Origin: Fibrobacter sp. UWH6
Lineage (GTDB): Bacteria; Fibrobacterota; Fibrobacteria; Fibrobacterales; Fibrobacteraceae
DNA: 64,000 nucleotides
Direction of reading: 5' to 3'
NCBI RefSeq assembly: GCF_900142465.1
Contig: NZ_FRAX01000003.1
Span: 124,001-188,000 of the forward strand
In this document: piece after piece, positions 1 to 64,000 of the stretch
Layout of the letters: each line of letters begins with the position of its first letter
Numbering within the stretch: position 1 is the stretch's first letter
The notes under the pieces: generated by a model
Database searches by the model: none
Told to the model about the DNA's origin: nothing
The model's input: only the letters and a program-made list of their open reading frames with translations
Program-made: the position numbers and the translations under genes

Positions 1-190
1 CAAGAGCATCTACTTCTTTCTGAAGCCTGCTGCACAGGCTTTCCATATCACGGGTAGACACGCCACTAAATTCTCCATCGTAAAAAAAGGCCGTCGGTCC
101 TGTCGCAGACGTTCCACTATCGGAGCAACCACAAATAGCATGCAAGAGCCCAGTCAGGACCATCAGCCCCACAATGTTTTTCCTATCCAT
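1..190 (-). CDS. Partial lipoprotein, N-terminal part only
   Basis: A minus-strand reading frame starts at ATG 190-188 and stays open to the window edge, giving 63 residues. It begins MDRKNIVGLMVLTGLLHAI followed by C-G-C-S-D-S-G-T, a short basic start and hydrophobic stretch ending at cysteines, as in lipoprotein signal peptides; the lipobox (I-C-G-C) is not a textbook one. The rest lies outside the window, so no function can be given. It is divergent from the rlmI-like gene, with about 60 AT-rich bases between them that must hold both promoters. Confidence 0.6.
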   Translation of the reverse strand, partial: MDRKNIVGLMVLTGLLHAICGCSDSGTSATGPTAFFYDGEFSGVSTRDMESLCSRLQKEVDAL

Positions 191-251
191 TTAACAACTT
201 CCAAATTTTCGCGACAAAGATACATTTTATTCAATTTCTATATTTTAAAGC

Positions 252-1445
252 ATGAAAGCAATTACCTTGAAAGCCGGACGCGAAAAGTCAGCCCTCCGTT
301 ACCATCCCTGGATTTTTAGCGGAGCTATCGACGAAGTGACAGGCGATCCCCAGTTGGGCGACGTCGTAGAAGTCTACAGCTACCATAGCGATTTTTTGGG
401 CCTTGCCGCCTATTCCCCCAAGTCCCAGATTCGTGGTCGTTTCTGGACCTTTGGCGAAAAGCAGAACATCGACCGAGACTTCTTCAGCGACATTCTGGAT
501 CGAGCCATTGCCGCACGCAAGAGCCGCGGCTTCGACATCGCCGACAAGGACGTGGCATTCCGTCTGATTAACGCCGAAAACGACGGCATTCCCGGTTGCA
601 TTATCGACAAGTACGCCGACATCTACTCCGTAGAAATTCTGGCAGCCGGCGCCGAAGTGAACCGCAAGATTATTTACGAGCTGTTGGCCGAAAAGACTGG
701 CTGCCGCGGCATCTATGAACGCTGCGATTCCGACGTCCGCAAGAAGGAAGGTCTTCCCCTCCGCACTGGCGTGGTCTACGGCGAAGTTCCCGATGAACCT
801 GTAGTCATTAACGAAAACGGAATTCTCTTCCCCATCGACGTGAAGAACGGCCACAAGACCGGATACTATCTGGATCAGCGTGACGCCCGCCGTCGTGTTG
901 GCGAACTGGCCAAGGGAAAGAAGGTGCTGAACTGCTTCTGTTATACAGGAGGCTTCGGCCTTTACGCCCTTCGCGGTGGCTGCGAAAAGGTTTATCAGGT
1001 AGACGTTTCCAAGGACGCTCTGGCTCTGGCCAAGGAAGGCATCATGCGCAACAAGCTTTCTACCGCCCACGCTACCCACGTAGAAGCAGACGTATTCCAG
1101 TATCTGCGTAAGTGCCGTGACCGCGCCGAGACCTTTGACTTTATCGTGCTGGACCCGCCCAAGTTCGTGGAATCCAAGGACAACTTGCAAAAGGGTTGCC
1201 GCGGGTACAAGGACATCAACCTGTTGGCCATGAAGCTTCTGGCCGAAGGCGGTATGCTGGCAACCTTCAGTTGTTCCGGCCTTATGGAAATGGACCTGTT
1301 CCAGAAGATTATCGCCGATGCCGCAGCCGATGCCCACCGTCGCGTACAAATTATCGAACGTTTCGGCCAGCCCATGGACCATCCGGTAAATACAGCCTTC
1401 CCCGAAGGACAATACCTTAAAGGTCTGCTGGTCCAGGTGATTTAA
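252..1445 (+). CDS. rlmI: RlmI-like 23S rRNA (cytosine-C5)-methyltransferase
   Basis: 397-residue class I SAM-dependent methyltransferase of the COG1092 (RlmI/YccW) type, close to the usual 390-400 residues. The N-terminal 75 or so residues fit a PUA RNA-binding domain (starts MKAITLKAGREKSALRYHPWIFSG). The SAM-binding motif is LNCFCYTGGFGLYALRGG (about residues 226-243), followed by the acidic loop YQVDVS. The catalytic region contains FIVLDPPKF and, further on, ATFSCSG, whose cysteine fits the m5C enzymes. The known family role is methylation of a cytosine in 23S rRNA during ribosome assembly. There is no clear Shine-Dalgarno sequence before the ATG. The gene stands alone and ends in a strong terminator. 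Confidence 0.9.
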   Translation: MKAITLKAGREKSALRYHPWIFSGAIDEVTGDPQLGDVVEVYSYHSDFLGLAAYSPKSQIRGRFWTFGEKQNIDRDFFSDILDRAIAARKSRGFDIADKDVAFRLINAENDGIPGCIIDKYADIYSVEILAAGAEVNRKIIYELLAEKTGCRGIYERCDSDVRKKEGLPLRTGVVYGEVPDEPVVINENGILFPIDVKNGHKTGYYLDQRDARRRVGELAKGKKVLNCFCYTGGFGLYALRGGCEKVYQVDVSKDALALAKEGIMRNKLSTAHATHVEADVFQYLRKCRDRAETFDFIVLDPPKFVESKDNLQKGCRGYKDINLLAMKLLAEGGMLATFSCSGLMEMDLFQKIIADAAADAHRRVQIIERFGQPMDHPVNTAFPEGQYLKGLLVQVI

Positions 1446-1464
1446 AAAATCATATAAAAACAAG

Positions 1465-1495
1465 AAGTCCAAGGTTAAAACCTTGGACTTTTTTT
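1465..1495. terminator. Bidirectional rho-independent terminator
   Basis: Perfect stem AAGTCCAAGG / CCTTGGACTT around loop TTAAAA, with a T-run on the plus side and A-rich sequence on the other side. It ends the rlmI-like gene (plus) and can serve the convergent GH16 gene, whose stop codon is at 1497. Confidence 0.9.
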
Positions 1496-1496
1496 A

Positions 1497-2954
1497 TTAC
1501 TGTTTGCGGCCTCTCAAATCGAAAATTTTCGATTCCCCGGTTCCGTTTCCAAATTCCACGTAAAGCATTCCGTTCTTGCGGAAAATCCGGCTTCCATACG
1601 CGTTGCCAATTTCGCGACCTGCTACCCGAAGATTCCTAACGCCGATAGACAACGTGGAGTCCTGTTTCGTGGTATCCTGCGTTACTGTATCCTTGGCCGT
1701 TGTGTCGGCACCGGGAGCCACATATTCGCTAGGCTTCATGATGCGCCATTTCTGATTCCATTCCCAGCTATCGTTCCAGTCTTGCACCACGCGGGCACCG
1801 TCAGAGGTTGAACGCAGGTAATGATTGCTATGGAGCATCTTCAGACGGTACTGATTGCTGTACTGATTTTCAAAGACAACCTTCTGGTGATTCTTGCCGT
1901 TCCAGGCGTACACACCGGCAGTAACGCCAGGATCCGTAGTTTCGTTAGGCATTTCCAAAGTCATGTCACCAAAGTCCACACGGAAGGTATTGGCAGAACC
2001 CAGCGGCTTGATAATGGCCACAGACTTTTCATCGGCGCAGTCCCCTAGAACCAACTTCTTTTCGTCACTAGGCTGCATGCAAGTCTTGAAGGCTTCATTG
2101 TAGAAAATCACCGTATCAGGCTTTGCCGGCTTAGCCTTCCACACACGAACCCAGTCCGCCTCAAAGTAGGCCGGATTATTCGCGGTCACCTCGATGTCGT
2201 TTCCGGCCCATCCGCCCACAGCCAGGTTCACAATAATGTACTGAGCCGACAACTGCTTGATTTCTGTGGGGCGGTTATAACTGGCAAACTTCTTGTCATC
2301 AAAGTAGAAGTTCAAGTTTGACTCATCCCATTCCACCGCATAGGTGTGGAAGTCTGCGGAACGGTCTACGTTATCATCCTTGTGTCCGCCAAAAGAAGCC
2401 TCATGATCCCAGGCGGAACCATGGTCATTGTACCAGCTAGGGTTTGTATAATGCAAATAGTAATGATGCTGCTTTCGGGATGCAGGAATTTCAAGGATAT
2501 CGATTTCGGGAGGCCAGCCGTCCTGCAAAGTCCAGAAGGCAGGCCAGGTTCCCTTGTGCTTGGGAGCCTTGAAGCGGCCTTCGATGTAGCCGTACTTCAC
2601 CTCGAAATGGCCGCGGGTATCAATGGCCGCCGAAGTATAGTCTACGGGAATCTCCTTGCCATCAAACTTTGCGGATGCGGGAGCCTTGGGATGTTTTTTC
2701 GCCTCGGCCTTAAGCATCAGCTTGCCATCCTTGACGATAACGTTCGCCTCGTCACAATAGGCCCGGTGATTGTGAGTGTGTCCCCAGTTGTACGTGGGAT
2801 TCCACTTGCTGGTGTCAAGAGTGTTGCCGTCAAAGTTGTCTTCGAAGACCAGTTCCCAACCGCTAAAATTTGCAGGGGGATCAGCCACCGCTACAACAGT
2901 CATAGCACAGGCAACGCAAGCCAGCGCCTTCAAGTTCACTCCAGAATACTTCAT
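1497..2954 (-). CDS. Secreted GH16 beta-glucanase with beta-trefoil module and shortened sorting tail
   Basis: 485 residues from ATG 2954. I chose this start because GAGGATGGGT lies just upstream and the protein then opens with a clean signal peptide (MKYSGVNLKALACVACAMTVV). Residues about 30-275 are a glycoside hydrolase family 16 domain with the catalytic signature E150-I-D152-I-L-E155, which fits the laminarinase/endo-beta-1,3- or 1,3-1,4-glucanase branch; the substrate cannot be fixed from sequence alone. Residues about 280-410 resemble a ricin-type beta-trefoil carbohydrate-binding module (QKWRIM at its end). A threonine/aspartate linker leads to a C-terminal segment starting like the type IX-style sorting modules of Fibrobacter secreted enzymes (LYVEFGNGTGESKIFDLRG), but the frame stops at R-K-Q, before the usual second half. 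Likely role: degradation of plant or storage beta-glucans outside the cell. Confidence 0.9.
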   Translation of the reverse strand: MKYSGVNLKALACVACAMTVVAVADPPANFSGWELVFEDNFDGNTLDTSKWNPTYNWGHTHNHRAYCDEANVIVKDGKLMLKAEAKKHPKAPASAKFDGKEIPVDYTSAAIDTRGHFEVKYGYIEGRFKAPKHKGTWPAFWTLQDGWPPEIDILEIPASRKQHHYYLHYTNPSWYNDHGSAWDHEASFGGHKDDNVDRSADFHTYAVEWDESNLNFYFDDKKFASYNRPTEIKQLSAQYIIVNLAVGGWAGNDIEVTANNPAYFEADWVRVWKAKPAKPDTVIFYNEAFKTCMQPSDEKKLVLGDCADEKSVAIIKPLGSANTFRVDFGDMTLEMPNETTDPGVTAGVYAWNGKNHQKVVFENQYSNQYRLKMLHSNHYLRSTSDGARVVQDWNDSWEWNQKWRIMKPSEYVAPGADTTAKDTVTQDTTKQDSTLSIGVRNLRVAGREIGNAYGSRIFRKNGMLYVEFGNGTGESKIFDLRGRKQ

Positions 2955-3054
2955 ACCCATCCTCGCCTGCGACACCCAAAACACCAATCCCGCAGGCACA
3001 CCCCAAATATAATGTCAAACCGTCTACATTCAAAGCGAAAAGATTTTCACAAAC

Positions 3055-3082
3055 GAAAAAGCCCCCGCAAAGCGGGGACTTT
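3055..3082 (-). terminator. Terminator after the TPR gene
   Basis: Stem CCCCGC / GCGGGG with loop AAA; on the minus strand it is followed by TTTTTC. It sits 22 bases beyond the TPR gene stop. Confidence 0.85.
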
Positions 3083-3103
3083 TCTATGGTCTAAACAACA
3101 AAC

Positions 3104-4507
3104 TTAACGAACGCGGCGGGGCAATTCCTTGGCGTGCTTTTCCAGCCACACGGCATCTTCCAAGGCACGTTCGGCTTCGGTAGCCCAATCGGAATCCGGG
3201 AACTGCTGGACTACTTCACGGTAGCGGGTGACAGCGCTGTGGAAATCTCTGAGTTCGCGGTAGACATTGCCAAGCTGGAGCATAGTAAAGTAGCGTTCTT
3301 CAGGATTCTGTTCCGTTTCCAGCAAAGCCTTGTACATCTGCAGGGCCATTTCATAGCTGCCGGCGCCAAAGAGCAAGTTGGCATTGGCAATGGTCGGAAC
3401 AGCAGAAGGTGCGGCAGCCACATCGGACTCTTCCGTTTCTTCAGCAGCCTTAGGGGCAGAAGCCTCGACAGCCTTTTCAGACTTGTCCATCTTTTCGGCC
3501 TTCACATCCTGCTTTACTGCTTCGGCAGTTGCAATCTTTTCTTCGGTCTTGGAAGCTTCAGCCTTTGCAGCCTTGATTTCAGCCAGACGTTCCTCGGCAG
3601 CCTTGCGGTACTTGCCGTTAGGAGCAGCCTTCTTCATGTAGTTAGCCAGGAACTTCACTTCTAGGTCAGACTTGTTCATCTTCTGATAGACACAAGCCAG
3701 GAAGTAATTGGCATCATTGCCTTCTTCCTTATATTCCAGACCCTTCTTCAAGTTGAATTCGGCCTTTTCGTATTCGCCCAGCTGGAAGCGGGTCAAGCCA
3801 GCGTAGAAATAAGCACCGGCGTGGCCAGGAGTCTTCTTCAGCACTTCGCGCCAAGCCTTGGCGGCATCGGCATAATTACCTTCGGCATACAGAGCCTTAC
3901 CCTTTTCAAAAGGATCGGAAGGAAGTGCCTGAGCAGTTTCTTCCTTGGCAGGTTCAGCGGCAACCTTGACCGGTTCAGCCTTGGGTTCCACCTTGGCTTC
4001 AGGCTTAGGTTCAACCTTCGGTTCGGGCTTAGCTTCGGCCACCGGTTCTGCCTTGGGAGCTTCAACAGCGACAGGTGCCGGTTCGGCAACCTTGACCGGT
4101 TCAGCGGCAGGAGCGGGTTCAACAGGAGCGGCAACCTCTTCTGCAGGAGCGGGATTATTCTTGGGATCCTTGGCGCGTTCGGCTTCGGCCTTAGCCTTCT
4201 GACCCAACGATTCATAAACCTTGGCGGCACCTTCATAGGCGGCACTCATGGCGGGATCAAACTTGTAGGCCAGTCGATAGTTAGCCAAAGCACCGCTATA
4301 GTCCTTCATCTTAACACGGACTTCTGCTGCGGCAAAATAGGCTTCGGCGTTCTTGGGCTGTTCAGCCAAAATAGAACGGTATTCACCCAGAGCCATCTCG
4401 AAGTTTCCCTGGGCTTCAAAGCGGGCGCCCTGTTCCATTCGGGGATCAGCGGCAAAGGAAAATCCGACTAGGCAAGCAAGTGCAAATGCAGAAAATTTCA
4501 TATTCAT
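3104..4507 (-). CDS. Periplasmic TPR-repeat protein with Ala/Pro/Lys-rich middle
   Basis: 467 residues from ATG 4507 (MNMKFSAFALACLVGFSFA, then A-D-P). The longer frame to 4579 lacks a signal peptide, so the internal start is preferred. After the signal peptide come tetratricopeptide-like helices (about residues 20-110; motifs such as AEAYFAAAEVRVKMKDYSGAL), then about 90 residues rich in A, P, E, K and V resembling a TonB-type periplasm-spanning linker, a second TPR block (about 205-310), a charged helix, and a third TPR block at the C-terminus with YREVVQQFPDSDWATEAERAL, similar to the YbgF/CpoB or BamD style of repeat. It is probably a periplasmic scaffold in envelope assembly, but the exact partner is not evident. 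It stands alone. Confidence 0.75.
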   Translation of the reverse strand: MNMKFSAFALACLVGFSFAADPRMEQGARFEAQGNFEMALGEYRSILAEQPKNAEAYFAAAEVRVKMKDYSGALANYRLAYKFDPAMSAAYEGAAKVYESLGQKAKAEAERAKDPKNNPAPAEEVAAPVEPAPAAEPVKVAEPAPVAVEAPKAEPVAEAKPEPKVEPKPEAKVEPKAEPVKVAAEPAKEETAQALPSDPFEKGKALYAEGNYADAAKAWREVLKKTPGHAGAYFYAGLTRFQLGEYEKAEFNLKKGLEYKEEGNDANYFLACVYQKMNKSDLEVKFLANYMKKAAPNGKYRKAAEERLAEIKAAKAEASKTEEKIATAEAVKQDVKAEKMDKSEKAVEASAPKAAEETEESDVAAAPSAVPTIANANLLFGAGSYEMALQMYKALLETEQNPEERYFTMLQLGNVYRELRDFHSAVTRYREVVQQFPDSDWATEAERALEDAVWLEKHAKELPRRVR

Positions 4508-4703
4508 ACTGTCAAAAATAACATTTTCAAAACATCCCAACTCATTGACAGTCAACAAGTTACGTGATTTTACAGGCATTTTACATTTTCCCAGTTAGAC
4601 AATCCCTCCTGCGTTTACCCACCCCTAAAATTTTCCCAAAATTTACATTACCCCAGCCAAAATCATGTTAGTTTTATGAACGTGGAAAAATAGGAGAACA
4701 CTT

Positions 4704-4907
4704 ATGAGCAAATTACTTTCTTACTTAATCCCGGGAATCGCCTTTGCGGCACTCCTGGTACTGGTCAACGAGACCTTGGTCCCGGCCACGCTCCATAAGG
4801 CAGACTGGTTCAACAATTTGATGGCCATCCTGTGCCTGATCAGCCTCATTGTGCCCTGCGTCATCTACTTTGTAAAGACGCCCCCCGGACGAGGCGCCCA
4901 GCCCTAG
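4704..4907 (+). CDS. Small two-helix membrane protein
   Basis: 67 residues with a good ribosome-binding site (AGGAG, 8 bases before ATG). Two hydrophobic helices (about residues 4-25 and 36-58) are separated by a short loop T-L-H-K-A-D-W-F-N-N, and the end is basic (K-T-P-P-G-R-G-A-Q-P). No family recognised. The ribosome-binding site and the following terminator support a real small gene rather than a chance frame. Confidence 0.7.
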   Translation: MSKLLSYLIPGIAFAALLVLVNETLVPATLHKADWFNNLMAILCLISLIVPCVIYFVKTPPGRGAQP

Positions 4908-4962
4908 GACTTTAATATTTGTGGGGTCCGCAAATTAACAATGCAGACCTAAAAAAGAAATA

Positions 4963-4991
4963 GGCGAACGCATAAGCGTCCGTCTTTTTTT
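4963..4991. terminator. Terminator between convergent genes
   Basis: Nine-base stem with one mismatch, GGCGAACGC / GCGTCCGTC, loop ATAA, followed by T7 on the plus strand; the opposite side is A-rich, so it may work both ways. It serves the small membrane protein and possibly the GSCFA gene, whose stop codon starts at 4992. Confidence 0.75.
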
Positions 4992-5982
4992 ATAGCGAAA
5001 GGAAGTACGTCTTTTCGGCACTTAGGTCCAGCCCGGGAATCCGTTTTTCAAGATCCTGGGCAATGTCCAGATGTTTCAATGCAAACGCCTTGTTCATGGA
5101 AGAAGCCGCATCGACGATTCTGTGATTGGCGGACTTCAAAAATTTTTCAACCCGCTTGACATTTTCCCGAACAGCCTCGTCAAAATACGTTTCCTGCAGG
5201 CGTTCAAAGATGTAATCTTCCGCCACCTCGGAAAGGTGGATCATGTCGGAATCGTAAAAGCGGTAGTCCCGCAATTCATCCAGCACAATCTCGTAACTGG
5301 GGAAATATTCAACCTGCGGATTCGCCTTCACCACCTGATCCACGGCCAGCAGCAAGGAGGACTTCGAAAGATTGTTCCCGTGAGCGCCATCCTTCAGGTG
5401 CCTCAAGGGGGATACGGTAAACACCTCCTTCACGTCGGGATTCAACCGTCTCAAATTACAGACAACAGAATTAAGCGCATCAGCAGCCCGTTCTACAGAA
5501 ATCAACTGACGGTCAAACAGATCTGCGTTTCGGCGATGGCAATTGGAAACCACGTTCCCGGTCTGCTTCAAGAAATACACAAAGGCGGTGCCTAAAGTTA
5601 TAAACACCACGTCTGCAGACTTCAGGTACTCGCGGGCACCAAGAACAGCAGCATTCAACCCCTCGATACAGGAATTTTCATCCTTCGCAGAAAAGGAACC
5701 ATGAAAGTCCCAGCAGTTCCAATTTTCACCATCCAGGAAAACATTCCCTTCCTGCACATCCCGGGCCGAATAGGTTTCGCCGTTGACAATGCGCTCCACC
5801 ATATATTCGATGGAAAGGGGATTGTAGATGATCCCGAAGGGATTCACCAGAGTCCTGAATTTCAGACGGGTGAATTTTTCAGAAATGTTCTGGGCAAAAC
5901 AAGAGCCTATGAAAGCAAGCTTCCTGGTGTAATCAATCCGTACCGTCGACGGAGGAATTTCTACCCGAGTTTGCAGTTCCAT
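4990..5982 (-). CDS. GSCFA-domain protein
   Basis: 330 residues from ATG 5982, 13 bases after the stop of the upstream YfhO gene; a longer frame to 6027 would overlap that gene and is less likely. The family-defining motif G-S-C-F-A-Q-N-I-S appears about 25 residues in. Further conserved-looking features are IITLGTAFVY-like VFITLGTAFVY, TVSPLRHLKDG and the late D-S-D-M-I-H-L-S, which resemble the catalytic blocks of SGNH/GDSL-type hydrolases. GSCFA proteins have no firmly assigned reaction. Sitting directly behind a YfhO-type membrane protein suggests a role in glycan or lipid-linked sugar modification, but this is inference. Confidence 0.85.
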   Translation of the reverse strand: MELQTRVEIPPSTVRIDYTRKLAFIGSCFAQNISEKFTRLKFRTLVNPFGIIYNPLSIEYMVERIVNGETYSARDVQEGNVFLDGENWNCWDFHGSFSAKDENSCIEGLNAAVLGAREYLKSADVVFITLGTAFVYFLKQTGNVVSNCHRRNADLFDRQLISVERAADALNSVVCNLRRLNPDVKEVFTVSPLRHLKDGAHGNNLSKSSLLLAVDQVVKANPQVEYFPSYEIVLDELRDYRFYDSDMIHLSEVAEDYIFERLQETYFDEAVRENVKRVEKFLKSANHRIVDAASSMNKAFALKHLDIAQDLEKRIPGLDLSAEKTYFLSL

Positions 5983-5995
5983 AGGCCCGTTACCA

Positions 5996-8773
5996 TTAAC
6001 GCTTCTTGATGGCGGCAAATACGCCAACAGCCACCAGCAGAATCAGGGCAGCAAGGCTAACCTTTACAGCGGCGTGGAAAGGAGTGCTTCGATATTCCAT
6101 GCGGACTTCAGACTTGCCTGCAGGAATTTCTACAGCGCGGAGGGTTCCGAATGCCTTGTAGACCTTGGCTTCAGCACCGTTCACGTAAGCCTTCCAGTAC
6201 GGATGGTAGTTACCAGCCACCACCATGAAGCCGGGGCGGTCAGCTTCTACGGCGAACACCTGGGTATCCATCTTGGGAGAAGCCACAACCTTTGCAGAAC
6301 CCTGGATGGGGCCGCTAGCGGCGACGCTACCCTTATAGTCATTAGCAGGAGCTTCGGAAAGAATCACCTTTTCGCGATAGAAGAACTTACCAGATACATC
6401 GGCATACTTGGGAGCGGCAGTTTCCTGACGGGGCTCGGCAGCAAGAGCGGAATCCACGGCAGCGCTATCCGTAACAGAGCCTTCCATGGGAGCTGTTTCT
6501 GCAACAGGAGACACGGAAACTTCCGGCTGTCTGATTGCAGCCTGTTCCTGCAAAGTCTTAATGGCAGCCGCATCATCCATCACCACAGCTTCGCCAAAGA
6601 TGTAGGCTTCGCCCATGGCCGTAGGAATAGGCATGTAAGTTGTACCCTGACGGCTGTCGAAAATAATGGCGCCCACATTCATCAAATCCAGGAAGGGGTG
6701 AGCAGCCTGAGGGTCGTTAACGTTCATCAGATAGTTAGCGTCCTGCTGACCGCCGCGGAATGCACGGTAGCTAGCCAGTTCGTTATCGTGAATACCATCG
6801 GCATTACGCATGTGGTACTGGGGGAACACATTTCCGCTGAGAGCCTTGTTACGGGAAAGAGAAAGAACGCGAGGCGTATTCAGGGAATCAGCCTTGAAGG
6901 GAGCCTTTACTGCAGCGATAACACCATTGTTGGGCTGCAGGTATTCAGAAGCGGGAACGTTCTGGATAAAGGCGGCATTGATCATGAACAGGTCCAGAGC
7001 GGCAGCCAGAGCCAGCACACCAGCCTTGGCGCCAACACTAGCCTTCCAGCGGGCCACAACCAGGGCAACGCCAATCACCACAAGGACCAGCACGAAACCA
7101 GGGATTACCTTGCCGGCGGTGGCATTCATGACGATTTCGTTCAGCGGCTTAAAATACGGAGCGGTAATAGGATCGTTCAACAGTTTCTGGCCGCTCATGA
7201 GCATCACACCCAGGAAAGCGAAACCGAAGAGGACACAAGCCTGCACACCGCGATGGGTTCCCGGCAGGCCAGCCTTAAAGGAGTCCACAAAATTGGCAAT
7301 GCTAAAGGACTTCTTCTGATCATCCAGGCTCATGACACCGAGGCATGCCAGCGCAAAGAGGATCATCACCACAAGGCCTACAGGGCCAATGAAGGTGGTC
7401 CAGGCAAAACGGGCAACCACAGCCAGCACCAACAGGATCACATACATGGCCGTACCGTGAAGCAGGGCGCGGCGATCGTCTGCAGCGGCAGCCTGGTCTT
7501 CGGGAGTTTCGGCAGCAGAACCAGCAGTCAAGGCCTTAAGAACAGGGCCAGCCATCATCACTAGCAAGAGGGGCAACCAGAACAGGGCCATACCCGGAGC
7601 ACGGAAGTTCTTTACACCCGGCAGAACGCTATACCACAACTTGAACAGCGGAGAATGGTCGCCCATACCGTAGCTCAGGGCCACAACGGCACCCATACCC
7701 CAGAAAGCGGCATAGCGGCGCTTACCCGGCAGGAACAGGCAGAGGAATCCAAGGAAGGTCAGCAAGGCACCGGCATTATTATGGTCCAGCTTAAATGCGT
7801 TATGACCCCAATAGAACGGAGAGCCTCCAGCCAGTTTGCGGTACTCGTCCATGGTAAAACCAATGAAGGAACTGCCTTCAATATCGCCAGTCTTTTCGTT
7901 CTGTTCGTAAACGTCAACACCAACAAAACCCGGCAACAGAATCTGAGCCATTTCTTCCTGATGCAAGGACCAGCTTACAGCGTGACCGTAATTGGTATGG
8001 CCTTCATCGCCACGGACAGACTGGGTGGTGGTATAGAGATAAGGGGGAACAATCTGGAAGCAGGAAATGGCAAGACCAAAAGCCAAACCGATAGCGGCAA
8101 GACCCAGACGCTTACCGCGAGTTTTCAGAGCATCACAATGGAAAACCACTTCGTAAAGAGTATAAAGGCCTGCGCCCCACAGGAACAGGTAAGTCAACTG
8201 CAGGTGAGAACCAAGAATCATCCAGGCCACAGACAAGGCCAGCACAACCATATAGGGCAAGCTTCCGCAACGGACTACCTTACGAATTGCAAGCAAGGCC
8301 AGCGGGGCAATGGCAAACACCATCATCTTACCATCATGACCGCCGTAGAGGTAAGTGAAGAATTCCGGAGAGAAGGCATAGAGGCCGCCCAGCAGAACAC
8401 CCCACCACTTATTTTCGGTCAGGTGCCAGCCCAGGCCAAAGGCGCTCATAAAAGCCACCAGCAAAGTGAGGATGAACTTGAAGCCCACAGCCCTGGCCGG
8501 ATCCATCAGGAACTGGAACCAGACCAGCGGATGGTAGACGTCGGCAAAAAGAGCGTCGATCGTGGGCACACCGCCCAGGCGGGAATCGTCCCATTCAGTC
8601 ACGATGACATCGAAGGTACGCAGAATGCGGCTACCGATACCGTTCAGCTGGTCGCTATTCAGCATCAGCTGCGTCGAGTCAAACGCAAAATCGCGGAAAA
8701 CGATCAATAGAATTGCAAAGAAGACAGCAGATGCTGCCAGGAAAAATACGGGCTTCTTCTGTAGGAAATTCAT
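5996..8773 (-). CDS. YfhO-family multispanning membrane protein
   Basis: 925 residues with an N-terminal membrane segment and about a dozen further hydrophobic helices up to residue 620, a soluble C-terminal part, and a last helix before A-I-K-K-R. The opening loop (TEWDDSRLGG, then P-T-I-D-A-L-F-A-D-V-Y-H-P) is the acidic first extracytoplasmic loop typical of YfhO/GT-C-like glycosyltransferases. The family is linked to glycosylation of teichoic acids or other envelope glycans in Firmicutes; the substrate here is unknown. A low-complexity P/A/E/S-rich stretch (about residues 735-785) sits inside the soluble part. It is the first gene of a two-gene unit with the GSCFA gene. A terminator lies between it and the upstream small gene, so it probably has its own promoter in the 30 bases before the start. 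Confidence 0.9.
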   Translation of the reverse strand: MNFLQKKPVFFLAASAVFFAILLIVFRDFAFDSTQLMLNSDQLNGIGSRILRTFDVIVTEWDDSRLGGVPTIDALFADVYHPLVWFQFLMDPARAVGFKFILTLLVAFMSAFGLGWHLTENKWWGVLLGGLYAFSPEFFTYLYGGHDGKMMVFAIAPLALLAIRKVVRCGSLPYMVVLALSVAWMILGSHLQLTYLFLWGAGLYTLYEVVFHCDALKTRGKRLGLAAIGLAFGLAISCFQIVPPYLYTTTQSVRGDEGHTNYGHAVSWSLHQEEMAQILLPGFVGVDVYEQNEKTGDIEGSSFIGFTMDEYRKLAGGSPFYWGHNAFKLDHNNAGALLTFLGFLCLFLPGKRRYAAFWGMGAVVALSYGMGDHSPLFKLWYSVLPGVKNFRAPGMALFWLPLLLVMMAGPVLKALTAGSAAETPEDQAAAADDRRALLHGTAMYVILLVLAVVARFAWTTFIGPVGLVVMILFALACLGVMSLDDQKKSFSIANFVDSFKAGLPGTHRGVQACVLFGFAFLGVMLMSGQKLLNDPITAPYFKPLNEIVMNATAGKVIPGFVLVLVVIGVALVVARWKASVGAKAGVLALAAALDLFMINAAFIQNVPASEYLQPNNGVIAAVKAPFKADSLNTPRVLSLSRNKALSGNVFPQYHMRNADGIHDNELASYRAFRGGQQDANYLMNVNDPQAAHPFLDLMNVGAIIFDSRQGTTYMPIPTAMGEAYIFGEAVVMDDAAAIKTLQEQAAIRQPEVSVSPVAETAPMEGSVTDSAAVDSALAAEPRQETAAPKYADVSGKFFYREKVILSEAPANDYKGSVAASGPIQGSAKVVASPKMDTQVFAVEADRPGFMVVAGNYHPYWKAYVNGAEAKVYKAFGTLRAVEIPAGKSEVRMEYRSTPFHAAVKVSLAALILLVAVGVFAAIKKR

Positions 8774-8803
8774 GGCTTACAATTTAGTAAGAAGCAAACC
8801 CAT

Positions 8804-8830
8804 AAAAAAATCCCAGCTAGATCGCCGGGA
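8804..8830 (-). terminator. Terminator after the 36-residue gene
   Basis: On the minus strand, TCCCGGC-GATCTA-GCTGGGA (one G-T pair) followed by seven T. It lies between the small gene (8861-8971) and the yfhO-like gene. Confidence 0.75.
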
Positions 8831-8860
8831 ACACATTTTAGATAAAAATGTTAAAAAAAA

Positions 8861-8971
8861 TTAGTCGACAGTGTTTTCGTCGGTCGCAGTATTCTTGATC
8901 AGACAGTAAACACCAAATGCGGAAATGATGCAAGCAGCGGCGATTGCAGCCAACTTAATGAGCTTTGCCAT
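8861..8971 (-). CDS. 36-residue hydrophobic small protein
   Basis: ATG at 8971-8969, stop TAA at 8863-8861, with a textbook ribosome-binding site (GAAGGAGTTACT) just upstream. The product is MAKLIKLAAIAAACIISAFG, then V-Y-C-L-I-K-N-T-A-T-D-E-N-T-V-D: a short basic start, one membrane-spanning or signal-like helix and an acidic tail. It has its own terminator. No family recognised. The ribosome-binding site plus terminator make it likely to be translated. Confidence 0.65.
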   Translation of the reverse strand: MAKLIKLAAIAAACIISAFGVYCLIKNTATDENTVD

Positions 8972-9133
8972 AGTAACTCCTTCGAGAAAAGTTTTGACGA
9001 TCGGACTTTCAATCCATTAACGTGTATAAGATACTTGTTTTTTTGAGAAAATCAAGTGGCATTGTCAAAAACAACCCCTAAAAAGTCCCATTACACCATT
9101 ATGGCACCCTATATTTTTTTAGCTTAGGCCCGT

Positions 9134-9964
9134 ATGATTCCGTCCCCCGTAAAAAATCACCCCAGAAAAAGGCTAAACCGACTGATCCTGAGCCTGCTCC
9201 TGATTTTTTTCGGCCATTCCGCAGCCAAGACAGAATACACTCTATCCCCCTCCATCGACATTTCACTATCTGTAACGGCACTCCTGGTCACAGGCGGGGG
9301 AACCTATCTATATAACCAGATGGAAATTCCCAACGAGCAAGACAAGGTCAATAGGGAAAATCTTTTACCCTGGGATCGCAAATTCGCCGGCAGGTACAGC
9401 AGTACCGCAGACCTTATAAGTGACGTTGGAAGTCTGCTAGCCGTTGCGCCATTCGCCATAGGGGGTTCCGCCTGGTATTCAGGCCATTCCAGCAGAGAGG
9501 AATTCCTCACTTTTTCAGTCATGTTCATCCAATCCGTATTATTCCAACATGGAATAAACCTGGCTTTCAGATCCCTGGAACTGTGGCCGCGGCCATACAC
9601 GTTCGCTACCGAAGGTGAAGGGGCTGTAAAGGCAAAAACCGCCAAGGCCGAAGCCTACGGATCCTTCTTTTCGGGGCACGCTTCAGCCGCCTTTACGGTT
9701 GCCGTCTTTACCACGGAATGGCTTGACCAAACCTACGGGAACCCAGGCGCCACAAGGGTTGTTCGGGCATTGGCTTTTTCGACGGCCGCATTCGAAAGCG
9801 TTCTTCGGGTAGCAGCAGGCAAGCATTACCCTACCGACATTCTAGTCGGTGCGCTGATCGGCACAGGCGTCAGTTACGGCATTCTCGAGATGCATAAAAA
9901 GGGCTGCAATTCCTATTCCTTATGGGTCGCTCCCGGAGCAGTAGGCATCTCTTATAGAATTTGA
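9134..9964 (+). CDS. PAP2-family membrane phosphatase
   Basis: 276 residues, with signal-like start and several hydrophobic helices. Conserved PAP2 (type 2 phosphatidic acid phosphatase) motifs are visible: E-L-W-P-R-P-Y-T-F-A (motif 1 end), FFSGHASAAFTVAVF (motif 2, with catalytic histidine) and LRVAAGKHYPTDILVGALIG (motif 3). These enzymes remove phosphate from lipid phosphates such as phosphatidic acid or undecaprenyl pyrophosphate at the membrane. The divergent 160-base region upstream includes CACCCTATATTTTTTT, a possible promoter. Confidence 0.85.
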   Translation: MIPSPVKNHPRKRLNRLILSLLLIFFGHSAAKTEYTLSPSIDISLSVTALLVTGGGTYLYNQMEIPNEQDKVNRENLLPWDRKFAGRYSSTADLISDVGSLLAVAPFAIGGSAWYSGHSSREEFLTFSVMFIQSVLFQHGINLAFRSLELWPRPYTFATEGEGAVKAKTAKAEAYGSFFSGHASAAFTVAVFTTEWLDQTYGNPGATRVVRALAFSTAAFESVLRVAAGKHYPTDILVGALIGTGVSYGILEMHKKGCNSYSLWVAPGAVGISYRI

Positions 9965-10080
9965 AAACTTTTTATAACAACCTGTTTAGTCCATCTTGGT
10001 ATATATTTCAATCCCGTAGACGCAGGGCGGCAAATGTCCACCCACGAATGTGCGTTCTTAAGATTGTAAGGTAGGCTGTT

Positions 10081-10779
10081 ATGCAGGGTTCTTTCTTCAA
10101 ATTCACTGGTCGTGTTGTCACGACTTTGGCTATCACCGCAATGTTCGCGACCGCAGCATTTGCAGCCCCCATGGGCGCAGGCTCCGTCAAGAGCAAGATT
10201 GCAAAACCCGCCAAGGTCGGCATGGTCAAGAAGGCCAAGAAGATGGAAGCCCCTCAAGCTACCATGTCTGAAGAAGAAATCTTCCAGGCAGCTCTCCAAA
10301 GCAAGAATATTTCCGCAGACGGCAAGACTCTTACCGACAAGCGTGACGGAAAAAAGTATAGTGTCGAAATCCGTGGCGACAAGGCATGGATGAAGAACAA
10401 TCTGGCCTTCAGCCTTTCTACTCCCCGTCAGTGCCTCATGGAAGAAGAATCCAACTGCAAGAAGTACGGCCGTTTCTACAGCCATACCGAAGCCAAGATG
10501 GCTTGCCCCGCCGGCTGGCACCTGCCCAACGACGGCGAATGGCGTGATTACCAGAAGGATCAGTCCAAGCTGGACTGGAACAACCTGGGCAAGGGCGGCT
10601 GCAAGAACTGGGACGGCTACTGCGAAAGTTCCTCCACCGGTCACTACTGGTCTGAATCCTCTGTGCAGAAGAACACCGGTCGTTCCTGGGAATTCCGCAG
10701 TGTAGCACACAGCATCAACCGCACCGACGAAAGCGCCAGCAAGGGCTTGTACGTCCGCTGTGTCGCCGACCTTCGCTAA
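10081..10779 (+). CDS. FISUMP-domain secreted protein
   Basis: 232 residues with an N-terminal signal peptide (ending A-A-F-A-A-P) and a basic linker rich in K, A and M. The C-terminal 140 residues match the 'Fibrobacter succinogenes major paralogous domain': DGKKYSVEIRGDKAWMKNNL, the hallmark C-P-A-G-W-H-L-P-N-D-G-E-W, a Y-W-S-E-S motif and the end L-Y-V-R-C-V-A-D. This domain is expanded in Fibrobacter and its role is unknown; it is generally found on exported proteins. An AAGGTAGG sequence precedes the ATG and a terminator follows the stop. Confidence 0.9.
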   Translation: MQGSFFKFTGRVVTTLAITAMFATAAFAAPMGAGSVKSKIAKPAKVGMVKKAKKMEAPQATMSEEEIFQAALQSKNISADGKTLTDKRDGKKYSVEIRGDKAWMKNNLAFSLSTPRQCLMEEESNCKKYGRFYSHTEAKMACPAGWHLPNDGEWRDYQKDQSKLDWNNLGKGGCKNWDGYCESSSTGHYWSESSVQKNTGRSWEFRSVAHSINRTDESASKGLYVRCVADLR

Positions 10780-10840
10780 TATTTTCGACGTTCTTCAAAA
10801 ACGATCAAAAGAACTTCCAATTTCCAAATCAAAACCAAGA

Positions 10841-10870
10841 AACACCGTCGAGCAATCGGCGGTGTTTTTT
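10841..10870 (+). terminator. Terminator after the FISUMP gene
   Basis: Stem ACACCG / CGGTGT with a 12-base loop, followed by T6. Confidence 0.85.
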
Positions 10871-10890
10871 ATTTCGGTTAGATGTTCTGA

Positions 10891-11874
10891 TTACTTTTTC
10901 AAACCATCCAAAATCACGTTGACCGCAGCGCGGGCAATGGCATCGGTAGAAACGGATTCATCATCCGCAGCCTGCTTAGTCAGAATTCCCGTTTCCTTCT
11001 TGAATTCCAGAACCAGTCTTTCGATGCAGTAGGTGCTGTAATCCACCGACATGGAATATTTAGAGAAATCAAACTTTTCGTCTTCGTACTTTTCCTTAGA
11101 GAAGTCGTCGTAGGCGGCAGAGCAATCCGATTCATTATTGGCATAACGGATCGTAAAGGAAATGGGACAGTCGTCAGACTTGCTGTACTTCAGGGAAATC
11201 TGGCCAGAGGATTCCTTCAGATAATCCACCTTGATAATCACGTCACCATCAAACAGACTCAATTCATTGCAGGTCGGAGCCTTTACATCGTCACTAATCT
11301 GACGTTCCTTCGCGTTGCCATCCTTAGTGAATTTCTGGTAGAATTTAGTCAGGGCGTTATCAGCTTCGGCCATGGCTTCGTTATTTTCAAACAGGACCTT
11401 GTAATAGTTCTTCATGAAGCAACTGCCATTAAACTGGTAGACTTCCTTGAACTGCTTGCCATCGATACGGGTGGCATAACGGAATTTTTCGTTGGCAAGG
11501 CTACCTTCATAAAACAGGCCCTTGGGGAAATCCCTCCCTTCAAACCTATACTCGTACCAGCCTTTATCCCCATAATCACGAAGGCGGAGCGTTGTATTTT
11601 TCAGGCTAGCTTCAAGGGTATCCCTCTTATCGGCTTCTTGATTCCAGACCAGATAGCCAAGGGAGCTTTCCTTACATTCCGGCTTTTTCAGGATAAACAG
11701 GGAATCCTTGGATTTATAATCATAGTTGACTTTCGAAAGGATCACTTCGAAAGATTCGTCCATGGAAAAAGATCCTGTGCTGCTGCTATCGTCGCCACAG
11801 GCAACCAGAAATAGACCGACGAGGCCCAGGGTCCCAATCATCGGGACTAAATTAAACTTTTTGAAATTCTTCAT
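10891..11874 (-). CDS. Lipoprotein of unknown function
   Basis: 327 residues. The signal peptide ends in L-F-L-V-A-C-G-D-D-S-S-S, a clear lipobox with the acidic/serine start seen on many Fibrobacter lipoproteins. The mature part is rich in aromatic, lysine and acidic residues (for example L-R-D-Y-G-D-K-G-W-Y-E-Y-R-F-E-G) and has five or six cysteines that could form disulfides. No family recognised. It follows znuC by 36 bases on the same strand but is probably unrelated to zinc transport. Confidence 0.75.
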   Translation of the reverse strand: MKNFKKFNLVPMIGTLGLVGLFLVACGDDSSSTGSFSMDESFEVILSKVNYDYKSKDSLFILKKPECKESSLGYLVWNQEADKRDTLEASLKNTTLRLRDYGDKGWYEYRFEGRDFPKGLFYEGSLANEKFRYATRIDGKQFKEVYQFNGSCFMKNYYKVLFENNEAMAEADNALTKFYQKFTKDGNAKERQISDDVKAPTCNELSLFDGDVIIKVDYLKESSGQISLKYSKSDDCPISFTIRYANNESDCSAAYDDFSKEKYEDEKFDFSKYSMSVDYSTYCIERLVLEFKKETGILTKQAADDESVSTDAIARAAVNVILDGLKK

Positions 11875-11910
11875 ATAAATCCTTCTTAATTTATATTCAA
11901 TACTTGAAAC

Positions 11911-12717
11911 TTATCGGATAAACGGGACATTCGTCTTTTGCGACGGGTCCTGCAACTGGAAATGGGTATGGGTACAGCAGCCACCATGAGCGTGGTCGTG
12001 GGAACCCAGCACACGGTGAGGAATTCCGTGAGCAATCAAGTCTACTTCGCATCCGTAGGTATCGGAAATCATCTGCTGAGTCAGGCCGGAACCTTCGTGA
12101 TAATGGACGTTTCGGTTGACGCAGACAATGCTCTTCACCTTGTGAGACAGGGCCATCAAATCGTGGGTCACCACAACGATGGTCATCTTCTGGCTGAATT
12201 CGGCCAGCATGTTGTAAAGGTTTTCCTGGCCTGCGGCATCGATGTTATTGCTGGGTTCGTCAAGAAAGAGAATGCGGGGATTGCAAACCAGGGAACGGGC
12301 AATCAGCACACGCTGGCGTTCACCGCCACTCAGCTCTCCAAGACGTCGATCGAGGAATCCATCCAGATGAACCTTGGACAGGGCGGCCACGACTTCTTCT
12401 GAATTCGCCTTCAGTCCGATTTTTCCAAGGGCGACACACTCCCCCACGGTAATGGGGAATTCTACGTTGCGGTTGGTGTTCTGCGGGACATAGCCCACAG
12501 ATAGCTTTTTCGTCGGGACCTTCTCGCCAAAAAGTTTGACTTCACCTTTTGACGGTTTTAAAAGACCCACAATCAACTTCATCAAGGTGGACTTTCCGCC
12601 CCCGTTAGGACCAATAATGGCAACGAAATCATTTTCCTCGATTTCCAGGTTCACATCTGTGAGAACCGGAGTCTTGCCGTAAGCGAAAGAAAGATTCTTG
12701 ATTTCAATGGCGTTCAT
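11911..12717 (-). CDS. znuC: ZnuC-like metal ABC transporter ATPase
   Basis: 268 residues; ABC ATPase with Walker A GPNGGGKSTL (about residue 35), signature LSGGERQRVLIARSL, Walker B ILFLDEPSNNID and switch histidine VVTHDL. Together with the preceding substrate-binding protein this marks a zinc/manganese importer of the ZnuABC family. The C-terminus has an added metal-ligand-rich stretch G-S-H-D-H-A-H-G-G-C-C-T-H-T-H before the end, which may sense or bind the metal. It lies 17 bases after znuA. No membrane permease gene (znuB) lies beside it. Confidence 0.9.
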   Translation of the reverse strand: MNAIEIKNLSFAYGKTPVLTDVNLEIEENDFVAIIGPNGGGKSTLMKLIVGLLKPSKGEVKLFGEKVPTKKLSVGYVPQNTNRNVEFPITVGECVALGKIGLKANSEEVVAALSKVHLDGFLDRRLGELSGGERQRVLIARSLVCNPRILFLDEPSNNIDAAGQENLYNMLAEFSQKMTIVVVTHDLMALSHKVKSIVCVNRNVHYHEGSGLTQQMISDTYGCEVDLIAHGIPHRVLGSHDHAHGGCCTHTHFQLQDPSQKTNVPFIR

Positions 12718-12734
12718 GGAATTCCCTGGGAGAG

Positions 12735-13616
12735 TTATTTTGCGGACTTTTCACGGATAGCATTCAGCAGGGCCCTGATGTTCTTTTCGTAGTCAAAGGC
12801 AAGAGGGTCTGTTTCCAGAATGGTAGCATCCAGTTCCTTGGCAATAGTCGTTGCGGCCCGCTTACTGAACTGGGGCTGGACGAATACGATGTGGACGTTG
12901 TTTTGTTTGCCGGTCTTAACAAGGTTTGCCAGATCCCTGGGTTTCGGTTCCTTGCCGTTCACCTCTACGGTAAGCTGTTTCATGCCGTAATCACGGGCGA
13001 AGTAACCATAAGCCGGATGGAACACGATAAAGGTTCGACCATCGGCAGGGAGTCCGTTAATGGATTGGCGAAGTTCCTGGTCTAACGTTTTCAGGCGGGC
13101 GACCAAATCGTTTGTACGCTTGCGGTAAAGGTCCTTATTGGAAGCGTCCAGATTCATTAGCGACTCGCAGAGGTTTTCTGCGATTTGCATCATCTGGACA
13201 GGAGATGTCCACAGATGAGGATCCAGTTCTTCCCCGCCGTCATCATGATGTTCGTCGTGATGGTCTTCAGCACCTTCGTGATGGTGATGTTCATCCTCTT
13301 CCATCCAGGCGATTCCCTTGGAAAGGGAAACGACATTTACGTTTTTATTGACACCCTTGAAGCGGGGCAGCCAGGCGGCATCCATACCGGAACCGTCGCT
13401 GAAATAGACCGTGGCCTTGGCGAAGTCCTTGAGAGCCGCAGGCTTGGGTTCAAAGGTATGCGGATCTGCACCTGCGGGAACCATAGTCACCACATTCACC
13501 TGGTCGCCACCAATCTCATGAACCACGCTGGAGTAAGGCTGCAGAGACACGGCAACCGTCAGTTTGGCGGCAAAAGCAGGAATCGCCAACAAAATGGCCA
13601 ACAGAATTCTTCGCAT
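12735..13616 (-). CDS. znuA: ZnuA-like zinc-binding periplasmic protein
   Basis: 293 residues with a signal peptide (MRRILLAILLAIPAFA). Cluster A-I metal-binding protein: ligands sit in A-D-P-H-T-F-E-P, D-P-H-L-W, F-H-P-A-Y-G-Y-F and E-T-D-P-L. Between the first two is a His/Asp/Glu-rich loop (E-D-E-H-H-H-H-E-G-A-E-D-H-H-D-E-H-H-D-D) typical of zinc-specific rather than manganese-specific members. It captures Zn2+ in the periplasm for the importer. The start codon overlaps the stop of the HAD gene (TAATG), indicating translational coupling. Confidence 0.92.
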   Translation of the reverse strand: MRRILLAILLAIPAFAAKLTVAVSLQPYSSVVHEIGGDQVNVVTMVPAGADPHTFEPKPAALKDFAKATVYFSDGSGMDAAWLPRFKGVNKNVNVVSLSKGIAWMEEDEHHHHEGAEDHHDEHHDDGGEELDPHLWTSPVQMMQIAENLCESLMNLDASNKDLYRKRTNDLVARLKTLDQELRQSINGLPADGRTFIVFHPAYGYFARDYGMKQLTVEVNGKEPKPRDLANLVKTGKQNNVHIVFVQPQFSKRAATTIAKELDATILETDPLAFDYEKNIRALLNAIREKSAK

Positions 13617-14413
13617 TAAAGACGACCCTCGAAAAATGCGTCAAAGTCAATATCACTGACCATGTCCACAACCACTTCGGGCTTTACATCCAGTTTTTCC
13701 AGGTCGGCGAGTTTTGTTTCTCCACAGAGCGGCAGAACAAAACGGCAACCGCTACGCTTTGCCAATTCAAAGTCTGTGTAGAGACGGTCGCCCACAAAAA
13801 GAATTTCTTCGGGGGCATAAACCTTCAGAAGTTCAGACAGCATGGCCGGATTGGGCTTACCGAAACTGCGCTCCGGTTCCACACCGTAGGCGGTCTTAAG
13901 GAGAGCCATGAAGCTGCCGATATCTGGAACGGGGCCATTAGCATCGGGACACACAAAATCCGTGTGGGTCACCCAGAAGGGTATCTTGCGCTGGACGCGG
14001 AAAGAAAGTTCACAAAGTTCCCTATAGTCGAAGGAATTGTGGTAGGCAATCAGAACCAGTTCCGTATCAGCCACGCTGGGGCGAAGATTTAAAGTCGGGT
14101 CCTGAGCCGCAAACCATTCGGTAACTTCGGGGTTCGCGAAGAAGAAAACGTTCTTGACGCCTTCTTCGTGAATGGCCTTGAGGGAAAGAGTCAATGCAGA
14201 AATAATGGCGTCATCGCGAAGGGGCAAGCCCATCACTTTTAAACGGTTCTCATAAAACACCGGAGACTTGCTGGTGTTATTACTCAGGTAATATACGGGA
14301 ACATGCTTTGCCACATTGTTCACCGTCTTGACAGCCTTGGGATAGGGGCGGCCGCTCAGGTACAGCGTACCATCCAAATCAAATACAACAGCTTTAACCG
14401 GCTTACGAGTCAT
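13616..14413 (-). CDS. HAD-IIA (NagD-like) phosphatase
   Basis: 265 residues from ATG 14413 (MTRKPVKAVVFDLDGTLYLS); the longer frame to 14452 would run into the divergent rsmE region. All four HAD motifs are visible: F-D-L-D-G-T, Y-L-S-N-N-T-S, G-K-P-N-P-A-M and F-V-G-D-R-L-Y-T-D. The NagD-type subfamily acts on small phosphorylated metabolites such as sugar or nucleotide phosphates; the substrate here is unknown. It is the first gene of an operon with znuA and znuC and shares the TAATG junction with znuA. No clear functional link to zinc is known, and the grouping may just be shared transcription. Confidence 0.85.
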   Translation of the reverse strand: MTRKPVKAVVFDLDGTLYLSGRPYPKAVKTVNNVAKHVPVYYLSNNTSKSPVFYENRLKVMGLPLRDDAIISALTLSLKAIHEEGVKNVFFFANPEVTEWFAAQDPTLNLRPSVADTELVLIAYHNSFDYRELCELSFRVQRKIPFWVTHTDFVCPDANGPVPDIGSFMALLKTAYGVEPERSFGKPNPAMLSELLKVYAPEEILFVGDRLYTDFELAKRSGCRFVLPLCGETKLADLEKLDVKPEVVVDMVSDIDFDAFFEGRL

Positions 14414-14431
14414 ACTCCACAAATTAGAAAA

Positions 14432-14444
14432 TGAGCAATGCTCA
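14432..14444. promoter_or_regulatory. Palindrome in the HAD-znuAC / rsmE divergent gap
   Basis: TGAGC-AAT-GCTCA, a perfect 5-base inverted repeat, sits in the 62-base gap between the divergent HAD and rsmE starts. It could be an operator, for example for a metal regulator, or it could belong to the dispersed TGAGCAA-type words seen again near 39627-39654. Sequence alone does not decide. Confidence 0.35.
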
Positions 14445-14475
14445 AGGAACAATGGGCAAAGATAATTGCTACTTT

Positions 14476-15192
14476 ATGGCCATGAAAACTCCTGATAGCC
14501 GTTTTTACTGTCCGCTGATTACCGAAGGCACAATCACTCTTGACGAAAACGAAAGCACCCACGCAGTACGAGTCTGCCGTGCCGCCGTTGGCGATGTGCT
14601 GCAACTTTCCGATGGCCTAGGTCATTACGCCGATGGGACAATCACGAAAGCTGACGCCAAGGCTTGCGAAGTCCGCGTCGATGTAGTGGAAACGGCTAGC
14701 AGCAATCGTCCCAAGGTTTCTCTTGGCATTGCCTGCCTCAAGGACGACGCCCTGGAAGAGGTGGTGTTCCACGCCGCACAGACAGAAATTGACAGCATCG
14801 TATTTCTGCGGACAGACTACTCCCAGGAGCCAAAGAACTCTGACCTGAAAAAGACTGTACGACGCGCCGAACTGAAAAGCCTTGTCAGCCTGAAGCAGTC
14901 CAAGAAGCCATGGCTCACAAAAATTGAAGGCCCCATCGAATTCAAGGACTGGTTAAAAAGCTACTCGGGCGACCTGGTCCTGTGCGATATGGACGGCGAA
15001 AACGCTCCCGCCACCGAAAGTCTAGCCTCCCCCACCACACTGCTGGTCGGCCCCGAAGGCGGCTTCTCCCCTGCAGAAATCCAGGCCATCAAGGATTTTT
15101 CTAACGGAAAGGTCCACTTAATGAAGCTGGGCCCCACCAGACTTCGCGCAAGAACAGCCGCAATCATCGCCCTAGGCAAGATTGTCTGCTGA
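14476..15192 (+). CDS. rsmE: RsmE-like 16S rRNA m3U1498 methyltransferase
   Basis: 238 residues from ATG 14476 (another in-frame ATG is six bases on); the upstream extension to 14431 is not conserved-looking. An N-terminal PUA-like part (D-S-R-F-Y-C-P-L) is followed by a SPOUT methyltransferase domain with L-L-V-G-P-E-G-G-F-S-P-A-E-I, the knotted SAM-binding loop, and M-K-L-G-P-T-R-L-R-A-R-T-A-A. The family methylates N3 of U1498 in 16S rRNA. The last motif is usually L-G-x-x-I-L-R-x-E-T-A, so the R-T in place of E-T is a deviation. No strong ribosome-binding site is visible. Confidence 0.88.
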   Translation: MAMKTPDSRFYCPLITEGTITLDENESTHAVRVCRAAVGDVLQLSDGLGHYADGTITKADAKACEVRVDVVETASSNRPKVSLGIACLKDDALEEVVFHAAQTEIDSIVFLRTDYSQEPKNSDLKKTVRRAELKSLVSLKQSKKPWLTKIEGPIEFKDWLKSYSGDLVLCDMDGENAPATESLASPTTLLVGPEGGFSPAEIQAIKDFSNGKVHLMKLGPTRLRARTAAIIALGKIVC

Positions 15193-15228
15193 CACTCGTA
15201 AAATTTTATTTATCTTGTTGGTATACGT

Positions 15229-15255
15229 AACAAATCGTTAAGATTTGTGTTTTTG
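15229..15255 (+). terminator. Possible AT-rich terminator or leader hairpin
   Basis: ACAAATC-GTTAA-GATTTGT followed by GTTTTTG, 37 bases after the rsmE stop and just upstream of the HD-GYP start. It may end rsmE transcripts or act in the HD-GYP leader. The stem is short and AT-rich. Confidence 0.4.
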
Positions 15256-15262
15256 AGGATTT

Positions 15263-16957
15263 ATGGTTCATTATTATCTAATCGCCACGTTAATTTTGTC
15301 ACTTGCGAACATTGCCATCCTGATGGCAATCAACTCCAAGCGCAACATTCCCTATTACACAGCCATGTTCCATGTGATGACTGTACAGATAGGCGGACAT
15401 CTGTTCCTGGCTTATTCCACCAACGAACAAGAAGCCCTTCTCGCAAATAAGATTGCCTACGTAGGAGCCTCCTTTGTTCCGATGCTATTCTTTCTTGGAG
15501 AACTGGCACTCTGCAACATCAAGGTTTCCAAGAAATTGCACATTTTGCTGTTCAGCATTAGCGCCATCATCCTCTGCCTTGCACTGACAACTGGTCAGAG
15601 CGACATTTTTTACAAGAGCATTACCCTTGTTGAAAATTTCGGCGTTACCGATTTTGTAGCGGAATACGGTCCGGCACACAACCTCTATAACATCATAATG
15701 GGGCTGTACCTTATTTCGGGTCTAGTCATTTTCTTCACTTCCTTCTACAAAAAGAGAAACATTTCCTACAAGAACCTGTTCACCTTGGCCGTACTTGGCT
15801 TCATCATGATCGGTTCCTTCTTTGTTATGCGTAGACTCAACTGCGACATGGTATTGACACCCGCTGTATTCCTGCTGCTCCAGTATACCATATTGTTCAT
15901 GATCCACCGCATTGGTAAATACGACATCCAGAGCACCATTCTTGACACGCTGGAATTCCAGAACGAAAGTGCATACATTTCGTTCTCCGAAGATTTGCGC
16001 TACATCGGCTGTAACGACATCGCCCTGCACCACTTCCCCACATTAAAGCAGTTCCGCGTAGACTTTAAAGTACAGGAAAGCGATGAACTGGGAAAAATTC
16101 TGCTGGACCAGATCAGCAAATTCAACCCCAACGATTTCTCTTACACCTCTAGTTTCCAATACGGCAAGATGCATTACAAGAGCACCTTGAAAAACCTGAT
16201 GCACGGAAACAAGATTTGCGGTTATATGTTCCGCATCGAAGACGACACCAAGATCCAGCGTTACATCAAATTGTTGGACAACTACAACAACAACCTCGTT
16301 ACCGATGTCCAGAACAGAGATAGCCAGATCCAGGCTATTCAGGAACAGATGATCCTGGGCATGGCCAACATGGTAGAAAGCCGTGACAATAACACTGGCG
16401 GCCACATCAAGCGAACCAGCGAAGCGGTAAAGATTATCGTCAACGAAATGCGTAAGGACGACACCTACAGACCCATGAACAACTTCTTTAGCGCTTTGAT
16501 AAAGGCCGCCCCGATGCATGACCTTGGTAAAATCGCCGTGGACGACGCCATCCTGAGAAAGCCGGGCCGATTCACCGAAGAAGAATTCGAAATCATGAAG
16601 ACCCACGCCGAAAAGGGAGCCGCAATCGTAGAGAATTTGCTTAAGGGCGTTGAGTCCGAGCAGTTTGTGGCCGTAGCCAGAAACGTTGCCCATTACCATC
16701 ACGAACGTTTTGACGGAACCGGCTACCCCAACCGCCTCAAGGGCAAGGACATCCCCCTGGAAGCACGCATCATGGCCGTTGCAGACGTGTACGACGCACT
16801 TGTCAGCCAGCGCTGCTACAAGGAAAAGATGTCTTACGCAGAAGCATACGAAGTGATTGTAGAATCTATGGGAACCCACTTCGACCCGCAACTGAAGAAG
16901 TACTTCATCAACTGCCACAGAGAGCTGGAAGCTTACTACGACAGCATGAAGCGATAA
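15263..16957 (+). CDS. Membrane HD-GYP phosphodiesterase
   Basis: 564 residues. Residues 1-215 hold about seven hydrophobic helices, resembling the 7TM sensor region seen at the front of some histidine kinases. A PAS-like part follows (about 220-330), then a coiled segment and an HD-GYP domain (about 360-560): H419-D420-L-G-K, H-A-E-K-G-A, H-Y-H-H-E-R-F-D-G-T-G-Y-P and D-V-Y-D-A-L. All the metal ligands needed for cyclic-di-GMP hydrolysis appear present. Likely role: breaking down cyclic-di-GMP in response to a membrane signal, thereby influencing attachment or surface structures. The ribosome-binding site is TGAGGATTT before ATG. It stands alone between hairpins. Confidence 0.88.
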   Translation: MVHYYLIATLILSLANIAILMAINSKRNIPYYTAMFHVMTVQIGGHLFLAYSTNEQEALLANKIAYVGASFVPMLFFLGELALCNIKVSKKLHILLFSISAIILCLALTTGQSDIFYKSITLVENFGVTDFVAEYGPAHNLYNIIMGLYLISGLVIFFTSFYKKRNISYKNLFTLAVLGFIMIGSFFVMRRLNCDMVLTPAVFLLLQYTILFMIHRIGKYDIQSTILDTLEFQNESAYISFSEDLRYIGCNDIALHHFPTLKQFRVDFKVQESDELGKILLDQISKFNPNDFSYTSSFQYGKMHYKSTLKNLMHGNKICGYMFRIEDDTKIQRYIKLLDNYNNNLVTDVQNRDSQIQAIQEQMILGMANMVESRDNNTGGHIKRTSEAVKIIVNEMRKDDTYRPMNNFFSALIKAAPMHDLGKIAVDDAILRKPGRFTEEEFEIMKTHAEKGAAIVENLLKGVESEQFVAVARNVAHYHHERFDGTGYPNRLKGKDIPLEARIMAVADVYDALVSQRCYKEKMSYAEAYEVIVESMGTHFDPQLKKYFINCHRELEAYYDSMKR

Positions 16958-16980
16958 AAGCAAATTAACGTATACAAGAA

Positions 16981-17011
16981 AAAGCACCGCAAATAAGTTG
17001 CGGTGCTTTTT
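16981..17011. terminator. Bidirectional terminator
   Basis: Stem GCACCGCAA / TTGCGGTGC, flanked by A5 and T5. It separates the convergent HD-GYP gene and purT. Confidence 0.9.
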
Positions 17012-17032
17012 CGTTAAAACGAAATTCGTTTA

Positions 17033-18217
17033 TTAAAGGGAAACCTTCACCTTTTCTCTCATGGCCATAACAGTCTTGAGAGCTTCGTCCACAGATTCGC
17101 GACGGGCAAGAAGAACGCCCATACGGCGGTGGCCCTTCAGCTCCGGCTTACCGAACAGGCGGAGGCCAGTGTCGGGTTCTGCAAGAACTTCTTCAAGACC
17201 GCTGAACTTCACCTGGGTGGAGTTGCCATCGCAAACGATTGCCTTGGAAGCACTGGGGCCGTGGAAAGCAATGTTAGGAATGGGCAGGCCGAGAATAGCG
17301 CGGGCGTGGAGAGCAAATTCAGAAAGGTCCTGGGAAATCAAGGTCACCATGCCGGTGTCATGAGGTCTGGGGCTCACTTCGCTGAATAGCACTTCGTCCT
17401 TGCAGACAAACAGTTCAACGCCGAAGATACCGCGGCCACCCAGAGCATCGGTCACTTTCTTGGCAATGACCTTAGCCTGTTCCAGAAGTTCAGGCTTCAT
17501 GGGCTGGGGCTGCCAGGATTCCTGATAGTCGCCACCCACCTGATGATGTCCGATGGGTTCCAGGAATGCAGTACCTGCAACGTGACGGACGGTGAGCAAA
17601 GTAATTTCGTAGTCAAAGGGAACGAAGCCTTCGATGATCACGCGGCTAGCCTTACCGGTGCGGCCTTCGTTCTGGGAAATGTTCCAGGAGTTTTCGATAT
17701 CGGCTTCAGTCTTGATGACGCTCTGGCCATGGCCGGAGGAGCTCATCACGGGCTTGATGACGCAAGGAATACCGATTTCCTTGACGGCTGCCTTGAAGTC
17801 TTCGAAGTTGTCTGCAAACTTGTAGGGGCTGGTCTTGATACCAAGTTCTTCGGCAGCAAGGCGACGGATGCCTTCGCGGTTCATGGTCAGCTTGGTAGCC
17901 TTGGCGGTAGGAATCACGGTATAGCCTTCGGATTCCATCTGGACCAGAGTATCGGTAGCAATAGCTTCCACTTCCGGCACGATGTAGTCGGGCTTTTCCA
18001 GCTCGATAACGCGGCGGAGTTCGGCACCATCCAGCATGTTGATCACATGGGAACGGTGAGCCACCTGCATGCCCGGGGCGTTGGCATAACGGTCTACGGC
18101 AACCACTTCGACGCCGAGACGCATCATTTCGATGATAACTTCCTTACCCAGTTCTCCTGCACCGCAGAAGAGAACCTTAGTTGCACTAGAGCTTAGCGGG
18201 GTACCGATTTCAGACAT
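17033..18217 (-). CDS. purT: Formate-dependent GAR transformylase PurT
   Basis: 394 residues, the family's usual length. ATP-grasp fold: N-terminal [13 protein letters not shown], then [16 protein letters not shown], the ATP-binding [12 protein letters not shown], and the metal/phosphate part [13 protein letters not shown]. It makes formyl-GAR from GAR, formate and ATP in purine synthesis and thus avoids formyl-tetrahydrofolate; formate is plentiful in fermenting anaerobes. The ribosome-binding site AGGAG lies 8 bases before ATG. Confidence 0.95.
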
Positions 18218-18270
18218 AACTTACTCCTGTTAAAGGCCCTATAAAGATAGATAATAATGATGGATGGGCC

Positions 18271-18363
18271 AAGTACGAATTACGAATTATTAAGTACGAG
18301 AGCTAAAATCGCGGCTTCGCCGCCTTACTTATTCTCATAATTCATACTTCATAATTCATAATT
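18271..18363. repeat. Imperfect 30-base inverted repeat with GC hairpin centre
   Basis: Left arm 18271-18300 and right arm 18334-18363 match at about 22 of 30 positions when one is reverse-complemented; both are built from AATT-type words. The middle holds GCGGC-TTC-GCCGC (18311-18323). It lies between purT and the Wzi-like gene and overlaps that gene's stop codon. It may be a dispersed intergenic repeat. Confidence 0.65.
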
Positions 18364-19933
18364 AGAATCTGTAGTCCACGGGGTTGAAGATGAACTTCAC
18401 TCCGGCACGGATCCAGCCATCGGCACCATCGTTTCCAACTTCGTGGGCCAGATTTTCGTAAATGCGGAAACCACCACCCAGGTAAAAGCCAAACCAGCTA
18501 TTGTACTGCATGGAATAAAGTGCATCCACAACATACTGGGTTTCTACCCGATTAGAAGGAGCATACTCATCATGAATCGCTTCGTCATAGTCGGTGTACA
18601 ATTCGTTATCGCCCTGCTGCAACCAGGCAAGGGTCGCCTTTACTGTATGACGCCCATATTTCCAGGACAGGTCCAGCCAAAGATCCAAGGCGTCAGAACC
18701 GCGACGGTAACCGATGGGATAATCCACAAAGAACATATCTGCAAAATCCGGATCATCCTGGTCACGGTAGTTACTACGATAAAGGCGACGGCTAGAATAT
18801 TCAAGAAGCGGGAGACGGCCGTTGTTATGAAGAGGGTCTGTGCGGACAACATCGAAGCGGAAAAAGAAATCACCGTAGCGCTGTGTGGGAATTTCCTGAG
18901 AGTATCCAACCAGGTAGCTTAACATACTGCGGTTTGTCCCCTTATCACTATCTTCACCAACGGGACTATTGATGTCTTCCATGTTCAGCTGACCATAAAA
19001 ACGAGCGCCAGAAATCGGCTTAAATCCAATTTCTGCCGTAGTCACAGCCTTGGTGTATCCACCAGCAAAGTTATTGTGCAGGAACATAAAGGGATTCATG
19101 GAACGGAATTCCAGATCCTTACCGCCCACCATACTTTCTTCAATGATGGAAATCCAGAAATGGTTCATCTCGATTCCGATGCGGTGGTAAACCAGATTCT
19201 TTACATTTTCATCATAAACGCGATCGCGCTGATTGCTAGCCTGCTTATTTTTTTCAGGACATTTCTGTTCGGCGGCCTCGGAACCTTCGGGAGGGCATCC
19301 TGTTGTCGGGTCAATTATATCATTGAACAGCCAGGCATTCAGGGAACTGACCATGAAGGCATAACGGAAAATACCCGGTTCGAATTTCCAAAGGAGACCG
19401 TCGTGGTAAGGCGTTCCACCAATGGTCAAATCGTTGGGAGAGACCTTCAGATCTTCAGGGTTAAAACGGCCCAACTGGACATAGCCCACGGGATTTTGCC
19501 AAAGGGCATAACCATTAATAGGGACAGCAATGTCCAACTCACTAGGCTTATAGGTAAAGTTCGTTTTCAGGTCTGAATCGTACCAGGCTTCAATATCCTT
19601 GCGAAGAGGAGCTTCCATCAAGAAATGGAAGTTTTTATAGCCCGCACGGAAACTAATCATGAAGAAAGGATCAATATGATCTTCGTAACTGCGAGCCGTT
19701 TCCAGGGGAACTCTCAGACCGCGCCAGTTTCCGCCATACCGTTCAACCGTATCTGCAGCAAATTCAGGATCGGTCGGTCCCCCATTCAATCCAAAATTGA
19801 AATCAGTTCCAATTTGAACATAGCCCTTGTAGGAACTATCTGAAGACCACTGGGGAATATCACCGGCATTCATACCGGCAAAAGAAATGGCGGACAGTAA
19901 CCCAAGAGAAAAGAGTATGTTTCGGATTTTCAT
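18362..19933 (-). CDS. Wzi-like outer-membrane beta-barrel protein
   Basis: 523 residues from ATG 19933 with signal peptide (MKIRNILFSLGLLSAISFAG). The rest alternates hydrophobic and polar residues as in barrels and ends N-P-V-D-Y-R-F, with a C-terminal phenylalanine as BAM substrates prefer. The middle has E-E-S-M-V-G-G-K-D-L-E-F-R-S-M-N-P-F-M-F-L, which resembles the capsule-assembly Wzi family. Likely role: surface attachment or export of a polysaccharide; the family match is by eye. A terminator-like hairpin ends only 12 bases before its start codon, which is odd for the gene's own leader. Confidence 0.65.
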   Translation of the reverse strand: MKIRNILFSLGLLSAISFAGMNAGDIPQWSSDSSYKGYVQIGTDFNFGLNGGPTDPEFAADTVERYGGNWRGLRVPLETARSYEDHIDPFFMISFRAGYKNFHFLMEAPLRKDIEAWYDSDLKTNFTYKPSELDIAVPINGYALWQNPVGYVQLGRFNPEDLKVSPNDLTIGGTPYHDGLLWKFEPGIFRYAFMVSSLNAWLFNDIIDPTTGCPPEGSEAAEQKCPEKNKQASNQRDRVYDENVKNLVYHRIGIEMNHFWISIIEESMVGGKDLEFRSMNPFMFLHNNFAGGYTKAVTTAEIGFKPISGARFYGQLNMEDINSPVGEDSDKGTNRSMLSYLVGYSQEIPTQRYGDFFFRFDVVRTDPLHNNGRLPLLEYSSRRLYRSNYRDQDDPDFADMFFVDYPIGYRRGSDALDLWLDLSWKYGRHTVKATLAWLQQGDNELYTDYDEAIHDEYAPSNRVETQYVVDALYSMQYNSWFGFYLGGGFRIYENLAHEVGNDGADGWIRAGVKFIFNPVDYRF

Positions 19934-19945
19934 AATACCAAATGT

Positions 19946-19983
19946 AAAAAGAATCGCCCAGGCAGGGAGACCCAGGCGATTCC
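19946..19983 (-). terminator. Hairpin plus T-run between ftsZ and the barrel gene
   Basis: On the minus strand GAATCGCC / GGCGATTC, eight paired bases with an inner GGG/CCC, followed by TTTTTAC. It is the first terminator after the dcw cluster, 157 bases beyond the ftsZ stop. Because it ends about 12 bases before the barrel gene's ATG it could also act as an attenuator for that gene. Confidence 0.75.
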
Positions 19984-19995
19984 TTTGTGTTGTGT

Positions 19996-20015
19996 GAACG
20001 TGCACTCGCACGTTC
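19996..20015. repeat. Short perfect hairpin in the ftsZ downstream region
   Basis: GAACGTGC-ACTC-GCACGTTC, eight paired bases, bordered by TGTGT tracts on both sides. It has no T-run, so it is not an obvious terminator; it may be a transcript-end stabiliser. Confidence 0.5.
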
Positions 20016-20139
20016 TGTGTGTGTGTGTTCCTTGTGGCTAGGCAACACCCAGCAATCCTGTTACAGAAATCTGCAACAGTATCGCCTATAGGGAGCGCAA
20101 GCCTAATTTCGGTTCATCGAGAACACTCGACTTTGGGGA

Positions 20140-21846
20140 CTAGAAATTCTCCATGTCGACGCCCATACGGAGATAGGCAGGCATATTGTAGTCCACACCG
20201 TCAGCCTTCATTGCACATTCGGCAACATCCTGACGGGATACAGTACGAGTTTTCACTGCAGGTTCAGCAGCAGGTTCCTGCTGACGCATGTAAGCGGGGA
20301 CGCTGAAAGCACTGGTAGCACTACGAGAATCCAAGCCACGGTTGTAGACGTCTTCGTCGGAAACAGCTTCGATTTCAGAAGTTTCCGACTTAACGGTCAT
20401 GGATTCTTCAGCAGGCTGCTGGGCATTAAAATCCATGGCGCCGAAACGACCGGCATCAATTGCCGGGAAAGACTGAGAATCAGAGAGGCTCGGAGTAGTC
20501 AACACAGGAGCAACCATTTCTACAGTTGCGGGAGCTGCGGGTGCAGCTGGCATCTGCTGAACAGGAGCCTGGTGAGCATACATTTCAGGAGCGGGCTGAG
20601 CGGCAGCTGCGGGCTGAGCCTGCTGTGCCATAGCGAAGAAATTCACGCTAGTGGGACGCGGAGTAGACTGCTGAACTGCGGGCTGGGCAGGAGCAGCAAC
20701 AGGAGCCACCGGAGCTACAGCGGGCTGCTGGGAAACAGGCATCTGAGCGGCAGGCATCTGGACAGTCTGCTGATTTGCAAACGGATTAGCAAACACCTGA
20801 GTGGGGCGAGCGACAGCGGGCTGCTGAGCAGCCTGTGCGGTACCGCAACCAGTTGCAATAATGGTAATGGAAACCTTGTCACCCAGTTCCGGAATAGTGA
20901 TGTCACCAATGATGATGTTGGGATCACCTTCTTCACCCACCTTTTCATAGATGTGTTCCATAGCTTCGCTATGTTCGAGGAGGGAATAGTTTTCACCGTG
21001 GGCAACGTTGATAAGAACGCCGGTAGCACCTTCGATGCTAATGTCTTCCAGAAGCGGAGAAGCCAGAGCCAGGTCAGCAGCGGCAATGCCACGCTTTTCA
21101 CCCTGAGCACAGCCGGTACCCATGAGAGCGCTGCCACCGTTCTGCATCACCTTGCGGATATCAGCAAAGTCAACGTGAACAAGACCATGATGGAACATGA
21201 TGCCGCAGATACTCTGAACAGCATTGCCCAAAATTTCGTCAGCCATCTTGAAAGCTTCATCCATGGTAGCCTTCTGATTAGAAGTCTGGAGCATGGCGAG
21301 GAGCTTCTTATTTTCAACAACGATGATGGTGTCAACAGCAGCACGAAGTTCTGCAATACCCTGCTGAGCAACGCGAGCACGAGCATTACCTTCAAAACGG
21401 AACGGCTTGGTCACAACACCAACAGTCAGGATGCCCATTTCGCGAGCAACTGCGGCCACGACCGGAGCCGCGCCAGTACCAGTGCCACCGCCCATACCGG
21501 CAGTAACGAACACCATGTCGGCACCCTTCATGGATTCACGCAGTTCTTCAATGTTTTCTTCAACAGCCTTACGGCCCTTTTCCGGATCCATACCGGCACC
21601 AAGATTCTTGGTGGACTTTTCACCAATGAGAATCTTGTGATCAGCCAAGCTCAAGTCAAGAGCCATAGAATCGGTATTGACAGCATAGTATTCAACACCT
21701 TCAATGCTCATCTGCTTCATACGGTTTACGGTGTTTCCACCGGCACCACCGACACCGAAGACCTTGACTTTTGCATTACGGCTGGAGAGGTCTTCACCCA
21801 TAATACGGGACTGGGCCTCAAAGTACATATCATTCATTTCACTCAT
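20140..21846 (-). CDS. ftsZ: Cell division protein FtsZ with long linker and two C-terminal peptides
   Basis: 568 residues, well above the usual 350-400. Residues about 1-345 are the tubulin-like GTPase with G-V-G-G-A-G-G-N-T-V-N and the signature G-M-G-G-G-T-G-T-G-A-A-P. Residues about 346-510 form a Q/P/A-rich linker. Two copies of the membrane-tether/partner-binding peptide follow: F-S-V-P-A-Y-M-R-Q-Q (514-523) and N-M-P-A-Y-L-R-M-G at the extreme end (554-568). FtsZ forms the division ring and the peptide binds FtsA and similar partners. Ribosome-binding site GGGAG before ATG. It is the last gene of the dcw cluster, 40 bases after ftsA. Confidence 0.97.
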   Translation of the reverse strand: MSEMNDMYFEAQSRIMGEDLSSRNAKVKVFGVGGAGGNTVNRMKQMSIEGVEYYAVNTDSMALDLSLADHKILIGEKSTKNLGAGMDPEKGRKAVEENIEELRESMKGADMVFVTAGMGGGTGTGAAPVVAAVAREMGILTVGVVTKPFRFEGNARARVAQQGIAELRAAVDTIIVVENKKLLAMLQTSNQKATMDEAFKMADEILGNAVQSICGIMFHHGLVHVDFADIRKVMQNGGSALMGTGCAQGEKRGIAAADLALASPLLEDISIEGATGVLINVAHGENYSLLEHSEAMEHIYEKVGEEGDPNIIIGDITIPELGDKVSITIIATGCGTAQAAQQPAVARPTQVFANPFANQQTVQMPAAQMPVSQQPAVAPVAPVAAPAQPAVQQSTPRPTSVNFFAMAQQAQPAAAAQPAPEMYAHQAPVQQMPAAPAAPATVEMVAPVLTTPSLSDSQSFPAIDAGRFGAMDFNAQQPAEESMTVKSETSEIEAVSDEDVYNRGLDSRSATSAFSVPAYMRQQEPAAEPAVKTRTVSRQDVAECAMKADGVDYNMPAYLRMGVDMENF

Positions 21847-21885
21847 GTTTAATCTCCCTGATTTATTGAGTGTTTTGGTTTGTTG

Positions 21886-23130
21886 TTAGAAATACTTCTT
21901 GATGAAACCGACAACCTTTCTAAATCCGTCTCCAACGGAAACCTTCAGCTGTGCGCCGGTATCATTCTTCTTCTTGTTATTATGTTCCTTGTTGGCGTAA
22001 TGCAAAAGGCCTACACCAGTTGCATAAGACGGTCTCTGGAAAGCATCCTGAATACCGCTCATCCCCTTGGGATGACCAATACGGACCGGTTTACCAAAGA
22101 ATGCCTTGGACGCCACATTTTCAATGCCTTCCAATTCACAGCAGCCACCCGTAAGGACGATGCCGCCATTGATCAAAGATTCCAGCTGTTGCTTCTGCAA
22201 GTCCTTTGCCAGCAACTGGAAAATTTCACTGACACGGGCCGTAATGACCTTGGCCAGCAACTTTCGAGAGCAGGGAACATCACCGCGGTCACCAACAGCG
22301 GGAACCGGGAATGTTTCATCTTCAATCAGATTGCTAATAACGCAAGTTCCATACTTCTTCTTAATTTCTTCTGCCTTGGACAGCGAAATAGGAACATTCA
22401 GACACTTACTGATATCGCTAGTGATTACATTACCGGCCAGGTCCAGAGAATTGGTATAGCGAACGGAATCCTTCAGGAACACGGCAATATCTGCAGAACC
22501 GGCACCAATGTCAACAAGGGCAACACCAAGTTCCCTTTCATCATCGGTAAGGACTGCGCAGGCAGCAGCCAAAGGTTCCAGCACATAGCCAGCCACATTC
22601 AAGCCAGCACGGTTAATGCACTTGGTCAAATTCTGCAGGGCGTTCTGGCGAGAGGTCACCAGCTGCACATCCACTTCCAGGCGACGGCCTGTACGGCCCT
22701 TGGGATTGCGGATACCCTTTTCGTCATCCAGGGTATATTCACCCGGGAATGCGTGAATCAAGCTACCAGCGCCATTAGGCAAGGTGCTAGCCTGCTTCTT
22801 CACATTTTCAATATCTTGCTCACGAACTTCGCCTGTGGGGAGTGTGATAATACCCTTGTAGCTGAAAGAAAGCACATGCTTTCCGGCGATGCCTACATAG
22901 ACATCACGCACATCCACACCAGCGGAACGTTCCAGCTGCTGAACAGCCTGTTGCAAGGTTTCGACGACGAGGTCATACTCGTCAGCGTTTGCCAGCGGAA
23001 AATCACCGCATTCGACAACGCGAACAGAGTCCCCTTCGGAAATGCCAACAAACAGATTTACCTTCGAGGCCCCAATATCGAGACCGAAGATATAATCTTC
23101 TTTCTTTATTGCCTGCTTATTATCATCCAT
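21886..23130 (-). CDS. ftsA: Cell division protein FtsA
   Basis: 414 residues from ATG 23130 (MDDNKQAIKKEDYIFGLDIG), chosen because AGAGG lies 7 bases upstream; an ATG at 23148 is possible. Actin-like fold: phosphate-1 loop F-G-L-D-I-G-A-S-K, SHS2 insert, phosphate-2 V-D-I-G-A-G-S-A-D and adenosine motif L-T-G-G-C-C-E-L-E-G. The C-terminal helix K-V-V-G-F-I-K-K-Y-F is the usual amphipathic membrane anchor. It tethers FtsZ to the membrane. The start overlaps the end of ftsQ by 8 bases. Confidence 0.96.
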   Translation of the reverse strand: MDDNKQAIKKEDYIFGLDIGASKVNLFVGISEGDSVRVVECGDFPLANADEYDLVVETLQQAVQQLERSAGVDVRDVYVGIAGKHVLSFSYKGIITLPTGEVREQDIENVKKQASTLPNGAGSLIHAFPGEYTLDDEKGIRNPKGRTGRRLEVDVQLVTSRQNALQNLTKCINRAGLNVAGYVLEPLAAACAVLTDDERELGVALVDIGAGSADIAVFLKDSVRYTNSLDLAGNVITSDISKCLNVPISLSKAEEIKKKYGTCVISNLIEDETFPVPAVGDRGDVPCSRKLLAKVITARVSEIFQLLAKDLQKQQLESLINGGIVLTGGCCELEGIENVASKAFFGKPVRIGHPKGMSGIQDAFQRPSYATGVGLLHYANKEHNNKKKNDTGAQLKVSVGDGFRKVVGFIKKYF

Positions 23131-23965
23131 TGACACACCTCTTGTCATAATTCCTTACGTATGCAAAGCCATGGAATCTCATGTCCACAACTCCGGCACA
23201 CCGCAAATCCTTCGTGAATCCATTTCCTAAAGATTCGTACAACACAAAAACATCCTTTGTCCAATCCGATGCCGGAAAAATCGTACGGAACCCAACATCC
23301 TTGAAATAAACTTCAATCCCTCGATCTTCTTCTGACCATGAAACCTGAGACACCTTTTCATACAAGTCACTGTTCACATTTTTCATAGCATCAAGAAACT
23401 CCGCAACAATCTTGACATGCCCAACAGAGGCCGTTTCCAAAACAGGAAGTCGCATTGCCGTAGCCACAGAAAACGGAAGTGCAGCTCCTTTCTCCGAATA
23501 AATCGTTGCCTTACCGCCATCCAGCACAGAGAGCATCGGAGAAGCTTCCTGCAACTTGATGTACAAGGAAGAGGGGAACTTCTTCTCTACGGTCACCGAA
23601 TGAATTAGGGGAATCTGTGAAAGAGCTTCAGCCACAGAGTCAGCGTCCAATTCAGACATCAGCATACCCGTTTCAATCTGGGCATTCTGCATGACATCTT
23701 CCCAGGACAGCATTCTATTCCCTTCGATGTCCACATACTGCAAATGGCGCAGTTCCAGGGGATTGAATCGCTGCAGATAGAAACGCTGGTTCCAGACAAC
23801 CGCAGACAAGGCCACAACAGCAACCAGAATAATCCAGCCGCGATGCTTAAACCAGTGGAATGCACTGGCAACACCAGATTTCACTTTCTGGTTACGCGCG
23901 TCCTTCTGCTTGCGTTCGTTAAAGCCGATTCTACGGCCTGACCATGTCGTCTTATCTACAGCCAA
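23123..23965 (-). CDS. ftsQ: Cell division protein FtsQ
   Basis: 280 residues from TTG 23965; AGGAG lies 6 bases before this TTG and no better ATG is nearby. Short basic cytoplasmic start, one membrane helix (W-I-I-L-V-A-V-V-A-L-S-A-V-V-W), then a POTRA domain (L-R-H-L-Q-Y-V-D-I-E-G-N-R-M-L-S-W-E-D) and a beta domain. Members link early and late division proteins (FtsB/FtsL). The ribosome-binding site overlaps the murC stop, so translation is probably coupled. Confidence 0.9.
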   Translation of the reverse strand: MAVDKTTWSGRRIGFNERKQKDARNQKVKSGVASAFHWFKHRGWIILVAVVALSAVVWNQRFYLQRFNPLELRHLQYVDIEGNRMLSWEDVMQNAQIETGMLMSELDADSVAEALSQIPLIHSVTVEKKFPSSLYIKLQEASPMLSVLDGGKATIYSEKGAALPFSVATAMRLPVLETASVGHVKIVAEFLDAMKNVNSDLYEKVSQVSWSEEDRGIEVYFKDVGFRTIFPASDWTKDVFVLYESLGNGFTKDLRCAGVVDMRFHGFAYVRNYDKRCVNG

Positions 23966-23974
23966 CTAAAACTC

Positions 23975-25357
23975 CTACAGACATTCCTTCAAAATGGTTT
24001 CGCCCAGCTTGTAGATGCTGCCAGCACCCATCAAGACAACCACATCACCTTCACGAAGTTCCTTCTTCAAGATGGGAAGCAAGTTCATCTGATCGCCAAT
24101 AAAGCGGGCATCGCGATGGCCACGTGCAGTTGCACTTTCAGAAACAAGAGCACCGGTCACACCTTCGATGGGGCGTTCACGAGCGGGATAAATATCGGTG
24201 GCAAGCAGGACGTCGCAATTGGCAAAGGCGCTGCCAAAAGCTTCGTGCTGGTCGCGGGTACGGGTAAAGAGATGGGGTTGGAAAGCGACGATAATACGCT
24301 TATCCGGGAAGGCATCGCGGAAGCCCAGGAGGGTTGCGGTAGCTTCGGTGGGATGATGAGCATAGTCATCAAAGACCATCACGCCATTCTTTTCACCAAT
24401 GAATTCAAAACGACGCTTTACGCCACCGAAGGCAGCAACAGCCTTACGGGCCACATCGGCATCAATACCTTCTTCAATAGCCAAGGCTACTGCAGCCGTT
24501 GCGTTCAGCACGTTGTGACGACCAGGAATCTGCAAGCGGAACTCACCCAGACTCTTACCATCATTCAAAATTTCAAATACAGGGAATCCCTTTTCAAAAC
24601 GCAGATTGTCTACGCGATACTTAGCCTGACGAGTAAAACCATAAGTAATCACAGGCTTCTTCAGACGGGCCAGGATCTGCTGGGCATTGGGATCATCCAG
24701 GCAGAGAATAATCTGACCATAGAAAGGAATCTTGTTTGCAAACTGGACAAAGGCGTCCTTAATGTCTTCAATATCCTTGTAGGTATCCAGGTGGTCTGCA
24801 TCAATGTTGGTAATGATAGCAGAAGAGGGCATCATAGAAAGGAAGCTACGGTCGAATTCATCAGATTCGGCAATCAGGTAGTTACCCTTACCCACCTTGG
24901 CGCCACTGCCATGGCCCTTCACCACACCGCCAACGATAATGGTGGGATCCAAACCAGCTTCTTCCCAAATCTGGCCTACGATGGAAGTAGTAGTGGTCTT
25001 GCCGTGAGTACCGGCAATAGACAGGGTGTACTTCATACGCATCAGTTCGCCCAGCATTTCTGCGCGCTTGATGACGGGAATTCGGCGGTTACGGGCTTCG
25101 ACCAGTTCCGGATTATCATGGGGCACAGCGGAAGAATAGACAACCAGGTCGGCGTCTTCCACATTCTTGGCATCGTGCTTGGGATCAACGCGGATACCCA
25201 GGTTTCTGAGGTAATCCACCACAGCACTTTCACTCATATCGGAGCCGCTGACCGCAAAGCCATTGGCATGAAGGACTTCAGCAATACCGGACATGCCTGC
25301 ACCGCCAATACCGACGAAATGAAGGCGACGTACGCGCTTACAGTCATTAATCTGCAT
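23975..25357 (-). CDS. murC: UDP-N-acetylmuramate-L-alanine ligase MurC
   Basis: 460 residues. Rossmann-like start F-V-G-I-G-G-A-G-M-S-G-I-A-E, Mur-ligase ATP loop A-G-T-H-G-K-T-T-T-T, then D-D-Y-A-H-H-P-T-E and a C-terminal domain ending near V-L-M-G-A-G-S-I. Adds L-alanine to UDP-MurNAc in the cytoplasm, the first peptide step of peptidoglycan synthesis. Start and murG stop form TAATG. Confidence 0.97.
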   Translation of the reverse strand: MQINDCKRVRRLHFVGIGGAGMSGIAEVLHANGFAVSGSDMSESAVVDYLRNLGIRVDPKHDAKNVEDADLVVYSSAVPHDNPELVEARNRRIPVIKRAEMLGELMRMKYTLSIAGTHGKTTTTSIVGQIWEEAGLDPTIIVGGVVKGHGSGAKVGKGNYLIAESDEFDRSFLSMMPSSAIITNIDADHLDTYKDIEDIKDAFVQFANKIPFYGQIILCLDDPNAQQILARLKKPVITYGFTRQAKYRVDNLRFEKGFPVFEILNDGKSLGEFRLQIPGRHNVLNATAAVALAIEEGIDADVARKAVAAFGGVKRRFEFIGEKNGVMVFDDYAHHPTEATATLLGFRDAFPDKRIIVAFQPHLFTRTRDQHEAFGSAFANCDVLLATDIYPARERPIEGVTGALVSESATARGHRDARFIGDQMNLLPILKKELREGDVVVLMGAGSIYKLGETILKECL

Positions 25358-26427
25358 TATGCATTCTCCTTTTCCAGGATAACCATTGCAATCTGGTCTG
25401 CGGCATCGGGCATTCCGAGGCCCTTTGCGGCGGCAGCCATATTGGCCAGGCGGCTTTCATCAGCCAAAAGGGTTTCGACCTTTTCCCACAGGTGATTTTC
25501 TTCTGCATCCAGTTCAACAAGAGCAGCGCCAGCCTTTTCAACGACGCGGGCATTGTGTTCCTGATGATTTGCAGTTGCATGGGGGAACGGCAGCAAAATA
25601 GAGGGCTTACCAAAGGCGAGAATTTCAGCCAGGGCAGAAGCACCTGCGCGGCTAATAATCAGGTCAGCATGCTTCATATAGGCATAAATTCCATCCAGGA
25701 AGCCACGGACAGCCACGTTGGGCATTTCGCCAAGGCGATCATTAATCGTAGCCACGTTCTTTACGCCAACCTGCCAGACCACAGAAACATCGTCACGGGC
25801 AGTAATGCTCTTGATGCTTTCTTCAATCTTGTTATTGATGCCTACAGCACCCTGGGAACCGCCAACAATAAAGACGGCTTTCTTGCCTTCTGCAAATTCT
25901 GCAGGGCGAGCCAAAGAATCTTCAGTCGGCAATTCACGAACAGGATTACCAAAGACCATGCACTTTTCTGCAGGGAAACCCTTGGCGGCATCTTCAGAGG
26001 TTACGAAGATGGTCTTTGCATAGCGGGAGCCAACCTTATTGGCAACACCGGCCACAGCATTCTGTTCCTGCAAATACACGGGAATACCCATGGAACCTGC
26101 GGCCAGCACGATCGGCAAGGAAACATATCCACCAGTAGCCACAACGACATCAGGCTTCACCTTGCGAACGACGCTCTTGGCGCGGACCAGGGCCTTGGTC
26201 AAATTGAAAGGCAAGGCCAAATTCTTAAGGAACGGTCCACGATGCAGAGGTACCGCAGAAATGTATTCATAGGGCCAATTCTTGGCAACCAGGCGTTCTT
26301 CCATAGAATCCTTACGACCGGCAAAAGTAATGTCGGTAACGCCCATCTTCTTCAAACTATCTGCAATGGCAACGGCCGGAAAAATATGGCCACCGGTACC
26401 GCCACATACGAAAAGGAACTTTTTCAT
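25357..26427 (-). CDS. murG: MurG N-acetylglucosaminyltransferase
   Basis: 356 residues; GT28 fold with F-V-C-G-G-T-G-G-H-I-F-P-A, then G-G-S-Q-G-A, and the UDP-GlcNAc-binding I-S-R-A-G-A-S-A-L-A-E-I. It converts lipid I to lipid II at the inner membrane face. The start overlaps the ftsW stop (ATGA). Confidence 0.97.
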   Translation of the reverse strand: MKKFLFVCGGTGGHIFPAVAIADSLKKMGVTDITFAGRKDSMEERLVAKNWPYEYISAVPLHRGPFLKNLALPFNLTKALVRAKSVVRKVKPDVVVATGGYVSLPIVLAAGSMGIPVYLQEQNAVAGVANKVGSRYAKTIFVTSEDAAKGFPAEKCMVFGNPVRELPTEDSLARPAEFAEGKKAVFIVGGSQGAVGINNKIEESIKSITARDDVSVVWQVGVKNVATINDRLGEMPNVAVRGFLDGIYAYMKHADLIISRAGASALAEILAFGKPSILLPFPHATANHQEHNARVVEKAGAALVELDAEENHLWEKVETLLADESRLANMAAAAKGLGMPDAADQIAMVILEKENA

Positions 26428-27602
26428 ACGCCACTCCTTGTATAATCAAAATTTCTAAACGCGCTACTTTCAAGCGAAGAACCACTGGTATACGGTTCCT
26501 TGATATTCCTACCCGATGCCGGGCGAGAAATATTCAGCAAGATTCCAATAGCGATCGAGGTATAAAGCAAATTGGTTCCGCCAAAACTGAAGAACGGCAG
26601 CGGCTGACCCGTCATGGGGAATAGTCCGACACACACGCAGACGTGAACCACAAAATTGGAGAACAGGGAAAGAGTCAAACCCAAAGCCAGATACTTTCCA
26701 AAACGGGTAGCAGAGTTTCTTGCAATCTTAAAACCCTGGGCAAACAAAATCGCAAACAGGATCAAGATTACAAAAGTACCCACAAAGCCAAATTCTTCAC
26801 CAATCACGGCGTACACCACATCCTTATGAGCTTCAGGAAGGTAACCCAACTTCTGGACACCCTGACCAAAACCAGTTCCAAAAAGTCCTCCGTTTCCAAG
26901 GGCCTGCAAGGCATGATCGCCCTGCCAGTTAGAAGCGGCCATTTCACCTTCATCGGCAAAGAAGGCCAGAATTCGAGCCCTGGAATGAGTAGAAGTCATC
27001 AGGCGAACCAATGCCAGCGGGATTCCCGCCAGGGCGACATACCCCAGATACTTGGCATTTACGCCAGCAGTGAGCATAATGCAGACCACAATGGCAGTCA
27101 CCATGATCAGCATGGAGTAATTCGGTTGCAGCACAAGAATCAAGGCACACAGACAATAGGGAATTCCGGGTTGCACCAAAGTACAGGCAACGCTCTTGAT
27201 ATTGTCCCCCGCTTCAGAAAGTTTGGCACTTACCCAGATAATCAAGCCGAGCTTCATAAATTCAGAGGGCTGAATTCCAAAAATCCAACGGTTTGCGCCC
27301 TTGACGCTGCCGCCCTTTACCAGAGCAACTGCAGATAGAACGAAGAAAGCTATAAAGGCAATACGTCCAGCCCATTTCCAATGGCCATAATCCCAGAAAC
27401 GGGCCAGGAACAACATCAGTACAACGCCACCAATAGCCTTGGGCAAGTGAGACATCATGTAAAATTCTGCCGGACGACCATTGGCCTGCGCATAGGGAGC
27501 GGATGCGGAATACACCACAGCCACGCCAAAGCAGATCAGCACCAAAACCACTGCTAGAAGCAGCTTATTCATGCCGGTCGTATTTTGAACAGAATTATCC
27601 AT
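26424..27602 (-). CDS. ftsW: SEDS-family glycosyltransferase FtsW
   Basis: 392 residues with about ten membrane helices. SEDS signatures G-E-E-F-G-F-V-G-T-F, G-A-N-R-W-I and P-L-P-F-F-S-F-G-G-T-N-L-L. With FtsI it polymerises septal peptidoglycan from lipid II. It begins 15 bases after the murF stop, and ends overlapping murG by 4 bases. Confidence 0.95.
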   Translation of the reverse strand: MDNSVQNTTGMNKLLLAVVLVLICFGVAVVYSASAPYAQANGRPAEFYMMSHLPKAIGGVVLMLFLARFWDYGHWKWAGRIAFIAFFVLSAVALVKGGSVKGANRWIFGIQPSEFMKLGLIIWVSAKLSEAGDNIKSVACTLVQPGIPYCLCALILVLQPNYSMLIMVTAIVVCIMLTAGVNAKYLGYVALAGIPLALVRLMTSTHSRARILAFFADEGEMAASNWQGDHALQALGNGGLFGTGFGQGVQKLGYLPEAHKDVVYAVIGEEFGFVGTFVILILFAILFAQGFKIARNSATRFGKYLALGLTLSLFSNFVVHVCVCVGLFPMTGQPLPFFSFGGTNLLYTSIAIGILLNISRPASGRNIKEPYTSGSSLESSAFRNFDYTRSGV

Positions 27603-27617
27603 TGACTCTTACTATCC

Positions 27618-29000
27618 TTATGCCTTAACCTTGGTAAGCTTTAACATTGCTTCAACAACCTGTTCCATGTGCATGCCACGAGAGCCCTTCACCAGAAGCA
27701 CATCCCCTTCGGCAACAACTTCAGACAGTTCCGCATTCAATTCCTGCACGGAATCGAAATGATAGGCGGACTTCATACCCTTGGACTTTGCGCCCTTCAC
27801 ATAGAGCTTAGCCTTTTCACCTACGGTGAACAGCATGTCAAAATTCATTTCGGGAACCATGGCACCCATTTCCAGATGGAGGGCGTCGGTCTTGTCCCCC
27901 AGTTCCAGCATATCGCCGAGAACGGCAATGCGACGGGCAACCTTCATGTTTCCGATAGTCTGCAGGGCCATCTTGGTAGAAGACGGATTGGCATTGTAGC
28001 AGTCAGACACGATGGAGAAACCGTTGGCCTTCTTCAGTTCCATACGCATGTTGGTAGAATGGAAACCAGCCAGAGCCTTGGCGATGTCCGTCTTGGAGAC
28101 TTTGAAAGCCTCGCCAATTGCAATGGCGGCCAGGGCATTATAAACGTTATGGATGCCCGGAACAGACAATTCAAACTTGGTGCGGCCGATGTAGAAGGTA
28201 GCACAGTTGTCTTCATTGTAAGACAGCTTTTCGGGCTTATAGATACCACGCTTGATACCGAAAGTCACTACCTTGTAGCTGGTGTTGGAACGCAACTTGC
28301 ACAGACGTTCGTCATCGGCATTCACGATCAGGAGGCCGTTCTTCTTGAGGCCTGCAGTAATGGTACGCTTTTCGGCAAATACGCCGTCAAAGTCAATCAG
28401 CTTTTCCAGATGGCTGGCACCAATATTGGTAATCACAGCTACATCCGGTTCAGTAGCCATAGACAGCGGACGAATTTCATCGGGACCGCTGGTACCCATT
28501 TCAATCACAGCCGCTTCATGGGAATGCTTCAGCTGGAACAAGGTCATGGGAACGCCAATGTGGTTGTTGAAGTTACCGGCAGTAGCGTGGGTGTTGTACT
28601 TCATAGAAAGTACAGCCTTAGTCATTTCCTTGGTGGTAGTCTTGCCGTTAGATCCAGTAATGGCCACCTTCTTCACCTTGAAATTCTTCTGGTAGCCCTT
28701 GGCGAGCTTCAGCAAAGCCTTGGTGGTATCGTCCACGGGGGCATACATCTTGAAGTTTTCAATACCTTCAGCATCCTGGTTCACAACACTCATCAGAGCT
28801 CCATTCTTTTCCATTTCGGTAACAAACTTGTGGGCATCAAAACGTTCGCCCTTAATCGGCCAAAAAACCACACCCTTGGCAGGTTCACGAGAATCCATGC
28901 AAAGGTTCACCTTGCGATTCTGTGTACGGGCGTTAACGCCGAAAGCCTGGGTTTCCAGGATTTCAAGCATTTCCTTAATTTTCAGGTCCAGCTTAAACAT
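27618..29000 (-). CDS. murF: MurF UDP-MurNAc-pentapeptide synthetase
   Basis: 460 residues. Mur-ligase ATP loop A-I-T-G-S-N-G-K-T-T-T-K-E, metal/ATP motif V-I-E-M-G-T-S-G-P-D-E-I and D-C-Y-N-A-N-P-S-S. Adds D-Ala-D-Ala to the UDP-MurNAc-tripeptide. The start overlaps murE by 8 bases. Immediately downstream would normally be mraY and murD, but ftsW follows instead. Confidence 0.96.
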   Translation of the reverse strand: MFKLDLKIKEMLEILETQAFGVNARTQNRKVNLCMDSREPAKGVVFWPIKGERFDAHKFVTEMEKNGALMSVVNQDAEGIENFKMYAPVDDTTKALLKLAKGYQKNFKVKKVAITGSNGKTTTKEMTKAVLSMKYNTHATAGNFNNHIGVPMTLFQLKHSHEAAVIEMGTSGPDEIRPLSMATEPDVAVITNIGASHLEKLIDFDGVFAEKRTITAGLKKNGLLIVNADDERLCKLRSNTSYKVVTFGIKRGIYKPEKLSYNEDNCATFYIGRTKFELSVPGIHNVYNALAAIAIGEAFKVSKTDIAKALAGFHSTNMRMELKKANGFSIVSDCYNANPSSTKMALQTIGNMKVARRIAVLGDMLELGDKTDALHLEMGAMVPEMNFDMLFTVGEKAKLYVKGAKSKGMKSAYHFDSVQELNAELSEVVAEGDVLLVKGSRGMHMEQVVEAMLKLTKVKA

Positions 29001-30429
29001 TTTCCATCGCCTTCACCACTTCTTCGTGGTCGTCAAAATGATGCTTAGTCTTGCCAATGATCTGGTAATCTTCATGGCCCTTACCGGCAACCACAAGCCA
29101 GTCGCCATCCTTCAGTTCAGCGCAGGCGCGCTTGATGGCTTCGTCACGAAGTTCCACAACTTCGAACTTGTCAGTCTTCATTCCTGCCTTCACATCGTTA
29201 ATGATGTCAGCCGGATTTTCGGTACGGGGATTGTCAGAAGTGAGCCAGGCCTTATCGGAGAGACGTTCTGCAATTTCGCCCATAATGGGACGCTTAGTCT
29301 TATCGCGATCGCCGCCGCAACCAAAGATGCAGCTGAGCTTACCGCGACACAGGCTACGGGCAGTCATCAGCACACGTTCAAGAGCATCGGGAGTGTGAGC
29401 GTAATCCACAATCACATGAATTCCGTTCTTGTTCCAGACCTTTTCGAAACGTCCCGGAACACGAACTTCGGCAAGAGCCTTATCCATAGCAGCCTTGGAA
29501 ATTCCAACGGCATTGGCCCAGGACAGAACCAACATCACGTTGTCCACATTGAAATCGCCACAAAGGGCAGTTTCAAAATGAGCGTCAGAAGCAGCGCAAC
29601 CAAAGCCATTCAAATCAAACTTTAAACCGTCTTCAGTATTGAGGACCGTACCGCAGGGCTTTACGTCAGCCTTTTCAGAACCCAGGCGCGAAACGCCAAC
29701 GGTTTTTAGTCCAGTAGGCTTGAGTTCATCACAAAGCAGGGCGCCATGAGCATCATCCACATTGATTACGGCAACACCATCAGAAGCCAGATACTTGGTA
29801 AACAGCAACTTCTTTGCATCGAAGTAGGCTTCCATAGTCTTGTGGTAATCCAGATGATCCTGGGTCAGGTTACTGAACAATCCGCTGCGATAGCTAATGC
29901 CAGCGACACGGCCCTGATGCAACGCATGAGAAGACGTTTCCATAACCAGGTCGGTACAGCCTGCATCAACAGCCTTTGCCGCAAAGGCAAACAAGTCCAA
30001 CTGACCCGGAGTCGTCAGGTTTGCGGGAACAGAGGTATTACCCACCTTGTTCTTGATGGTTCCCAACAGGGCAACCTTCTTGCCCGCAGCAGTCAACATA
30101 GCATCCATCAAGAAAGCGCTTGTAGTCTTGCCGTTAGTACCAGTAACAGCATGGCAAGTCAACTTCGCAAACGGATCCTTGTAAAAAATCCTTGCCGCTT
30201 CCAGACGGGCAGCCTTCACGTTAGACACCTGGATCCACTTGGAAGTCAAACCTTCAGGGGCCACATTTTCACCAACGACAGCAACTGCACCGGCAGCCAC
30301 CGCGTTACGTGCGAAAACTTCATAACCTTCAGTCGGCAGCGAGAAGAAAAGGTCGCCTGCCTTAACACGGCGGGAGTCGTCGCACAAACCACGAACATTC
30401 AAGTTCTTCATCAAAGTTTCAGAAAGCAT
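28993..30429 (-). CDS. murE: MurE UDP-MurNAc-tripeptide ligase
   Basis: 478 residues from ATG 30429, which follows AGGAGAGAAGC and overlaps the ftsI stop as TAATG; a longer frame to 30459 lacks such support. ATP loop V-T-G-T-N-G-K-T-T; the amino-acid selecting loop near S-D-N-P-R-T-E-N-P matches D-N-P-R of the meso-diaminopimelate-adding enzymes, so the third residue of the stem peptide is probably meso-DAP, as in most Gram-negatives. Confidence 0.96.
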   Translation of the reverse strand: MLSETLMKNLNVRGLCDDSRRVKAGDLFFSLPTEGYEVFARNAVAAGAVAVVGENVAPEGLTSKWIQVSNVKAARLEAARIFYKDPFAKLTCHAVTGTNGKTTSAFLMDAMLTAAGKKVALLGTIKNKVGNTSVPANLTTPGQLDLFAFAAKAVDAGCTDLVMETSSHALHQGRVAGISYRSGLFSNLTQDHLDYHKTMEAYFDAKKLLFTKYLASDGVAVINVDDAHGALLCDELKPTGLKTVGVSRLGSEKADVKPCGTVLNTEDGLKFDLNGFGCAASDAHFETALCGDFNVDNVMLVLSWANAVGISKAAMDKALAEVRVPGRFEKVWNKNGIHVIVDYAHTPDALERVLMTARSLCRGKLSCIFGCGGDRDKTKRPIMGEIAERLSDKAWLTSDNPRTENPADIINDVKAGMKTDKFEVVELRDEAIKRACAELKDGDWLVVAGKGHEDYQIIGKTKHHFDDHEEVVKAMENV

Positions 30430-32345
30430 TAGCTTCTCTCCTTCAACGTGAGTTTGCATACTTGCCCTTTACGTAACACTTCATCGGCCTTCGGGGATTG
30501 GGCAACTACGCGACCCTTGCCTGTATATTCAACATTCATGCGGAAGTTACCTGCAATTTCAAGAGCATCCTTCAAGGAGAGGCCTTTCAAATTGGGCATC
30601 TTGCCGCCATCCATATTTTCGAGAATCAGGGTGACTCCAACAGAATCATTCACATCGCGACGTTCAGACACAACGCGAAGCCCTTCACCTTCAAACTTGA
30701 CATTGCAACCCTTGGAAGCAGCCAGGGACTTTGCCGCAGTAGCGAGCATTCCCACATAATCGTCGTTACACTTGGACTTCGCACTCACCAGTTCCAGACT
30801 GTGAGACGCAGGAGACAGTTCCGGATGATAGTAGATGCCTTCCATAATGCGGCGGAAAATCGGGCCAGCCGTGTTACCACCGTGATGCTGAGCCGTCTGA
30901 GGATCATCTACCAGAACCAGGCAGACATAACGGGCGTTTTCAACCGGAGCAAGTCCAATAAAGGAAGCAACCTGATGTTCTCTATCGTACTTACGGGTTT
31001 CCGGATTATACTTTTCTGCAGTACCCGTCTTGCCGCCAAAGACCACATCGGGAATCTTCTTGCTCATGACCTGCTTTGCGGTACCGTTATTCACCACGCG
31101 AGAAAGCATGGCGCGAATCATGGACGAAGTTTTTTCAGAAACAACTCGACGAAGTTCCGTAGGTTCGTTCTTTTCAACAAGCTTACCCTTGGAATCACGC
31201 CATTCCTTAACGAGCATAGGCTTCATCAGCTTGCCACCGTTTGCAATTGCAGCATAGGCCATCACCATCTGAATGGGAGTCACCAGCACAGAATGGCCAA
31301 AGCCCATAGACTTAAGGTCACTGCCGCTATTGCTGGCCAAGGTCACGTGATCCTTCAAGGCGCCAGATTCCTCGCCATAGAAATATTCAGAAGTCTTTTC
31401 GCCAAGGCCAAAATGCTTTGCGGTAATGTAAAGATTCTTAGCCCCCACTTCGGTGGCAATCTTCGCGAACACCACATTGGAAGACTGCACCATGGCTTCG
31501 GGCATATTCATATCGCCGTACACATGGGTGTCGCAAATGGGAGCAGACTTGGGATTCCATGTCCAGCAACGACCTTCGTTGGGGAACACCTGATTGGTAT
31601 CCACAGCACCGCTTTCGAGAGCAGCAGCAGCGGTAATCAACTTGAAAGTAGAACCCGGTTCGTATGCCATAGCCACGATATCATTCTTGGCCATGCTGCC
31701 CACACCCTGATTCTTGGAATTGGGATCAAAGGTCGGATAGCTAGCCATGGCGAGAATTTCACCCGTATACGGGTCCACAACCACAGCGCTTGCGCTCTTG
31801 GCAATATAGCGGGACACGCCATCCTTCAATTCCTTTTCGACGAGTTCCTGCATATTGCGGTCAATAGTCAGCACCAGGTTCTTACCCGGTTCAGCCTCGG
31901 CCACATTTTCGGAACGTCCATAAATTTCACGTTTGCGAGCGTCCTGAATGCTCACGCGGAAACCTTCATTGCCGCGCAGGCGGGAATCGAACATACGTTC
32001 TACACCAAGGCTGCCTTCACCACTGCGGTTCACCTTCCCAACAATCTGGGAAGCCAGCTTGCCCTGCAAGAAAATGCGGCTATAATCTTCAGACTTACCG
32101 GTATCGCGAAGATTTTCGGCAAACACCACACCGTTACGATCCATAATCTGGCCACGTTCGGCATAGATGTTCTTGGTATGAGTCACCATGCTCTTGGTTT
32201 CAGCCTGGTAGATTTCTCGGTTCAGAACTTGAATATTGAAAGTCTGCCATGTCAAAACAAGGATAAAACCAAGAACCAGCATTTTCCAGATGGAAATTGC
32301 GTCCAGGTTAATCACCTTCAATGCTTCAAGATTCACAAACTTCAC
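30429..32345 (-). CDS. ftsI: FtsI-type class B penicillin-binding protein with PASTA domain
   Basis: 638 residues from GTG 32345, within GTGA overlapping the ftsL stop. N-terminal membrane helix, dimerisation part, and transpeptidase with active-site serine in E-P-G-S-T-F-K, S-S-N-V-V-F and K-T-G-T-A-E-K. Residues about 575-638 form one PASTA domain (M-P-N-L-K-G-L-S-L-K-D-A-L-E to V-V-A-Q-S-P-K), known mainly from Gram-positive and SpoVD-type proteins and less usual in Gram-negative FtsI. It crosslinks septal peptidoglycan together with FtsW. Confidence 0.95.
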   Translation of the reverse strand: MKFVNLEALKVINLDAISIWKMLVLGFILVLTWQTFNIQVLNREIYQAETKSMVTHTKNIYAERGQIMDRNGVVFAENLRDTGKSEDYSRIFLQGKLASQIVGKVNRSGEGSLGVERMFDSRLRGNEGFRVSIQDARKREIYGRSENVAEAEPGKNLVLTIDRNMQELVEKELKDGVSRYIAKSASAVVVDPYTGEILAMASYPTFDPNSKNQGVGSMAKNDIVAMAYEPGSTFKLITAAAALESGAVDTNQVFPNEGRCWTWNPKSAPICDTHVYGDMNMPEAMVQSSNVVFAKIATEVGAKNLYITAKHFGLGEKTSEYFYGEESGALKDHVTLASNSGSDLKSMGFGHSVLVTPIQMVMAYAAIANGGKLMKPMLVKEWRDSKGKLVEKNEPTELRRVVSEKTSSMIRAMLSRVVNNGTAKQVMSKKIPDVVFGGKTGTAEKYNPETRKYDREHQVASFIGLAPVENARYVCLVLVDDPQTAQHHGGNTAGPIFRRIMEGIYYHPELSPASHSLELVSAKSKCNDDYVGMLATAAKSLAASKGCNVKFEGEGLRVVSERRDVNDSVGVTLILENMDGGKMPNLKGLSLKDALEIAGNFRMNVEYTGKGRVVAQSPKADEVLRKGQVCKLTLKERS

Positions 32346-32653
32346 TTGGAACCCCCTACCACACGGACCTTGGTGGGAACCTGATTGAGGCCAAGTTCAG
32401 CTGTTTCAGCAAAGTCATTCAACTTTTCAAGAGAAGACAGTCTGTTGATTTCCAGTTCCTGCAGCAGAATCTCGCGGCGAAGCATATTCACCGTTTCAGA
32501 AAGTTCATGGGACTTCGCATAAAGACGAGTCATTCGATTCTGCATGTACAAGGGCAAAATCAGCAAGAGCCCTGCCACCAGCACAAGGCAGAGGAAACAC
32601 CGCACAATAAAGCGGTTAGAGTAATTCACGAAATTTTTGGTTTCTTCGTTCAT
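32342..32653 (-). CDS. ftsL: Cell division protein FtsL
   Basis: 103 residues with a short cytoplasmic start, one membrane helix (L-C-L-V-L-V-A-G-L-L-L-I-L-P-L) and a coiled-coil periplasmic part with leucine heptads (S-E-T-V-N-M-L-R-R-E-I-L-L-Q-E-L-E). Weak sequence conservation is normal for FtsL; the position between rsmH and ftsI decides the call. It overlaps both neighbours by 4 bases. Confidence 0.88.
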   Translation of the reverse strand: MNEETKNFVNYSNRFIVRCFLCLVLVAGLLLILPLYMQNRMTRLYAKSHELSETVNMLRREILLQELEINRLSSLEKLNDFAETAELGLNQVPTKVRVVGGSK

Positions 32654-33696
32654 ACCCTCTCGTACACTCTCAGCTTTGCAGAGCGAGCCCTACTGTTCTT
32701 TGCAATTTCATCATTGGAAGGAAGAATCGGCTTGCGATTTACCTTCTTCAGACGCTGGTGATTTCCGCCGCACATGCACACCGGCAAATGTTCCGGGCAA
32801 ATGCAAGCCTTTTCAAATTCAGCACAAGTATCCTTCACGCAGCGGTCTTCTACAGAGTGGTAGCTCATGACCACCAGACGACCGCCCACCTTCAGGCAAT
32901 CCACTGCAGAACGGATACTGGTTTCAATCTGGCGCAGTTCGCCATTCACTTCCATACGAACAGCCTGGAACACGCGAGCCAGCAGGCTGTTGGCGTCACG
33001 GCGCTTGTCCGGGAATACGGATTCCACAACGGACTTGATATCGCTAGGCAGGATATCGCGGCCCTCGCGACCAGTTTCTGTAGCAACTTCAATAATGCGA
33101 GTTGCCAGCTTAAAGGCGCGATCCATATCAGCGTTCTTACGCAGGGCTTCAGCCAAGTCATCGGCGCTTACACTACGCAACCATTCCTGGGCAGAAACTT
33201 CTTCACGACGATCCATACGCAGGTCTAACGGATTATTGCCAACGAAAGTAAAACCACGGGTAGAATCGTCTACCTGATGGCTACTAATTCCCAGATCATA
33301 GAGAACGCCGTCCAAGGAATCAGCCGGAATCTCTTCGCCCAGCATGGCAAAGGGAACCGGATGCACCACAAACTTGGGAAGACCTTCACCGTTGCTAACG
33401 GCAGAAAGGCGCTTAGTCGCAAACTTTACCGCATCATCATCGCGGTCAAAGGAATGCAAGGTTCCTTCGGCAGAAAGGCGGGTCGCAATAGCATAGGAGT
33501 GGCCGCCACCGCCCAAGGTACAGTCAGCAAAAGTTCCACCGGCTAGGATTTCAGCACCTTCAAGGCGGAGACCTTCAAGGCATTCCTTCAGCATTACAGG
33601 ATCATGGTAGAACACGCCGCCTTCAACTCCGGCGACAGCTGCTTCAGAAATTTTGTTTGTACGTAGAGACTTTACCTGAGGGTCATTTTTGCTCAT
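32650..33696 (-). CDS. rsmH: RsmH 16S rRNA m4C1402 methyltransferase
   Basis: 348 residues from ATG 33696, chosen for GGAGGATCTG upstream; the 41-residue longer frame would read through mraZ. Motifs Y-H-D-P-V-M-L at the start, D-C-T-L-G-G-G-G-H-S for SAM, Y-D-L-G-I-S-S-H-Q-V-D and V-M-S-Y-H-S-V-E-D-R. It methylates N4 of C1402 in 16S rRNA. It begins 14 bases inside the mraZ 3' end. Confidence 0.96.
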   Translation of the reverse strand: MSKNDPQVKSLRTNKISEAAVAGVEGGVFYHDPVMLKECLEGLRLEGAEILAGGTFADCTLGGGGHSYAIATRLSAEGTLHSFDRDDDAVKFATKRLSAVSNGEGLPKFVVHPVPFAMLGEEIPADSLDGVLYDLGISSHQVDDSTRGFTFVGNNPLDLRMDRREEVSAQEWLRSVSADDLAEALRKNADMDRAFKLATRIIEVATETGREGRDILPSDIKSVVESVFPDKRRDANSLLARVFQAVRMEVNGELRQIETSIRSAVDCLKVGGRLVVMSYHSVEDRCVKDTCAEFEKACICPEHLPVCMCGGNHQRLKKVNRKPILPSNDEIAKNSRARSAKLRVYERV

Positions 33697-34162
33697 CAGA
33701 TCCTCCCGCAAAATCTGCCATACAGAGTCTTTCGAACTCAGCCAGATCCTCTTCGGAATCCATAGCGAACTGAGCTTCATACTTTTCTGTATTCCACAAT
33801 TCCAACGACTTACCGCCAACAGAGTCCACGAACATTACGCTGTTCGTAAGGCCTGCAAACAGGAGCTTATCCTTAGGGAGTAATATGCGATTCTGGCCGT
33901 CGAGCTCAACAGGGATGGCTCTTAGACGCAGACGGAATTTTTGGGCAGCATTGCGGTCGGACCAACGGTCAACCTCAGCTTTGAACTTATCATATTCGGC
34001 TCTTACAAACAAACGAAGTCTGTCCTTCATCCAGTTCGTGAGCACGAATTCAGAACCATCCTCAGGGGTCAGTTGACGACGGAATTCCCGAGGGAAGGCG
34101 CACCTACCCTTTCCGTCGATGGCCGATTTGGCCTGACCTATGAAATAGTTCTCTAAGCTCAT
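33683..34162 (-). CDS. mraZ: MraZ transcriptional regulator of the dcw cluster
   Basis: 159 residues, slightly longer than the usual 143-152 because of an acidic C-terminal tail. The two SpoVT/AbrB-like halves are visible: D-G-K-G-R-C-A-F-P-R-E-F-R near residue 16 and D-G-Q-N-R-I-L-L-P-K-D near residue 90. Known members form a ring that binds TGGGN repeats spaced by five bases upstream of their own operon. Such repeats are present here (34234-34248, 34276-34300, 34416-34440). Confidence 0.95.
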   Translation of the reverse strand: MSLENYFIGQAKSAIDGKGRCAFPREFRRQLTPEDGSEFVLTNWMKDRLRLFVRAEYDKFKAEVDRWSDRNAAQKFRLRLRAIPVELDGQNRILLPKDKLLFAGLTNSVMFVDSVGGKSLELWNTEKYEAQFAMDSEEDLAEFERLCMADFAGGSDEQK

Positions 34163-34217
34163 TTTTTTATTCCATCACACAATTACACAACACATGGAAT
34201 TATTAACACACATTTCA

Positions 34218-34223
34218 AATATA
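34218..34223 (-). promoter_or_regulatory. Candidate -10 box for the mraZ operon
   Basis: TATATT on the minus strand, 56 bases before the mraZ ATG. The place for a -35 box (34241-34246) is inside the TGGGG repeat pair, so MraZ binding would block it. No good -35 is visible, which would fit a weak or regulated promoter. Confidence 0.4.
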
Positions 34224-34233
34224 GCTTACTTCT

Positions 34234-34248
34234 CCCCACACTTCCCCA
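34234..34248 (-). promoter_or_regulatory. MraZ-type operator, proximal pair
   Basis: On the minus strand TGGGG-AAGTG-TGGGG, an exact TGGGN-N5-TGGGN arrangement as known for MraZ sites, 72-86 bases before the mraZ start. Confidence 0.75.
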
Positions 34249-34275
34249 TTTCAGTGGAAAAACACACCATTTACA

Positions 34276-34300
34276 CCCCCGACTTCACCACACTTCCCCA
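34276..34300 (-). promoter_or_regulatory. MraZ-type operator, middle array
   Basis: On the minus strand TGGGG-AAGTG-TGGTG-AAGTC-GGGGG: three units at 10-base spacing, the second and third degenerate. The AAGTG spacer repeats that of the proximal pair. Confidence 0.55.
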
Positions 34301-34415
34301 CGAGGTCCGACTTCTCCATCTCAATCACTCTGATTTTATTACAGAAATCATACCGCCGCAGCAGGTCCGCCCAGAAACAAATGCACACAAGAGCACTACT
34401 TTTCTATATTTCCAC

Positions 34416-34440
34416 CCACAAACCACCCCACTACACCCCA
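34416..34440 (-). promoter_or_regulatory. MraZ-type operator, distal array near the FliB-like start
   Basis: On the minus strand TGGGG-TGTAG-TGGGG-TGGTT-TGTGG. It is about 255 bases from mraZ but only 36 bases before the FliB-like ATG on the other strand, so it could affect either gene. The 313-base gap 34163-34475 otherwise shows no gene. Confidence 0.5.
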
Positions 34441-34475
34441 CAAAAACGTTTTTCTTTCGGGAGTTTTCACAGGAT

Positions 34476-35684
34476 ATGCTGCTGCGCGTACCGTCTTTCT
34501 ACAACAAGTTTTGCTGCCTTGCCGACAAATGCACCGACACCTGCTGCGTCGGCTGGGAAATCGACGTCGACGAAATCAGCCTTTCCAAGTACAGGGACCT
34601 CGCCGAAAACACATCCCCGAAATGCGAAAGGGACGAAAAGAAAATCGCCTTCGCCAAAATTTTGATGGAAAACATCCAGGACGGGCATTTCATCTTAAAG
34701 CCCGGCGACCGCTGTCCCTTCCTTATGAAAAACGGCCTTTGCGAAATGATCTGCAAACTGGGGTGCAACGGATCCGACTTAGATGAATCCGGCGAAAGCG
34801 TTCTCTGTGACATCTGCCGCGAGCACCCCCGCTTTGTGGAAGTTTACGGGGACATCATGGAAAAGGGCGTCGGCCTTTGCTGCGAAGAAGCCGTTAGACT
34901 ATTACTCACCAGCGATTCACAAGACGACTCCACCATCTGTCATTCTGAGCTATACGAAACTAAGAACTTTAGTTCTCAAGTTGAGTTATGCCCTTTGGGT
35001 AGAAGCACGAAGTGCGAAGTCGAAGAATCTAGCAACGTTCTAAATCTCGTCAAAAGTGAAATTGACGAAGAACCCGACGAAATGCCCGAAGGCGCCGAAG
35101 AAGCCCGAGACGCCATCTTCGCAGAACGGGAACACATTTTTGAATTACTGGCAAATAAAAGCAAGCCTCTGAACCAGAGGCTCATAGAGATTTTGGATTA
35201 CGTCGAAAATACAAACGCAAACGATAAAGAAAATTCCGATCTCTTAAGTGATGCCGCTACCAAGCAAACCTGGATCGAAATCCTTGGCGAAGGGGAAAGT
35301 TTCGGACCCGCCTGGGATAAAGCCTTTGAACGAATGATCCGCAAAGGCTGGGACCAGTCTCAAGATTTATTTTCTGAAGAAGACGGCGAAAAAATCGTAG
35401 CCTACCTGATTTTCCGCTATTACGCCAAGAGCCTCTTTGACGGTGACGCCATCACCAAGGTACAGTTCGCTATCTTCTTCTGGATTATCCTGCAACATTT
35501 CGGAATGGAACTTTCCGCCGAAGTTCCTGAAGGCGCCGCAGATCTTACCCGCAAAATCAACGCGATAAAGCTTTTGAGCAAGCAGACAGAATACTCCGAA
35601 GAAATCATGGACATCCTGGCAGATAACTTCTACCAGAACGAGGCTTTCTGTACGGAACAGTTCCGCAGCATTCTATCCCCATGA
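34476..35684 (+). CDS. FliB-like cysteine-rich protein (lysine N-methylase family)
   Basis: 402 residues from ATG 34476; the frame stays open upstream to 34194, but that part has no protein-like character and holds the mraZ operators. The N-terminal half carries the family cysteines: F-C-C-L-A-D-K-C-T-D-T-C-C-V-G-W, then R-C-P-F-L-M-K-N-G-L-C-E-M-I-C-K-L-G and L-C-D-I-C-R-E-H-P-R-F. FliB proteins methylate lysines of flagellin in Salmonella and are thought to use an iron-sulfur cluster. No flagellar gene is in sight and Fibrobacter is regarded as non-flagellated, so the target must be something else. About 32 residues (34938-35033) are encoded by a segment that looks like a dispersed repeat. 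The stop overlaps the next gene (ATGA). Confidence 0.85.
   Translation: MLLRVPSFYNKFCCLADKCTDTCCVGWEIDVDEISLSKYRDLAENTSPKCERDEKKIAFAKILMENIQDGHFILKPGDRCPFLMKNGLCEMICKLGCNGSDLDESGESVLCDICREHPRFVEVYGDIMEKGVGLCCEEAVRLLLTSDSQDDSTICHSELYETKNFSSQVELCPLGRSTKCEVEESSNVLNLVKSEIDEEPDEMPEGAEEARDAIFAEREHIFELLANKSKPLNQRLIEILDYVENTNANDKENSDLLSDAATKQTWIEILGEGESFGPAWDKAFERMIRKGWDQSQDLFSEEDGEKIVAYLIFRYYAKSLFDGDAITKVQFAIFFWIILQHFGMELSAEVPEGAADLTRKINAIKLLSKQTEYSEEIMDILADNFYQNEAFCTEQFRSILSP
34938..35033 (+). repeat. Dispersed-repeat-like segment inside the FliB-like gene
   Basis: Begins TGTCATTCTGAGC and ends CGAAGTCGAAGAATCTAG, the two half-elements of a common bacterial intergenic repeat type, with inner palindromes AGAAC-TTTA-GTTCT and GCAC-GAA-GTGC. 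It is read in frame as part of the protein. A related half-pair occurs at 54109-54134. Confidence 0.6.
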
Positions 35685-36661
35685 TCATTTCAGCCAGCAT
35701 CCGCACGGATCTTCCCGCCTTTTACTCCAAATGGTTTCTGAATCGGATTCGAGAAGGTTTCGTCCTGGTACGCAACCCTTACAATCAGGATTACATTACC
35801 CGATACCAGCTGGACCCAAGTGTAGTTGACTGTATTTTCTTCTGCACCAAGAATCCAACCCCGCTCCTACCCCATCTTGACGAAATCAAAGATTTCCGCT
35901 GGGCATGGCATATCACCCTCACACCCTACGGCAAGGACATCGAGCCCAACGTTCCCGACAAGCGATTGATCGTGGAACAATTCAAGAAGTTGTCGGACTT
36001 GGTTAACACCCATAATGGCGGCCAGGATGCAGTACAGTGGCGTTATGACCCCATCTGCATTACAGGACGTTACACCGTGGAGCAGCACATCAAATCCTTC
36101 GAGGTGATGGCCGCTCTGCTAGAAGGCTACACCCACACCTGCATCATCAGCTTCGTGGACATTTTCAATTGCGTCACCAGGAACTTCCCTGACCTTAAAG
36201 AAGTTTCCTGGGAAGATCAAATTACCCTCACCAAAGCCTTTGTGGAAATCGGTCGCCTGCACGGCATAAACATAAAGACATGCGTGGAAAGTTCCGCCCT
36301 GGCAGAATTCGGAGCAGATTGCAGCGGATGTTCCACTCCAGATTTTTTTGAGAAAGCCTTAGGCCTTAAAGAAAAAGGTCTTACCTTCATGCCGCCAAAG
36401 AAGAAATTTGCCCGCGAGGAATGTTCCGCCTGCGTGGTAGGCGGAGACATCGGCAATTACAGCAACTGCCCGCACCTTTGCAAATATTGTTACGCCAACT
36501 ACGGCAAGGATCAAGTGCTAAGCAAGCACAACATGCACGATCCGAATTCACCGCTGATTATCGGTAACGTTAAGCCCGGCGAAATCGTCCACCCGGCAAA
36601 ACAAATCAGCTGGATAAAGAAAAAGCCCGACATTCAGCCGGACTTGTTCGAAAACATCTAG
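35681..36661 (+). CDS. DUF1848 protein with C-terminal radical-SAM-like cysteines
   Basis: 326 residues starting M-I-I-S-A-S-I-R-T-D-L-P-A-F-Y, the usual DUF1848 opening. Other family motifs: C-T-K-N-P-T-P-L, V-Q-W-R-Y-D-P-I and I-S-F-V-D. The C-terminal part has N-C-P-H-L-C-K-Y-C-Y-A-N-Y, a C-x3-C-x2-C pattern like that which holds the iron-sulfur cluster of radical SAM enzymes but at the other end of the chain. The reaction is unknown. It overlaps the FliB-like gene by 4 bases (ATGA), so the two are cotranslated. Confidence 0.9.
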   Translation: MIISASIRTDLPAFYSKWFLNRIREGFVLVRNPYNQDYITRYQLDPSVVDCIFFCTKNPTPLLPHLDEIKDFRWAWHITLTPYGKDIEPNVPDKRLIVEQFKKLSDLVNTHNGGQDAVQWRYDPICITGRYTVEQHIKSFEVMAALLEGYTHTCIISFVDIFNCVTRNFPDLKEVSWEDQITLTKAFVEIGRLHGINIKTCVESSALAEFGADCSGCSTPDFFEKALGLKEKGLTFMPPKKKFAREECSACVVGGDIGNYSNCPHLCKYCYANYGKDQVLSKHNMHDPNSPLIIGNVKPGEIVHPAKQISWIKKKPDIQPDLFENI

Positions 36662-36686
36662 AGTTCTAAAGAGCCATATAGGCTAC

Positions 36687-38945
36687 TTAGCGCACATTAA
36701 TCACCTTATGTGCAGTCCCTGACTTCAGCAAATAGCGACCAGGTCGGGGCAGATCCAGCAGCATCGCATTTCTGTCGGCGGTAACATTTCTGATAACCCT
36801 ACCCTGCATATCGAAAACGGCAACAGAAGAACCGGGCTTCAAACCGCTAATCATAACAGATCGATCAACAACGGAAATTCGCAATGCATTTTGCAAATGA
36901 TTTTTCACAACCGTCGTTTCGGAATCACCATTCCCAGAATCATCATCCTCGGGATCGTCCGCCGGGTCCTTCACAGGATCCTTTGCAGGAATTTCAGAAG
37001 ACTCAACAGAAATGAGCACCGTCTCTAAAGACTGTACAAAGCCGTACACCCCATCCTTTTCAGAAAGAACCGGACAAGTCTTTCCATCTTCACACACCAA
37101 AGACACGGCAGCCTCGAAACCTTCATCACAGGTTACCGTAAATTCAGCGGCACCTCCATAGAAAAGCTTTGCAGACAGACCTTCCACAGAGCAGTGTTCA
37201 TCGTTGTTTTTAGCCACGGCATATTCACGTTTCTTACGTTCAACGCTAACAGAAACAGGAACCGACGGCATCAAGAAAATTTCAGACCAGCAGCCATCAT
37301 CATCACAACTCAATAGTTTGAGTTTCATCTCCTGATTTTCATCTCCATTTTTATAGCTGAACATAACTTCACCTATATCGGAGCCCACTTCCTCTCCTAC
37401 ATAAATTCGAACGGCGTCTCCAGGCAAGGCATAATCCGCATAAACGGAATCCCCGTCCATATCAGCATCTGGGTACACCACGAAAGAGGAACTAGTATCC
37501 TCCAGAATCACCGCATACTTTAACTGTCCCCCAGACAAAACCACATTAGAAGCAGGCATGGTAAAGCTATACTCACCGCCAGCAGAATCAACGGACGAAA
37601 GATCAGAAGAACCCTCTTCACCGAACACAGGCAATTCCGCTAAAGCATAACCGGCTTCGCACACGACATTAAACTTAACCTTATCGCCAGCATTGGCAGA
37701 ATCAGGCAATCCCTTGGCCACGCAAATTCCATCAAGTTCATTGCCAACACCATAATTGACCAGACCACGAGTCACCTTAAATACAACAGGTGCCGCCGGC
37801 ATCTTGAAAGTACCGCTAGTGCAATCCTTATTGGCAGAACAGGAAAGAAGTTTCAACTCACCCTTAACAGAGTCAGCGCCGTCATAATAACTATAACTGA
37901 TAGACTTGATAACTTCCGAAGAAAGGTGTTTAGCCTTTATGGTATAATTAATTCCCGAGTCATAGAACCCTTCGTTGGAAGTATAATAATCCACATAGGA
38001 TTCCCCCTCATCTTCAAAGGTTACTTTATATTGAAGTTTACCCTTTACGACAGATGCGGAGTTGCCCTTCGTCATCGAATAAATGCCATTCTTATCTGCA
38101 GAAATATCCTTATAGCAGGATTTATCGTTTTTGTCTCCACATTCCTGATAAACCTTGCTCAAGAAATATCCTTCATCGCAATGAACGGTAAACTTCACAC
38201 GGTCTGCAGATTCTGCCGTAGCCGGAAGACCACTGGTTTTGCAATGTTCGCCAAGATCTTCGCTAAGGGAGGTGTCGATTTTCTTAAACACGGCATCCAC
38301 TTCATAGGCATGCCCCTGTCCATCATAACTAAATTCGGTAATTTCGTTAGCCTGATTAATTGATGTAGAATAAGGTTTCTTATTCCAGTTTCTCATATTT
38401 ACAGACGACAGGTAGTAACCTTCATCCGCATCCACCAAGAAAACGACATTGGCAGAAACATAATAGTTTTCACCTTTATAGGTATCTCGTACGGTATTCT
38501 TAATCGTTACAGAGCCGTTGCCCTCTACATAGACCTTAATGGTATAAAGCGGGAAAATGCTTAAACTTACATCAGCATTCCATTCACTCATGGTAAATTT
38601 ATAACGCTTACCCTTCTCAATTTCAGTCATGCGACCGTTTATGTAGTACTTCGGCGTGTGATAGGCATTCACGGCAAGATAGGCGGCGTCAAGCATAAAA
38701 ACACCTTCATCATCTCGCTTAACGTCTACATCCACATAAAGAACCGTCCCCGGTTTCACCCTGGCGCTATCGGCGAGAATCGTACCATCCTCTGTAGACA
38801 CCCTATAGGTTGCCCCACCGTTCTTGACTTTTCTCTGGACAAGCATCACGGTGCCATTTTCGTCGGTCCCATCCTTCTTTTCGCTATCTTCGGCATAGGC
38901 CATAGACACAATCATGAGCAAAACGAATACGATCCAAAATTTCAT
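36687..38945 (-). CDS. Large secreted repeat protein with sorting tail
   Basis: 752 residues from ATG 38945 with signal peptide (MKFWIVFVLLMIVSMAYA). The middle has three related blocks of about 160 residues, each with a C-D-E-G-Y/F-type motif (V-H-C-D-E-G-Y-F-L-S-K; V-V-C-E-A-G-Y-A-L-A-E; V-T-C-D-E-G-F-E-A-A) and a following F-x-M-P motif; they look like Ig-like surface modules. A D/P/E linker leads to a complete type IX-like sorting module (S-V-A-V-F-D-M-Q-G-R-V-I-R-N, then P-G-R-Y-L-L-K-S-G). Likely a surface-exposed or secreted protein of unknown binding partner. It lies 19 bases after the permease gene. Confidence 0.8.
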   Translation of the reverse strand: MKFWIVFVLLMIVSMAYAEDSEKKDGTDENGTVMLVQRKVKNGGATYRVSTEDGTILADSARVKPGTVLYVDVDVKRDDEGVFMLDAAYLAVNAYHTPKYYINGRMTEIEKGKRYKFTMSEWNADVSLSIFPLYTIKVYVEGNGSVTIKNTVRDTYKGENYYVSANVVFLVDADEGYYLSSVNMRNWNKKPYSTSINQANEITEFSYDGQGHAYEVDAVFKKIDTSLSEDLGEHCKTSGLPATAESADRVKFTVHCDEGYFLSKVYQECGDKNDKSCYKDISADKNGIYSMTKGNSASVVKGKLQYKVTFEDEGESYVDYYTSNEGFYDSGINYTIKAKHLSSEVIKSISYSYYDGADSVKGELKLLSCSANKDCTSGTFKMPAAPVVFKVTRGLVNYGVGNELDGICVAKGLPDSANAGDKVKFNVVCEAGYALAELPVFGEEGSSDLSSVDSAGGEYSFTMPASNVVLSGGQLKYAVILEDTSSSFVVYPDADMDGDSVYADYALPGDAVRIYVGEEVGSDIGEVMFSYKNGDENQEMKLKLLSCDDDGCWSEIFLMPSVPVSVSVERKKREYAVAKNNDEHCSVEGLSAKLFYGGAAEFTVTCDEGFEAAVSLVCEDGKTCPVLSEKDGVYGFVQSLETVLISVESSEIPAKDPVKDPADDPEDDDSGNGDSETTVVKNHLQNALRISVVDRSVMISGLKPGSSVAVFDMQGRVIRNVTADRNAMLLDLPRPGRYLLKSGTAHKVINVR

Positions 38946-38964
38946 TCGCAACTTTTTCTACCTT

Positions 38965-39615
38965 TTACAAACTAATGAACTTCCGCATTCCCACAACAGT
39001 AGCGGCAACACAAACCGCTAACGAGAAACCAAGCGCCACCACAGGCATCATCATATCCCGCAAGAAAGTCTGATAACCGAGCTGCACCAAAAGCAAAAGC
39101 GGAATAATAAAGAACAGCGTCCCCTGAGTGGCTGCGCGAACAGTTTTCGCCTTAAGAGAAAGCAACAAAGAAAAGGCATTCACTAAAAGACAAGCTGACA
39201 TAGAACCAAGAATCGCAGCAACCACCACCTCACCGTTCACAACATCAGAGTGCGCGCCCCAATACACTAGCTGACAAATCAACGAAAACATCAACGGGAA
39301 CGGCAGCACCGCCAAAAACTTACCCCAGAACAGGTGTGCAGGCTTCACTGGAGAAAGCTGCAACAGTTCCAGGGAATTTCTTTCACGTTCGCCAGCAAAG
39401 CTATCGGCAGCAAGAGGCGCACCCATAGGCGCCATGAGGCAACCAAGCAACAGCATCATGTAGCCATCCATGCCCTGCATAATCTGCCCGCCATAGCGAG
39501 ATACGGCAATCCCCTGGGACACCGCCAACAGCACCGGAGGAATCACAAAAGGAATCCAGAAGCGGGGCTCCCGGAAAACCAACCGCAGTTCATGCTTTAG
39601 AACGTGAAGAATCAT
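38965..39615 (-). CDS. ABC-2 type permease, no partner ATPase beside it
   Basis: 216 residues from ATG 39615 (M-I-L-H-V-L-K-H-E-L-R-L-V-F-R-E-P-R-F-W); the longer frame runs into repeat sequence. Six membrane helices and the ABC-2 family motif F-A-G-E-R-E-R-N-S-L-E-L-L-Q-L-S-P after helix 2, as in NatB/CcmB-like permeases. It would need an ATPase encoded elsewhere. EttA upstream is a translation factor, not a transporter ATPase. Confidence 0.8.
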   Translation of the reverse strand: MILHVLKHELRLVFREPRFWIPFVIPPVLLAVSQGIAVSRYGGQIMQGMDGYMMLLLGCLMAPMGAPLAADSFAGERERNSLELLQLSPVKPAHLFWGKFLAVLPFPLMFSLICQLVYWGAHSDVVNGEVVVAAILGSMSACLLVNAFSLLLSLKAKTVRAATQGTLFFIIPLLLLVQLGYQTFLRDMMMPVVALGFSLAVCVAATVVGMRKFISL

Positions 39616-39626
39616 AAGAAAAGCGT

Positions 39627-39654
39627 TGAGCAATGAGCTGTGAGCAACGAGCCA
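39627..39654. repeat. Four tandem heptamers of TGAGCAA type
   Basis: TGAGCAA-TGAGCTG-TGAGCAA-CGAGCCA, followed by AATGCTCAT. It lies just upstream of the permease start. A TGAGCAATGCTCA palindrome of similar words occurs at 14432-14444. Confidence 0.6.
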
Positions 39655-39674
39655 AATGCTCATAAAAAAATAAT

Positions 39675-39707
39675 AAAAAGGCGCCCCCAAGTGAATGGAT
39701 AGGCGCC
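39675..39707 (-). terminator. Terminator after ettA
   Basis: On the minus strand GGCGCC, a 16-base loop, GGCGCC, then TTTTTATTATTTTTTT. Confidence 0.75.
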
Positions 39708-39715
39708 ATTATTTT

Positions 39716-39773
39716 CTCATACCTCAAAGCGTAAGTTCACTAAGTGAACTGCAGCGACCTCACACCTCAAAGC
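39716..39773. repeat. Left arm of the inverted repeat flanking ettA
   Basis: Starts CTCATACCTCAAAG and ends GCGACCTCACACCTCAAAGC. The reverse complement of 41515-41560 has the same two blocks with a shorter middle. The middle here is a palindrome, AGTTCACT-A-AGTGAACT. Confidence 0.75.
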
Positions 39774-39811
39774 AAAAGGTCGCGCAGCGAACTTTCGCGC
39801 CCTAGCGCAAC

Positions 39812-41500
39812 TTAGTTGCGCGTCAGAGTCTTGTACTTGATGGGCTTGGGGTTTTCGGCATCTTCGCCAAGACGCTTGCGGCGATCGGCTTCGTATTCGC
39901 TCCAGTTACCTTCGAACCAGACCACATTGGAATCACCTTCGTAAGCGAGAATGTGGGTAGCGATACGGTCCAGGAACCAGCGGTCATGGGAGATGATCAC
40001 GGCGCAGCCTGCGAACTTGAGGATTGCCTGTTCCAGAGCCTGGAGGGTTTCGATATCCAAGTCATTGGTGGGTTCGTCAAGGAACAACAGGTTGCCCGGC
40101 TGCTGCAGGTTCTTGGCCATAAGCACGCGGTTACGTTCACCACCGGAAAGGGTGGAAAGCTTCTTCTGCTGGGCAGCGCCAGTGAAGTTGAACAAGCCAC
40201 AGTAGGCGCGGCCATTCATCTTGCGGTCGCCCACCATAATTTCGTCGTTACCGCCCGTAATGGTTTCCCACACAGTCTTGGAATCGTCCAGGGAATCGCG
40301 GCCCTGTTCCATACTGATGATCTGCACGGTCTCGCCAATCTTCAAGGTACCAGCATCCGGCTTTTCGGTTCCGGTGATCATCTTGAAGAGCGTGGTCTTA
40401 CCAGCACCGTTGGGGCCGATAATGCCCACAATACCGGAGCGGGGCAGGCTGAAGTTCATATCGTCGAAAAGCACCTTTTCGCCAAAGGCCTTCTGCAAAT
40501 GTTCGGCCTGAATAACGATGTCACCCAGACGGTTGCCGTTGGCAATGTGAATCTGAGCCACGTTGATCTTCTCTCTGGAATCTTCAGCCAGGAGTTCTTC
40601 GTAAGCCTTAAGACGAGCCTTGTTCTTGGCCTGGCGAGCCTTGGGACTCTGCTTGACCCATTCCTGTTCGCGAGCCAGGCGCTTCTGACGGTCAGATTCG
40701 CCCTTTTCTTCACCGCGCATACGTTCCAGCTTCTGGTCCAGCCACTGGGCGTAATTGCCTTCCCAAGGAATGCCGCGACCGCGGTCGATTTCAAGAATCC
40801 AGTTGGTCACGTTATCCAGGAAGTAACGGTCATGGGTCACGAGAATGACGGATCCCTTGTATTCACGAAGGTGGCGTTCCAGCCAGGCCACAGTTTCTGC
40901 ATCCAAGTGGTTGGTAGGTTCATCCAAGAGCAACAGGTCCGGTTCTTCCAAGAGCAGGCGGCACAGAGCCACGCGGCGCTTTTCACCACCGGAAAGGTTG
41001 GTCACCGGCCAGTCACCCGGCGGGCAACGGAGGGCGTCCATAGCAATTTCAATATTGCGGTCCAGGCTCCACAAATCCTGAGCGTCAATGATGTCCTGAA
41101 GCTTGGCCTGTTCGTCCAGGAGCTTGTTCATTTCATCATCTTCCATGGGTTCTGCAAACTTCATGGAGATTTCGTTGAAGCGGTCAAGAATAGCCTGTTT
41201 CTTGGCCACAGCCTGCATCACGTTTTCCTTGACGGTCAGGTTCGGATCCAGCTGAGGTTCCTGAGGCAGGTAGCCAGCGGTACGACCCGGTTCAATCCAA
41301 GCTTCGCCCTGGAATTCCTTATCGATACCAGCCATAATACGCAGAAGCGTAGACTTACCGGCACCATTCTGACCGATAATACCAATCTTAGCGCCATAGT
41401 AGAAGCTAAGGGAGATGTCCTTCAAGACTTCCTTGTTGGGGTAAGACTTGCACATCTTGTACATGTAGAATACAAACTTTTCTGCTTTATTTTCGGCCAT
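39812..41500 (-). CDS. ettA: EttA, ABC-F translational throttle protein
   Basis: 562 residues, close to E. coli EttA (555). Two ABC ATPase domains with Walker A G-Q-N-G-A-G-K-S-T and G-P-N-G-A-G-K-T-T, signatures L-S-G-G-E-K-R-R-V and L-S-G-G-E-R-N-R-V, and both Walker B/H-loop sets (L-L-D-E-P-T-N-H-L-D and F-L-D-E-P-T-N-D-L-D). No membrane part. ABC-F proteins bind the ribosomal E site; EttA couples translation to the ATP/ADP ratio. The stop codon lies in the loop of a palindrome, GCGCAACT-T-AGTTGCGC (39805-39821). The gene is bracketed by an inverted repeat. Confidence 0.95.
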   Translation of the reverse strand: MAENKAEKFVFYMYKMCKSYPNKEVLKDISLSFYYGAKIGIIGQNGAGKSTLLRIMAGIDKEFQGEAWIEPGRTAGYLPQEPQLDPNLTVKENVMQAVAKKQAILDRFNEISMKFAEPMEDDEMNKLLDEQAKLQDIIDAQDLWSLDRNIEIAMDALRCPPGDWPVTNLSGGEKRRVALCRLLLEEPDLLLLDEPTNHLDAETVAWLERHLREYKGSVILVTHDRYFLDNVTNWILEIDRGRGIPWEGNYAQWLDQKLERMRGEEKGESDRQKRLAREQEWVKQSPKARQAKNKARLKAYEELLAEDSREKINVAQIHIANGNRLGDIVIQAEHLQKAFGEKVLFDDMNFSLPRSGIVGIIGPNGAGKTTLFKMITGTEKPDAGTLKIGETVQIISMEQGRDSLDDSKTVWETITGGNDEIMVGDRKMNGRAYCGLFNFTGAAQQKKLSTLSGGERNRVLMAKNLQQPGNLLFLDEPTNDLDIETLQALEQAILKFAGCAVIISHDRWFLDRIATHILAYEGDSNVVWFEGNWSEYEADRRKRLGEDAENPKPIKYKTLTRN

Positions 41501-41514
41501 AATGAGCTCGCTTC

Positions 41515-41560
41515 GCTTTGAGGTGTGAGGTCGGTCGCTACGCTCCCTTTGAGGTATGAG
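41515..41560. repeat. Right arm of the inverted repeat flanking ettA
   Basis: Starts GCTTTGAGGTGTGAGG and ends CTTTGAGGTATGAG, the reverse complement of blocks in 39716-39773. It lies in the ettA leader, ending 14 bases before the start codon, and downstream of the lipoprotein stop. Confidence 0.75.
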
Positions 41561-41595
41561 CGTTTTTATTTACTACTTAAATATAAAAAATTCAT

Positions 41596-42189
41596 CTAGT
41601 CCATTACGCAGGGAATCGCTTCTTCTTCAACCCAGTTGCCGGCAGTACATGTGTAAAGCGTCCAATGGTCTTTATCATAGACCGTCCAGCCTTCCGTAGA
41701 ACTAGCACACTGCATATTCAGGTTTTCAATATTGCTGATGGTAATCTGCGCACCACCTTCATAGCAATCTGTCGCAGGTTCAAAAATAGACTCCGAGCTC
41801 TCGCTAGAAGAAGACGGGCTTTCATCAATGACATCACTGGAGCTTTCTGCCAAAGCATCGGAACTCGAAGACGGCTCTGCAGAATCTTCACAAACAGAAG
41901 GCTGATAGTCGCTGAGATAAACCCAATCTTCCCCATCGCATTCCATCACATGATCCATTTCTACAAGATAAACATGGGCGCACTTGTACGATACACGACA
42001 CTTGTATTCATTTGCCAGGGAATCCAGCGTCATTACCGTATCCGGCAACACCAGAGTGTCATTGCCCGGCACAGGATTTTCCTGATCCGTTCCAGAAGAT
42101 TCACTAGGTGAACTGCTATCGTCTCCGCAGGCAACAAAATTCATTGCCGTGAAAAGCATTGCAATCAACATCCAAACTCTACGTTTCAT
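41596..42189 (-). CDS. Lipoprotein of unknown function
   Basis: 197 residues from ATG 42189 with GGAGCGAAT upstream. Signal peptide M-K-R-R-V-W-M-L-I-A-M-L-F-T-A-M-N-F-V-A-C, then G-D-D-S-S-S-P. The mature protein has a long serine/aspartate/glutamate linker and several cysteines (M-E-C-D-G-E-D-W-V; a repeat of the same style near the end as T-C-T-A-G-N-W-V). The small W-V/C motifs resemble those of other Fibrobacter lipoproteins. No family recognised. Confidence 0.75.
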   Translation of the reverse strand: MKRRVWMLIAMLFTAMNFVACGDDSSSPSESSGTDQENPVPGNDTLVLPDTVMTLDSLANEYKCRVSYKCAHVYLVEMDHVMECDGEDWVYLSDYQPSVCEDSAEPSSSSDALAESSSDVIDESPSSSSESSESIFEPATDCYEGGAQITISNIENLNMQCASSTEGWTVYDKDHWTLYTCTAGNWVEEEAIPCVMD

Positions 42190-42201
42190 ATTCGCTCCAA
42201 A

Positions 42202-42230
42202 TAAAAATACCGCAGGCAACCCCGCGGCAT
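42202..42230 (-). terminator. Terminator after ompH/skp
   Basis: On the minus strand ATGCCGC / GCGGTAT (one G-T pair) with a 10-base loop, then TTTTTATTT. Confidence 0.65.
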
Positions 42231-42285
42231 TAAGATAACTTTTAATCGGCGCCAAAACAAGTTCAGCCCGACTTGTGATGATCAA

Positions 42286-42807
42286 TTATCTATTGTTCAA
42301 ATAGTCCAGTACCTTATTGGTCAGGTCGTTTTCCTTCTTCCAGAAAAGCACGGCGCCGGTAGCACGATCCACCACCATGTCGTAACCTTCCTGCAAGGCA
42401 ATTTCAGTGACAGCCTTACGGATCAGCTGAATAATGGGGCCGCTGATTTTTTCGTTTTCAGAAATCAGTTCTCCCTTACGGCCATAGACGCGGTCCATGA
42501 AGTTCTTCAGTTCCGTATCCTTCTTGGCGTATTCCGCTTCCAGTTCGCGCTTCTTTTCATCAGAAAGCATCAGAACCTGCTTGTCCAGTTTTTCCTTAAT
42601 GGCAGAAAGTTCCTTCTGGAGCAGGTTACCCTGCTGTTCCCATTTTGCCACCTGGCGGTCATATTCTTCCTGAGCCTTCTTCGTGCCCTTATAACCGTCA
42701 AAAATCAGCTTGGAATCCACATGAGCAATACGCAGACCATCTTCGGCGAAACCGGAGGTCGCACCGAACAAGGCAATCATCAAAACGATCAGAAGTTTCT
42801 TAACCAT
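42286..42807 (-). CDS. skp: OmpH/Skp-family periplasmic chaperone
   Basis: 173 residues: signal peptide (ending G-F-A-E-D-G), A-H-V-D-S-K-L-I-F-D-G-Y-K-G, then a long charged helical region (about residues 40-115) and the typical end V-D-R-A-T-G-A-V-L-F-W. Skp holds outer-membrane proteins on the way to BAM. The AGGAGG ribosome-binding site overlaps the bamA stop, the usual bamA-skp order. Confidence 0.9.
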   Translation of the reverse strand: MVKKLLIVLMIALFGATSGFAEDGLRIAHVDSKLIFDGYKGTKKAQEEYDRQVAKWEQQGNLLQKELSAIKEKLDKQVLMLSDEKKRELEAEYAKKDTELKNFMDRVYGRKGELISENEKISGPIIQLIRKAVTEIALQEGYDMVVDRATGAVLFWKKENDLTNKVLDYLNNR

Positions 42808-42816
42808 AATTCCTCC

Positions 42817-45585
42817 TTAGAAGCCCTGGCCAATCACGAAGTTGAATTCCATGTCGCCAACAGCACTACGCTGGAAACCGCTGTAGGTTTCACCCACATC
42901 CAGAGGCCACGCGAAGTCGAAGCCGATAATACCAAGCATAGGCACAACAACGCGGAAACCAAAGCCGATATCCTTCTTCAAGCTAGTGGGATCCCATTCG
43001 CTAAGCGGGTTGTGGCTGGGCTTTTCAACCTTGGTCTTGGGATTATAACGCTCACCGAATACGTTACCGGCATCAAAGAAGAAGGGCAACAGGTAGAAGG
43101 TCTGAGGCACAAGGCCCAACTGAAGTTCCGCACCAACATACTGGTAGCTGCGGCCCAGACGGCGGTAGCCAAGAGAACCGGAACTATAACCGCGCATGCA
43201 TCCTTCGTAGCCCATCACGCCACCCATGGAGTACAGAGTGCGATACTGCAACTGGTCACCGAAAATCACACCATACTGGTTCGTGAGAGCAATGCTCAAC
43301 CGATCGCGGAACAACGGGAACCACCACTTAATGGTCAACTCCGTCTTCACGAAGTCGAAGTCACTGAAGATAGCGCCATCAGCCCACTGCACATCCAGCA
43401 CATAGCGAGAGCCGTCTGTGGGGAACTGCGGCAGGTTCTTGTCGTCGCGGAGCAGGCGGAAGTTGATTGCAGATTCAACACCGGAGTAAACCACATAGCT
43501 GTCATCGATATTTCGGCCCTGCTTGTTCATGAGCCAGCTATAACCAATCTGACCATAGAAGTAGTCATCGGGCCACTTCAGACGCTTACCCACATAGACG
43601 CTTCCGCCATAACGGGTAATGTCCGGGTCGTCATAATCTTCCATATTCCACCAGGAGTAGCTCAAGCTGGCACCCAGGGTAATGGGCTTATCAAGGAACC
43701 AAGGTTCCTGGAAGCTGATAGAAGCACTCTTCTTGTCGGCACCGTATTCGACGCTAAAGCTTGCAGCCTGACCATCACCCATACAGCAGTTGGGAATAGA
43801 CACGCTGGCAGTACCCACAAGACCATCGCTTTCGCTATAGGAAACACCCAGGCTGAACTGACCGGTACCCGCTTCCTTTTCCTGAACGGTAAAGTCAAGA
43901 TCCACTTCCTGGTCGCCCACCACCTTAATGTCGGGCAGAACCATGTCGAAGTAGTTCAGCTGCATGATTTCACGGAAGGAACGTTCTAGCAGGGACTGGC
44001 GGTAAGTATCGCCCGGATACAGGCGAACTTCACGACGAATCACCTTTTCGTTAGTCTTGGTATTGCCATGGATGTGAACCTTGTGGATCTGGGCAGGCAG
44101 ACCTTCGGTCATCTTGTAAGACAGGTTCACAATGGAATCGTTAGTGAAAGTACGTTCTTCTTCGTAAGTTGCAAACAGGTAGCCATCTTCACGGTAGGCA
44201 TCAAGCAGAGCCTTGCGGGAAGCGTCATACTTGTACTGGTCAAACACTTCGCCACTATCAAGACGATAAGCATACTTCAGCATATTGTCGTTCAGCACTT
44301 CGTTACCGGAGAAGTGGAGGCCACCCATGTAGTAGCGACGACCTTCGATCATATGAATGTGAATGAGGATCGAGCTGGAAGTCTTGATGTTATCATACTT
44401 GTTCAAGGCAGAGAACATGTCTTCGATCATATAGCGCACCACAAGCTTCTGCTCGTAAGCACTCATCTTCTTGATCTTCAACAGGGAGTCAATCTTCGGG
44501 TTGTTCCACTTACGGCCCTTTACAATATCAAGCCATTCCTTGCGGGCATCTTCGTAGCGGATAATGTCGTTCAGGTACTTCCAGGCGTCTTCTTCAGACT
44601 TGACCTTGGGCATCGGTCTAGTCACCCAGGGCATCTCGCCCACGGCACGATGATTGCGGAACAGGTGAGTTACCTGCATAGTGGGCTTGCCAGCCATCTT
44701 GTAGAAAGCGGTGGCGGTATCACCGAGAGCCAGATTCAGCTGATTGTACAGCGGTTCCAGCTTGTCTCCCAGGGGAACCATACGTCCCAGATAGAACAGG
44801 CAGGAGGAGTCCGGCAGATATTCAGCGCTATATTCAGTCAGTTCAGCATCCAGGAAACCGAAATGGCGGATGGCGTTCAACACCGTATCGCGGTCGGCTT
44901 CGAACACGTTTTCCTTGAATTCGCCGCCGCCCCACCACTGGTCCTGCTTGGTCAGCATATGTTCCAGAATATCTTCGCGGGGCACATTGTCGTTACCCTG
45001 GATATCGAAATCACGAACCTTCACCTTGCCGCCTTCACGGACAATGAAGGTCACCAAATTCTTGTTCTCATCTACAGGAGTTTCACGATAGCCCACTTCG
45101 GCCAGCAAATAACCTTCGGAACGGTAGTATTCCAAAATAGCCTGGCGGTCACGTTCCAGCTGGCTCTTGCTATAAACCTGGCCCGGAATCAGACGGATCT
45201 TCAGGCGCAGATCTTCTTCGGAAACTTCATCACAGCCGTCCAGAACAGCGGTATCCAAGGCAGGAAGTTCCTTAATCTTGAAAATCAAGTCCACATCGGA
45301 ACCATCACCCACATAGTCAATCCAGGCAGTCACATCGTCAAAAAGACCAGACTCGTACAGAGAAGTCACCGAGGACTGCACCTTTTCGGTAAGACCCGTA
45401 GGAGAATAACTCTGGCCATCACGAATACCAATTCGACTCAGCACGGAACGTTCGTCCATATGGACGGTACCTTCCACCTTCACCTTGTGGATCTTATTTT
45501 CCACCATATAGCTCTCGGACATTTCGGACATGTCCAACAGCTGGGCCTGAGCCAGACCCACAACAAACATCACTAAAAACAGCAA
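42817..45585 (-). CDS. bamA: BamA outer-membrane assembly factor
   Basis: 922 residues as listed from TTG 45585. N-terminal signal peptide, then five POTRA-type domains (about residues 30-500; for example L-H-F-S-G-N-E-V-L-N-D-N-M-L and V-H-I-H-G-N-T-K-T-N-E-K-V), then a 16-strand barrel with V-R-G-Y/M-R-G-Y-S-S-G-S-L-G-Y-R in the substrate-exit loop region and an end on G-F. It inserts barrel proteins into the outer membrane. There is no ATG at the natural start: AGGTAGG (45604-45610) points to ATT 45600 or CTG 45597, which would add R-T-R to the signal peptide; TTG 45585 is further away. POTRA 4 is unusually long. Confidence 0.95.
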   Translation of the reverse strand: MLFLVMFVVGLAQAQLLDMSEMSESYMVENKIHKVKVEGTVHMDERSVLSRIGIRDGQSYSPTGLTEKVQSSVTSLYESGLFDDVTAWIDYVGDGSDVDLIFKIKELPALDTAVLDGCDEVSEEDLRLKIRLIPGQVYSKSQLERDRQAILEYYRSEGYLLAEVGYRETPVDENKNLVTFIVREGGKVKVRDFDIQGNDNVPREDILEHMLTKQDQWWGGGEFKENVFEADRDTVLNAIRHFGFLDAELTEYSAEYLPDSSCLFYLGRMVPLGDKLEPLYNQLNLALGDTATAFYKMAGKPTMQVTHLFRNHRAVGEMPWVTRPMPKVKSEEDAWKYLNDIIRYEDARKEWLDIVKGRKWNNPKIDSLLKIKKMSAYEQKLVVRYMIEDMFSALNKYDNIKTSSSILIHIHMIEGRRYYMGGLHFSGNEVLNDNMLKYAYRLDSGEVFDQYKYDASRKALLDAYREDGYLFATYEEERTFTNDSIVNLSYKMTEGLPAQIHKVHIHGNTKTNEKVIRREVRLYPGDTYRQSLLERSFREIMQLNYFDMVLPDIKVVGDQEVDLDFTVQEKEAGTGQFSLGVSYSESDGLVGTASVSIPNCCMGDGQAASFSVEYGADKKSASISFQEPWFLDKPITLGASLSYSWWNMEDYDDPDITRYGGSVYVGKRLKWPDDYFYGQIGYSWLMNKQGRNIDDSYVVYSGVESAINFRLLRDDKNLPQFPTDGSRYVLDVQWADGAIFSDFDFVKTELTIKWWFPLFRDRLSIALTNQYGVIFGDQLQYRTLYSMGGVMGYEGCMRGYSSGSLGYRRLGRSYQYVGAELQLGLVPQTFYLLPFFFDAGNVFGERYNPKTKVEKPSHNPLSEWDPTSLKKDIGFGFRVVVPMLGIIGFDFAWPLDVGETYSGFQRSAVGDMEFNFVIGQGF

Positions 45586-45731
45586 ACGGGTACGCAGAAT
45601 GAACCTACCTAAATAGAATTTTCAAATTTTTCCGTCCAAAAATACAAAACTTGGAGCTGGGGAGCCCACCCAAAAGACCATTTTTCACCCTATTTACACC
45701 ACAAAAGAATCGTTAATTTATTCGTGTACGC

Positions 45732-45755
45732 AAAAAGGGCGGAAAAGTTCCGCCC
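45732..45755 (-). terminator. Terminator after the LamG lipoprotein gene
   Basis: GGGCGGAA / TTCCGCCC with loop AAG, followed on the minus strand by TTTTTG. The 146 bases between it and bamA must hold the bamA promoter; I could not pick out one convincing pair of boxes. Confidence 0.85.
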
Positions 45756-45779
45756 TAAAACGCAAATTTTTAAAGAAAA

Positions 45780-47486
45780 TTAGAATTTCGCCACTAAAAC
45801 CGGCCAGTAATCAGAAGGTTTCTGATTCAGGTAAGTCATGTAAGTCCAGGAATTCTCACGATAACTCCCGCCAACGAAAACTTCGTCTATGGCACCGGCA
45901 AAACCGCCAATCCTAAAATCAGCAGCCTCACCACGAACGCCATCCCAATCAGACAAGACCGGCTTTTCGACCTTTGAAGAATTCACAAACAGGCAGCTGT
46001 TTCCATTGCCCAACCCATCCATAGAAAGCTTGCTAAAAGCCACATAGACCCACGAAGCCGCCTTCAGCCCTTCGGAACCCGACGTCCAGCTCAATTTATA
46101 GCTGGCGGTATCCGCAACATCATCCGAAGCCACCCCAGAGGCCAAGTGGTAAAAATTCACCACGAATCCGGAATCCAGAACGTAACGCAGTTCATATTCG
46201 CCAGCCTTTTCAAAAATCAGCTGTTCTTCGCCCAGATTATCCAATCGAATCCAGAGAGAGAAACTGAAGACATCTTCGGTACCGAACACCAGGTCCCCAT
46301 GCAAAGAGGAATCCGCCTCTGCAGAATGATCCGCTACCAGGGCGCTTGTCGCTGACATCTTGACACCGCTACCCACAACCCCGTCCACCAAAGAAACCTT
46401 AAAGGCAGTACCGGGGAAGTTCTGCTTTTCTGCCCAGTCCGTTATGGGAGCGATACCATCATCAAAATGCCATACCATATTATAGGCCCTATTGGTGGGG
46501 AACACATCCAGCGCAAAGCCGGAAGTCAGGGCATTATTAAAGACCAGTTCCAGGGAATCTTCCAGATTCAGGGAATCCACGTTCACCCAGAATACCGCCT
46601 CCTGGGCCAGGGAATCGAAATAGCCCGAGGTAATGGGCAGTTTCTTACTGGCCGCCCCACCGGCATTAATACGGCGAACTTCCCAGCGGCCATCCATTCC
46701 CGCAAGAGTATCAAAGTTGCAGTTTTCAGGAGTCAGGCGTAAGGCCAGCGGAATATCGCTGACAAAGCCCATCAGGGAATCCACACTCCCCTTAGGGGCC
46801 GCCAACGGGGCCACAAAACGCATCACCACGGTATCCACCGTAGCAACCGGCTCCGCATCAAAGCCCACCTTTGCTGTATCCTGGGGAGTAACCTTAAGGT
46901 TCTTATACAGTTCCACGTTCCCGCCCAGCGACAATCTCAAATCAAGTTCACCCGCCGGCAGGGAGTCCACAAGGATCATTCCACCAGAAACAGAAACTTC
47001 ACGATAAATCGTGGTTCCCACTGCGGTTATCACGCCCTCGGCCCCATCAGCCATTTCCGACTTCAGCATCGCATAGCCCGGAACCTTAAGGGTATCGTCC
47101 TGAATGACCACGGAATCATGATCCGAGACCACAACATCCTGGACCAGCAAACGTTCGCCAGACACCACAACCGCTTCAAGGGAATAAGTACCAGCAGCAA
47201 CTCCGGTCAAACGATAGGAGCCTCTTTCGTCGGTTTCGCCAAAGATACCGACTGAATCGTCAAACACATTGAAATCTTTAGGAACGATACTGACGCGGGC
47301 CATAGAAGCCACGCCCTCGCCCAGGTAAAGTCGGCCCTCGATAGAAGCCAACTCCGGCGAACCCGTTTCAGCGCTGTTTCCCGCCACAGAGGTATCGTTA
47401 GAACACCCCACCACTCCGGCCAGGAATCCAGCCAGCGCGACACCAAACGTCGCAAAATACGATCTTGCAAAACCCACACTCATCAT
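45780..47486 (-). CDS. Lipoprotein with carboxypeptidase-regulatory-like and LamG-type domains
   Basis: 568 residues from ATG 47486 (another ATG follows at once). The signal peptide ends F-L-A-G-V-V-G-C-S-N-D-T. Residues about 50-120 look like a carboxypeptidase regulatory-like beta fold (I-E-G-R-L-Y-L-G-E-G, then D-E-R-G-S-Y-R-L-T-G-V-A-A-G-T-Y-S). Residues about 380-560 fit a concanavalin A/LamG-type lectin domain (F-S-F-S-L-W-I-R-L-D-N-L). Probably surface-anchored carbohydrate or protein binding. It is 20 bases after the OLD-family gene. Confidence 0.75.
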   Translation of the reverse strand: MMSVGFARSYFATFGVALAGFLAGVVGCSNDTSVAGNSAETGSPELASIEGRLYLGEGVASMARVSIVPKDFNVFDDSVGIFGETDERGSYRLTGVAAGTYSLEAVVVSGERLLVQDVVVSDHDSVVIQDDTLKVPGYAMLKSEMADGAEGVITAVGTTIYREVSVSGGMILVDSLPAGELDLRLSLGGNVELYKNLKVTPQDTAKVGFDAEPVATVDTVVMRFVAPLAAPKGSVDSLMGFVSDIPLALRLTPENCNFDTLAGMDGRWEVRRINAGGAASKKLPITSGYFDSLAQEAVFWVNVDSLNLEDSLELVFNNALTSGFALDVFPTNRAYNMVWHFDDGIAPITDWAEKQNFPGTAFKVSLVDGVVGSGVKMSATSALVADHSAEADSSLHGDLVFGTEDVFSFSLWIRLDNLGEEQLIFEKAGEYELRYVLDSGFVVNFYHLASGVASDDVADTASYKLSWTSGSEGLKAASWVYVAFSKLSMDGLGNGNSCLFVNSSKVEKPVLSDWDGVRGEAADFRIGGFAGAIDEVFVGGSYRENSWTYMTYLNQKPSDYWPVLVAKF

Positions 47487-47505
47487 CCGATATAAATATA
47501 CCAAA

Positions 47506-49308
47506 CTATTGGTATTGTCCATGACTTCCCGCGATAATCCAGCGGCAAAGTTCCTCGATACTGGCATAATCTGGCAGGGTTTTTACAAAATTCTGTGATT
47601 TACTCCGTTCAATGAACTTGCTCCAGGCGGTTTCGCTCTTGGCTTCAAGTCCTAAATGTTCTTCGATGGCACCGCGGGTCCACACCCAGATTCCCTGACT
47701 GCGAAGCTTGGCATGAATGCTGCGGATTGCCATTTCGGCCTCGGGCATGGCCGCCATCATGGCGTAAGCCTGAGCCGCCGTGGTATTGCTATGCTTGCTC
47801 ACCGGCAAACCATTCACCAAGCGTAAATGGTGCTGGAAGGCCAGCTCTCGGAACAAGTTCTGACAATACTTGATATCAGGATCGTTGTAATCCAGGAAGC
47901 CATCATGGGTAGCCGTAGTAAAGGCGTAATCCAAGTCCACAATAGCGCGAACAGGCATATCCATGGCCCCGAGGACCTGCATACTCTTGCGGGTATTGCT
48001 AACTCCACCCTGACGAACCAGGGCGCACTTGATTAAGGCAAAGCTCTGCCCCGTAATACGTTCAAACAAGGCGGGCAGAACCCTCAGTTCTGTCTTACCT
48101 TCGGTTAGCAGTACATAGTCAGCGAACAAAAGTTCATTACTATTAGAAAGACTGAACAACATCTGCAGCTGGCTGGGCGCATCCTGAACCACCTGGTGTA
48201 CCGCATCTTCCATGCGCTTACGCATAAAGGTGCCACGTTCCTTGTTCTTGCGAATCAAAAGGGACGTGCTTACATCTTCGCTGGTCACCATCTGGGCGCT
48301 GTGGGTGGCAAAAACCACCTGGTACCCCTCGTTAGAAAGATTCTTGAGGGCCACGCGGACAAGTTCCACCGCCTGAGGGTGCAGATACAATTCCGGAGAG
48401 TCAATCAGCAGTAAGGTACGACTCAGATAATGGTTGTTATGATGCTTCTTGATATCAGCCAGATAGCGGATCAGGGCCATCTGGATAGCGCGCTGGGACC
48501 CCGCCCCCATGCGGCTTATATCTCGCTCGAAACCGTCATCCTCATCCATGACCTTCAGGCTAGCCCTCTTCAGGAAGGTTTCCATGGTCGGCACAGGAAT
48601 ATCCAGTTCCACCTTCACGCTGGGGAACAACGGACGGAGCTTTTCATTGACATCGCGATCGAAAGCGCCGATTTCTTCGGCCCGATTCTCGCTATCGGGA
48701 GAAAGCAAGTCGTTAAACTTGTTCAGCAGCATGTTGATTTCGCCACCGAATCGACGTTCCAGCGGTCTAAAAATTTCGTGGAGCAACTTCACGAAGGCCT
48801 GGTTGCCTTCAAAATCCCAAATGGCGATGGATTCCGGGAACATACGGCTAAAGGCCGCCATAAAACTATCATTTACTCGGGTCCATTCCCGCTTATAGGC
48901 TCCATTCCGCTTGTTAGAAGGCACAAATGCGAAAAATTCCATGGATTCTGAATTGCCACCAGGAACCCGCTGCACCTTTTTTACCCGCAACTGTCCCATA
49001 TTGGGGCCAGCATTCACCAGGAACGGCTTGATTTCCGCAGAAAGATCTTCACCAAGGCGGGCCAGCACCTGTTCAGAAATACCATCAAAGACACCCTCCA
49101 CCTCTACAGGAATATTCGGGTCGTCAAAGTAAGAAATATCCAAAGAAAAATGGGCCAACAGCCAACGAATCCCCATCAGGATGTTGGTCTTACCCGCATT
49201 ATTATAGCCAATCAGAGCCGTGAAACCACTAAGAGGAAACCTCTGCTTCTGGATAGAACGCAGATTAGAAATGGTAATCTCAGAAAGTCTTAAAGCCTGG
49301 GGTTGCAT
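47506..49308 (-). CDS. OLD-family ATPase with TOPRIM nuclease domain
   Basis: 600 residues. N-terminal ABC/SMC-like ATPase with Walker A G-Y-N-N-A-G-K-T-N and signature-like M-G-A-G-S-Q-R-A-I, Walker B L-L-L-I-D-S-P-E-L-Y-L-H-P and H-loop F-A-T-H-S-A-Q. C-terminal TOPRIM domain with L-L-T-E-G-K-T-E-L-R and V-D-L-D-Y-A. Such class 2-like OLD enzymes act on DNA; some are parts of phage-defence systems (for example Gabija-type GajA), but no helicase partner is next to it. So a defence role is possible but not shown. Confidence 0.8.
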   Translation of the reverse strand: MQPQALRLSEITISNLRSIQKQRFPLSGFTALIGYNNAGKTNILMGIRWLLAHFSLDISYFDDPNIPVEVEGVFDGISEQVLARLGEDLSAEIKPFLVNAGPNMGQLRVKKVQRVPGGNSESMEFFAFVPSNKRNGAYKREWTRVNDSFMAAFSRMFPESIAIWDFEGNQAFVKLLHEIFRPLERRFGGEINMLLNKFNDLLSPDSENRAEEIGAFDRDVNEKLRPLFPSVKVELDIPVPTMETFLKRASLKVMDEDDGFERDISRMGAGSQRAIQMALIRYLADIKKHHNNHYLSRTLLLIDSPELYLHPQAVELVRVALKNLSNEGYQVVFATHSAQMVTSEDVSTSLLIRKNKERGTFMRKRMEDAVHQVVQDAPSQLQMLFSLSNSNELLFADYVLLTEGKTELRVLPALFERITGQSFALIKCALVRQGGVSNTRKSMQVLGAMDMPVRAIVDLDYAFTTATHDGFLDYNDPDIKYCQNLFRELAFQHHLRLVNGLPVSKHSNTTAAQAYAMMAAMPEAEMAIRSIHAKLRSQGIWVWTRGAIEEHLGLEAKSETAWSKFIERSKSQNFVKTLPDYASIEELCRWIIAGSHGQYQ

Positions 49309-49371
49309 ACTCGCAATGTATATAAAAATTCGGGATGTGGGGCAACATATACATTTTTATAAGATTTTATG

Positions 49372-49405
49372 AAAAAAGTCCAGTTTCCAAGGAAACTGAA
49401 CTTTT
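49372..49405 (-). terminator. Terminator downstream of the pilin remnant
   Basis: CAGTTTCC-AA-GGAAACTG (extended by AAGT/ACTT) followed on the minus strand by GACTTTTTTC. Confidence 0.6.
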
Positions 49406-49519
49406 GAAACGCATACTTTTAAAAGATTCGCAGAGCCCTAATGACAGTTATTTAGACTCTACGCAAGGAAAGGCAATCACTCCTTGCAGGATCTTTTTCC
49501 CAGCCATTCTTTCCGCCAT

Positions 49520-49573
49520 TCAACCAGCCACTACCACGATCATCAACTCAATAAGTGTAAAACCTTGACGCAT
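49520..49573 (-). pseudogene. Truncated type IV pilin N-terminus
   Basis: ATG at 49573-49571 with a good ribosome-binding site (AGGAAGGAATGTATT), then M-R-Q-G-F-T-L-I-E-L-M-I-V-V-V-A-G and a TGA at 49522-49520. The G-F-T-L-I-E-L-M block is the prepilin cleavage/methylation motif. The frame breaks after 17 codons and no frame beyond restores a pilin. It has its own terminator downstream, and the 361-base gap 49309-49669 holds nothing else that looks like a gene. It is probably a decayed pilin or pseudopilin gene, though a live tiny peptide is possible. Confidence 0.6.
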
Positions 49574-49617
49574 AATACATTCCTTCCTAGGATTCCACAA
49601 AAATAATATAAGAACGA

Positions 49618-49654
49618 AAAAGGGCTCCCCGCGAAATTGCGGAAAGCCCTTTTT
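49618..49654. terminator. Terminator after the Fn3 lipoprotein gene
   Basis: AGGGCT / AGCCCT with inner CCGC / GCGG, flanked by A- and T-runs, 16 bases beyond the Fn3 gene stop. Confidence 0.85.
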
Positions 49655-49669
49655 AATTCAAACCAACAA

Positions 49670-52600
49670 CTATTGGGCGCTGCACTTAGACAACAGCAAC
49701 GGATTAGACCATTCACTGTAGTCAGAAACGCCATTCTTGTCAGTCCAAATCATACGCACCTGAACATAGAGGTCGTTCAGAGAGAAGGTTTCCGGATCAT
49801 CTTCAGGATCCAACGCCCCATTTGCATCAGCATAATCAATGGCCAGACGATTTTCAGGCATAGTATCCAGCAAAGTAGGGATATTTTTCTTTGCTGTATA
49901 CCAGCGAACTTCGTACATCGTGGTAGCGGTAAATTCAGAATTCACGATATTTCTGTTGGCGAAGCTGTTGGAAACATAGACCTGAGCCTTGGTAATGAGG
50001 CAAGCCGAGTCAGGAACATCAATCACTGTAACGGCACCAGTTTCTTCATCCTTAACTTCTTCCACATGTGTTGTACCGGTGGGCAACTTCTTACCCGGAG
50101 ACTGCAGAGCTACAGTGGGAGTGGTAAACTTCATATCTTCACGATATGCAGTAGCCACAGTCAGCTGAACAGCACTGGTAAATGCAGTCGTATCGGCATC
50201 ATCATAAGCGGCCACATGGAAGTAATGTTCCACATTGTTGTCCTTACCGGAAGTGGCATTATTTGCATAATAGTACAGCACACCGGCATCAACAGTTTCG
50301 CTTTCTTCCGTCCATTCACCCTTGCCGTTTACAGAAGATTCAACAATGAATCCCTTTTCACGACGGTCAACTTCCCTTTCGTAGGTCCAGGACAGCAGCC
50401 ATACACTGGGAGCGATACGTTCAGCCTTCAAGCCAGAAGGTGCCGGCAAGGAAAGATCGATAACGTAGCCCGGAACATAGGCGGCTTCAGACATTGCGGA
50501 ATCATTACCGTTAATAGCAACCACGGCATAGTACTTCGGATCTCTAGGAGCATCCACAATCAAGGAAGTAACATTTGCAGCAATGCCAGACTTATAGAGA
50601 GACCAGCTTACACCATCAGCACTGGTGTCGATGGCAAAGGACTTTGCTTCGAGAGTGCCCTGAGTGTAAGACCACTTCAGTTCAAGAGTATTCTTGCCAT
50701 TATCCTTAGCGCTAAAGCCAGTAGGAGCATTCAAGGTCACTTCACTTGCATCGTAAGCAACGAAGATGGATGCAGAGAATACCGTATCCTTATCAGCACC
50801 GGCATCATAGGCCCCCACGCGATAGTAGGAACCAGTCTTAGCAAGAGCCACCTTCATCGTGGTCACAGAAGAACCGCAGGAGCCGACATCCTTCCAAGTG
50901 ACACCATTCATCACCTGCACCTTGAAATTCCTTGCAGGGCGCTTAGCATTGTCGGTGTAGTTCCAGGAAATTCGAGCAGAATCTTCTGCGGCCACCTGAA
51001 CACCGGCAACATTTGCGGGAGCTGCCAGAACAGGCTTTTCTGTAGCGGGAATCAGATAAATTTCAGAATAGGAAGTATCCTTGCTGTCATAAGCGCCAAC
51101 GCGATAGTAGCGCACAGAATCTAAGGAAGGAATCTGGAAAATACGGGACTTCTTGTCAACCATGTCAGAAGACAATTTGCTGCCCTGGCCATTCAGACGC
51201 TGAACCACGAAAGCTTCTACAGGACGATCGTTGGAGGCGCTGTAATCCCATGCCAAGGCCAGCTTGCCGTCGGTCATTTCGGTTACGCCCTTGATGGTCG
51301 GAGCCGGAAGCAAGTAAATGCTGGTGGCATTGGCTGGAATCGTCAAGTCTGCAGAAGGAACACGACCATTGGCGTCATAGGCAACCACGCGAACATAGCG
51401 GACGTTGTTAGACACAGAAAGCAGGAACTTATTTACAGAAGCTTCAACCGTACCGAGTTTCTTCCATTCATTCTTGGAAACATCAAGTTCCTGGATTTCA
51501 AAACCAGTAACCGGACGAGTTGCATTATCTGCATAAGACCAAGACAGAGTCAGCTTATCCTTAGAATAGTCTTCCACACCAGTAATGGATGGAACACCCA
51601 AAGCCACACTTTCAGAAGTAGACGTGACCACGATATCTTCGGAGTAATTAGACTTTTCACCCTTCTTATCTACAGCCACAACACGATAATAGCTGATTTC
51701 TGCGGAAATGGATTCCAGCAGATAGCGGGTAATGCTAGCATCCACAGAATCAATCACCACCCACTTCTTCTGGGCCAGATCCTGATATTCCACAAAGAAC
51801 CTGGAAGCCGGATGTTCCTCGTTGGGAGCATAAGTCCAACTCAGAACCTTGGAGCCAGCAACTTCGTTAACAGCCAGGTTTGCAGGAGCCGGGAAACCGC
51901 TTTCGGTAACCACGACTTCAGCGCAAAGTTCCGAAAGATTGCCAACAAGACCAGTGGTCGTACCGGTCTTCGTACCGATGGGGGAAGTCCAGTCGCTGAA
52001 ATCTACAGCACCGTTCTTATCTCTCCATACGACACGGACCTGAGCAAAGGAGTTACATTCGTCTTCGATAGACTTAAACTTCTTGGAAACAGCCCCCTTA
52101 TCCAGGGAGAAGTCCGTCGTATCCACATCATAGCTGGAGCCGTAGACAAATCGAGCTTCGTAATACACTTCGCCCGTCTTTTCACCCTTTTCCAAATTGT
52201 AAATGGAATTCAGGATAGCCTGAGACGGATAGTTACCGGTAACCACAATTTCAAGAACGCTGTCACGTTCAATATTGGCAACCAGAGACGGAACTGTGGG
52301 GAATTCAAGATCAGAGACATATTTAGCGCTGCTAGGAATCATGATCTTGTCGGAGTAAGCGGAACGTTCTTCGCCCTTCATGGCAGCCAAGCGGTAATAG
52401 AAGTCCGCATTGTTCTTACCATCAATAATAAAGTGAGTTGCGGTCGGATCCTTGAGGGTTCCCACGTCCTTCCATTCCGTTTCAGTCGGAGCAAGACGCT
52501 GCAAAACATAGGCCTCGATACCGCCAAGAGTTTCGGGACTAGCCCAATCCAGACGGAAAACGCTAGGAGCCAGTCGAGATACAGAAAGGTTTGTCGGTTT

Positions 52601-52846
52601 TTTAAGGGCAGAAGATTCAAGCAAATCTCCCTGATTCACATCATTGTCCAGTTTTTCGGACAAATCAACATCCTTAGAACCACTAGAGCCCTTGGTCTTG
52701 CTAGAAGAAGATGAATATTCGGTTTCCTCGTCTTCATCATCCCCATTAGAAGTCTTATTTGAATCACCGCATGCAACCAATGCAAAAGCGGTGGTCAAGG
52801 CGGTAAAACCCACCAAGGACCTTCCAAAGAACTTTTTAAAATCCAT
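49670..52846 (-). CDS. Lipoprotein with about seven fibronectin-III-like modules
   Basis: 1058 residues from ATG 52846, which follows a strong GGAGGTCCGTT ribosome-binding site. Signal peptide ends T-A-F-A-L-V-A-C-G-D-S. A Glu/Ser/Lys-rich linker is followed by repeated modules of about 95-100 residues, each with an A-P/P-x-N-L opener, a central L-x-W-x-Y and R-P-x-x-F-x-V-Q, and Y-Y-R-V-x-A-Y-D near the end. These are fibronectin type III-like. Such modules serve as spacers or binding parts in surface proteins of cellulose-degrading bacteria. No catalytic domain is seen. Confidence 0.8.
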   Translation of the reverse strand: MDFKKFFGRSLVGFTALTTAFALVACGDSNKTSNGDDEDEETEYSSSSSKTKGSSGSKDVDLSEKLDNDVNQGDLLESSALKKPTNLSVSRLAPSVFRLDWASPETLGGIEAYVLQRLAPTETEWKDVGTLKDPTATHFIIDGKNNADFYYRLAAMKGEERSAYSDKIMIPSSAKYVSDLEFPTVPSLVANIERDSVLEIVVTGNYPSQAILNSIYNLEKGEKTGEVYYEARFVYGSSYDVDTTDFSLDKGAVSKKFKSIEDECNSFAQVRVVWRDKNGAVDFSDWTSPIGTKTGTTTGLVGNLSELCAEVVVTESGFPAPANLAVNEVAGSKVLSWTYAPNEEHPASRFFVEYQDLAQKKWVVIDSVDASITRYLLESISAEISYYRVVAVDKKGEKSNYSEDIVVTSTSESVALGVPSITGVEDYSKDKLTLSWSYADNATRPVTGFEIQELDVSKNEWKKLGTVEASVNKFLLSVSNNVRYVRVVAYDANGRVPSADLTIPANATSIYLLPAPTIKGVTEMTDGKLALAWDYSASNDRPVEAFVVQRLNGQGSKLSSDMVDKKSRIFQIPSLDSVRYYRVGAYDSKDTSYSEIYLIPATEKPVLAAPANVAGVQVAAEDSARISWNYTDNAKRPARNFKVQVMNGVTWKDVGSCGSSVTTMKVALAKTGSYYRVGAYDAGADKDTVFSASIFVAYDASEVTLNAPTGFSAKDNGKNTLELKWSYTQGTLEAKSFAIDTSADGVSWSLYKSGIAANVTSLIVDAPRDPKYYAVVAINGNDSAMSEAAYVPGYVIDLSLPAPSGLKAERIAPSVWLLSWTYEREVDRREKGFIVESSVNGKGEWTEESETVDAGVLYYYANNATSGKDNNVEHYFHVAAYDDADTTAFTSAVQLTVATAYREDMKFTTPTVALQSPGKKLPTGTTHVEEVKDEETGAVTVIDVPDSACLITKAQVYVSNSFANRNIVNSEFTATTMYEVRWYTAKKNIPTLLDTMPENRLAIDYADANGALDPEDDPETFSLNDLYVQVRMIWTDKNGVSDYSEWSNPLLLSKCSAQ

Positions 52847-53070
52847 AACGGACCTCCGTATAGTAACAATCACTTTACAATATAGATATAAAAATTACAA
52901 TTTTATTAACTTTCGCCTTTTTTATTGGTTTACGTCACAAAATCAAGGGGATATCGCTTATTTACAAAAATTTACACAATCTTTGCCGATTTGCTGCATG
53001 TATATATGTGAACAAGGGCTTTGCCGCTGTTCCGTCCGGCAATCTCGTCTGACGCCCCCAAAAGGAACGA

Positions 53071-54021
53071 ATGAATCTTTATCAAATGAGCCATTTTTTG
53101 GAAGAAATCCACGATGCGAAGAAGAATGGCGGTGATATCCACGAAATCATCGAGCGTTACCATAGGCTGTACAAGTACGTATACATCTATAACGACCTCT
53201 GCGCCAAGGAAATCCTGACCGGCGGAGGCAAGGACCTTTCCCTGGTGACGAACCTGGCCAACGCCGCCCTGCGCCTTACCGGAAGCGACTGCATCAGCAA
53301 CCCTACGCTGGAGAACCCCGTAGTTTCGGGCGGGTATGTTTACAAGGATATCGAGGAGGACATCCTCATCAGCCGCCGGCGCCTCGACGAAAAGGACGAA
53401 CCTGTGGTGGACCGCATCGGCCTGGAAATTCAGCACGTTGGTTATGATGCCTACAACAACCGTCTGCTCTTCTACGTAGCCCGTCACGTTGGCAATATGC
53501 TCAAGAAAGGCGATTTCTACGACAAGATGCAGAACGTCCACATCATCAGCTTTCAGATGTTCGACTATCTGCCCTGGAAGGTATCCAAGCGTTACGTCCA
53601 CAATGTCCGCCTCCTGGATGACGAATACCACACGTTCAGCAACCAGCAGACCCTCACCATCGTCGAGGTGAACAAGTTCCTCACGCATGCGGATACGGAC
53701 TACGCCCAGGATGACAGTCGCCTTGCCCAGTGGCTACGGGCCATTGACGCGTTGAACAACAACGATGACTTTTCGACCTTCGTAAACGACAGGCATTTTC
53801 AGTGCTTGCAAAAGTACGCGGAAGTAAGTACATTTGCTCCAGAGCTTTTTGTCAAGGCAGGAGAACACATGAAAGACGATGTCGAAGTAGCCGCATATAT
53901 CGCCCGCAAGGAAGGCCGCGAGGAAGAACGCGCGAAGTACGAAGTCGAGAAGGAGGAAATGGCCGCGAAGTTTGAGGCTCGCATTCGTGAACTGGAAGCG
54001 CTGTTGGCGCAAAAAGGCTAA
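53071..54021 (+). CDS. PD-(D/E)XK nuclease of Rpn/putative transposase type
   Basis: 316 residues with AAGGAACGA before ATG. The core V-V-D-R-I-G-L-E-I-Q-H, then R-H-V-G-N-M-L-K-K-G matches the D, E-x-Q and arginine positions of the PD-(D/E)XK nuclease family transposase (TIGR01784-like) group, related to Rpn recombination-promoting nucleases. A charged helical C-terminus (K-E-G-R-E-E-E-R-A-K-Y) is also typical. Fibrobacter carries many of these. Compared with neighbours the gene is GC-rich (many third-position C/G), which may hint at transfer. Confidence 0.75.
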   Translation: MNLYQMSHFLEEIHDAKKNGGDIHEIIERYHRLYKYVYIYNDLCAKEILTGGGKDLSLVTNLANAALRLTGSDCISNPTLENPVVSGGYVYKDIEEDILISRRRLDEKDEPVVDRIGLEIQHVGYDAYNNRLLFYVARHVGNMLKKGDFYDKMQNVHIISFQMFDYLPWKVSKRYVHNVRLLDDEYHTFSNQQTLTIVEVNKFLTHADTDYAQDDSRLAQWLRAIDALNNNDDFSTFVNDRHFQCLQKYAEVSTFAPELFVKAGEHMKDDVEVAAYIARKEGREEERAKYEVEKEEMAAKFEARIRELEALLAQKG

Positions 54022-54053
54022 CCGCAGTTTTCTGCTGTAATTGATGTACAGGA

Positions 54054-54080
54054 AGGTCCCGCAGATGCGGGACCTTTTTT
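54054..54080 (+). terminator. Terminator after the nuclease gene
   Basis: AGGTCCCGC / GCGGGACCT with loop AGAT, followed by TTTTTT. Confidence 0.9.
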
Positions 54081-54108
54081 CGCTACACCCTCGTCACCCC
54101 GAGGACAG

Positions 54109-54134
54109 TCATTCTGGAGCGAAGCGATAGAATC
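54109..54134. repeat. Dispersed-repeat half element
   Basis: GTCATTCTGGAGCGAAGCGATAGAATC type sequence; a matching pair of half elements is inside the FliB-like gene (34938-35033). It sits in the otherwise empty 54081-54231 gap. Confidence 0.5.
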
Positions 54135-54231
54135 AGGGACAGCTGTTTTTGCTCTACGTCATGCAGACACAGAAACTTGTTCAGAGCGGGCTCCAGTCAG
54201 CATCGGCTTAGCAATCCTTATGTCATCAAGA

Positions 54232-54259
54232 AAAGGCCCCCTTTCAAGGGGGCCTTTTA
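54232..54259. terminator. Terminator after the giant pilin-like gene
   Basis: AAAAGGCCCCC / GGGGGCCTTTT with loop TTTCAA; works on either strand. Confidence 0.9.
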
Positions 54260-54275
54260 AATGATTTAGTGGGAA

Positions 54276-57200
54276 TTATTTACGGTAAACACTGGCAGAA
54301 CAGACTATTTGAGCACTAGTTCCGACAGAATTGGTTAACTCGATATAATAGTTATAATATTTATTTTTAGACAAAGAACCAAAATCAATAGACGTAAGCA
54401 CGTCGCCTTTCTTCATCACCTTGGTTCCAGAAGCAACAACGTTTCCATCTAATTTAACGGCATAGGCGCAACCGCCATACTCTTCACCACAATTTTCCAC
54501 TTCTCCAGTGATTTTAATATCAAAGGTATACCTTCCGTTTGACCCATAATTTTCAACAGTGGATGGACTAGCACCAAAATCATTATTTGTACATCTTGGT
54601 TTATAACCAATGCCCATTTCGGCTTCACATTGTTTTTTCCCGTTTGAATACAGTTCAAAAACATGCGTTCCCTTTTCACTATGGCTAATGTTCGTGACAT
54701 ACGTGGAGAAAGAACCATCGTCACCAAACCAATAGCTAGAATTGGATAGTTTGAGAACTCCATCCATATAAATCTGAACGTCAGCATTTTTTTTCCGTAT
54801 GTTAGACGAACCCTTCATAGTTATGTTGGAGTTACCCCAAAGAACCGGAGTAATACTTTCAGGACTTACAGAACAATTGTTCATGACAGGTTCTTTGTTT
54901 TCTAGTGATGCCGAACAGATTGTTTGACCATTAGATGTTTTCAACACGTATGTAACAGTTCCCGCCTCAGTAGGCGTTATAGAAACATCATACTTTTTCT
55001 CAGATACATATTCACTAATAACTTTGTCCTGAGCAGAAACAGAAACCATATTCCCATTTTGATCATACAAATCCACCACATAAGTTGGACTTTTTACAGA
55101 GATGTTTTGCACAACAAACTTCGTATATCTTGTTCCACCAAGCATATCACTACTGTCTTCAAACTTACAGGTAGCGCTGTAGGCCATAGGAGCAGAAGAA
55201 GAACTGCTTACTGCGATACTGGAACTGGATCGCGGAACCGGAGGAAGTCCGTCACAACCAGGAACAGGGCCACCCGCGCCGGCAATTCCAGCAGCTTCAC
55301 AACTCATACTGAAAATTTCAACATCATTCGGAACAACAAATGAGATTCCAGATGTTATCGCATAGCCAATGGCCCCCTGATTACCACCATATTCCTTAGC
55401 ACCAGAACAGGCATAAGAATGGCCATTAACATTTAAAGTTTTACCCTTTGTGCAATAAATCCACCATTGAGTTGTATTGCTACAATTATGAAGGAGCTTA
55501 TAATTACCCGAAGGAATATTTGTAAGTTTCGAATGCTTTTCACGACCAGCAATACCTTCATTGCCAACCAAGAAACAAAGATTTGAAGACGGTGTTGGAG
55601 CAACGGAAGAGGAACTTGCCACAGAAGAGGAACTTGCGGCAATGGTATACTGCTCCGCGCAACCAGTGCTATTATTGTTACCGTTATTCAATACCAAGAC
55701 AATTCTGTTATCACCCACAGTGAAATTGGTTCCTGACAAGTCAAAGCTTACTGAATTACCTGTTGAAGATGAAACAGAGCCCAATTCACCCAGTTCATTT
55801 CCAAGGCCATCAGTAGCATACAGCTTACCATCCCAACTATCTCCAGTATAGGAAACATCGGCAGTGAATTCCTTTGTTCCTGCATTGAAGTGACAGTTAG
55901 AAGCACTAGCCGTTTTTTCATTGGAGGCAGCAACTACAGTAAATTCGCACTCCTCGTTCTTTTTACCCTGCACATCAATGGTGTAGTGGTAAGTACCAGG
56001 ATCCAGCTTATAACCAACAGAATTCGCATCGCCGAAGCTCTGTTCTTGTGATGTTCCGTCAGATATTCCAGATGCCATAAAGTCACCAAAAGAAACAGAA
56101 TAGTTACAATCAGGACAATTGGAAATCAGGTATGTCAGTGTAGGAATACCCGCACCTTGCTCCACCTGGTATTCAGACAGACTACAGGTTATGTCGACCG
56201 GATTAACCGTGTAGGGATCGCAAGTTTTTGATGCAACTTCACCTGTCGATGTATTTGTAACTTGCAGAGCAAAGTTAAATTCTTCGCCATAATCAGAAAC
56301 CTTGGAGAGCAAACCGGGTTCAGGAAGCCTATACTGGCTAACACAGGAGCCCTTTAATTCAGAATCATCTGCAGAGGAATTATTCGGAACAATCACCTTA
56401 CATTCGTCAGCATTTCTGACTTCAGCAGAAACAATCCAAGACGAGCCCGTGTACCTTGCAGTGCAGCTCTTGACGCCCAAAGCATAGGGGCATTCCGATT
56501 CCACATGTTGGATTTCGAAATTACACTCGGAACTTGTAAAACGGAATTCCTTGATTTTTTGCGGATCGAAGCCACTGGCATCAGAATAATCATCCATATC
56601 AAAATATGAATCTCCATTACTAGAAATTGTGATATTTTCAGAGGCATTTCCAGTAGAGTCAACAACACTAATAACCACATCACCTTGACAATCTCCACTA
56701 TTCAGCTTGTAGTAAACGCTGGCATTTCTCAAATTAGCAGAGCCCTTGGTCGCCATGTCATGTTCAACAACGCAGGTGGAGCCCACATTGCACTGAATGG
56801 CCGAAGAGTACGGTTCCATAAAGTCATAATTCTTTTCGCACAACACAATGTCGCCTACGATAAACTGACCGCAGCTCTGGCTTGCCGTCAACGAGGATGG
56901 AGGCGTCGTAGATGCACTTTGACAATTCAGCTTTACCTTGGCATCCTTGGCAATGCCGGTACCACTTTCATGAGTGTATCCATGTTGTCCTTCTCGACTG
57001 AAATTATAGATTCCGGAGCTAACCACAGCACCATCATCCCAGTACAAGCCTATATTATCCGGATTATGGCTGCAACTGTTCCTACTGAACATGTTACTCC
57101 AAAGATCGTCTTTGCTATAGTCTGTCCAAGTACCAGAAGTTGTCGTGTTATCACAGCCATTATAATAATACTTCACGTTACATCCGGCTTGTTCATAGTC

Positions 57201-60200
57201 AGTTTCCTCGAAACTGGACAAAACAACCCAAGGCTTGACATCTTCATCCAAAGGTACTATTCCACCAGGATAATTGGATCTGAATGAACAGAGGATTCTA
57301 GGAGTAGCCCAACAATCACTAACATAGGTATCACTTTGCCAGGAAATATCGTATACCCTGAACTTAGGATTGGACAGCTTAAGGCCAACATACTCATTAC
57401 CTTCCAGAGTTTTGCCAAACCCACTCAAGTCAAACTTGATACTCTTCTGACCATCTTTCATGGCCAAACGATCGAGTGTAAAATCAAGACTCAGCATTTT
57501 TCCGGATAGTTTCATGGTCATGCCAAACTTCGTTCCCGAAGTGATACCCAAACCTTGAGAAAGTTCCTGAGTAATATCAGTAAGCCAATTACCCGTAGTT
57601 TCCCAAGCGGAAATGGGCAACTCTTCCGTTTTACATATGGTTCTACCATTTGAGGCAGCAGTCTGTTCTTCTACAATGCATAGGTGGGCATAAATCTTGT
57701 TACTGTAAAGGCTATTTACATTAGCTAAGCCAAAAACACTTAACGAGAAATACTCAGTAGCATTCTTATTTGACCTAAAAATGAATCCAGAATTCTCATA
57801 ATCGTAGCGGGACGGATGAGTTTTTCCTTGAAAAAGTTCTATCCAATCTGATACCGATTTCGGAATTTCAAATACGGTCGGTAAAATACCCGTAGTAAAC
57901 AGGGATGTCATAGTACCATTGGTACCTGTCTGCTTGGCACTTAAAATTACAGCCTGGGTACCATTAATATCATTGGCGTTTGTTTCTGCACTGGCATTGG
58001 CTGCAATATAACCACCGTTTACCTCAGGATAAAGTACTTTCTTACTGTAATCTTTTTGAGCCGATTGGTATATACGTTTTTCACAACCACTAGGGATGTA
58101 ATATTTATACCCTGCGATCGTTTTTTCCTCACATTTCGATTTATCGTACGATACAGGTCGCTGAGCGCTAACAAGAGGCCTATTGTCATAGACCATAACC
58201 CATTCCGGTTTTGAACCCTTATGAACAGATGCATCCAGGGCACAAGACTTGCCTATACCCATTTTGTAGTCACAGGTGTCGATACATCTCTTATCTGATC
58301 CGTCGCAGAATTTGGTGGGGAAGCCCACATTCTTTTTATCGTCGTCAAAATCTTCATAGAAGCAGTGTTCATCTTCCTCGTTGAATCGAGCTGTGACGAT
58401 ATTTGTATCAGAAACGGAAATTCCGTAATTGTTGAATTTTCCGCCAGCAAAGGGACAGCTCTTTCCTTCACACTTCCAAGCAGCAAATTCGTCATCACCA
58501 TTTTCTTTATAGTTAAAGAAATACTTGTACCCGTGATAAGCCGTTATAACGGTATCTTTATCACAAGTCGCAAGAACAACATCTCCCTGCGTAGCATTAC
58601 TTGTTTTAGAATAGGACACACTTACTTCACTACCGCTCTTTGCTCCCGTAATCTTTAGATATAGCGGATAGGACTTTCGCGTGATTGAAGCGTATAAATC
58701 AATAGTCGTATCAACTCGGGCAGAATAAATTTCCTTAGGAGCAACGGTCACCTCACATTCAGTAGACATATTGTTCTTCATGCCCTGCAATTGAACATTA
58801 GGATCAATAAAGACACTGCAGCTCCACTTTTCATTCTGAATTTCAGGACTGCAACCAATACCATTGGCACGAACCCAGGCACTGCTTCCAACCTTGTCAG
58901 AGCAAGATTCCGCCTGCATGACCTTATAAAGTTTGCCACCCACTTTACAATCTTCATTGTTCTCATTTTCATCCAGAGCGCAGAATTCATCAACAGGTTT
59001 AATATTCACATTAAAGGATCCTCCTGCCACAATGGTAGTATGGTCATATTCATGGCCAATAATACAGCCATCGCAAGGGTCAATCATCTGGAAAGTCACT
59101 GCACTAGATTCACCATTAGAAGGCATTTCTACGGTAAAGACATTGAATGTTTTCACGTCGGTTGCATGAGGTGTTACAGTCACCGTATAGACCCTAGAGC
59201 CATCCGCATTTATAGTATGAGCAGAAGCGCCAGTCACAGTCCAATTTGAAGGTAGAGGACTCTGGTAAACGTCCACATTTACCGGCTGACCATTCGCAGA
59301 TGGATTGACCTTTATAGCCACTTTCTTTATTTCATTCTTGTTTATTTCAATATTTTCATCTACAAACTGGACGGGTGGAGGATTACCTCTATCGCCAGCC
59401 ACAACGATATAGAACGGCACTGCGCCAAAGGTGTTACCAGCATAGTTACATCTATAAGGTTTGCCATTATTGGCAGACAAATCACCATAGCTACTAAAAG
59501 AAGCCATGGTCGGCATTGACGATGGGCTACAAGTTACAGCAGCAGGATTTTTCTGCGCCGTAGCCCCGTTCAAATTTATAACGTCATAGTAATCTGCAAG
59601 GGTTCCATAAGGGTTTGCTGGCAAATAAAGAATTCTTGGCAAAACAATAATCGAAGGAGCCAAATCAACTCCACCATTTTCGATGTTTCTTACAGACAGT
59701 TCATTATTCCTATACTGTGATTCTGTACGGATATACAGCTGAGGTGCTGCGGCAATATAGTAGGAATCCTTATCACCATTTGTACTAGAGGATCCACCAG
59801 AACCAGAACCAGAACCGCTACCATCTGCAGAACATTTGTCCGTTTCATCATTATCACAAATGACATTAATTTCAGCAAGTGCCTGAGTCAAGCTGCTATT
59901 GGCGGTCGCTGCTACAGCTGCATTATGAGTCCCAGTATTTAATGCCGAACAGTTTGCCATGTAAATGGATCCCGTCATAGGATCATTTAAATTCATTTGA
60001 AAATCTTTTATGTCGCCATCACTATAAATGAAATAATTTTTCTTTCCAGTGCTAGAAGTCTTTAAAGTTATTGTATGATTCCAACCATCAGGGAAATAGA
60101 TGAATACGTTGGAATTTTCTGTCATATCCGGCAAATCTATCTGATTTGTCGGGGAAGTTCCATTGATAATCAATATGAAATTGCCTTCCAGCAATGTGCT

Positions 60201-61808
60201 GGAATTACCCCATTGTGGATTGCTAAATTCAGCAACAAGCCATTTATCCTTGTACAACTTAGATGCACCAAGTTCAGACGCATAACATCTATTCAGCTGG
60301 CCCACCCAATCACTAGGCCAAGAATTCCAAAGGGTTGCCCAAGTACAAGAACTTTTGTTAGTAGACGTAATCTTGTAAGAAGAACTGAGAACATCTTTAT
60401 TAAACTGTAAGGGGTCCTTCACATGAAGATCTGTCTCGCAGCCCTTTTCCTTACCGCCAGGAATAATTTTTTGAGCAATTGCATCTAGAGAATCCGCTCT
60501 CCATTTTTCCAGCTCATTTTGGCTGGGTGCTCCCGATGCATAATAAGTACTATATACCTTAAAGAAACCACCATATTCAGGCTCAGCTTCGCCGCTTTTT
60601 ACGCAATCAAGATCATTACAATAATACGTGGAAGGAATATTTTCATTTTCATATTTTGTATTTAACTGCGTCAAACCAGGAGCATACATCGCCGTCGCCG
60701 ACAAAGGCGAGCCAAAGCTAACTCGTTCAATATCGTAATACTTGTGGTCTCCTTCAAGCCCATTTTTTATATACGAATTTCCTGTAACATCGAACTGAAA
60801 TCCCCATTGATTTCCATTTCCATTTGTATTAAAAATAAGTTTGTCATCAACAGTCAAATTTTTTCCGACATGAACAACTGACTGGGAGTTATTTGTCGGC
60901 ATATAGGACGCAGCTCCTAGAGTAAGATTACCCTTCACTTCAAGAATACCACCAATGGAGCCTCCACAACCACCCATCGCATTAGGGCCTCTAGTCGTAA
61001 GATCAAGGCCACCTCTTGCAAATAAATCACCATAAATGGTGTCGCCTTTTCCGCCCATAGTTGCGTACCACTTGCCACCAACATAGGCATTGCCCATCAC
61101 TTTTACGTTTGTACAGCGGCTAAAATCTTCTACCACATAGAGATTACCAACCTTGGAGTTGGAGTTGAATTCGGCAGATCCTGTAATAATCAGGTCTCCT
61201 TCAACCTCAACCGAACTAAACGCACTACCACCACCATTTGTTGCATCCGGGCTACCATTAATAGTCGCGGAATTCACCTTTAAGTCGCCCGCACTGGCCA
61301 AGGAACCATGGAAGGCATCATTAAAACCGCTAAAGCTTTGTTCTGCGGGAATCTGAACCTGGTAAAGACCAGAAATTTTAAGAACAGCAACCTCGCTATG
61401 TTTTGCGCCACCATTTCTTGCCTTACCCACAGAGACAAGCTTTACCGTATAGGGCAAGGTTTCAGTATTGGCATCGACAATCCATACATCAAAATCCTGC
61501 TGGTTGTTGCTATTGGCAACAGACTTCAAGACATTAGTCAAGCGAACAGGGACTCGGTCATCCGGCTCTGGGGTCAGGTACTGACGAATGGCTGCTCCAG
61601 TTTCGTTGCCATGGTAAGTCATCCAAGCACGAGCTGATGCGATACCCGCATAAGCTGCCTGCTGGGCTTCACTTTTATATAGGCGGGATGCGCTGGAAAA
61701 CCCCGAAGAGGACAGCCATTTGTAGGTTGCGGTTGCAGCAATTGTTGCAATCATCATGAACAGCAACACAGCAACAAGGGAAACACCTTTTTTTGCATTC
61801 TTAAACAT
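54276..61808 (-). CDS. Giant PilX-like minor pilin with adhesin-sized extracellular part
   Basis: 2510 residues from ATG 61808 (AAGAGGTATAGT upstream); the longer frame to 61895 overlaps pilW. The N-terminus M-F-K-N-A-K-K-G-V-S-L-V-A-V-L-L-F-M is a PilX-type prepilin signal (cleavage after G; no glutamate at +5). Residues about 170-400 have glycine-rich G-D-L/G-N-L-x-V repeats typical of a beta-helix. Later parts include a glycine/serine linker, Ig-like stretches (P-V-N-V-D-V-Y-Q-S-P-L-P), cysteine-rich blocks, and S-S-S-S-V-A-S-S-S-S-V-A-P linkers between modules. It is cotranscribed with PilV- and PilW-like genes and lies 10 bases after pilW. It probably forms a pilus tip or surface adhesin; the ligand is unknown. 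The gene replaces the PilX-PilY1 slot of other pilin operons. Confidence 0.85.
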   Translation of the reverse strand: MFKNAKKGVSLVAVLLFMMIATIAATATYKWLSSSGFSSASRLYKSEAQQAAYAGIASARAWMTYHGNETGAAIRQYLTPEPDDRVPVRLTNVLKSVANSNNQQDFDVWIVDANTETLPYTVKLVSVGKARNGGAKHSEVAVLKISGLYQVQIPAEQSFSGFNDAFHGSLASAGDLKVNSATINGSPDATNGGGSAFSSVEVEGDLIITGSAEFNSNSKVGNLYVVEDFSRCTNVKVMGNAYVGGKWYATMGGKGDTIYGDLFARGGLDLTTRGPNAMGGCGGSIGGILEVKGNLTLGAASYMPTNNSQSVVHVGKNLTVDDKLIFNTNGNGNQWGFQFDVTGNSYIKNGLEGDHKYYDIERVSFGSPLSATAMYAPGLTQLNTKYENENIPSTYYCNDLDCVKSGEAEPEYGGFFKVYSTYYASGAPSQNELEKWRADSLDAIAQKIIPGGKEKGCETDLHVKDPLQFNKDVLSSSYKITSTNKSSCTWATLWNSWPSDWVGQLNRCYASELGASKLYKDKWLVAEFSNPQWGNSSTLLEGNFILIINGTSPTNQIDLPDMTENSNVFIYFPDGWNHTITLKTSSTGKKNYFIYSDGDIKDFQMNLNDPMTGSIYMANCSALNTGTHNAAVAATANSSLTQALAEINVICDNDETDKCSADGSGSGSGSGGSSSTNGDKDSYYIAAAPQLYIRTESQYRNNELSVRNIENGGVDLAPSIIVLPRILYLPANPYGTLADYYDVINLNGATAQKNPAAVTCSPSSMPTMASFSSYGDLSANNGKPYRCNYAGNTFGAVPFYIVVAGDRGNPPPVQFVDENIEINKNEIKKVAIKVNPSANGQPVNVDVYQSPLPSNWTVTGASAHTINADGSRVYTVTVTPHATDVKTFNVFTVEMPSNGESSAVTFQMIDPCDGCIIGHEYDHTTIVAGGSFNVNIKPVDEFCALDENENNEDCKVGGKLYKVMQAESCSDKVGSSAWVRANGIGCSPEIQNEKWSCSVFIDPNVQLQGMKNNMSTECEVTVAPKEIYSARVDTTIDLYASITRKSYPLYLKITGAKSGSEVSVSYSKTSNATQGDVVLATCDKDTVITAYHGYKYFFNYKENGDDEFAAWKCEGKSCPFAGGKFNNYGISVSDTNIVTARFNEEDEHCFYEDFDDDKKNVGFPTKFCDGSDKRCIDTCDYKMGIGKSCALDASVHKGSKPEWVMVYDNRPLVSAQRPVSYDKSKCEEKTIAGYKYYIPSGCEKRIYQSAQKDYSKKVLYPEVNGGYIAANASAETNANDINGTQAVILSAKQTGTNGTMTSLFTTGILPTVFEIPKSVSDWIELFQGKTHPSRYDYENSGFIFRSNKNATEYFSLSVFGLANVNSLYSNKIYAHLCIVEEQTAASNGRTICKTEELPISAWETTGNWLTDITQELSQGLGITSGTKFGMTMKLSGKMLSLDFTLDRLAMKDGQKSIKFDLSGFGKTLEGNEYVGLKLSNPKFRVYDISWQSDTYVSDCWATPRILCSFRSNYPGGIVPLDEDVKPWVVLSSFEETDYEQAGCNVKYYYNGCDNTTTSGTWTDYSKDDLWSNMFSRNSCSHNPDNIGLYWDDGAVVSSGIYNFSREGQHGYTHESGTGIAKDAKVKLNCQSASTTPPSSLTASQSCGQFIVGDIVLCEKNYDFMEPYSSAIQCNVGSTCVVEHDMATKGSANLRNASVYYKLNSGDCQGDVVISVVDSTGNASENITISSNGDSYFDMDDYSDASGFDPQKIKEFRFTSSECNFEIQHVESECPYALGVKSCTARYTGSSWIVSAEVRNADECKVIVPNNSSADDSELKGSCVSQYRLPEPGLLSKVSDYGEEFNFALQVTNTSTGEVASKTCDPYTVNPVDITCSLSEYQVEQGAGIPTLTYLISNCPDCNYSVSFGDFMASGISDGTSQEQSFGDANSVGYKLDPGTYHYTIDVQGKKNEECEFTVVAASNEKTASASNCHFNAGTKEFTADVSYTGDSWDGKLYATDGLGNELGELGSVSSSTGNSVSFDLSGTNFTVGDNRIVLVLNNGNNNSTGCAEQYTIAASSSSVASSSSVAPTPSSNLCFLVGNEGIAGREKHSKLTNIPSGNYKLLHNCSNTTQWWIYCTKGKTLNVNGHSYACSGAKEYGGNQGAIGYAITSGISFVVPNDVEIFSMSCEAAGIAGAGGPVPGCDGLPPVPRSSSSIAVSSSSSAPMAYSATCKFEDSSDMLGGTRYTKFVVQNISVKSPTYVVDLYDQNGNMVSVSAQDKVISEYVSEKKYDVSITPTEAGTVTYVLKTSNGQTICSASLENKEPVMNNCSVSPESITPVLWGNSNITMKGSSNIRKKNADVQIYMDGVLKLSNSSYWFGDDGSFSTYVTNISHSEKGTHVFELYSNGKKQCEAEMGIGYKPRCTNNDFGASPSTVENYGSNGRYTFDIKITGEVENCGEEYGGCAYAVKLDGNVVASGTKVMKKGDVLTSIDFGSLSKNKYYNYYIELTNSVGTSAQIVCSASVYRK

Positions 61809-61818
61809 ACTATACCTC

Positions 61819-63105
61819 TTAGTTTGCACCCACACCGTTACTGGGTACGGCAATAATGTGCGAGGAAAAACCTGTTTCACCATTTTTCTTAACAACTAGG
61901 GAATCCTTAAATGCGCGAACATTTACCTTATCTTCTAGTTCAGGAACATATCCAGGCGCAAAGGTAAAGTTGAGGTCTGCCACCTTAATCAATTTCAATT
62001 GGCTGATTGCAATGGATCCCGAAGAGAACAAAGGGGAATAGGGAGCAAAGGTAAAGGCTATGCAAGCCTCCACCGGACTGTTCACCTTAAAGAGAGCTGT
62101 TCTCGCAATGGAATTTGCCGAAGCAGCAGTTGTCGGGAAAAAGCTGAAGTCGCGAAGACCTTCAATTTTATTTCCCTCGGTTGTCCTAAAGCCTACAGAC
62201 ATATAGTCTACGCCAGGAATGAAAGTCTGTGAATTGTCGTTATTGCCTGTTCTCGGAAGCGTAAAGGAAAGTTCGTAGGTCGTATCCGGGTTCAAATTAA
62301 CCTTCGTGCAAAGATCGCTCCATTCTCCTACATTGCCATTAGCCTCGCTCGCATATAGCTGGTTCGCCTTACGTTCAGTAGTATACAATTCATTTGTAGC
62401 ATCATAATTCGAGGTAAATCCGGAAATGGTTACAGCAACGCCACCATTTTCAGGAGAAAGAATCGCTCTAAAAAAATCCGTACCATCAATACGAGACAAA
62501 AGTCTAAAGGAATCACCTCCTCCCGGTGGAAATAGCTGTGCAGCATCTGCATTCGCACTCAATACAGCAGGCCTTGCAGGTCGAATCTTAAAAGATTCAA
62601 CGCCTTCTGCAATAACAACATCGTAAGGATCGCTCTTTGGGCATGCGTCATCGATAACAGCAGACGCTTCGTTCACAATAGTTTGACAGGACCTGACCAG
62701 CGATGTACCGTCAACATGCCAGGAAATTCCCTCAACAGCCTGATAGGATCCATCTTCGCTATAGCGCATTTTCTTGAAATAAAGGCTATCATTCTTTGAA
62801 CCGGCTTTATACACGAAGGAGGAATAATCCTGCTTTGTTACATCTGTATTATAGGGATCAATAAAAACAGCATCGTGAGCTTCGTATCCAGAAGCACCCA
62901 GAAAACTTTTTGCTCCCATCTGCGAAACATCATCCCTGATCAGGACTCCAGCATTTTCAGCGATTTCATTGGCAGTAATCATCCCCTGGGTACGAATTCG
63001 CATCTTGGTGCTATCACTATAAACCTGGCCTGCGATCACCACCACAATGCCAACAATGGCCATATAGACCAAAAGTTCCATCAATGTAAAACCACGCTTA
63101 TTCAT
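61819..63105 (-). CDS. PilW-like minor prepilin
   Basis: 428 residues. Prepilin signal K-R-G-F-T-L-M-E-L-L-V-Y-M-A-I-V-G-I-V, then a helix and a large C-terminal part of beta character (Y-E-L-S-F-T-L-P-R-T-G-N). PilW proteins are usually about 250-350 residues, so this one is long. Minor pilins of this type prime type IV pilus assembly. Its ATG overlaps the pilV stop by 4 bases. Confidence 0.88.
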   Translation of the reverse strand: MNKRGFTLMELLVYMAIVGIVVVIAGQVYSDSTKMRIRTQGMITANEIAENAGVLIRDDVSQMGAKSFLGASGYEAHDAVFIDPYNTDVTKQDYSSFVYKAGSKNDSLYFKKMRYSEDGSYQAVEGISWHVDGTSLVRSCQTIVNEASAVIDDACPKSDPYDVVIAEGVESFKIRPARPAVLSANADAAQLFPPGGGDSFRLLSRIDGTDFFRAILSPENGGVAVTISGFTSNYDATNELYTTERKANQLYASEANGNVGEWSDLCTKVNLNPDTTYELSFTLPRTGNNDNSQTFIPGVDYMSVGFRTTEGNKIEGLRDFSFFPTTAASANSIARTALFKVNSPVEACIAFTFAPYSPLFSSGSIAISQLKLIKVADLNFTFAPGYVPELEDKVNVRAFKDSLVVKKNGETGFSSHIIAVPSNGVGAN

Positions 63106-63596
63106 CGAATAACCCCCGAAACATTAATGGACTGATTAGACCCCTTAAATGACCAGCTTACACGAACATTAACCTGTTTCGCATAAATGTGACTAGCATC
63201 TTCATAGTTCGAATGAGACGCAGCTTCGAAATCATCCGTCTTTGCAACAGTAATCTGACGAGCATATCTTATTGTGGCGTAACCCCCAAGGCCTCGTTCC
63301 CACCGACGTGTAATGGAATCCAGAGGGTAAGTTGTATCACCATCAGCCTTCGAAGCGATTGACGCAGCACCAACAGAATTAAGGGAATCAAGTACATTCT
63401 GTGCAAGTTCTACCGCCCCGTCTCTACCGCGGATTCTGAGGAACGTATCATGATTGCTAGTCTGCAGCTTATTTAAAGCCACGACCATAAAGCCGAGAAC
63501 AGCGGCAGAAACGAGGACTTCGGCGATACCGAAGCCTCGTTTGGAATTCCTGCCGATAGGCAAACAAAGATTGCTCTTTTGTTGCTTAGGTTCCAT
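63102..63596 (-). CDS. PilV-like minor prepilin
   Basis: 164 residues. Prepilin signal after a basic leader: N-S-K-R-G-F-G-I-A-E-V-L-V-S-A-A-V-L-G-F-M-V-V-A-L-N-K, the A-E-V-L-V-S form typical of PilV. It is the first gene of the three-gene operon and overlaps the pilW-like start (ATGA). Confidence 0.88.
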   Translation of the reverse strand: MEPKQQKSNLCLPIGRNSKRGFGIAEVLVSAAVLGFMVVALNKLQTSNHDTFLRIRGRDGAVELAQNVLDSLNSVGAASIASKADGDTTYPLDSITRRWERGLGGYATIRYARQITVAKTDDFEAASHSNYEDASHIYAKQVNVRVSWSFKGSNQSINVSGVIR

Positions 63597-63653
63597 AATA
63601 TCTTATCCCAGGAAAGGAATAAAACACAAAAATGTGTATTCCTATTTTGACAT

Positions 63654-63683
63654 AATATATATAAATATTCCTTGCAGTGTAAA
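63654..63683 (-). promoter_or_regulatory. Candidate promoter of the minor-pilin operon
   Basis: On the minus strand TTTACA (63683-63678), 18 bases, then TATATT (63659-63654), 58 bases before the pilV-like ATG. An inverted repeat ACACA-AAAA-TGTGT lies between promoter and start. Confidence 0.5.
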
Positions 63684-63811
63684 TTGCGGTTTACCAGGAA
63701 TGACCTAAAACACGTTGTTTTCGGGACATCGAATTTTACATGTTTGCAAAGGGAATTGGAATTAGTAAGGGTGATACGGTTGATACAGTGATATAAACAA
63801 CACGAATCCTC

Positions 63812-63829
63812 CGCCAATTTTAATTGGCG
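63812..63829. repeat. Perfect hairpin between the pilin operon and the last gene
   Basis: CGCCAATT-TT-AATTGGCG, with no T-run on either side. It may be a transcript end of the partial gene at the window edge. Confidence 0.45.
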
Positions 63830-63856
63830 AAGCTGTCAATTCATGGCTAAACGCGG

Positions 63857-64000
63857 TCAAAAAGGGTTGTTTGGCATAGTTTTTTCGAGTGGGCTATTTT
63901 CCGGTGGGAATACGTACGCGACGGTTGGCTCACCTTCAATGGTAAGGGGATCGTCAGGGGCCGAATCAGTCACTACCTCCACATTTCTGATTCCGATATG
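63857..64000 (-). CDS. Partial gene, C-terminal 47 residues
   Basis: Minus-strand frame open from the window edge to TGA 63859-63857. The end reads V-E-V-V-T-D-S-A-P-D-D-P-L, then V-A-Y-V-F-P-P-E-N-S-P-L-E, protein-like in composition (acidic, beta-type). The opposite strand is also open (from ATG 63843) but reads as a Ser/Thr/Gly-rich shadow. Function unknown. Confidence 0.5.
   Translation of the reverse strand, partial: HIGIRNVEVVTDSAPDDPLTIEGEPTVAYVFPPENSPLEKTMPNNPF

Follow-up and report, generated by a model that had tools for sequence, protein, structure and literature searches.

The gene pair and its setting

The window, the whole stretch of 64,000 nucleotides that was analysed, comes from Fibrobacter sp. 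UWH6 (genome G000; 3.92 Mb, 99.99% complete) and carries two adjacent genes on the same strand, the first encoding a FliB-like protein and the second a member of the DUF1848 family. A first-pass annotation had placed them within 34476–36661 with a common ATGA, and the sequence agrees. The features on which the analysis draws are the following:

33683..34162, minus strand: divergent mraZ-like gene, start of a cell-wall/division cluster (named by eye; adjoins FliB in relatives)
34476..35684, plus strand: gene for the FliB-like protein (flagellin lysine-N-methylase family), 402 aa (NF038110, 155.6 bits; family alignment A4)
34515..34547, plus strand: CX4CX3CC motif, C14–C24 of the FliB-like protein (16/16 sequences of A4)
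35681..35684, plus strand: ATGA start/stop overlap of the two genes, read from the sequence (not kept in the six other measured paired loci)
35681..36661, plus strand: DUF1848 gene, 326 aa (PF08902, 299.7 bits; predicted model; structural and profile alignments)
35684..35725, plus strand: N-terminal IISASIRTDLPAFY stretch of DUF1848, putative beta2 position of radical SAM barrels (alignments A1 and A2; VIA-align ranges)
36281..36433, plus strand: stretch with the invariant C201, C217, C248, and C251, a possible second metal site (42/42 in A2, 16/16 in A1)
36467..36490, plus strand: C-terminal CX3CX2C (C263, C267, and C270 of 326), a radical-SAM-like cluster site (42/42 in A2, 16/16 in A1)
38965..39690, minus strand: ABC-2 membrane protein gene, the downstream flank of the pair in relatives (PF12679, 44.7 bits; synteny)

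The FliB-like reading frame begins at the ATG at 34476 and its stop codon ends at 35684; the frame stays open upstream as far as 34194, and the start at 34476 is consistent with the family alignment. In seven of the eight paired loci (G090 being the one left out of the measurement), the two genes are separated by −4, 2, 10, 15, 28, 33, and 42 bp, and the ATGA overlap is thus this genome's own, the conserved features being only closeness and a shared strand. The neighbourhood of the pair is a cell-wall cluster, as judged from gene names assigned by eye. An OLD-type ATPase with a TOPRIM domain (PF13175, PF20469; 47506–49308, minus strand), defence-like in character, lies near this cluster.

A FliB-like protein in a genome without flagellin

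The first protein scores 155.6 bits against the FliB profile NF038110 (cut-off 85), matching most of its length, and a Pfam search returned no match of weight. Eight cysteines are present in all 16 sequences of the family alignment A4, and a ninth in 15 of the 16; the window protein carries the CX4CX3CC motif as well as the further conserved cysteines C80, C89, C111, C114, and C136. Its identity to the seven aligned members outside its own family is 19–29%. A sequence search of solved structures found no relative of it (best E 0.049), and the AlphaFold model of the protein alone was set aside (pLDDT 34.6). Relatives of FliB were also sought in viral contigs, where none was found, and neither protein of the pair matches PHROGs.

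According to the portions of the Salmonella FliB study consulted, CX4CX3CC holds a [4Fe–4S] cluster that is required for SAM-dependent methylation (PMC8598068). By analogy, the window protein would bind a [4Fe–4S] cluster at the same motif. The two settings differ: the FliB-like gene of the window adjoins mraZ, and the flagellin profile PF00669 has no match in its genome, the whole 3.92 Mb of which was searched, so that the protein is here called FliB-like and is not filed as a flagellin methylase. This bears out the initial suggestion that the FliB-type protein stands in a non-flagellar setting.

The same situation recurs across the phylum. Of 167 Fibrobacterota genomes, 90 carry FliB, including 74 of the 80 in the genus of the window, and flagellin is found in 65 of the 160 genomes drawn for that search (two of the 65 below the curated cut-off). 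Only six Fibrobacterota genomes hold both (G001, G008–G011, and G014), and 84 of the 90 FliB-bearing genomes show no flagellin, a count that includes seven undrawn genomes and many incomplete ones, in which a flagellin can be hidden. Among 50 genomes from other phyla, which had been picked for DUF1848, 21 have FliB, 18 have flagellin, and nine have both. These counts indicate that FliB-type proteins without flagella are common and that the name of the family claims more than has been established; for an entire genus without flagella, the automatic label "flagellin lysine-N-methylase" misleads, and the real substrate of the non-flagellar proteins thereby becomes a testable question.

By analogy, the FliB-like protein is most likely a FliB-family methylase with a non-flagellar role, acting on the lysines of a protein that is not flagellin. 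Pilins are one possible target among many: the N-terminal methylation motif of prepilins (N_methyl) has 10 matches in the genome, nine of them above the cut-off, and the closest gene of prepilin type lies some 25 kb from the pair.

Conserved cysteines and predicted fold of the DUF1848 protein

The second protein is a full-length member of DUF1848 (PF08902, 299.7 bits against a cut-off of 30.5, covering profile positions 1–262 of 262). To our knowledge, the family has no described function, and neither DUF1848 nor RTasDUF1848 was mentioned in the one limited paper collection that was searched. Seven cysteines are invariant in all 42 sequences of alignment A2. Three of them, C263, C267, and C270, form the C-terminal CX3CX2C, which upholds the early remark that radical-SAM-like cysteines stand at this end of the protein; the Pfam entry reportedly comments on C-terminal cysteines as well. 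The other four, C201, C217, C248, and C251, make up a candidate second four-cysteine metal site.

The radical SAM profile PF04055 aligns residues 262–278 with its positions 6–20 at 17.1 bits, short of the cut-off of 29.5, so that the start of the profile is matched at the end of the protein. Given this placement of the cluster motif and the sub-threshold score, DUF1848 is described here as a permuted relative and not as a standard radical SAM member.

The AlphaFold model, built from an alignment of the window protein and 41 relatives (42 of 81 available sequences), has a pLDDT of 93.7 and a pTM of 0.90. In the VIA-align comparison of this predicted model, the first 24 entries are all radical SAM proteins, with a best Z of 10.4, and 35 of the 50 entries are radical SAM by a reading of their titles. 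The Z scores are 10.4 for MqnE, 9.9 for biotin synthase, 9.6 for RlmN, 9.0 for HydE, and 8.6 for pyruvate formate-lyase (PFL) activase. The matched ranges mostly start deep in the known chains, at residue 71 of PFL activase, 102 of HydE, and 171 of RlmN, and at residue 1 of the model; PFL activase 71–245, for example, pairs with model residues 1–200 (Z 8.6, rmsd 2.9, 160 residues). The cluster cysteines of these three enzymes presumably lie before residues 71, 102, and 171, respectively, and since PFL activase is matched only from residue 71 on, the part of it that holds the cluster motif is unmatched in the model. The 50 entries include no structure of spore photoproduct lyase, which carries no weight either way. 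Foldseek gave no match to the model at E ≤ 0.001, its best rows being weak and diverse TIM barrels, and a sequence search of solved structures with the DUF1848 profile found no relative (best E 0.18).

Probable circular permutation in the profile alignments

DUF1848 was aligned with a profile of spore-photoproduct-lyase-like (SPL-like) radical SAM proteins (n = 24), of which six came from DUF1848 loci and 18 from 21 further loci, three proteins having been dropped because the motif or the length was lacking and nine weaker loci having been left unused. With DUF1848 in its native order, hhalign returns two local matches whose order is swapped: DUF1848 257–279 with SPL-like 27–49 (E 7e-7), and DUF1848 30–200 with SPL-like 83–263 (E 9e-4, probability 23). 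The global alignment in native order scores 40.6 (E 1.4e-7, 95 columns), and a cut after residue 240 that brings the C-terminal segment to the front raises the score to 66.8 (E 2.3e-12, 251 columns). The score forms a plateau for cuts at 238–255 and is 34.1 for a cut at 270, inside the motif. The regions that align with SPL-like proteins such as rSAM_PA0069 (NF033668) and the radical SAM mobile pair protein (TIGR04470) are the YCYA-type CX3CX2C, TK(S/N), and EP..P, whereas the rotated order of segments and the four extra invariant cysteines set DUF1848 apart from these proteins.

The controls separate likeness from order. Reversed templates score 1.8 and 13.7. None of 200 column shuffles of residues 1–240 reaches 66 (maximum 48.1), and four of 200 shuffles in 20-residue blocks do (mean 49.0), so that block order alone is supported only at about the 2% level; together, the two kinds of shuffle make the likeness of the body clear and the evidence for its order moderate. 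A B12-type radical SAM profile gave no signal with DUF1848, permuted or native, and rotation of single sequences clearly lengthened the PF04055 match in only one of four, no DUF1848 protein rising above the cut-off.

The profile alignment and the predicted fold, taken together, argue with good probability that DUF1848 is circularly permuted. The competing explanation, which makes DUF1848 an ordinary TIM-barrel metalloprotein and its C-terminal CX3CX2C a product of convergence, is in keeping with the diverse TIM barrels at the head of the Foldseek results, the unreached PF04055 cut-off, and the four block shuffles, but it sits poorly with 24 leading structural matches that are all radical SAM, with a CX3CX2C that resembles the SPL-like one in its YCYA context, and with a body that becomes colinear after permutation; we consider it quite improbable. 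The passages retrieved from a limited collection that pair radical SAM with circular permutation concern other proteins.

Distribution and history of the pair

DUF1848 is present in 43 of the 167 Fibrobacterota genomes, 19 of which also hold FliB. The genes are adjacent in eight of these 19 (G000, G070, G089, G090, G092, G093, G094, and G099), all from a single genus in which 12 genomes hold both families and 62 of the 74 FliB-bearing genomes lack DUF1848. Outside the phylum, an HMM search of flanks of up to 8 kb, shorter where the contig ended, found FliB near none of 80 DUF1848 loci, the best 80 of 219 confirmed stretches, the search being confined to the DUF1848 locus retrieved from each genome; the same HMM recovered 15 of 15 divergent FliBs from such genomes, and the 80 loci include those of the 21 genomes, among 50 checked, that do hold a FliB. 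FliB is likewise absent from all 21 viral contigs that carry DUF1848. The pair is therefore local. The neighbour survey for which the first-pass annotation had called accordingly finds the two families rarely adjacent, and its proposal of a dedicated two-enzyme unit is not supported, DUF1848 having other recurrent neighbours as well.

At this locus, FliB is the older resident, since it stands divergent from mraZ in 10 of 24 FliB loci of relatives that lack DUF1848 at that place; one of these relatives, G125, carries an unrelated DUF1848 at another site. In trees, the FliBs of the eight paired genomes and of G091 and G095 group as a single clade (96/97), as do the DUF1848 proteins of the same ten genomes in the full-length tree (100/99), which was computed without row L078. 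The DUF1848 site beside FliB is empty in G091 and G095, and G091 otherwise keeps the same gene order, FliB and the ABC genes having no DUF1848 between them. The unlinked DUF1848 copies of these two genomes are nearly identical to each other and nested inside the clade; they are flanked on one side by a gene for a membrane protein of roughly 440 aa, which looks by eye like an antiporter, and on the other by a methyltransferase gene (PF08241, a score obtained for G091). The simplest history is one entry into the FliB locus followed by two departures. The strongest pointer to a need for DUF1848 is that both departed lineages keep one, with n = 2. In the paired subclade, adjacency outlasted the divergence of FliB to 57–63% identity, which makes a local functional link possible.

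Such a link might go as far as a dedicated unit in this Fibrobacter subclade, with FliB methylating lysines of surface proteins and DUF1848 modifying them further or serving FliB. The shared strand and the gaps of −4 to 42 bp in all seven measured loci, the adjacency in eight of the 12 genomes of the genus with both families, and the retention of a DUF1848 throughout the ten-member FliB subclade (in two genomes at another locus) fit this reading, as does the position of DUF1848 upstream of a methyltransferase gene in G091 and G095 and, at other loci, after a Cys-rich methyltransferase-like protein. However, the pair arose only once, most FliB-bearing genomes of the genus do without DUF1848, the other DUF1848 loci have no FliB nearby, and the other partners are not FliB homologues, so the reading is doubtful, if somewhat less so than the other alternatives discussed here.

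Other partners of DUF1848

No single partner prevails for DUF1848. Among 95 close same-strand neighbours, the Pfam tally is led by Macro (7), GNAT (6), Radical_SAM (4), and MarR (4). With our own HMMs, a macrodomain gene is found near DUF1848 at 10 of the 80 outside loci and three of 30 Fibrobacterota loci, and SirTM-like genes (labelled by eye), SPL-like radical SAM genes, and MarR genes at nine (one weak), eight, and six of the 80, respectively. In eight of the 80 loci (L061, L067, L069, L082, L083, L085, L099, and L129), macrodomain and SirTM-like sirtuin genes both lie within 2 kb of DUF1848. These loci recall the SirTM/zinc-macrodomain operon (PMC11490716); both genes are absent at the window pair, and the passages of that source that were available do not name DUF1848. 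In another Fibrobacterota family, DUF1848 has a radical SAM gene on its upstream side (L013, L016, L020, L023–L026, and L028), divergent where checked, and in L013, L020, L024, and L026 an ankyrin-like gene is convergent downstream, both labels having been given by eye.

A Cys-rich methyltransferase-like gene is directly upstream of DUF1848 at 12 of 131 loci (10 distinct): two of 30 in Fibrobacterota, four of 80 outside, and six of 21 viral ones. The two-gene modules so recognised are L001, L003, L101, L104, L113, L134, and, on viral contigs, L216–L219, L223, and L224. The methyltransferase label of the partner is based on a GCG motif recognised by eye and, in three of seven proteins, on matches below threshold. 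A distant homology of this partner to FliB was rejected (hhalign probability 0.6). Some of these modules on phage-like contigs adjoin recombinase or tail genes (by eye).

The PADLOC model RTasDUF1848 (DRT), which ties a DUF1848 to reverse transcriptases, scores 109.3 bits with the window protein, and DUF1848 occurs in 21 IMG/VR contigs, six plasmid records, and eight phage records. From these observations DUF1848 might be taken for a defence or mobile-element module that stands beside FliB by accident, but the place by FliB has been kept in eight genomes, and next to the window pair, which is surrounded by the cell-wall cluster, no reverse transcriptase and no gene of a mobile element was recognised (neighbours named by eye in each case). 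This explanation is unlikely.

Proposed roles of the two proteins

Family membership, motif conservation, flagellin absence, neighbour counts, the predicted fold, and the permuted alignment were computed; from them we infer the chemistry, the substrates, and any cooperation of FliB with DUF1848. The reading that we favour, and that is probably correct as a whole, is a non-flagellar FliB and a permuted radical-SAM-type DUF1848 brought together by a lineage-specific arrangement.

In the favoured reading, the FliB-like protein would methylate lysines of a non-flagellin protein. DUF1848 would be a permuted relative of the SPL-like radical SAM proteins, with the opening elements of the barrel (strand beta1, the loop bearing CX3CX2C, and alpha1) shifted to the C-terminus, so that the chain begins at the beta2 position; the cluster would still lie at the mouth of the barrel and cleave SAM reductively, and the protein would most likely perform radical SAM chemistry in its own right and carry a second four-cysteine site. 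As an accessory enzyme, DUF1848 would move between loci and take partners of several kinds; it may have entered the old FliB–mraZ locus a single time, in the common ancestor of a Fibrobacter subclade, and departed from it in two of the ten genomes. As DUF1848 is kept elsewhere in both unlinked genomes, the lineage of this FliB could need it.

A bolder and rather improbable extension takes DUF1848 for a naturally permuted family of radical SAM enzymes, with the break between alpha1 and beta2, whose members repeatedly join methyltransferase-type partners (the Cys-rich proteins of phage-like and other loci, the PF08241 methyltransferase, and the Fibrobacter FliB) in a methyl-handling module, here with a non-flagellin target. 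If the favoured reading of DUF1848 is confirmed, a widespread uncharacterised family would gain a reaction class, and the radical SAM barrel would prove to tolerate circular permutation through its catalytic segment.

Other features of the window and of FliB loci

A prepilin-like protein of 428 aa (N_methyl) is encoded at 61819–63105, within 54276–63596 on the minus strand, and overlaps a 2539-aa frame in that interval, which has no Pfam match; another prepilin motif, scoring below the cut-off, is located near 63474. In five of the 16 FliB regions compared (L181, L183, L184, L186, and L197), the gene after FliB on the same strand encodes a secreted protein that looks thioredoxin-like by eye.

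What the first reader, a model, noticed from the sequence alone, without database searches (positions are those of the whole stretch)
54276..63596. Three-gene minor-pilin operon ending in a 2510-residue pilin-like protein
PilV-, PilW- and PilX-like prepilins are encoded in that order with 4- and 10-base junctions. The PilX slot, normally under 250 residues, is filled by a giant protein with a beta-helix-like part, Ig-like parts, cysteine-rich blocks and serine linkers. This suggests a pilus-tip adhesin that replaces the PilX-PilY1 pair, perhaps for binding plant cell walls. Prepilin motifs are seen in the sequence; the adhesin role is inference.
Basis: partly seen in the sequence, partly recalled or inferred. 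Interest (0 to 1): 0.85.

Follow-up and report, generated by a model that had tools for sequence, protein, structure and literature searches.

The report
Giant cellulose-adhesin-like pilus tip protein
Plant-fibre-digesting Fibrobacter bacteria cap their type IV pili, as far as sequence and predicted structure can tell, with a 2,500-residue minor pilin that carries a cellulose-adhesin-like beta-helix and a lectin-like domain, which would offer a concrete, testable answer to how these cells hold on to fibre.

Summary
PilV-like (164 aa), PilW-like (428 aa) and a 2510-aa protein are encoded on the minus strand with a 4-base overlap and a 10-base gap. It is not a freak of one genome. All 40 good Fibrobacter genomes searched encode homologues of about 1,700-3,200 aa, nearly always directly behind PilW, and most operons also carry a FimT/GspH-like gene that has moved elsewhere in this genome. 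The giant is a K-type (PilX/GspK-position) minor pilin: it has a prepilin leader, its mature N-terminus lacks Glu5 in all 99 homologues that cover it, and it comes last in an H-I-J-K-like operon. AlphaFold models (pLDDT 87 and 84) give a pilin module, then a beta-helix unit whose best PDB matches are the tapirins, cellulose adhesins of Caldicellulosiruptor (Z 17, 303 residues). Ig-like domains, a concanavalin-A/CBM66-like jelly roll (Z 12-16), Cys-rich domains and a fast-diverging Ser-linked tail follow. Outside the family the same slot holds 690-1500-aa versions. Best reading: a multi-lectin type IV pilus tip adhesin for plant polysaccharide. The pilin identity is well supported; tip position follows from K-subunit precedent; binding is untested. 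PilY1 was not found, but without a positive control.

The parts
63102..63596 (-). PilV/GspI-like minor pilin (164 aa), Glu5 present (GFGIAE)
   Evidence: profile partner in 77 of 107 homologous operons
61819..63105 (-). PilW/GspJ-like minor pilin (428 aa), Glu5 present (GFTLME), overlaps PilV by 4 bases
   Evidence: directly upstream of the giant in 110 of 115 non-redundant loci
54276..61808 (-). giant K-type (PilX/GspK-position) minor pilin, 2510 aa
61353..61808 (-). giant residues 1-152: prepilin leader (cleavage after Gly8), Glu5-less hydrophobic helix 11-65 and pilin beta-sheet
   Evidence: AF2 model; Glu5 absent in 99 of 99 homologues that cover the position, 55% median identity
59841..61331 (-). 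giant residues 160-656: tapirin-like unit (beta-helix about 166-353 plus following beta domain)
   Evidence: Foldseek and VIA-align best hits 4wa0, 6n2b, 6n2c; Z 17.0, rmsd 3.9, 303 aligned
59769..59831 (-). giant residues 660-680: Gly/Ser linker
   Evidence: sequence; low pLDDT
58374..59741 (-). giant residues 690-1145: Cys-rich beta domains with Ig/Calx-beta-like fold near 809-931
   Evidence: AF2 model and fold search
57327..58373 (-). giant residues 1146-1494: concanavalin-A/CBM66-like jelly roll
   Evidence: VIA-align Z 12.7 to CBM66 (152 of 161 residues, 2.8 A), Z 11-12 to many legume lectins, Z 15.8 to a phage fibre domain
55629..57326 (-). giant residues 1495-2060: conserved Cys-rich region
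   Evidence: alignment of 47 giants
54279..55628 (-). giant residues 2061-2510: fast-diverging Ser-linker and Ig-like tail
   Evidence: 21% median identity; Ig/PKD/CBM64 matches in relatives' tails, none in this one

Best explanation
The giant is the K-type, Glu5-less capping subunit of the minor-pilin tip complex of the Fibrobacter type IV pilus, grown by grafting carbohydrate-binding-type modules onto the pilin module. Prepilin peptidase would cut after Gly8. FimT-, PilV- and PilW-like subunits would assemble beneath it, and the pilus would display about 2,350 residues at its tip: a tapirin-like beta-helix unit, Ig-like spacers, a ConA/CBM66-like domain, a disulphide-rich region and a variable tail. 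These would bind plant cell-wall polysaccharide, and PilT-driven retraction would pull the cell onto fibre. Shown here: operon, family, absence of Glu5, predicted folds, pilus machinery in the genome. Inferred: tip location, binding and ligand.
For: Operon order H-I-J-K with the giant last, and PilW upstream in 110 of 115 loci. Glu5 is absent in all 99 giants covering the position but present in PilV and PilW; Glu5-less K subunits cap known tip complexes (PMC10191384; PMC9934059). Tapirin fold match Z 17.0 over model residues 160-656; tapirins bind cellulose and have a beta-helix (PMC7142884). ConA/CBM66 jelly roll; Streptococcus sanguinis PilC is a tip minor pilin whose ConA-like module binds glycans. 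Machinery in this genome: PilM, PilO, PilQ, PilB, PilC, two PilT-like ATPases, one prepilin peptidase. The ectodomain diverges far faster (mostly 21-28% identity) than the pilin module (55%), as expected of a surface adhesin. Type IV pilins are already implicated in F. succinogenes adhesion (PMC3079729; PMC6851124).
Against: No binding, localisation or expression data for this protein. Tapirin similarity is by predicted fold only (10-14% identity; no sequence-profile hit to a tapirin chain). A ConA-like fold does not prove sugar binding. A second, 285-aa K-like pseudopilin beside another secretin leaves open which filament uses which cap. The largest modular pilin cited in the survey read here is 860 residues, so passage of a 2,500-residue tip through the secretin has no precedent I know of.
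Confidence: 0.6

Rival explanations
1. Tip adhesin for something other than plant wall: other bacteria, host mucin glycans or biofilm matrix. The beta-helix and lectin-like modules are general binding scaffolds and their fast divergence reflects partner switching.
For: Ectodomain and tail diverge strongly; up to three PilW-giant cassettes in one genome, in separate old clades; Ig/PKD modules dominate the matches in the tails.
Against: Best specific fold match is a cellulose adhesin and the hosts are fibre degraders; weak CBM64 and CBM5/12 matches in relatives.
Confidence: 0.2
2. DNA-uptake cap, like the beta-solenoid minor pilin ComZ of Thermus.
For: ComZ appears in the structural list (Z 10.2); a ComEC homologue and retraction-type ATPases are present.
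Against: ComZ alignment is poor (rmsd 16 A) against 3.9 A for tapirins; lectin-like and Ig modules are not needed for DNA capture.
Confidence: 0.08
3. Cap of a type II secretion pseudopilus rather than a pilus; the large domain acts near the secretin or recognises substrates.
For: Two secretins, two GspE/PilB-type ATPases but one platform protein; H-I-J-K sets serve both systems.
Against: A separate small pseudopilin set, including a 285-aa K-like protein, sits beside the second secretin; a 2,500-residue cap suits surface display better than a periplasmic pseudopilus.
Confidence: 0.1

Closest known systems
Modular minor pilins PilB/PilC of Streptococcus sanguinis (PMC8179133, PMC9934059)
   Same: Binding modules grafted onto a minor pilin of a tip complex; PilC also has an Ig-like and a ConA-like lectin module.
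   Different: Giant is about five times larger than PilC (52.8 kDa), sits in the K slot of an H-I-J-K operon, and adds a tapirin-like beta-helix and a Cys-rich region.
Tapirins of Caldicellulosiruptor (PDB 4wa0, 6n2b, 6n2c)
   Same: Beta-helix plus following beta domain, matched over 303 of 358 residues (Z 17).
   Different: No detectable sequence homology; tapirins are described as discrete proteins, whereas here the unit is built into a minor pilin.
PilX/PilK/GspK capping subunits
   Same: Prepilin leader, no Glu5, last gene of the H-I-J-K set.
   Different: Known ones are mostly a few hundred residues (GspK model 307); here 1,700-3,200.
PilY1/PilC1 non-pilin tip adhesin
   Same: Same proposed place and job: large modular tip adhesin.
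   Different: PilY1 is not a pilin and has a beta-propeller (PF05567) not found in the giant.
ComZ of Thermus thermophilus (PDB 6qvi)
   Same: Large minor pilin with a beta-solenoid module.
   Different: DNA-binding, single extra module, poor superposition (rmsd 16 A).

Membership tests
K-type (PilX/GspK) capping minor pilin | prepilin leader ending in Gly and a hydrophobic N-terminal helix | tested here: met
   MFKNAKKG/VSLVAVLLFMMIATIAA; helix 11-65 in the model
K-type (PilX/GspK) capping minor pilin | no Glu at position 5 of the mature protein | tested here: met
   0 of 99 homologues have Glu there, 50 of 52 PilW and 24 of 25 PilV do
K-type (PilX/GspK) capping minor pilin | last gene after H-, I- and J-like minor pilins | tested here: met
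   in the window I-J-K only, H-like gene displaced
K-type (PilX/GspK) capping minor pilin | match to a curated GspK/PilX profile | tested here: inconclusive
   NF037980 GspK E 0.16 on residues 7-65, far below cut-off; no PilX family in Pfam scan
K-type (PilX/GspK) capping minor pilin | located at the filament tip | not testable with these tools
   needs pilus proteomics or microscopy
modular pilin | pilin module followed by extra domains not specific to type IV pili | tested here: met
   fold matches beyond residue 160
tapirin | tapirin fold | tested here: met
   predicted model only; Z 17.0, rmsd 3.9, 303 of 358 residues
tapirin | detectable sequence homology | tested here: not met
   no tapirin chain among profile hits up to E 10
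tapirin | binds cellulose | not testable with these tools
   needs binding assay
PilY1 | PF05567 beta-propeller domain | tested here: not met
   no match in the giant; none in the genome or phylum, control silent
ConA-like lectin / CBM66 | jelly-roll fold | tested here: met
   predicted model; residues 1146-1494, Z 11-16
ConA-like lectin / CBM66 | sugar-binding site | not tested
   binding residues not mapped

The most novel reading that the evidence does not exclude
Fibrobacter type IV pili end in the largest pilin yet described, a fibre hook in which a tapirin-type cellulose-binding unit and a lectin are built into the capping pilin itself and do the job of PilY1. Tapirins, whose genes I recall lying beside a pilus operon in Caldicellulosiruptor, would then be free-standing relatives of the same pilus-tip device.
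Probability: 0.35. Interest if true: 0.88.

Novelty: new variant of a known kind. Interest (0 to 1): 0.76.

Why it matters
How Fibrobacter, a main fibre degrader of the rumen, holds on to cellulose without cellulosomes is an old open question; fibro-slime proteins and pilins are the suspects (PMC3079729, PMC4668043). This gives a single named candidate present in every good genome of the genus that was searched, with two domains that can be expressed and tested for binding. It also extends modular pilins from hundreds to thousands of residues, and suggests that the capping subunit can take over the adhesin role usually given to PilY1.

Tried and rejected
Pfam and NCBIfam on the giant: nothing above cut-off; the Serglycin hit (E 0.027) is a low-complexity artefact. 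Sequence-level link to tapirins by profile search of PDB chains: only generic beta-helices such as carbonic anhydrase-type proteins and bactofilin. LpxD/GlmU matches at Z 10-12 have rmsd 12 A and were dismissed as repeats. The two tapirin primary papers are not in the library. A PilX-PilY1 fusion was considered and dropped: no propeller match in the giant.

Full report
What is there. On the minus strand the window encodes a PilV-like prepilin (63596-63102), a PilW-like prepilin (63105-61819) and a 2510-residue protein (61808-54276), joined by a 4-base overlap and a 10-base gap with a good ribosome-binding site. The giant has 69 cysteines, Gly/Ser linkers at about 664-678 and Ser-rich linkers near 2058-2076 and 2190-2208.

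Family. A search of 80 genomes of the genus found homologues in 76, and in all 40 that are at least 90% complete and at most 5% contaminated; open frames are mostly about 1,700-3,200 codons. Identity across the genus is only about 27%, yet about 40 cysteines are conserved in 77-100% of 47 aligned sequences. Named loci are nearly all Fibrobacter and Fibrobacteraceae, including the cultured F. intestinalis ATCC 43854. Of 115 non-redundant giants with enough upstream sequence, 110 have PilW directly upstream; 77 of 107 have PilV and 61 of 97 a FimT/GspH-like gene further up. Four of the five exceptions are reordered operons of one related genus; the fifth is a short 1,549-codon frame. So the full operon is FimT-PilV-PilW-giant, the H-I-J-K order.

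Operon split in this genome. The FimT-like gene is absent here, but an orphan at G000:C1:113308-113883 matches the operon FimT profile at 3.6e-63. Its neighbour, a protein beginning MNPKIYYTITDESPFLATQSLLP, has a close relative flanking the intact four-gene operon of G032 (L171). The simplest reading is that PilV-PilW-giant moved and FimT stayed behind.

Which subunit. The giant has a prepilin leader ending at Gly8. Position 5 of the mature protein is never Glu in the 99 homologues that cover it (Thr, Ala, Val and others), while PilV and PilW carry Glu5. In known filaments the tip complex is capped by the subunit that lacks Glu5, K (PMC10191384; PMC9934059). Curated GspK and PilX models barely see it, so the assignment rests on gene order, leader, missing Glu5 and predicted fold.

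Structure. AlphaFold on residues 1-690 with 100 sequences gave pLDDT 86.8 and pTM 0.79: a helix at 11-65, a pilin sheet to about 152, a beta-helix to about 353 and a further beta domain. The two best Foldseek hits (E 7e-3, probability 0.93 and 0.87) and the top three VIA-align hits (Z 17.0, 16.3, 15.7; rmsd 3.9-4.2 A; about 300 residues over 160-656) are tapirin C-terminal domains. Other superposable beta-helices reach Z of about 10 over about 180 residues of the helix alone, so the match covers more than a generic beta-helix. Tapirins are cellulose adhesins with micromolar affinity (PMC7142884); that their genes sit beside a type IV pilus operon is from memory. There is no sequence-level link. 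Residues 690-1680 gave pLDDT 83.6 and pTM 0.72. Residues 1146-1494 match CBM66 (Z 12.7, 2.8 A, 152 of 161 residues) and many legume lectins. Ig/Calx-beta-like domains precede it. The tail of this protein matches nothing in Pfam; tails of relatives match Ig, PKD, filamin and, in two, CBM64.

Evolution. Outside the family the same slot holds smaller proteins: 689 aa in G104 with the order FimT-PilV-PilW-K, 714 aa in G165, 1500 aa in G120; in more distant genera of the family they run 770-2040 aa. The beta-helix is the common extra part, so the giant appears to have grown by additions behind a pilin with a beta-helix. The pilin module keeps 55% median identity while the ectodomain regions have 21-36%. 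Several genomes carry two or three PilW-giant cassettes that fall in separate clades shared between species, so they are old paralogues.

Machinery. The genome has PilM, PilO and a PilQ-like secretin in one cluster, PilB with a c-di-GMP-binding motif, one PilC, two PilT-like ATPases and one prepilin peptidase. A second secretin stands beside a compact set of pseudopilins of 285, 104 and 76 aa. The 285-aa protein has no Glu5 and looks like a normal-size K; it was not recognised by Pfam or NCBIfam. PilY1 (PF05567) was found in none of 168 genomes of the phylum, but no control genome rang either. A published inventory of Fibrobacteres pilus genes lists none as well (PMC4704652).

Judgement. Shown: the operon, the family, the absence of Glu5, the predicted folds, the machinery. 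Inferred from precedent: tip location. Inferred from fold: polysaccharide binding. Unproven: cellulose as ligand, and replacement of PilY1. Papers held on Fibrobacter describe pilins and fibro-slime proteins in adhesion but none found here describes this operon or the giant.

Noticed in passing
window 53071-54021 (+): PDDEXK_2 (Rpn/transposase-like) nuclease gene convergent with the giant; a relative lies within 1.5 kb downstream of 18 of 90 giants, perhaps linked to cassette movement.
   Followed up: partly
window 49670-52873 (-): 1067-aa probable lipoprotein with fibronectin type III domains near the operon.
   Followed up: no
window 45780-47567 (-): 595-aa protein with a weak ConA-like lectin (Laminin_G_3) match.
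   Followed up: no
window 47506-49308 (-): OLD-family-like ATPase/TOPRIM protein, a type often seen in defence islands.
   Followed up: no
L182 7308-7883 (G000:C1:113308-113883): Orphan FimT/GspH-like gene left at what looks like the ancestral operon site.
   Followed up: yes
L187 8659-10605 (G000:C11): PilB with an N-terminal c-di-GMP-binding motif (NF053729, 1.9e-35), so pilus extension may be c-di-GMP controlled.
   Followed up: no
L181 8552-12786 (G000:C5): Second secretin with very small pseudopilins (76, 104, 285 aa) and an unrecognised 354-aa protein.
   Followed up: partly
L115, L120: Contigs labelled Bacteroidales carry the giant; probably misbinned Fibrobacter DNA.
   Followed up: no
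G076:C34 43121-49031; L096 10147-14793: In G076 the giant's matches fall in separate frames of 753 and 1549 codons, and L096 holds a 1,549-codon frame, suggesting a broken or recently interrupted copy.
   Followed up: no
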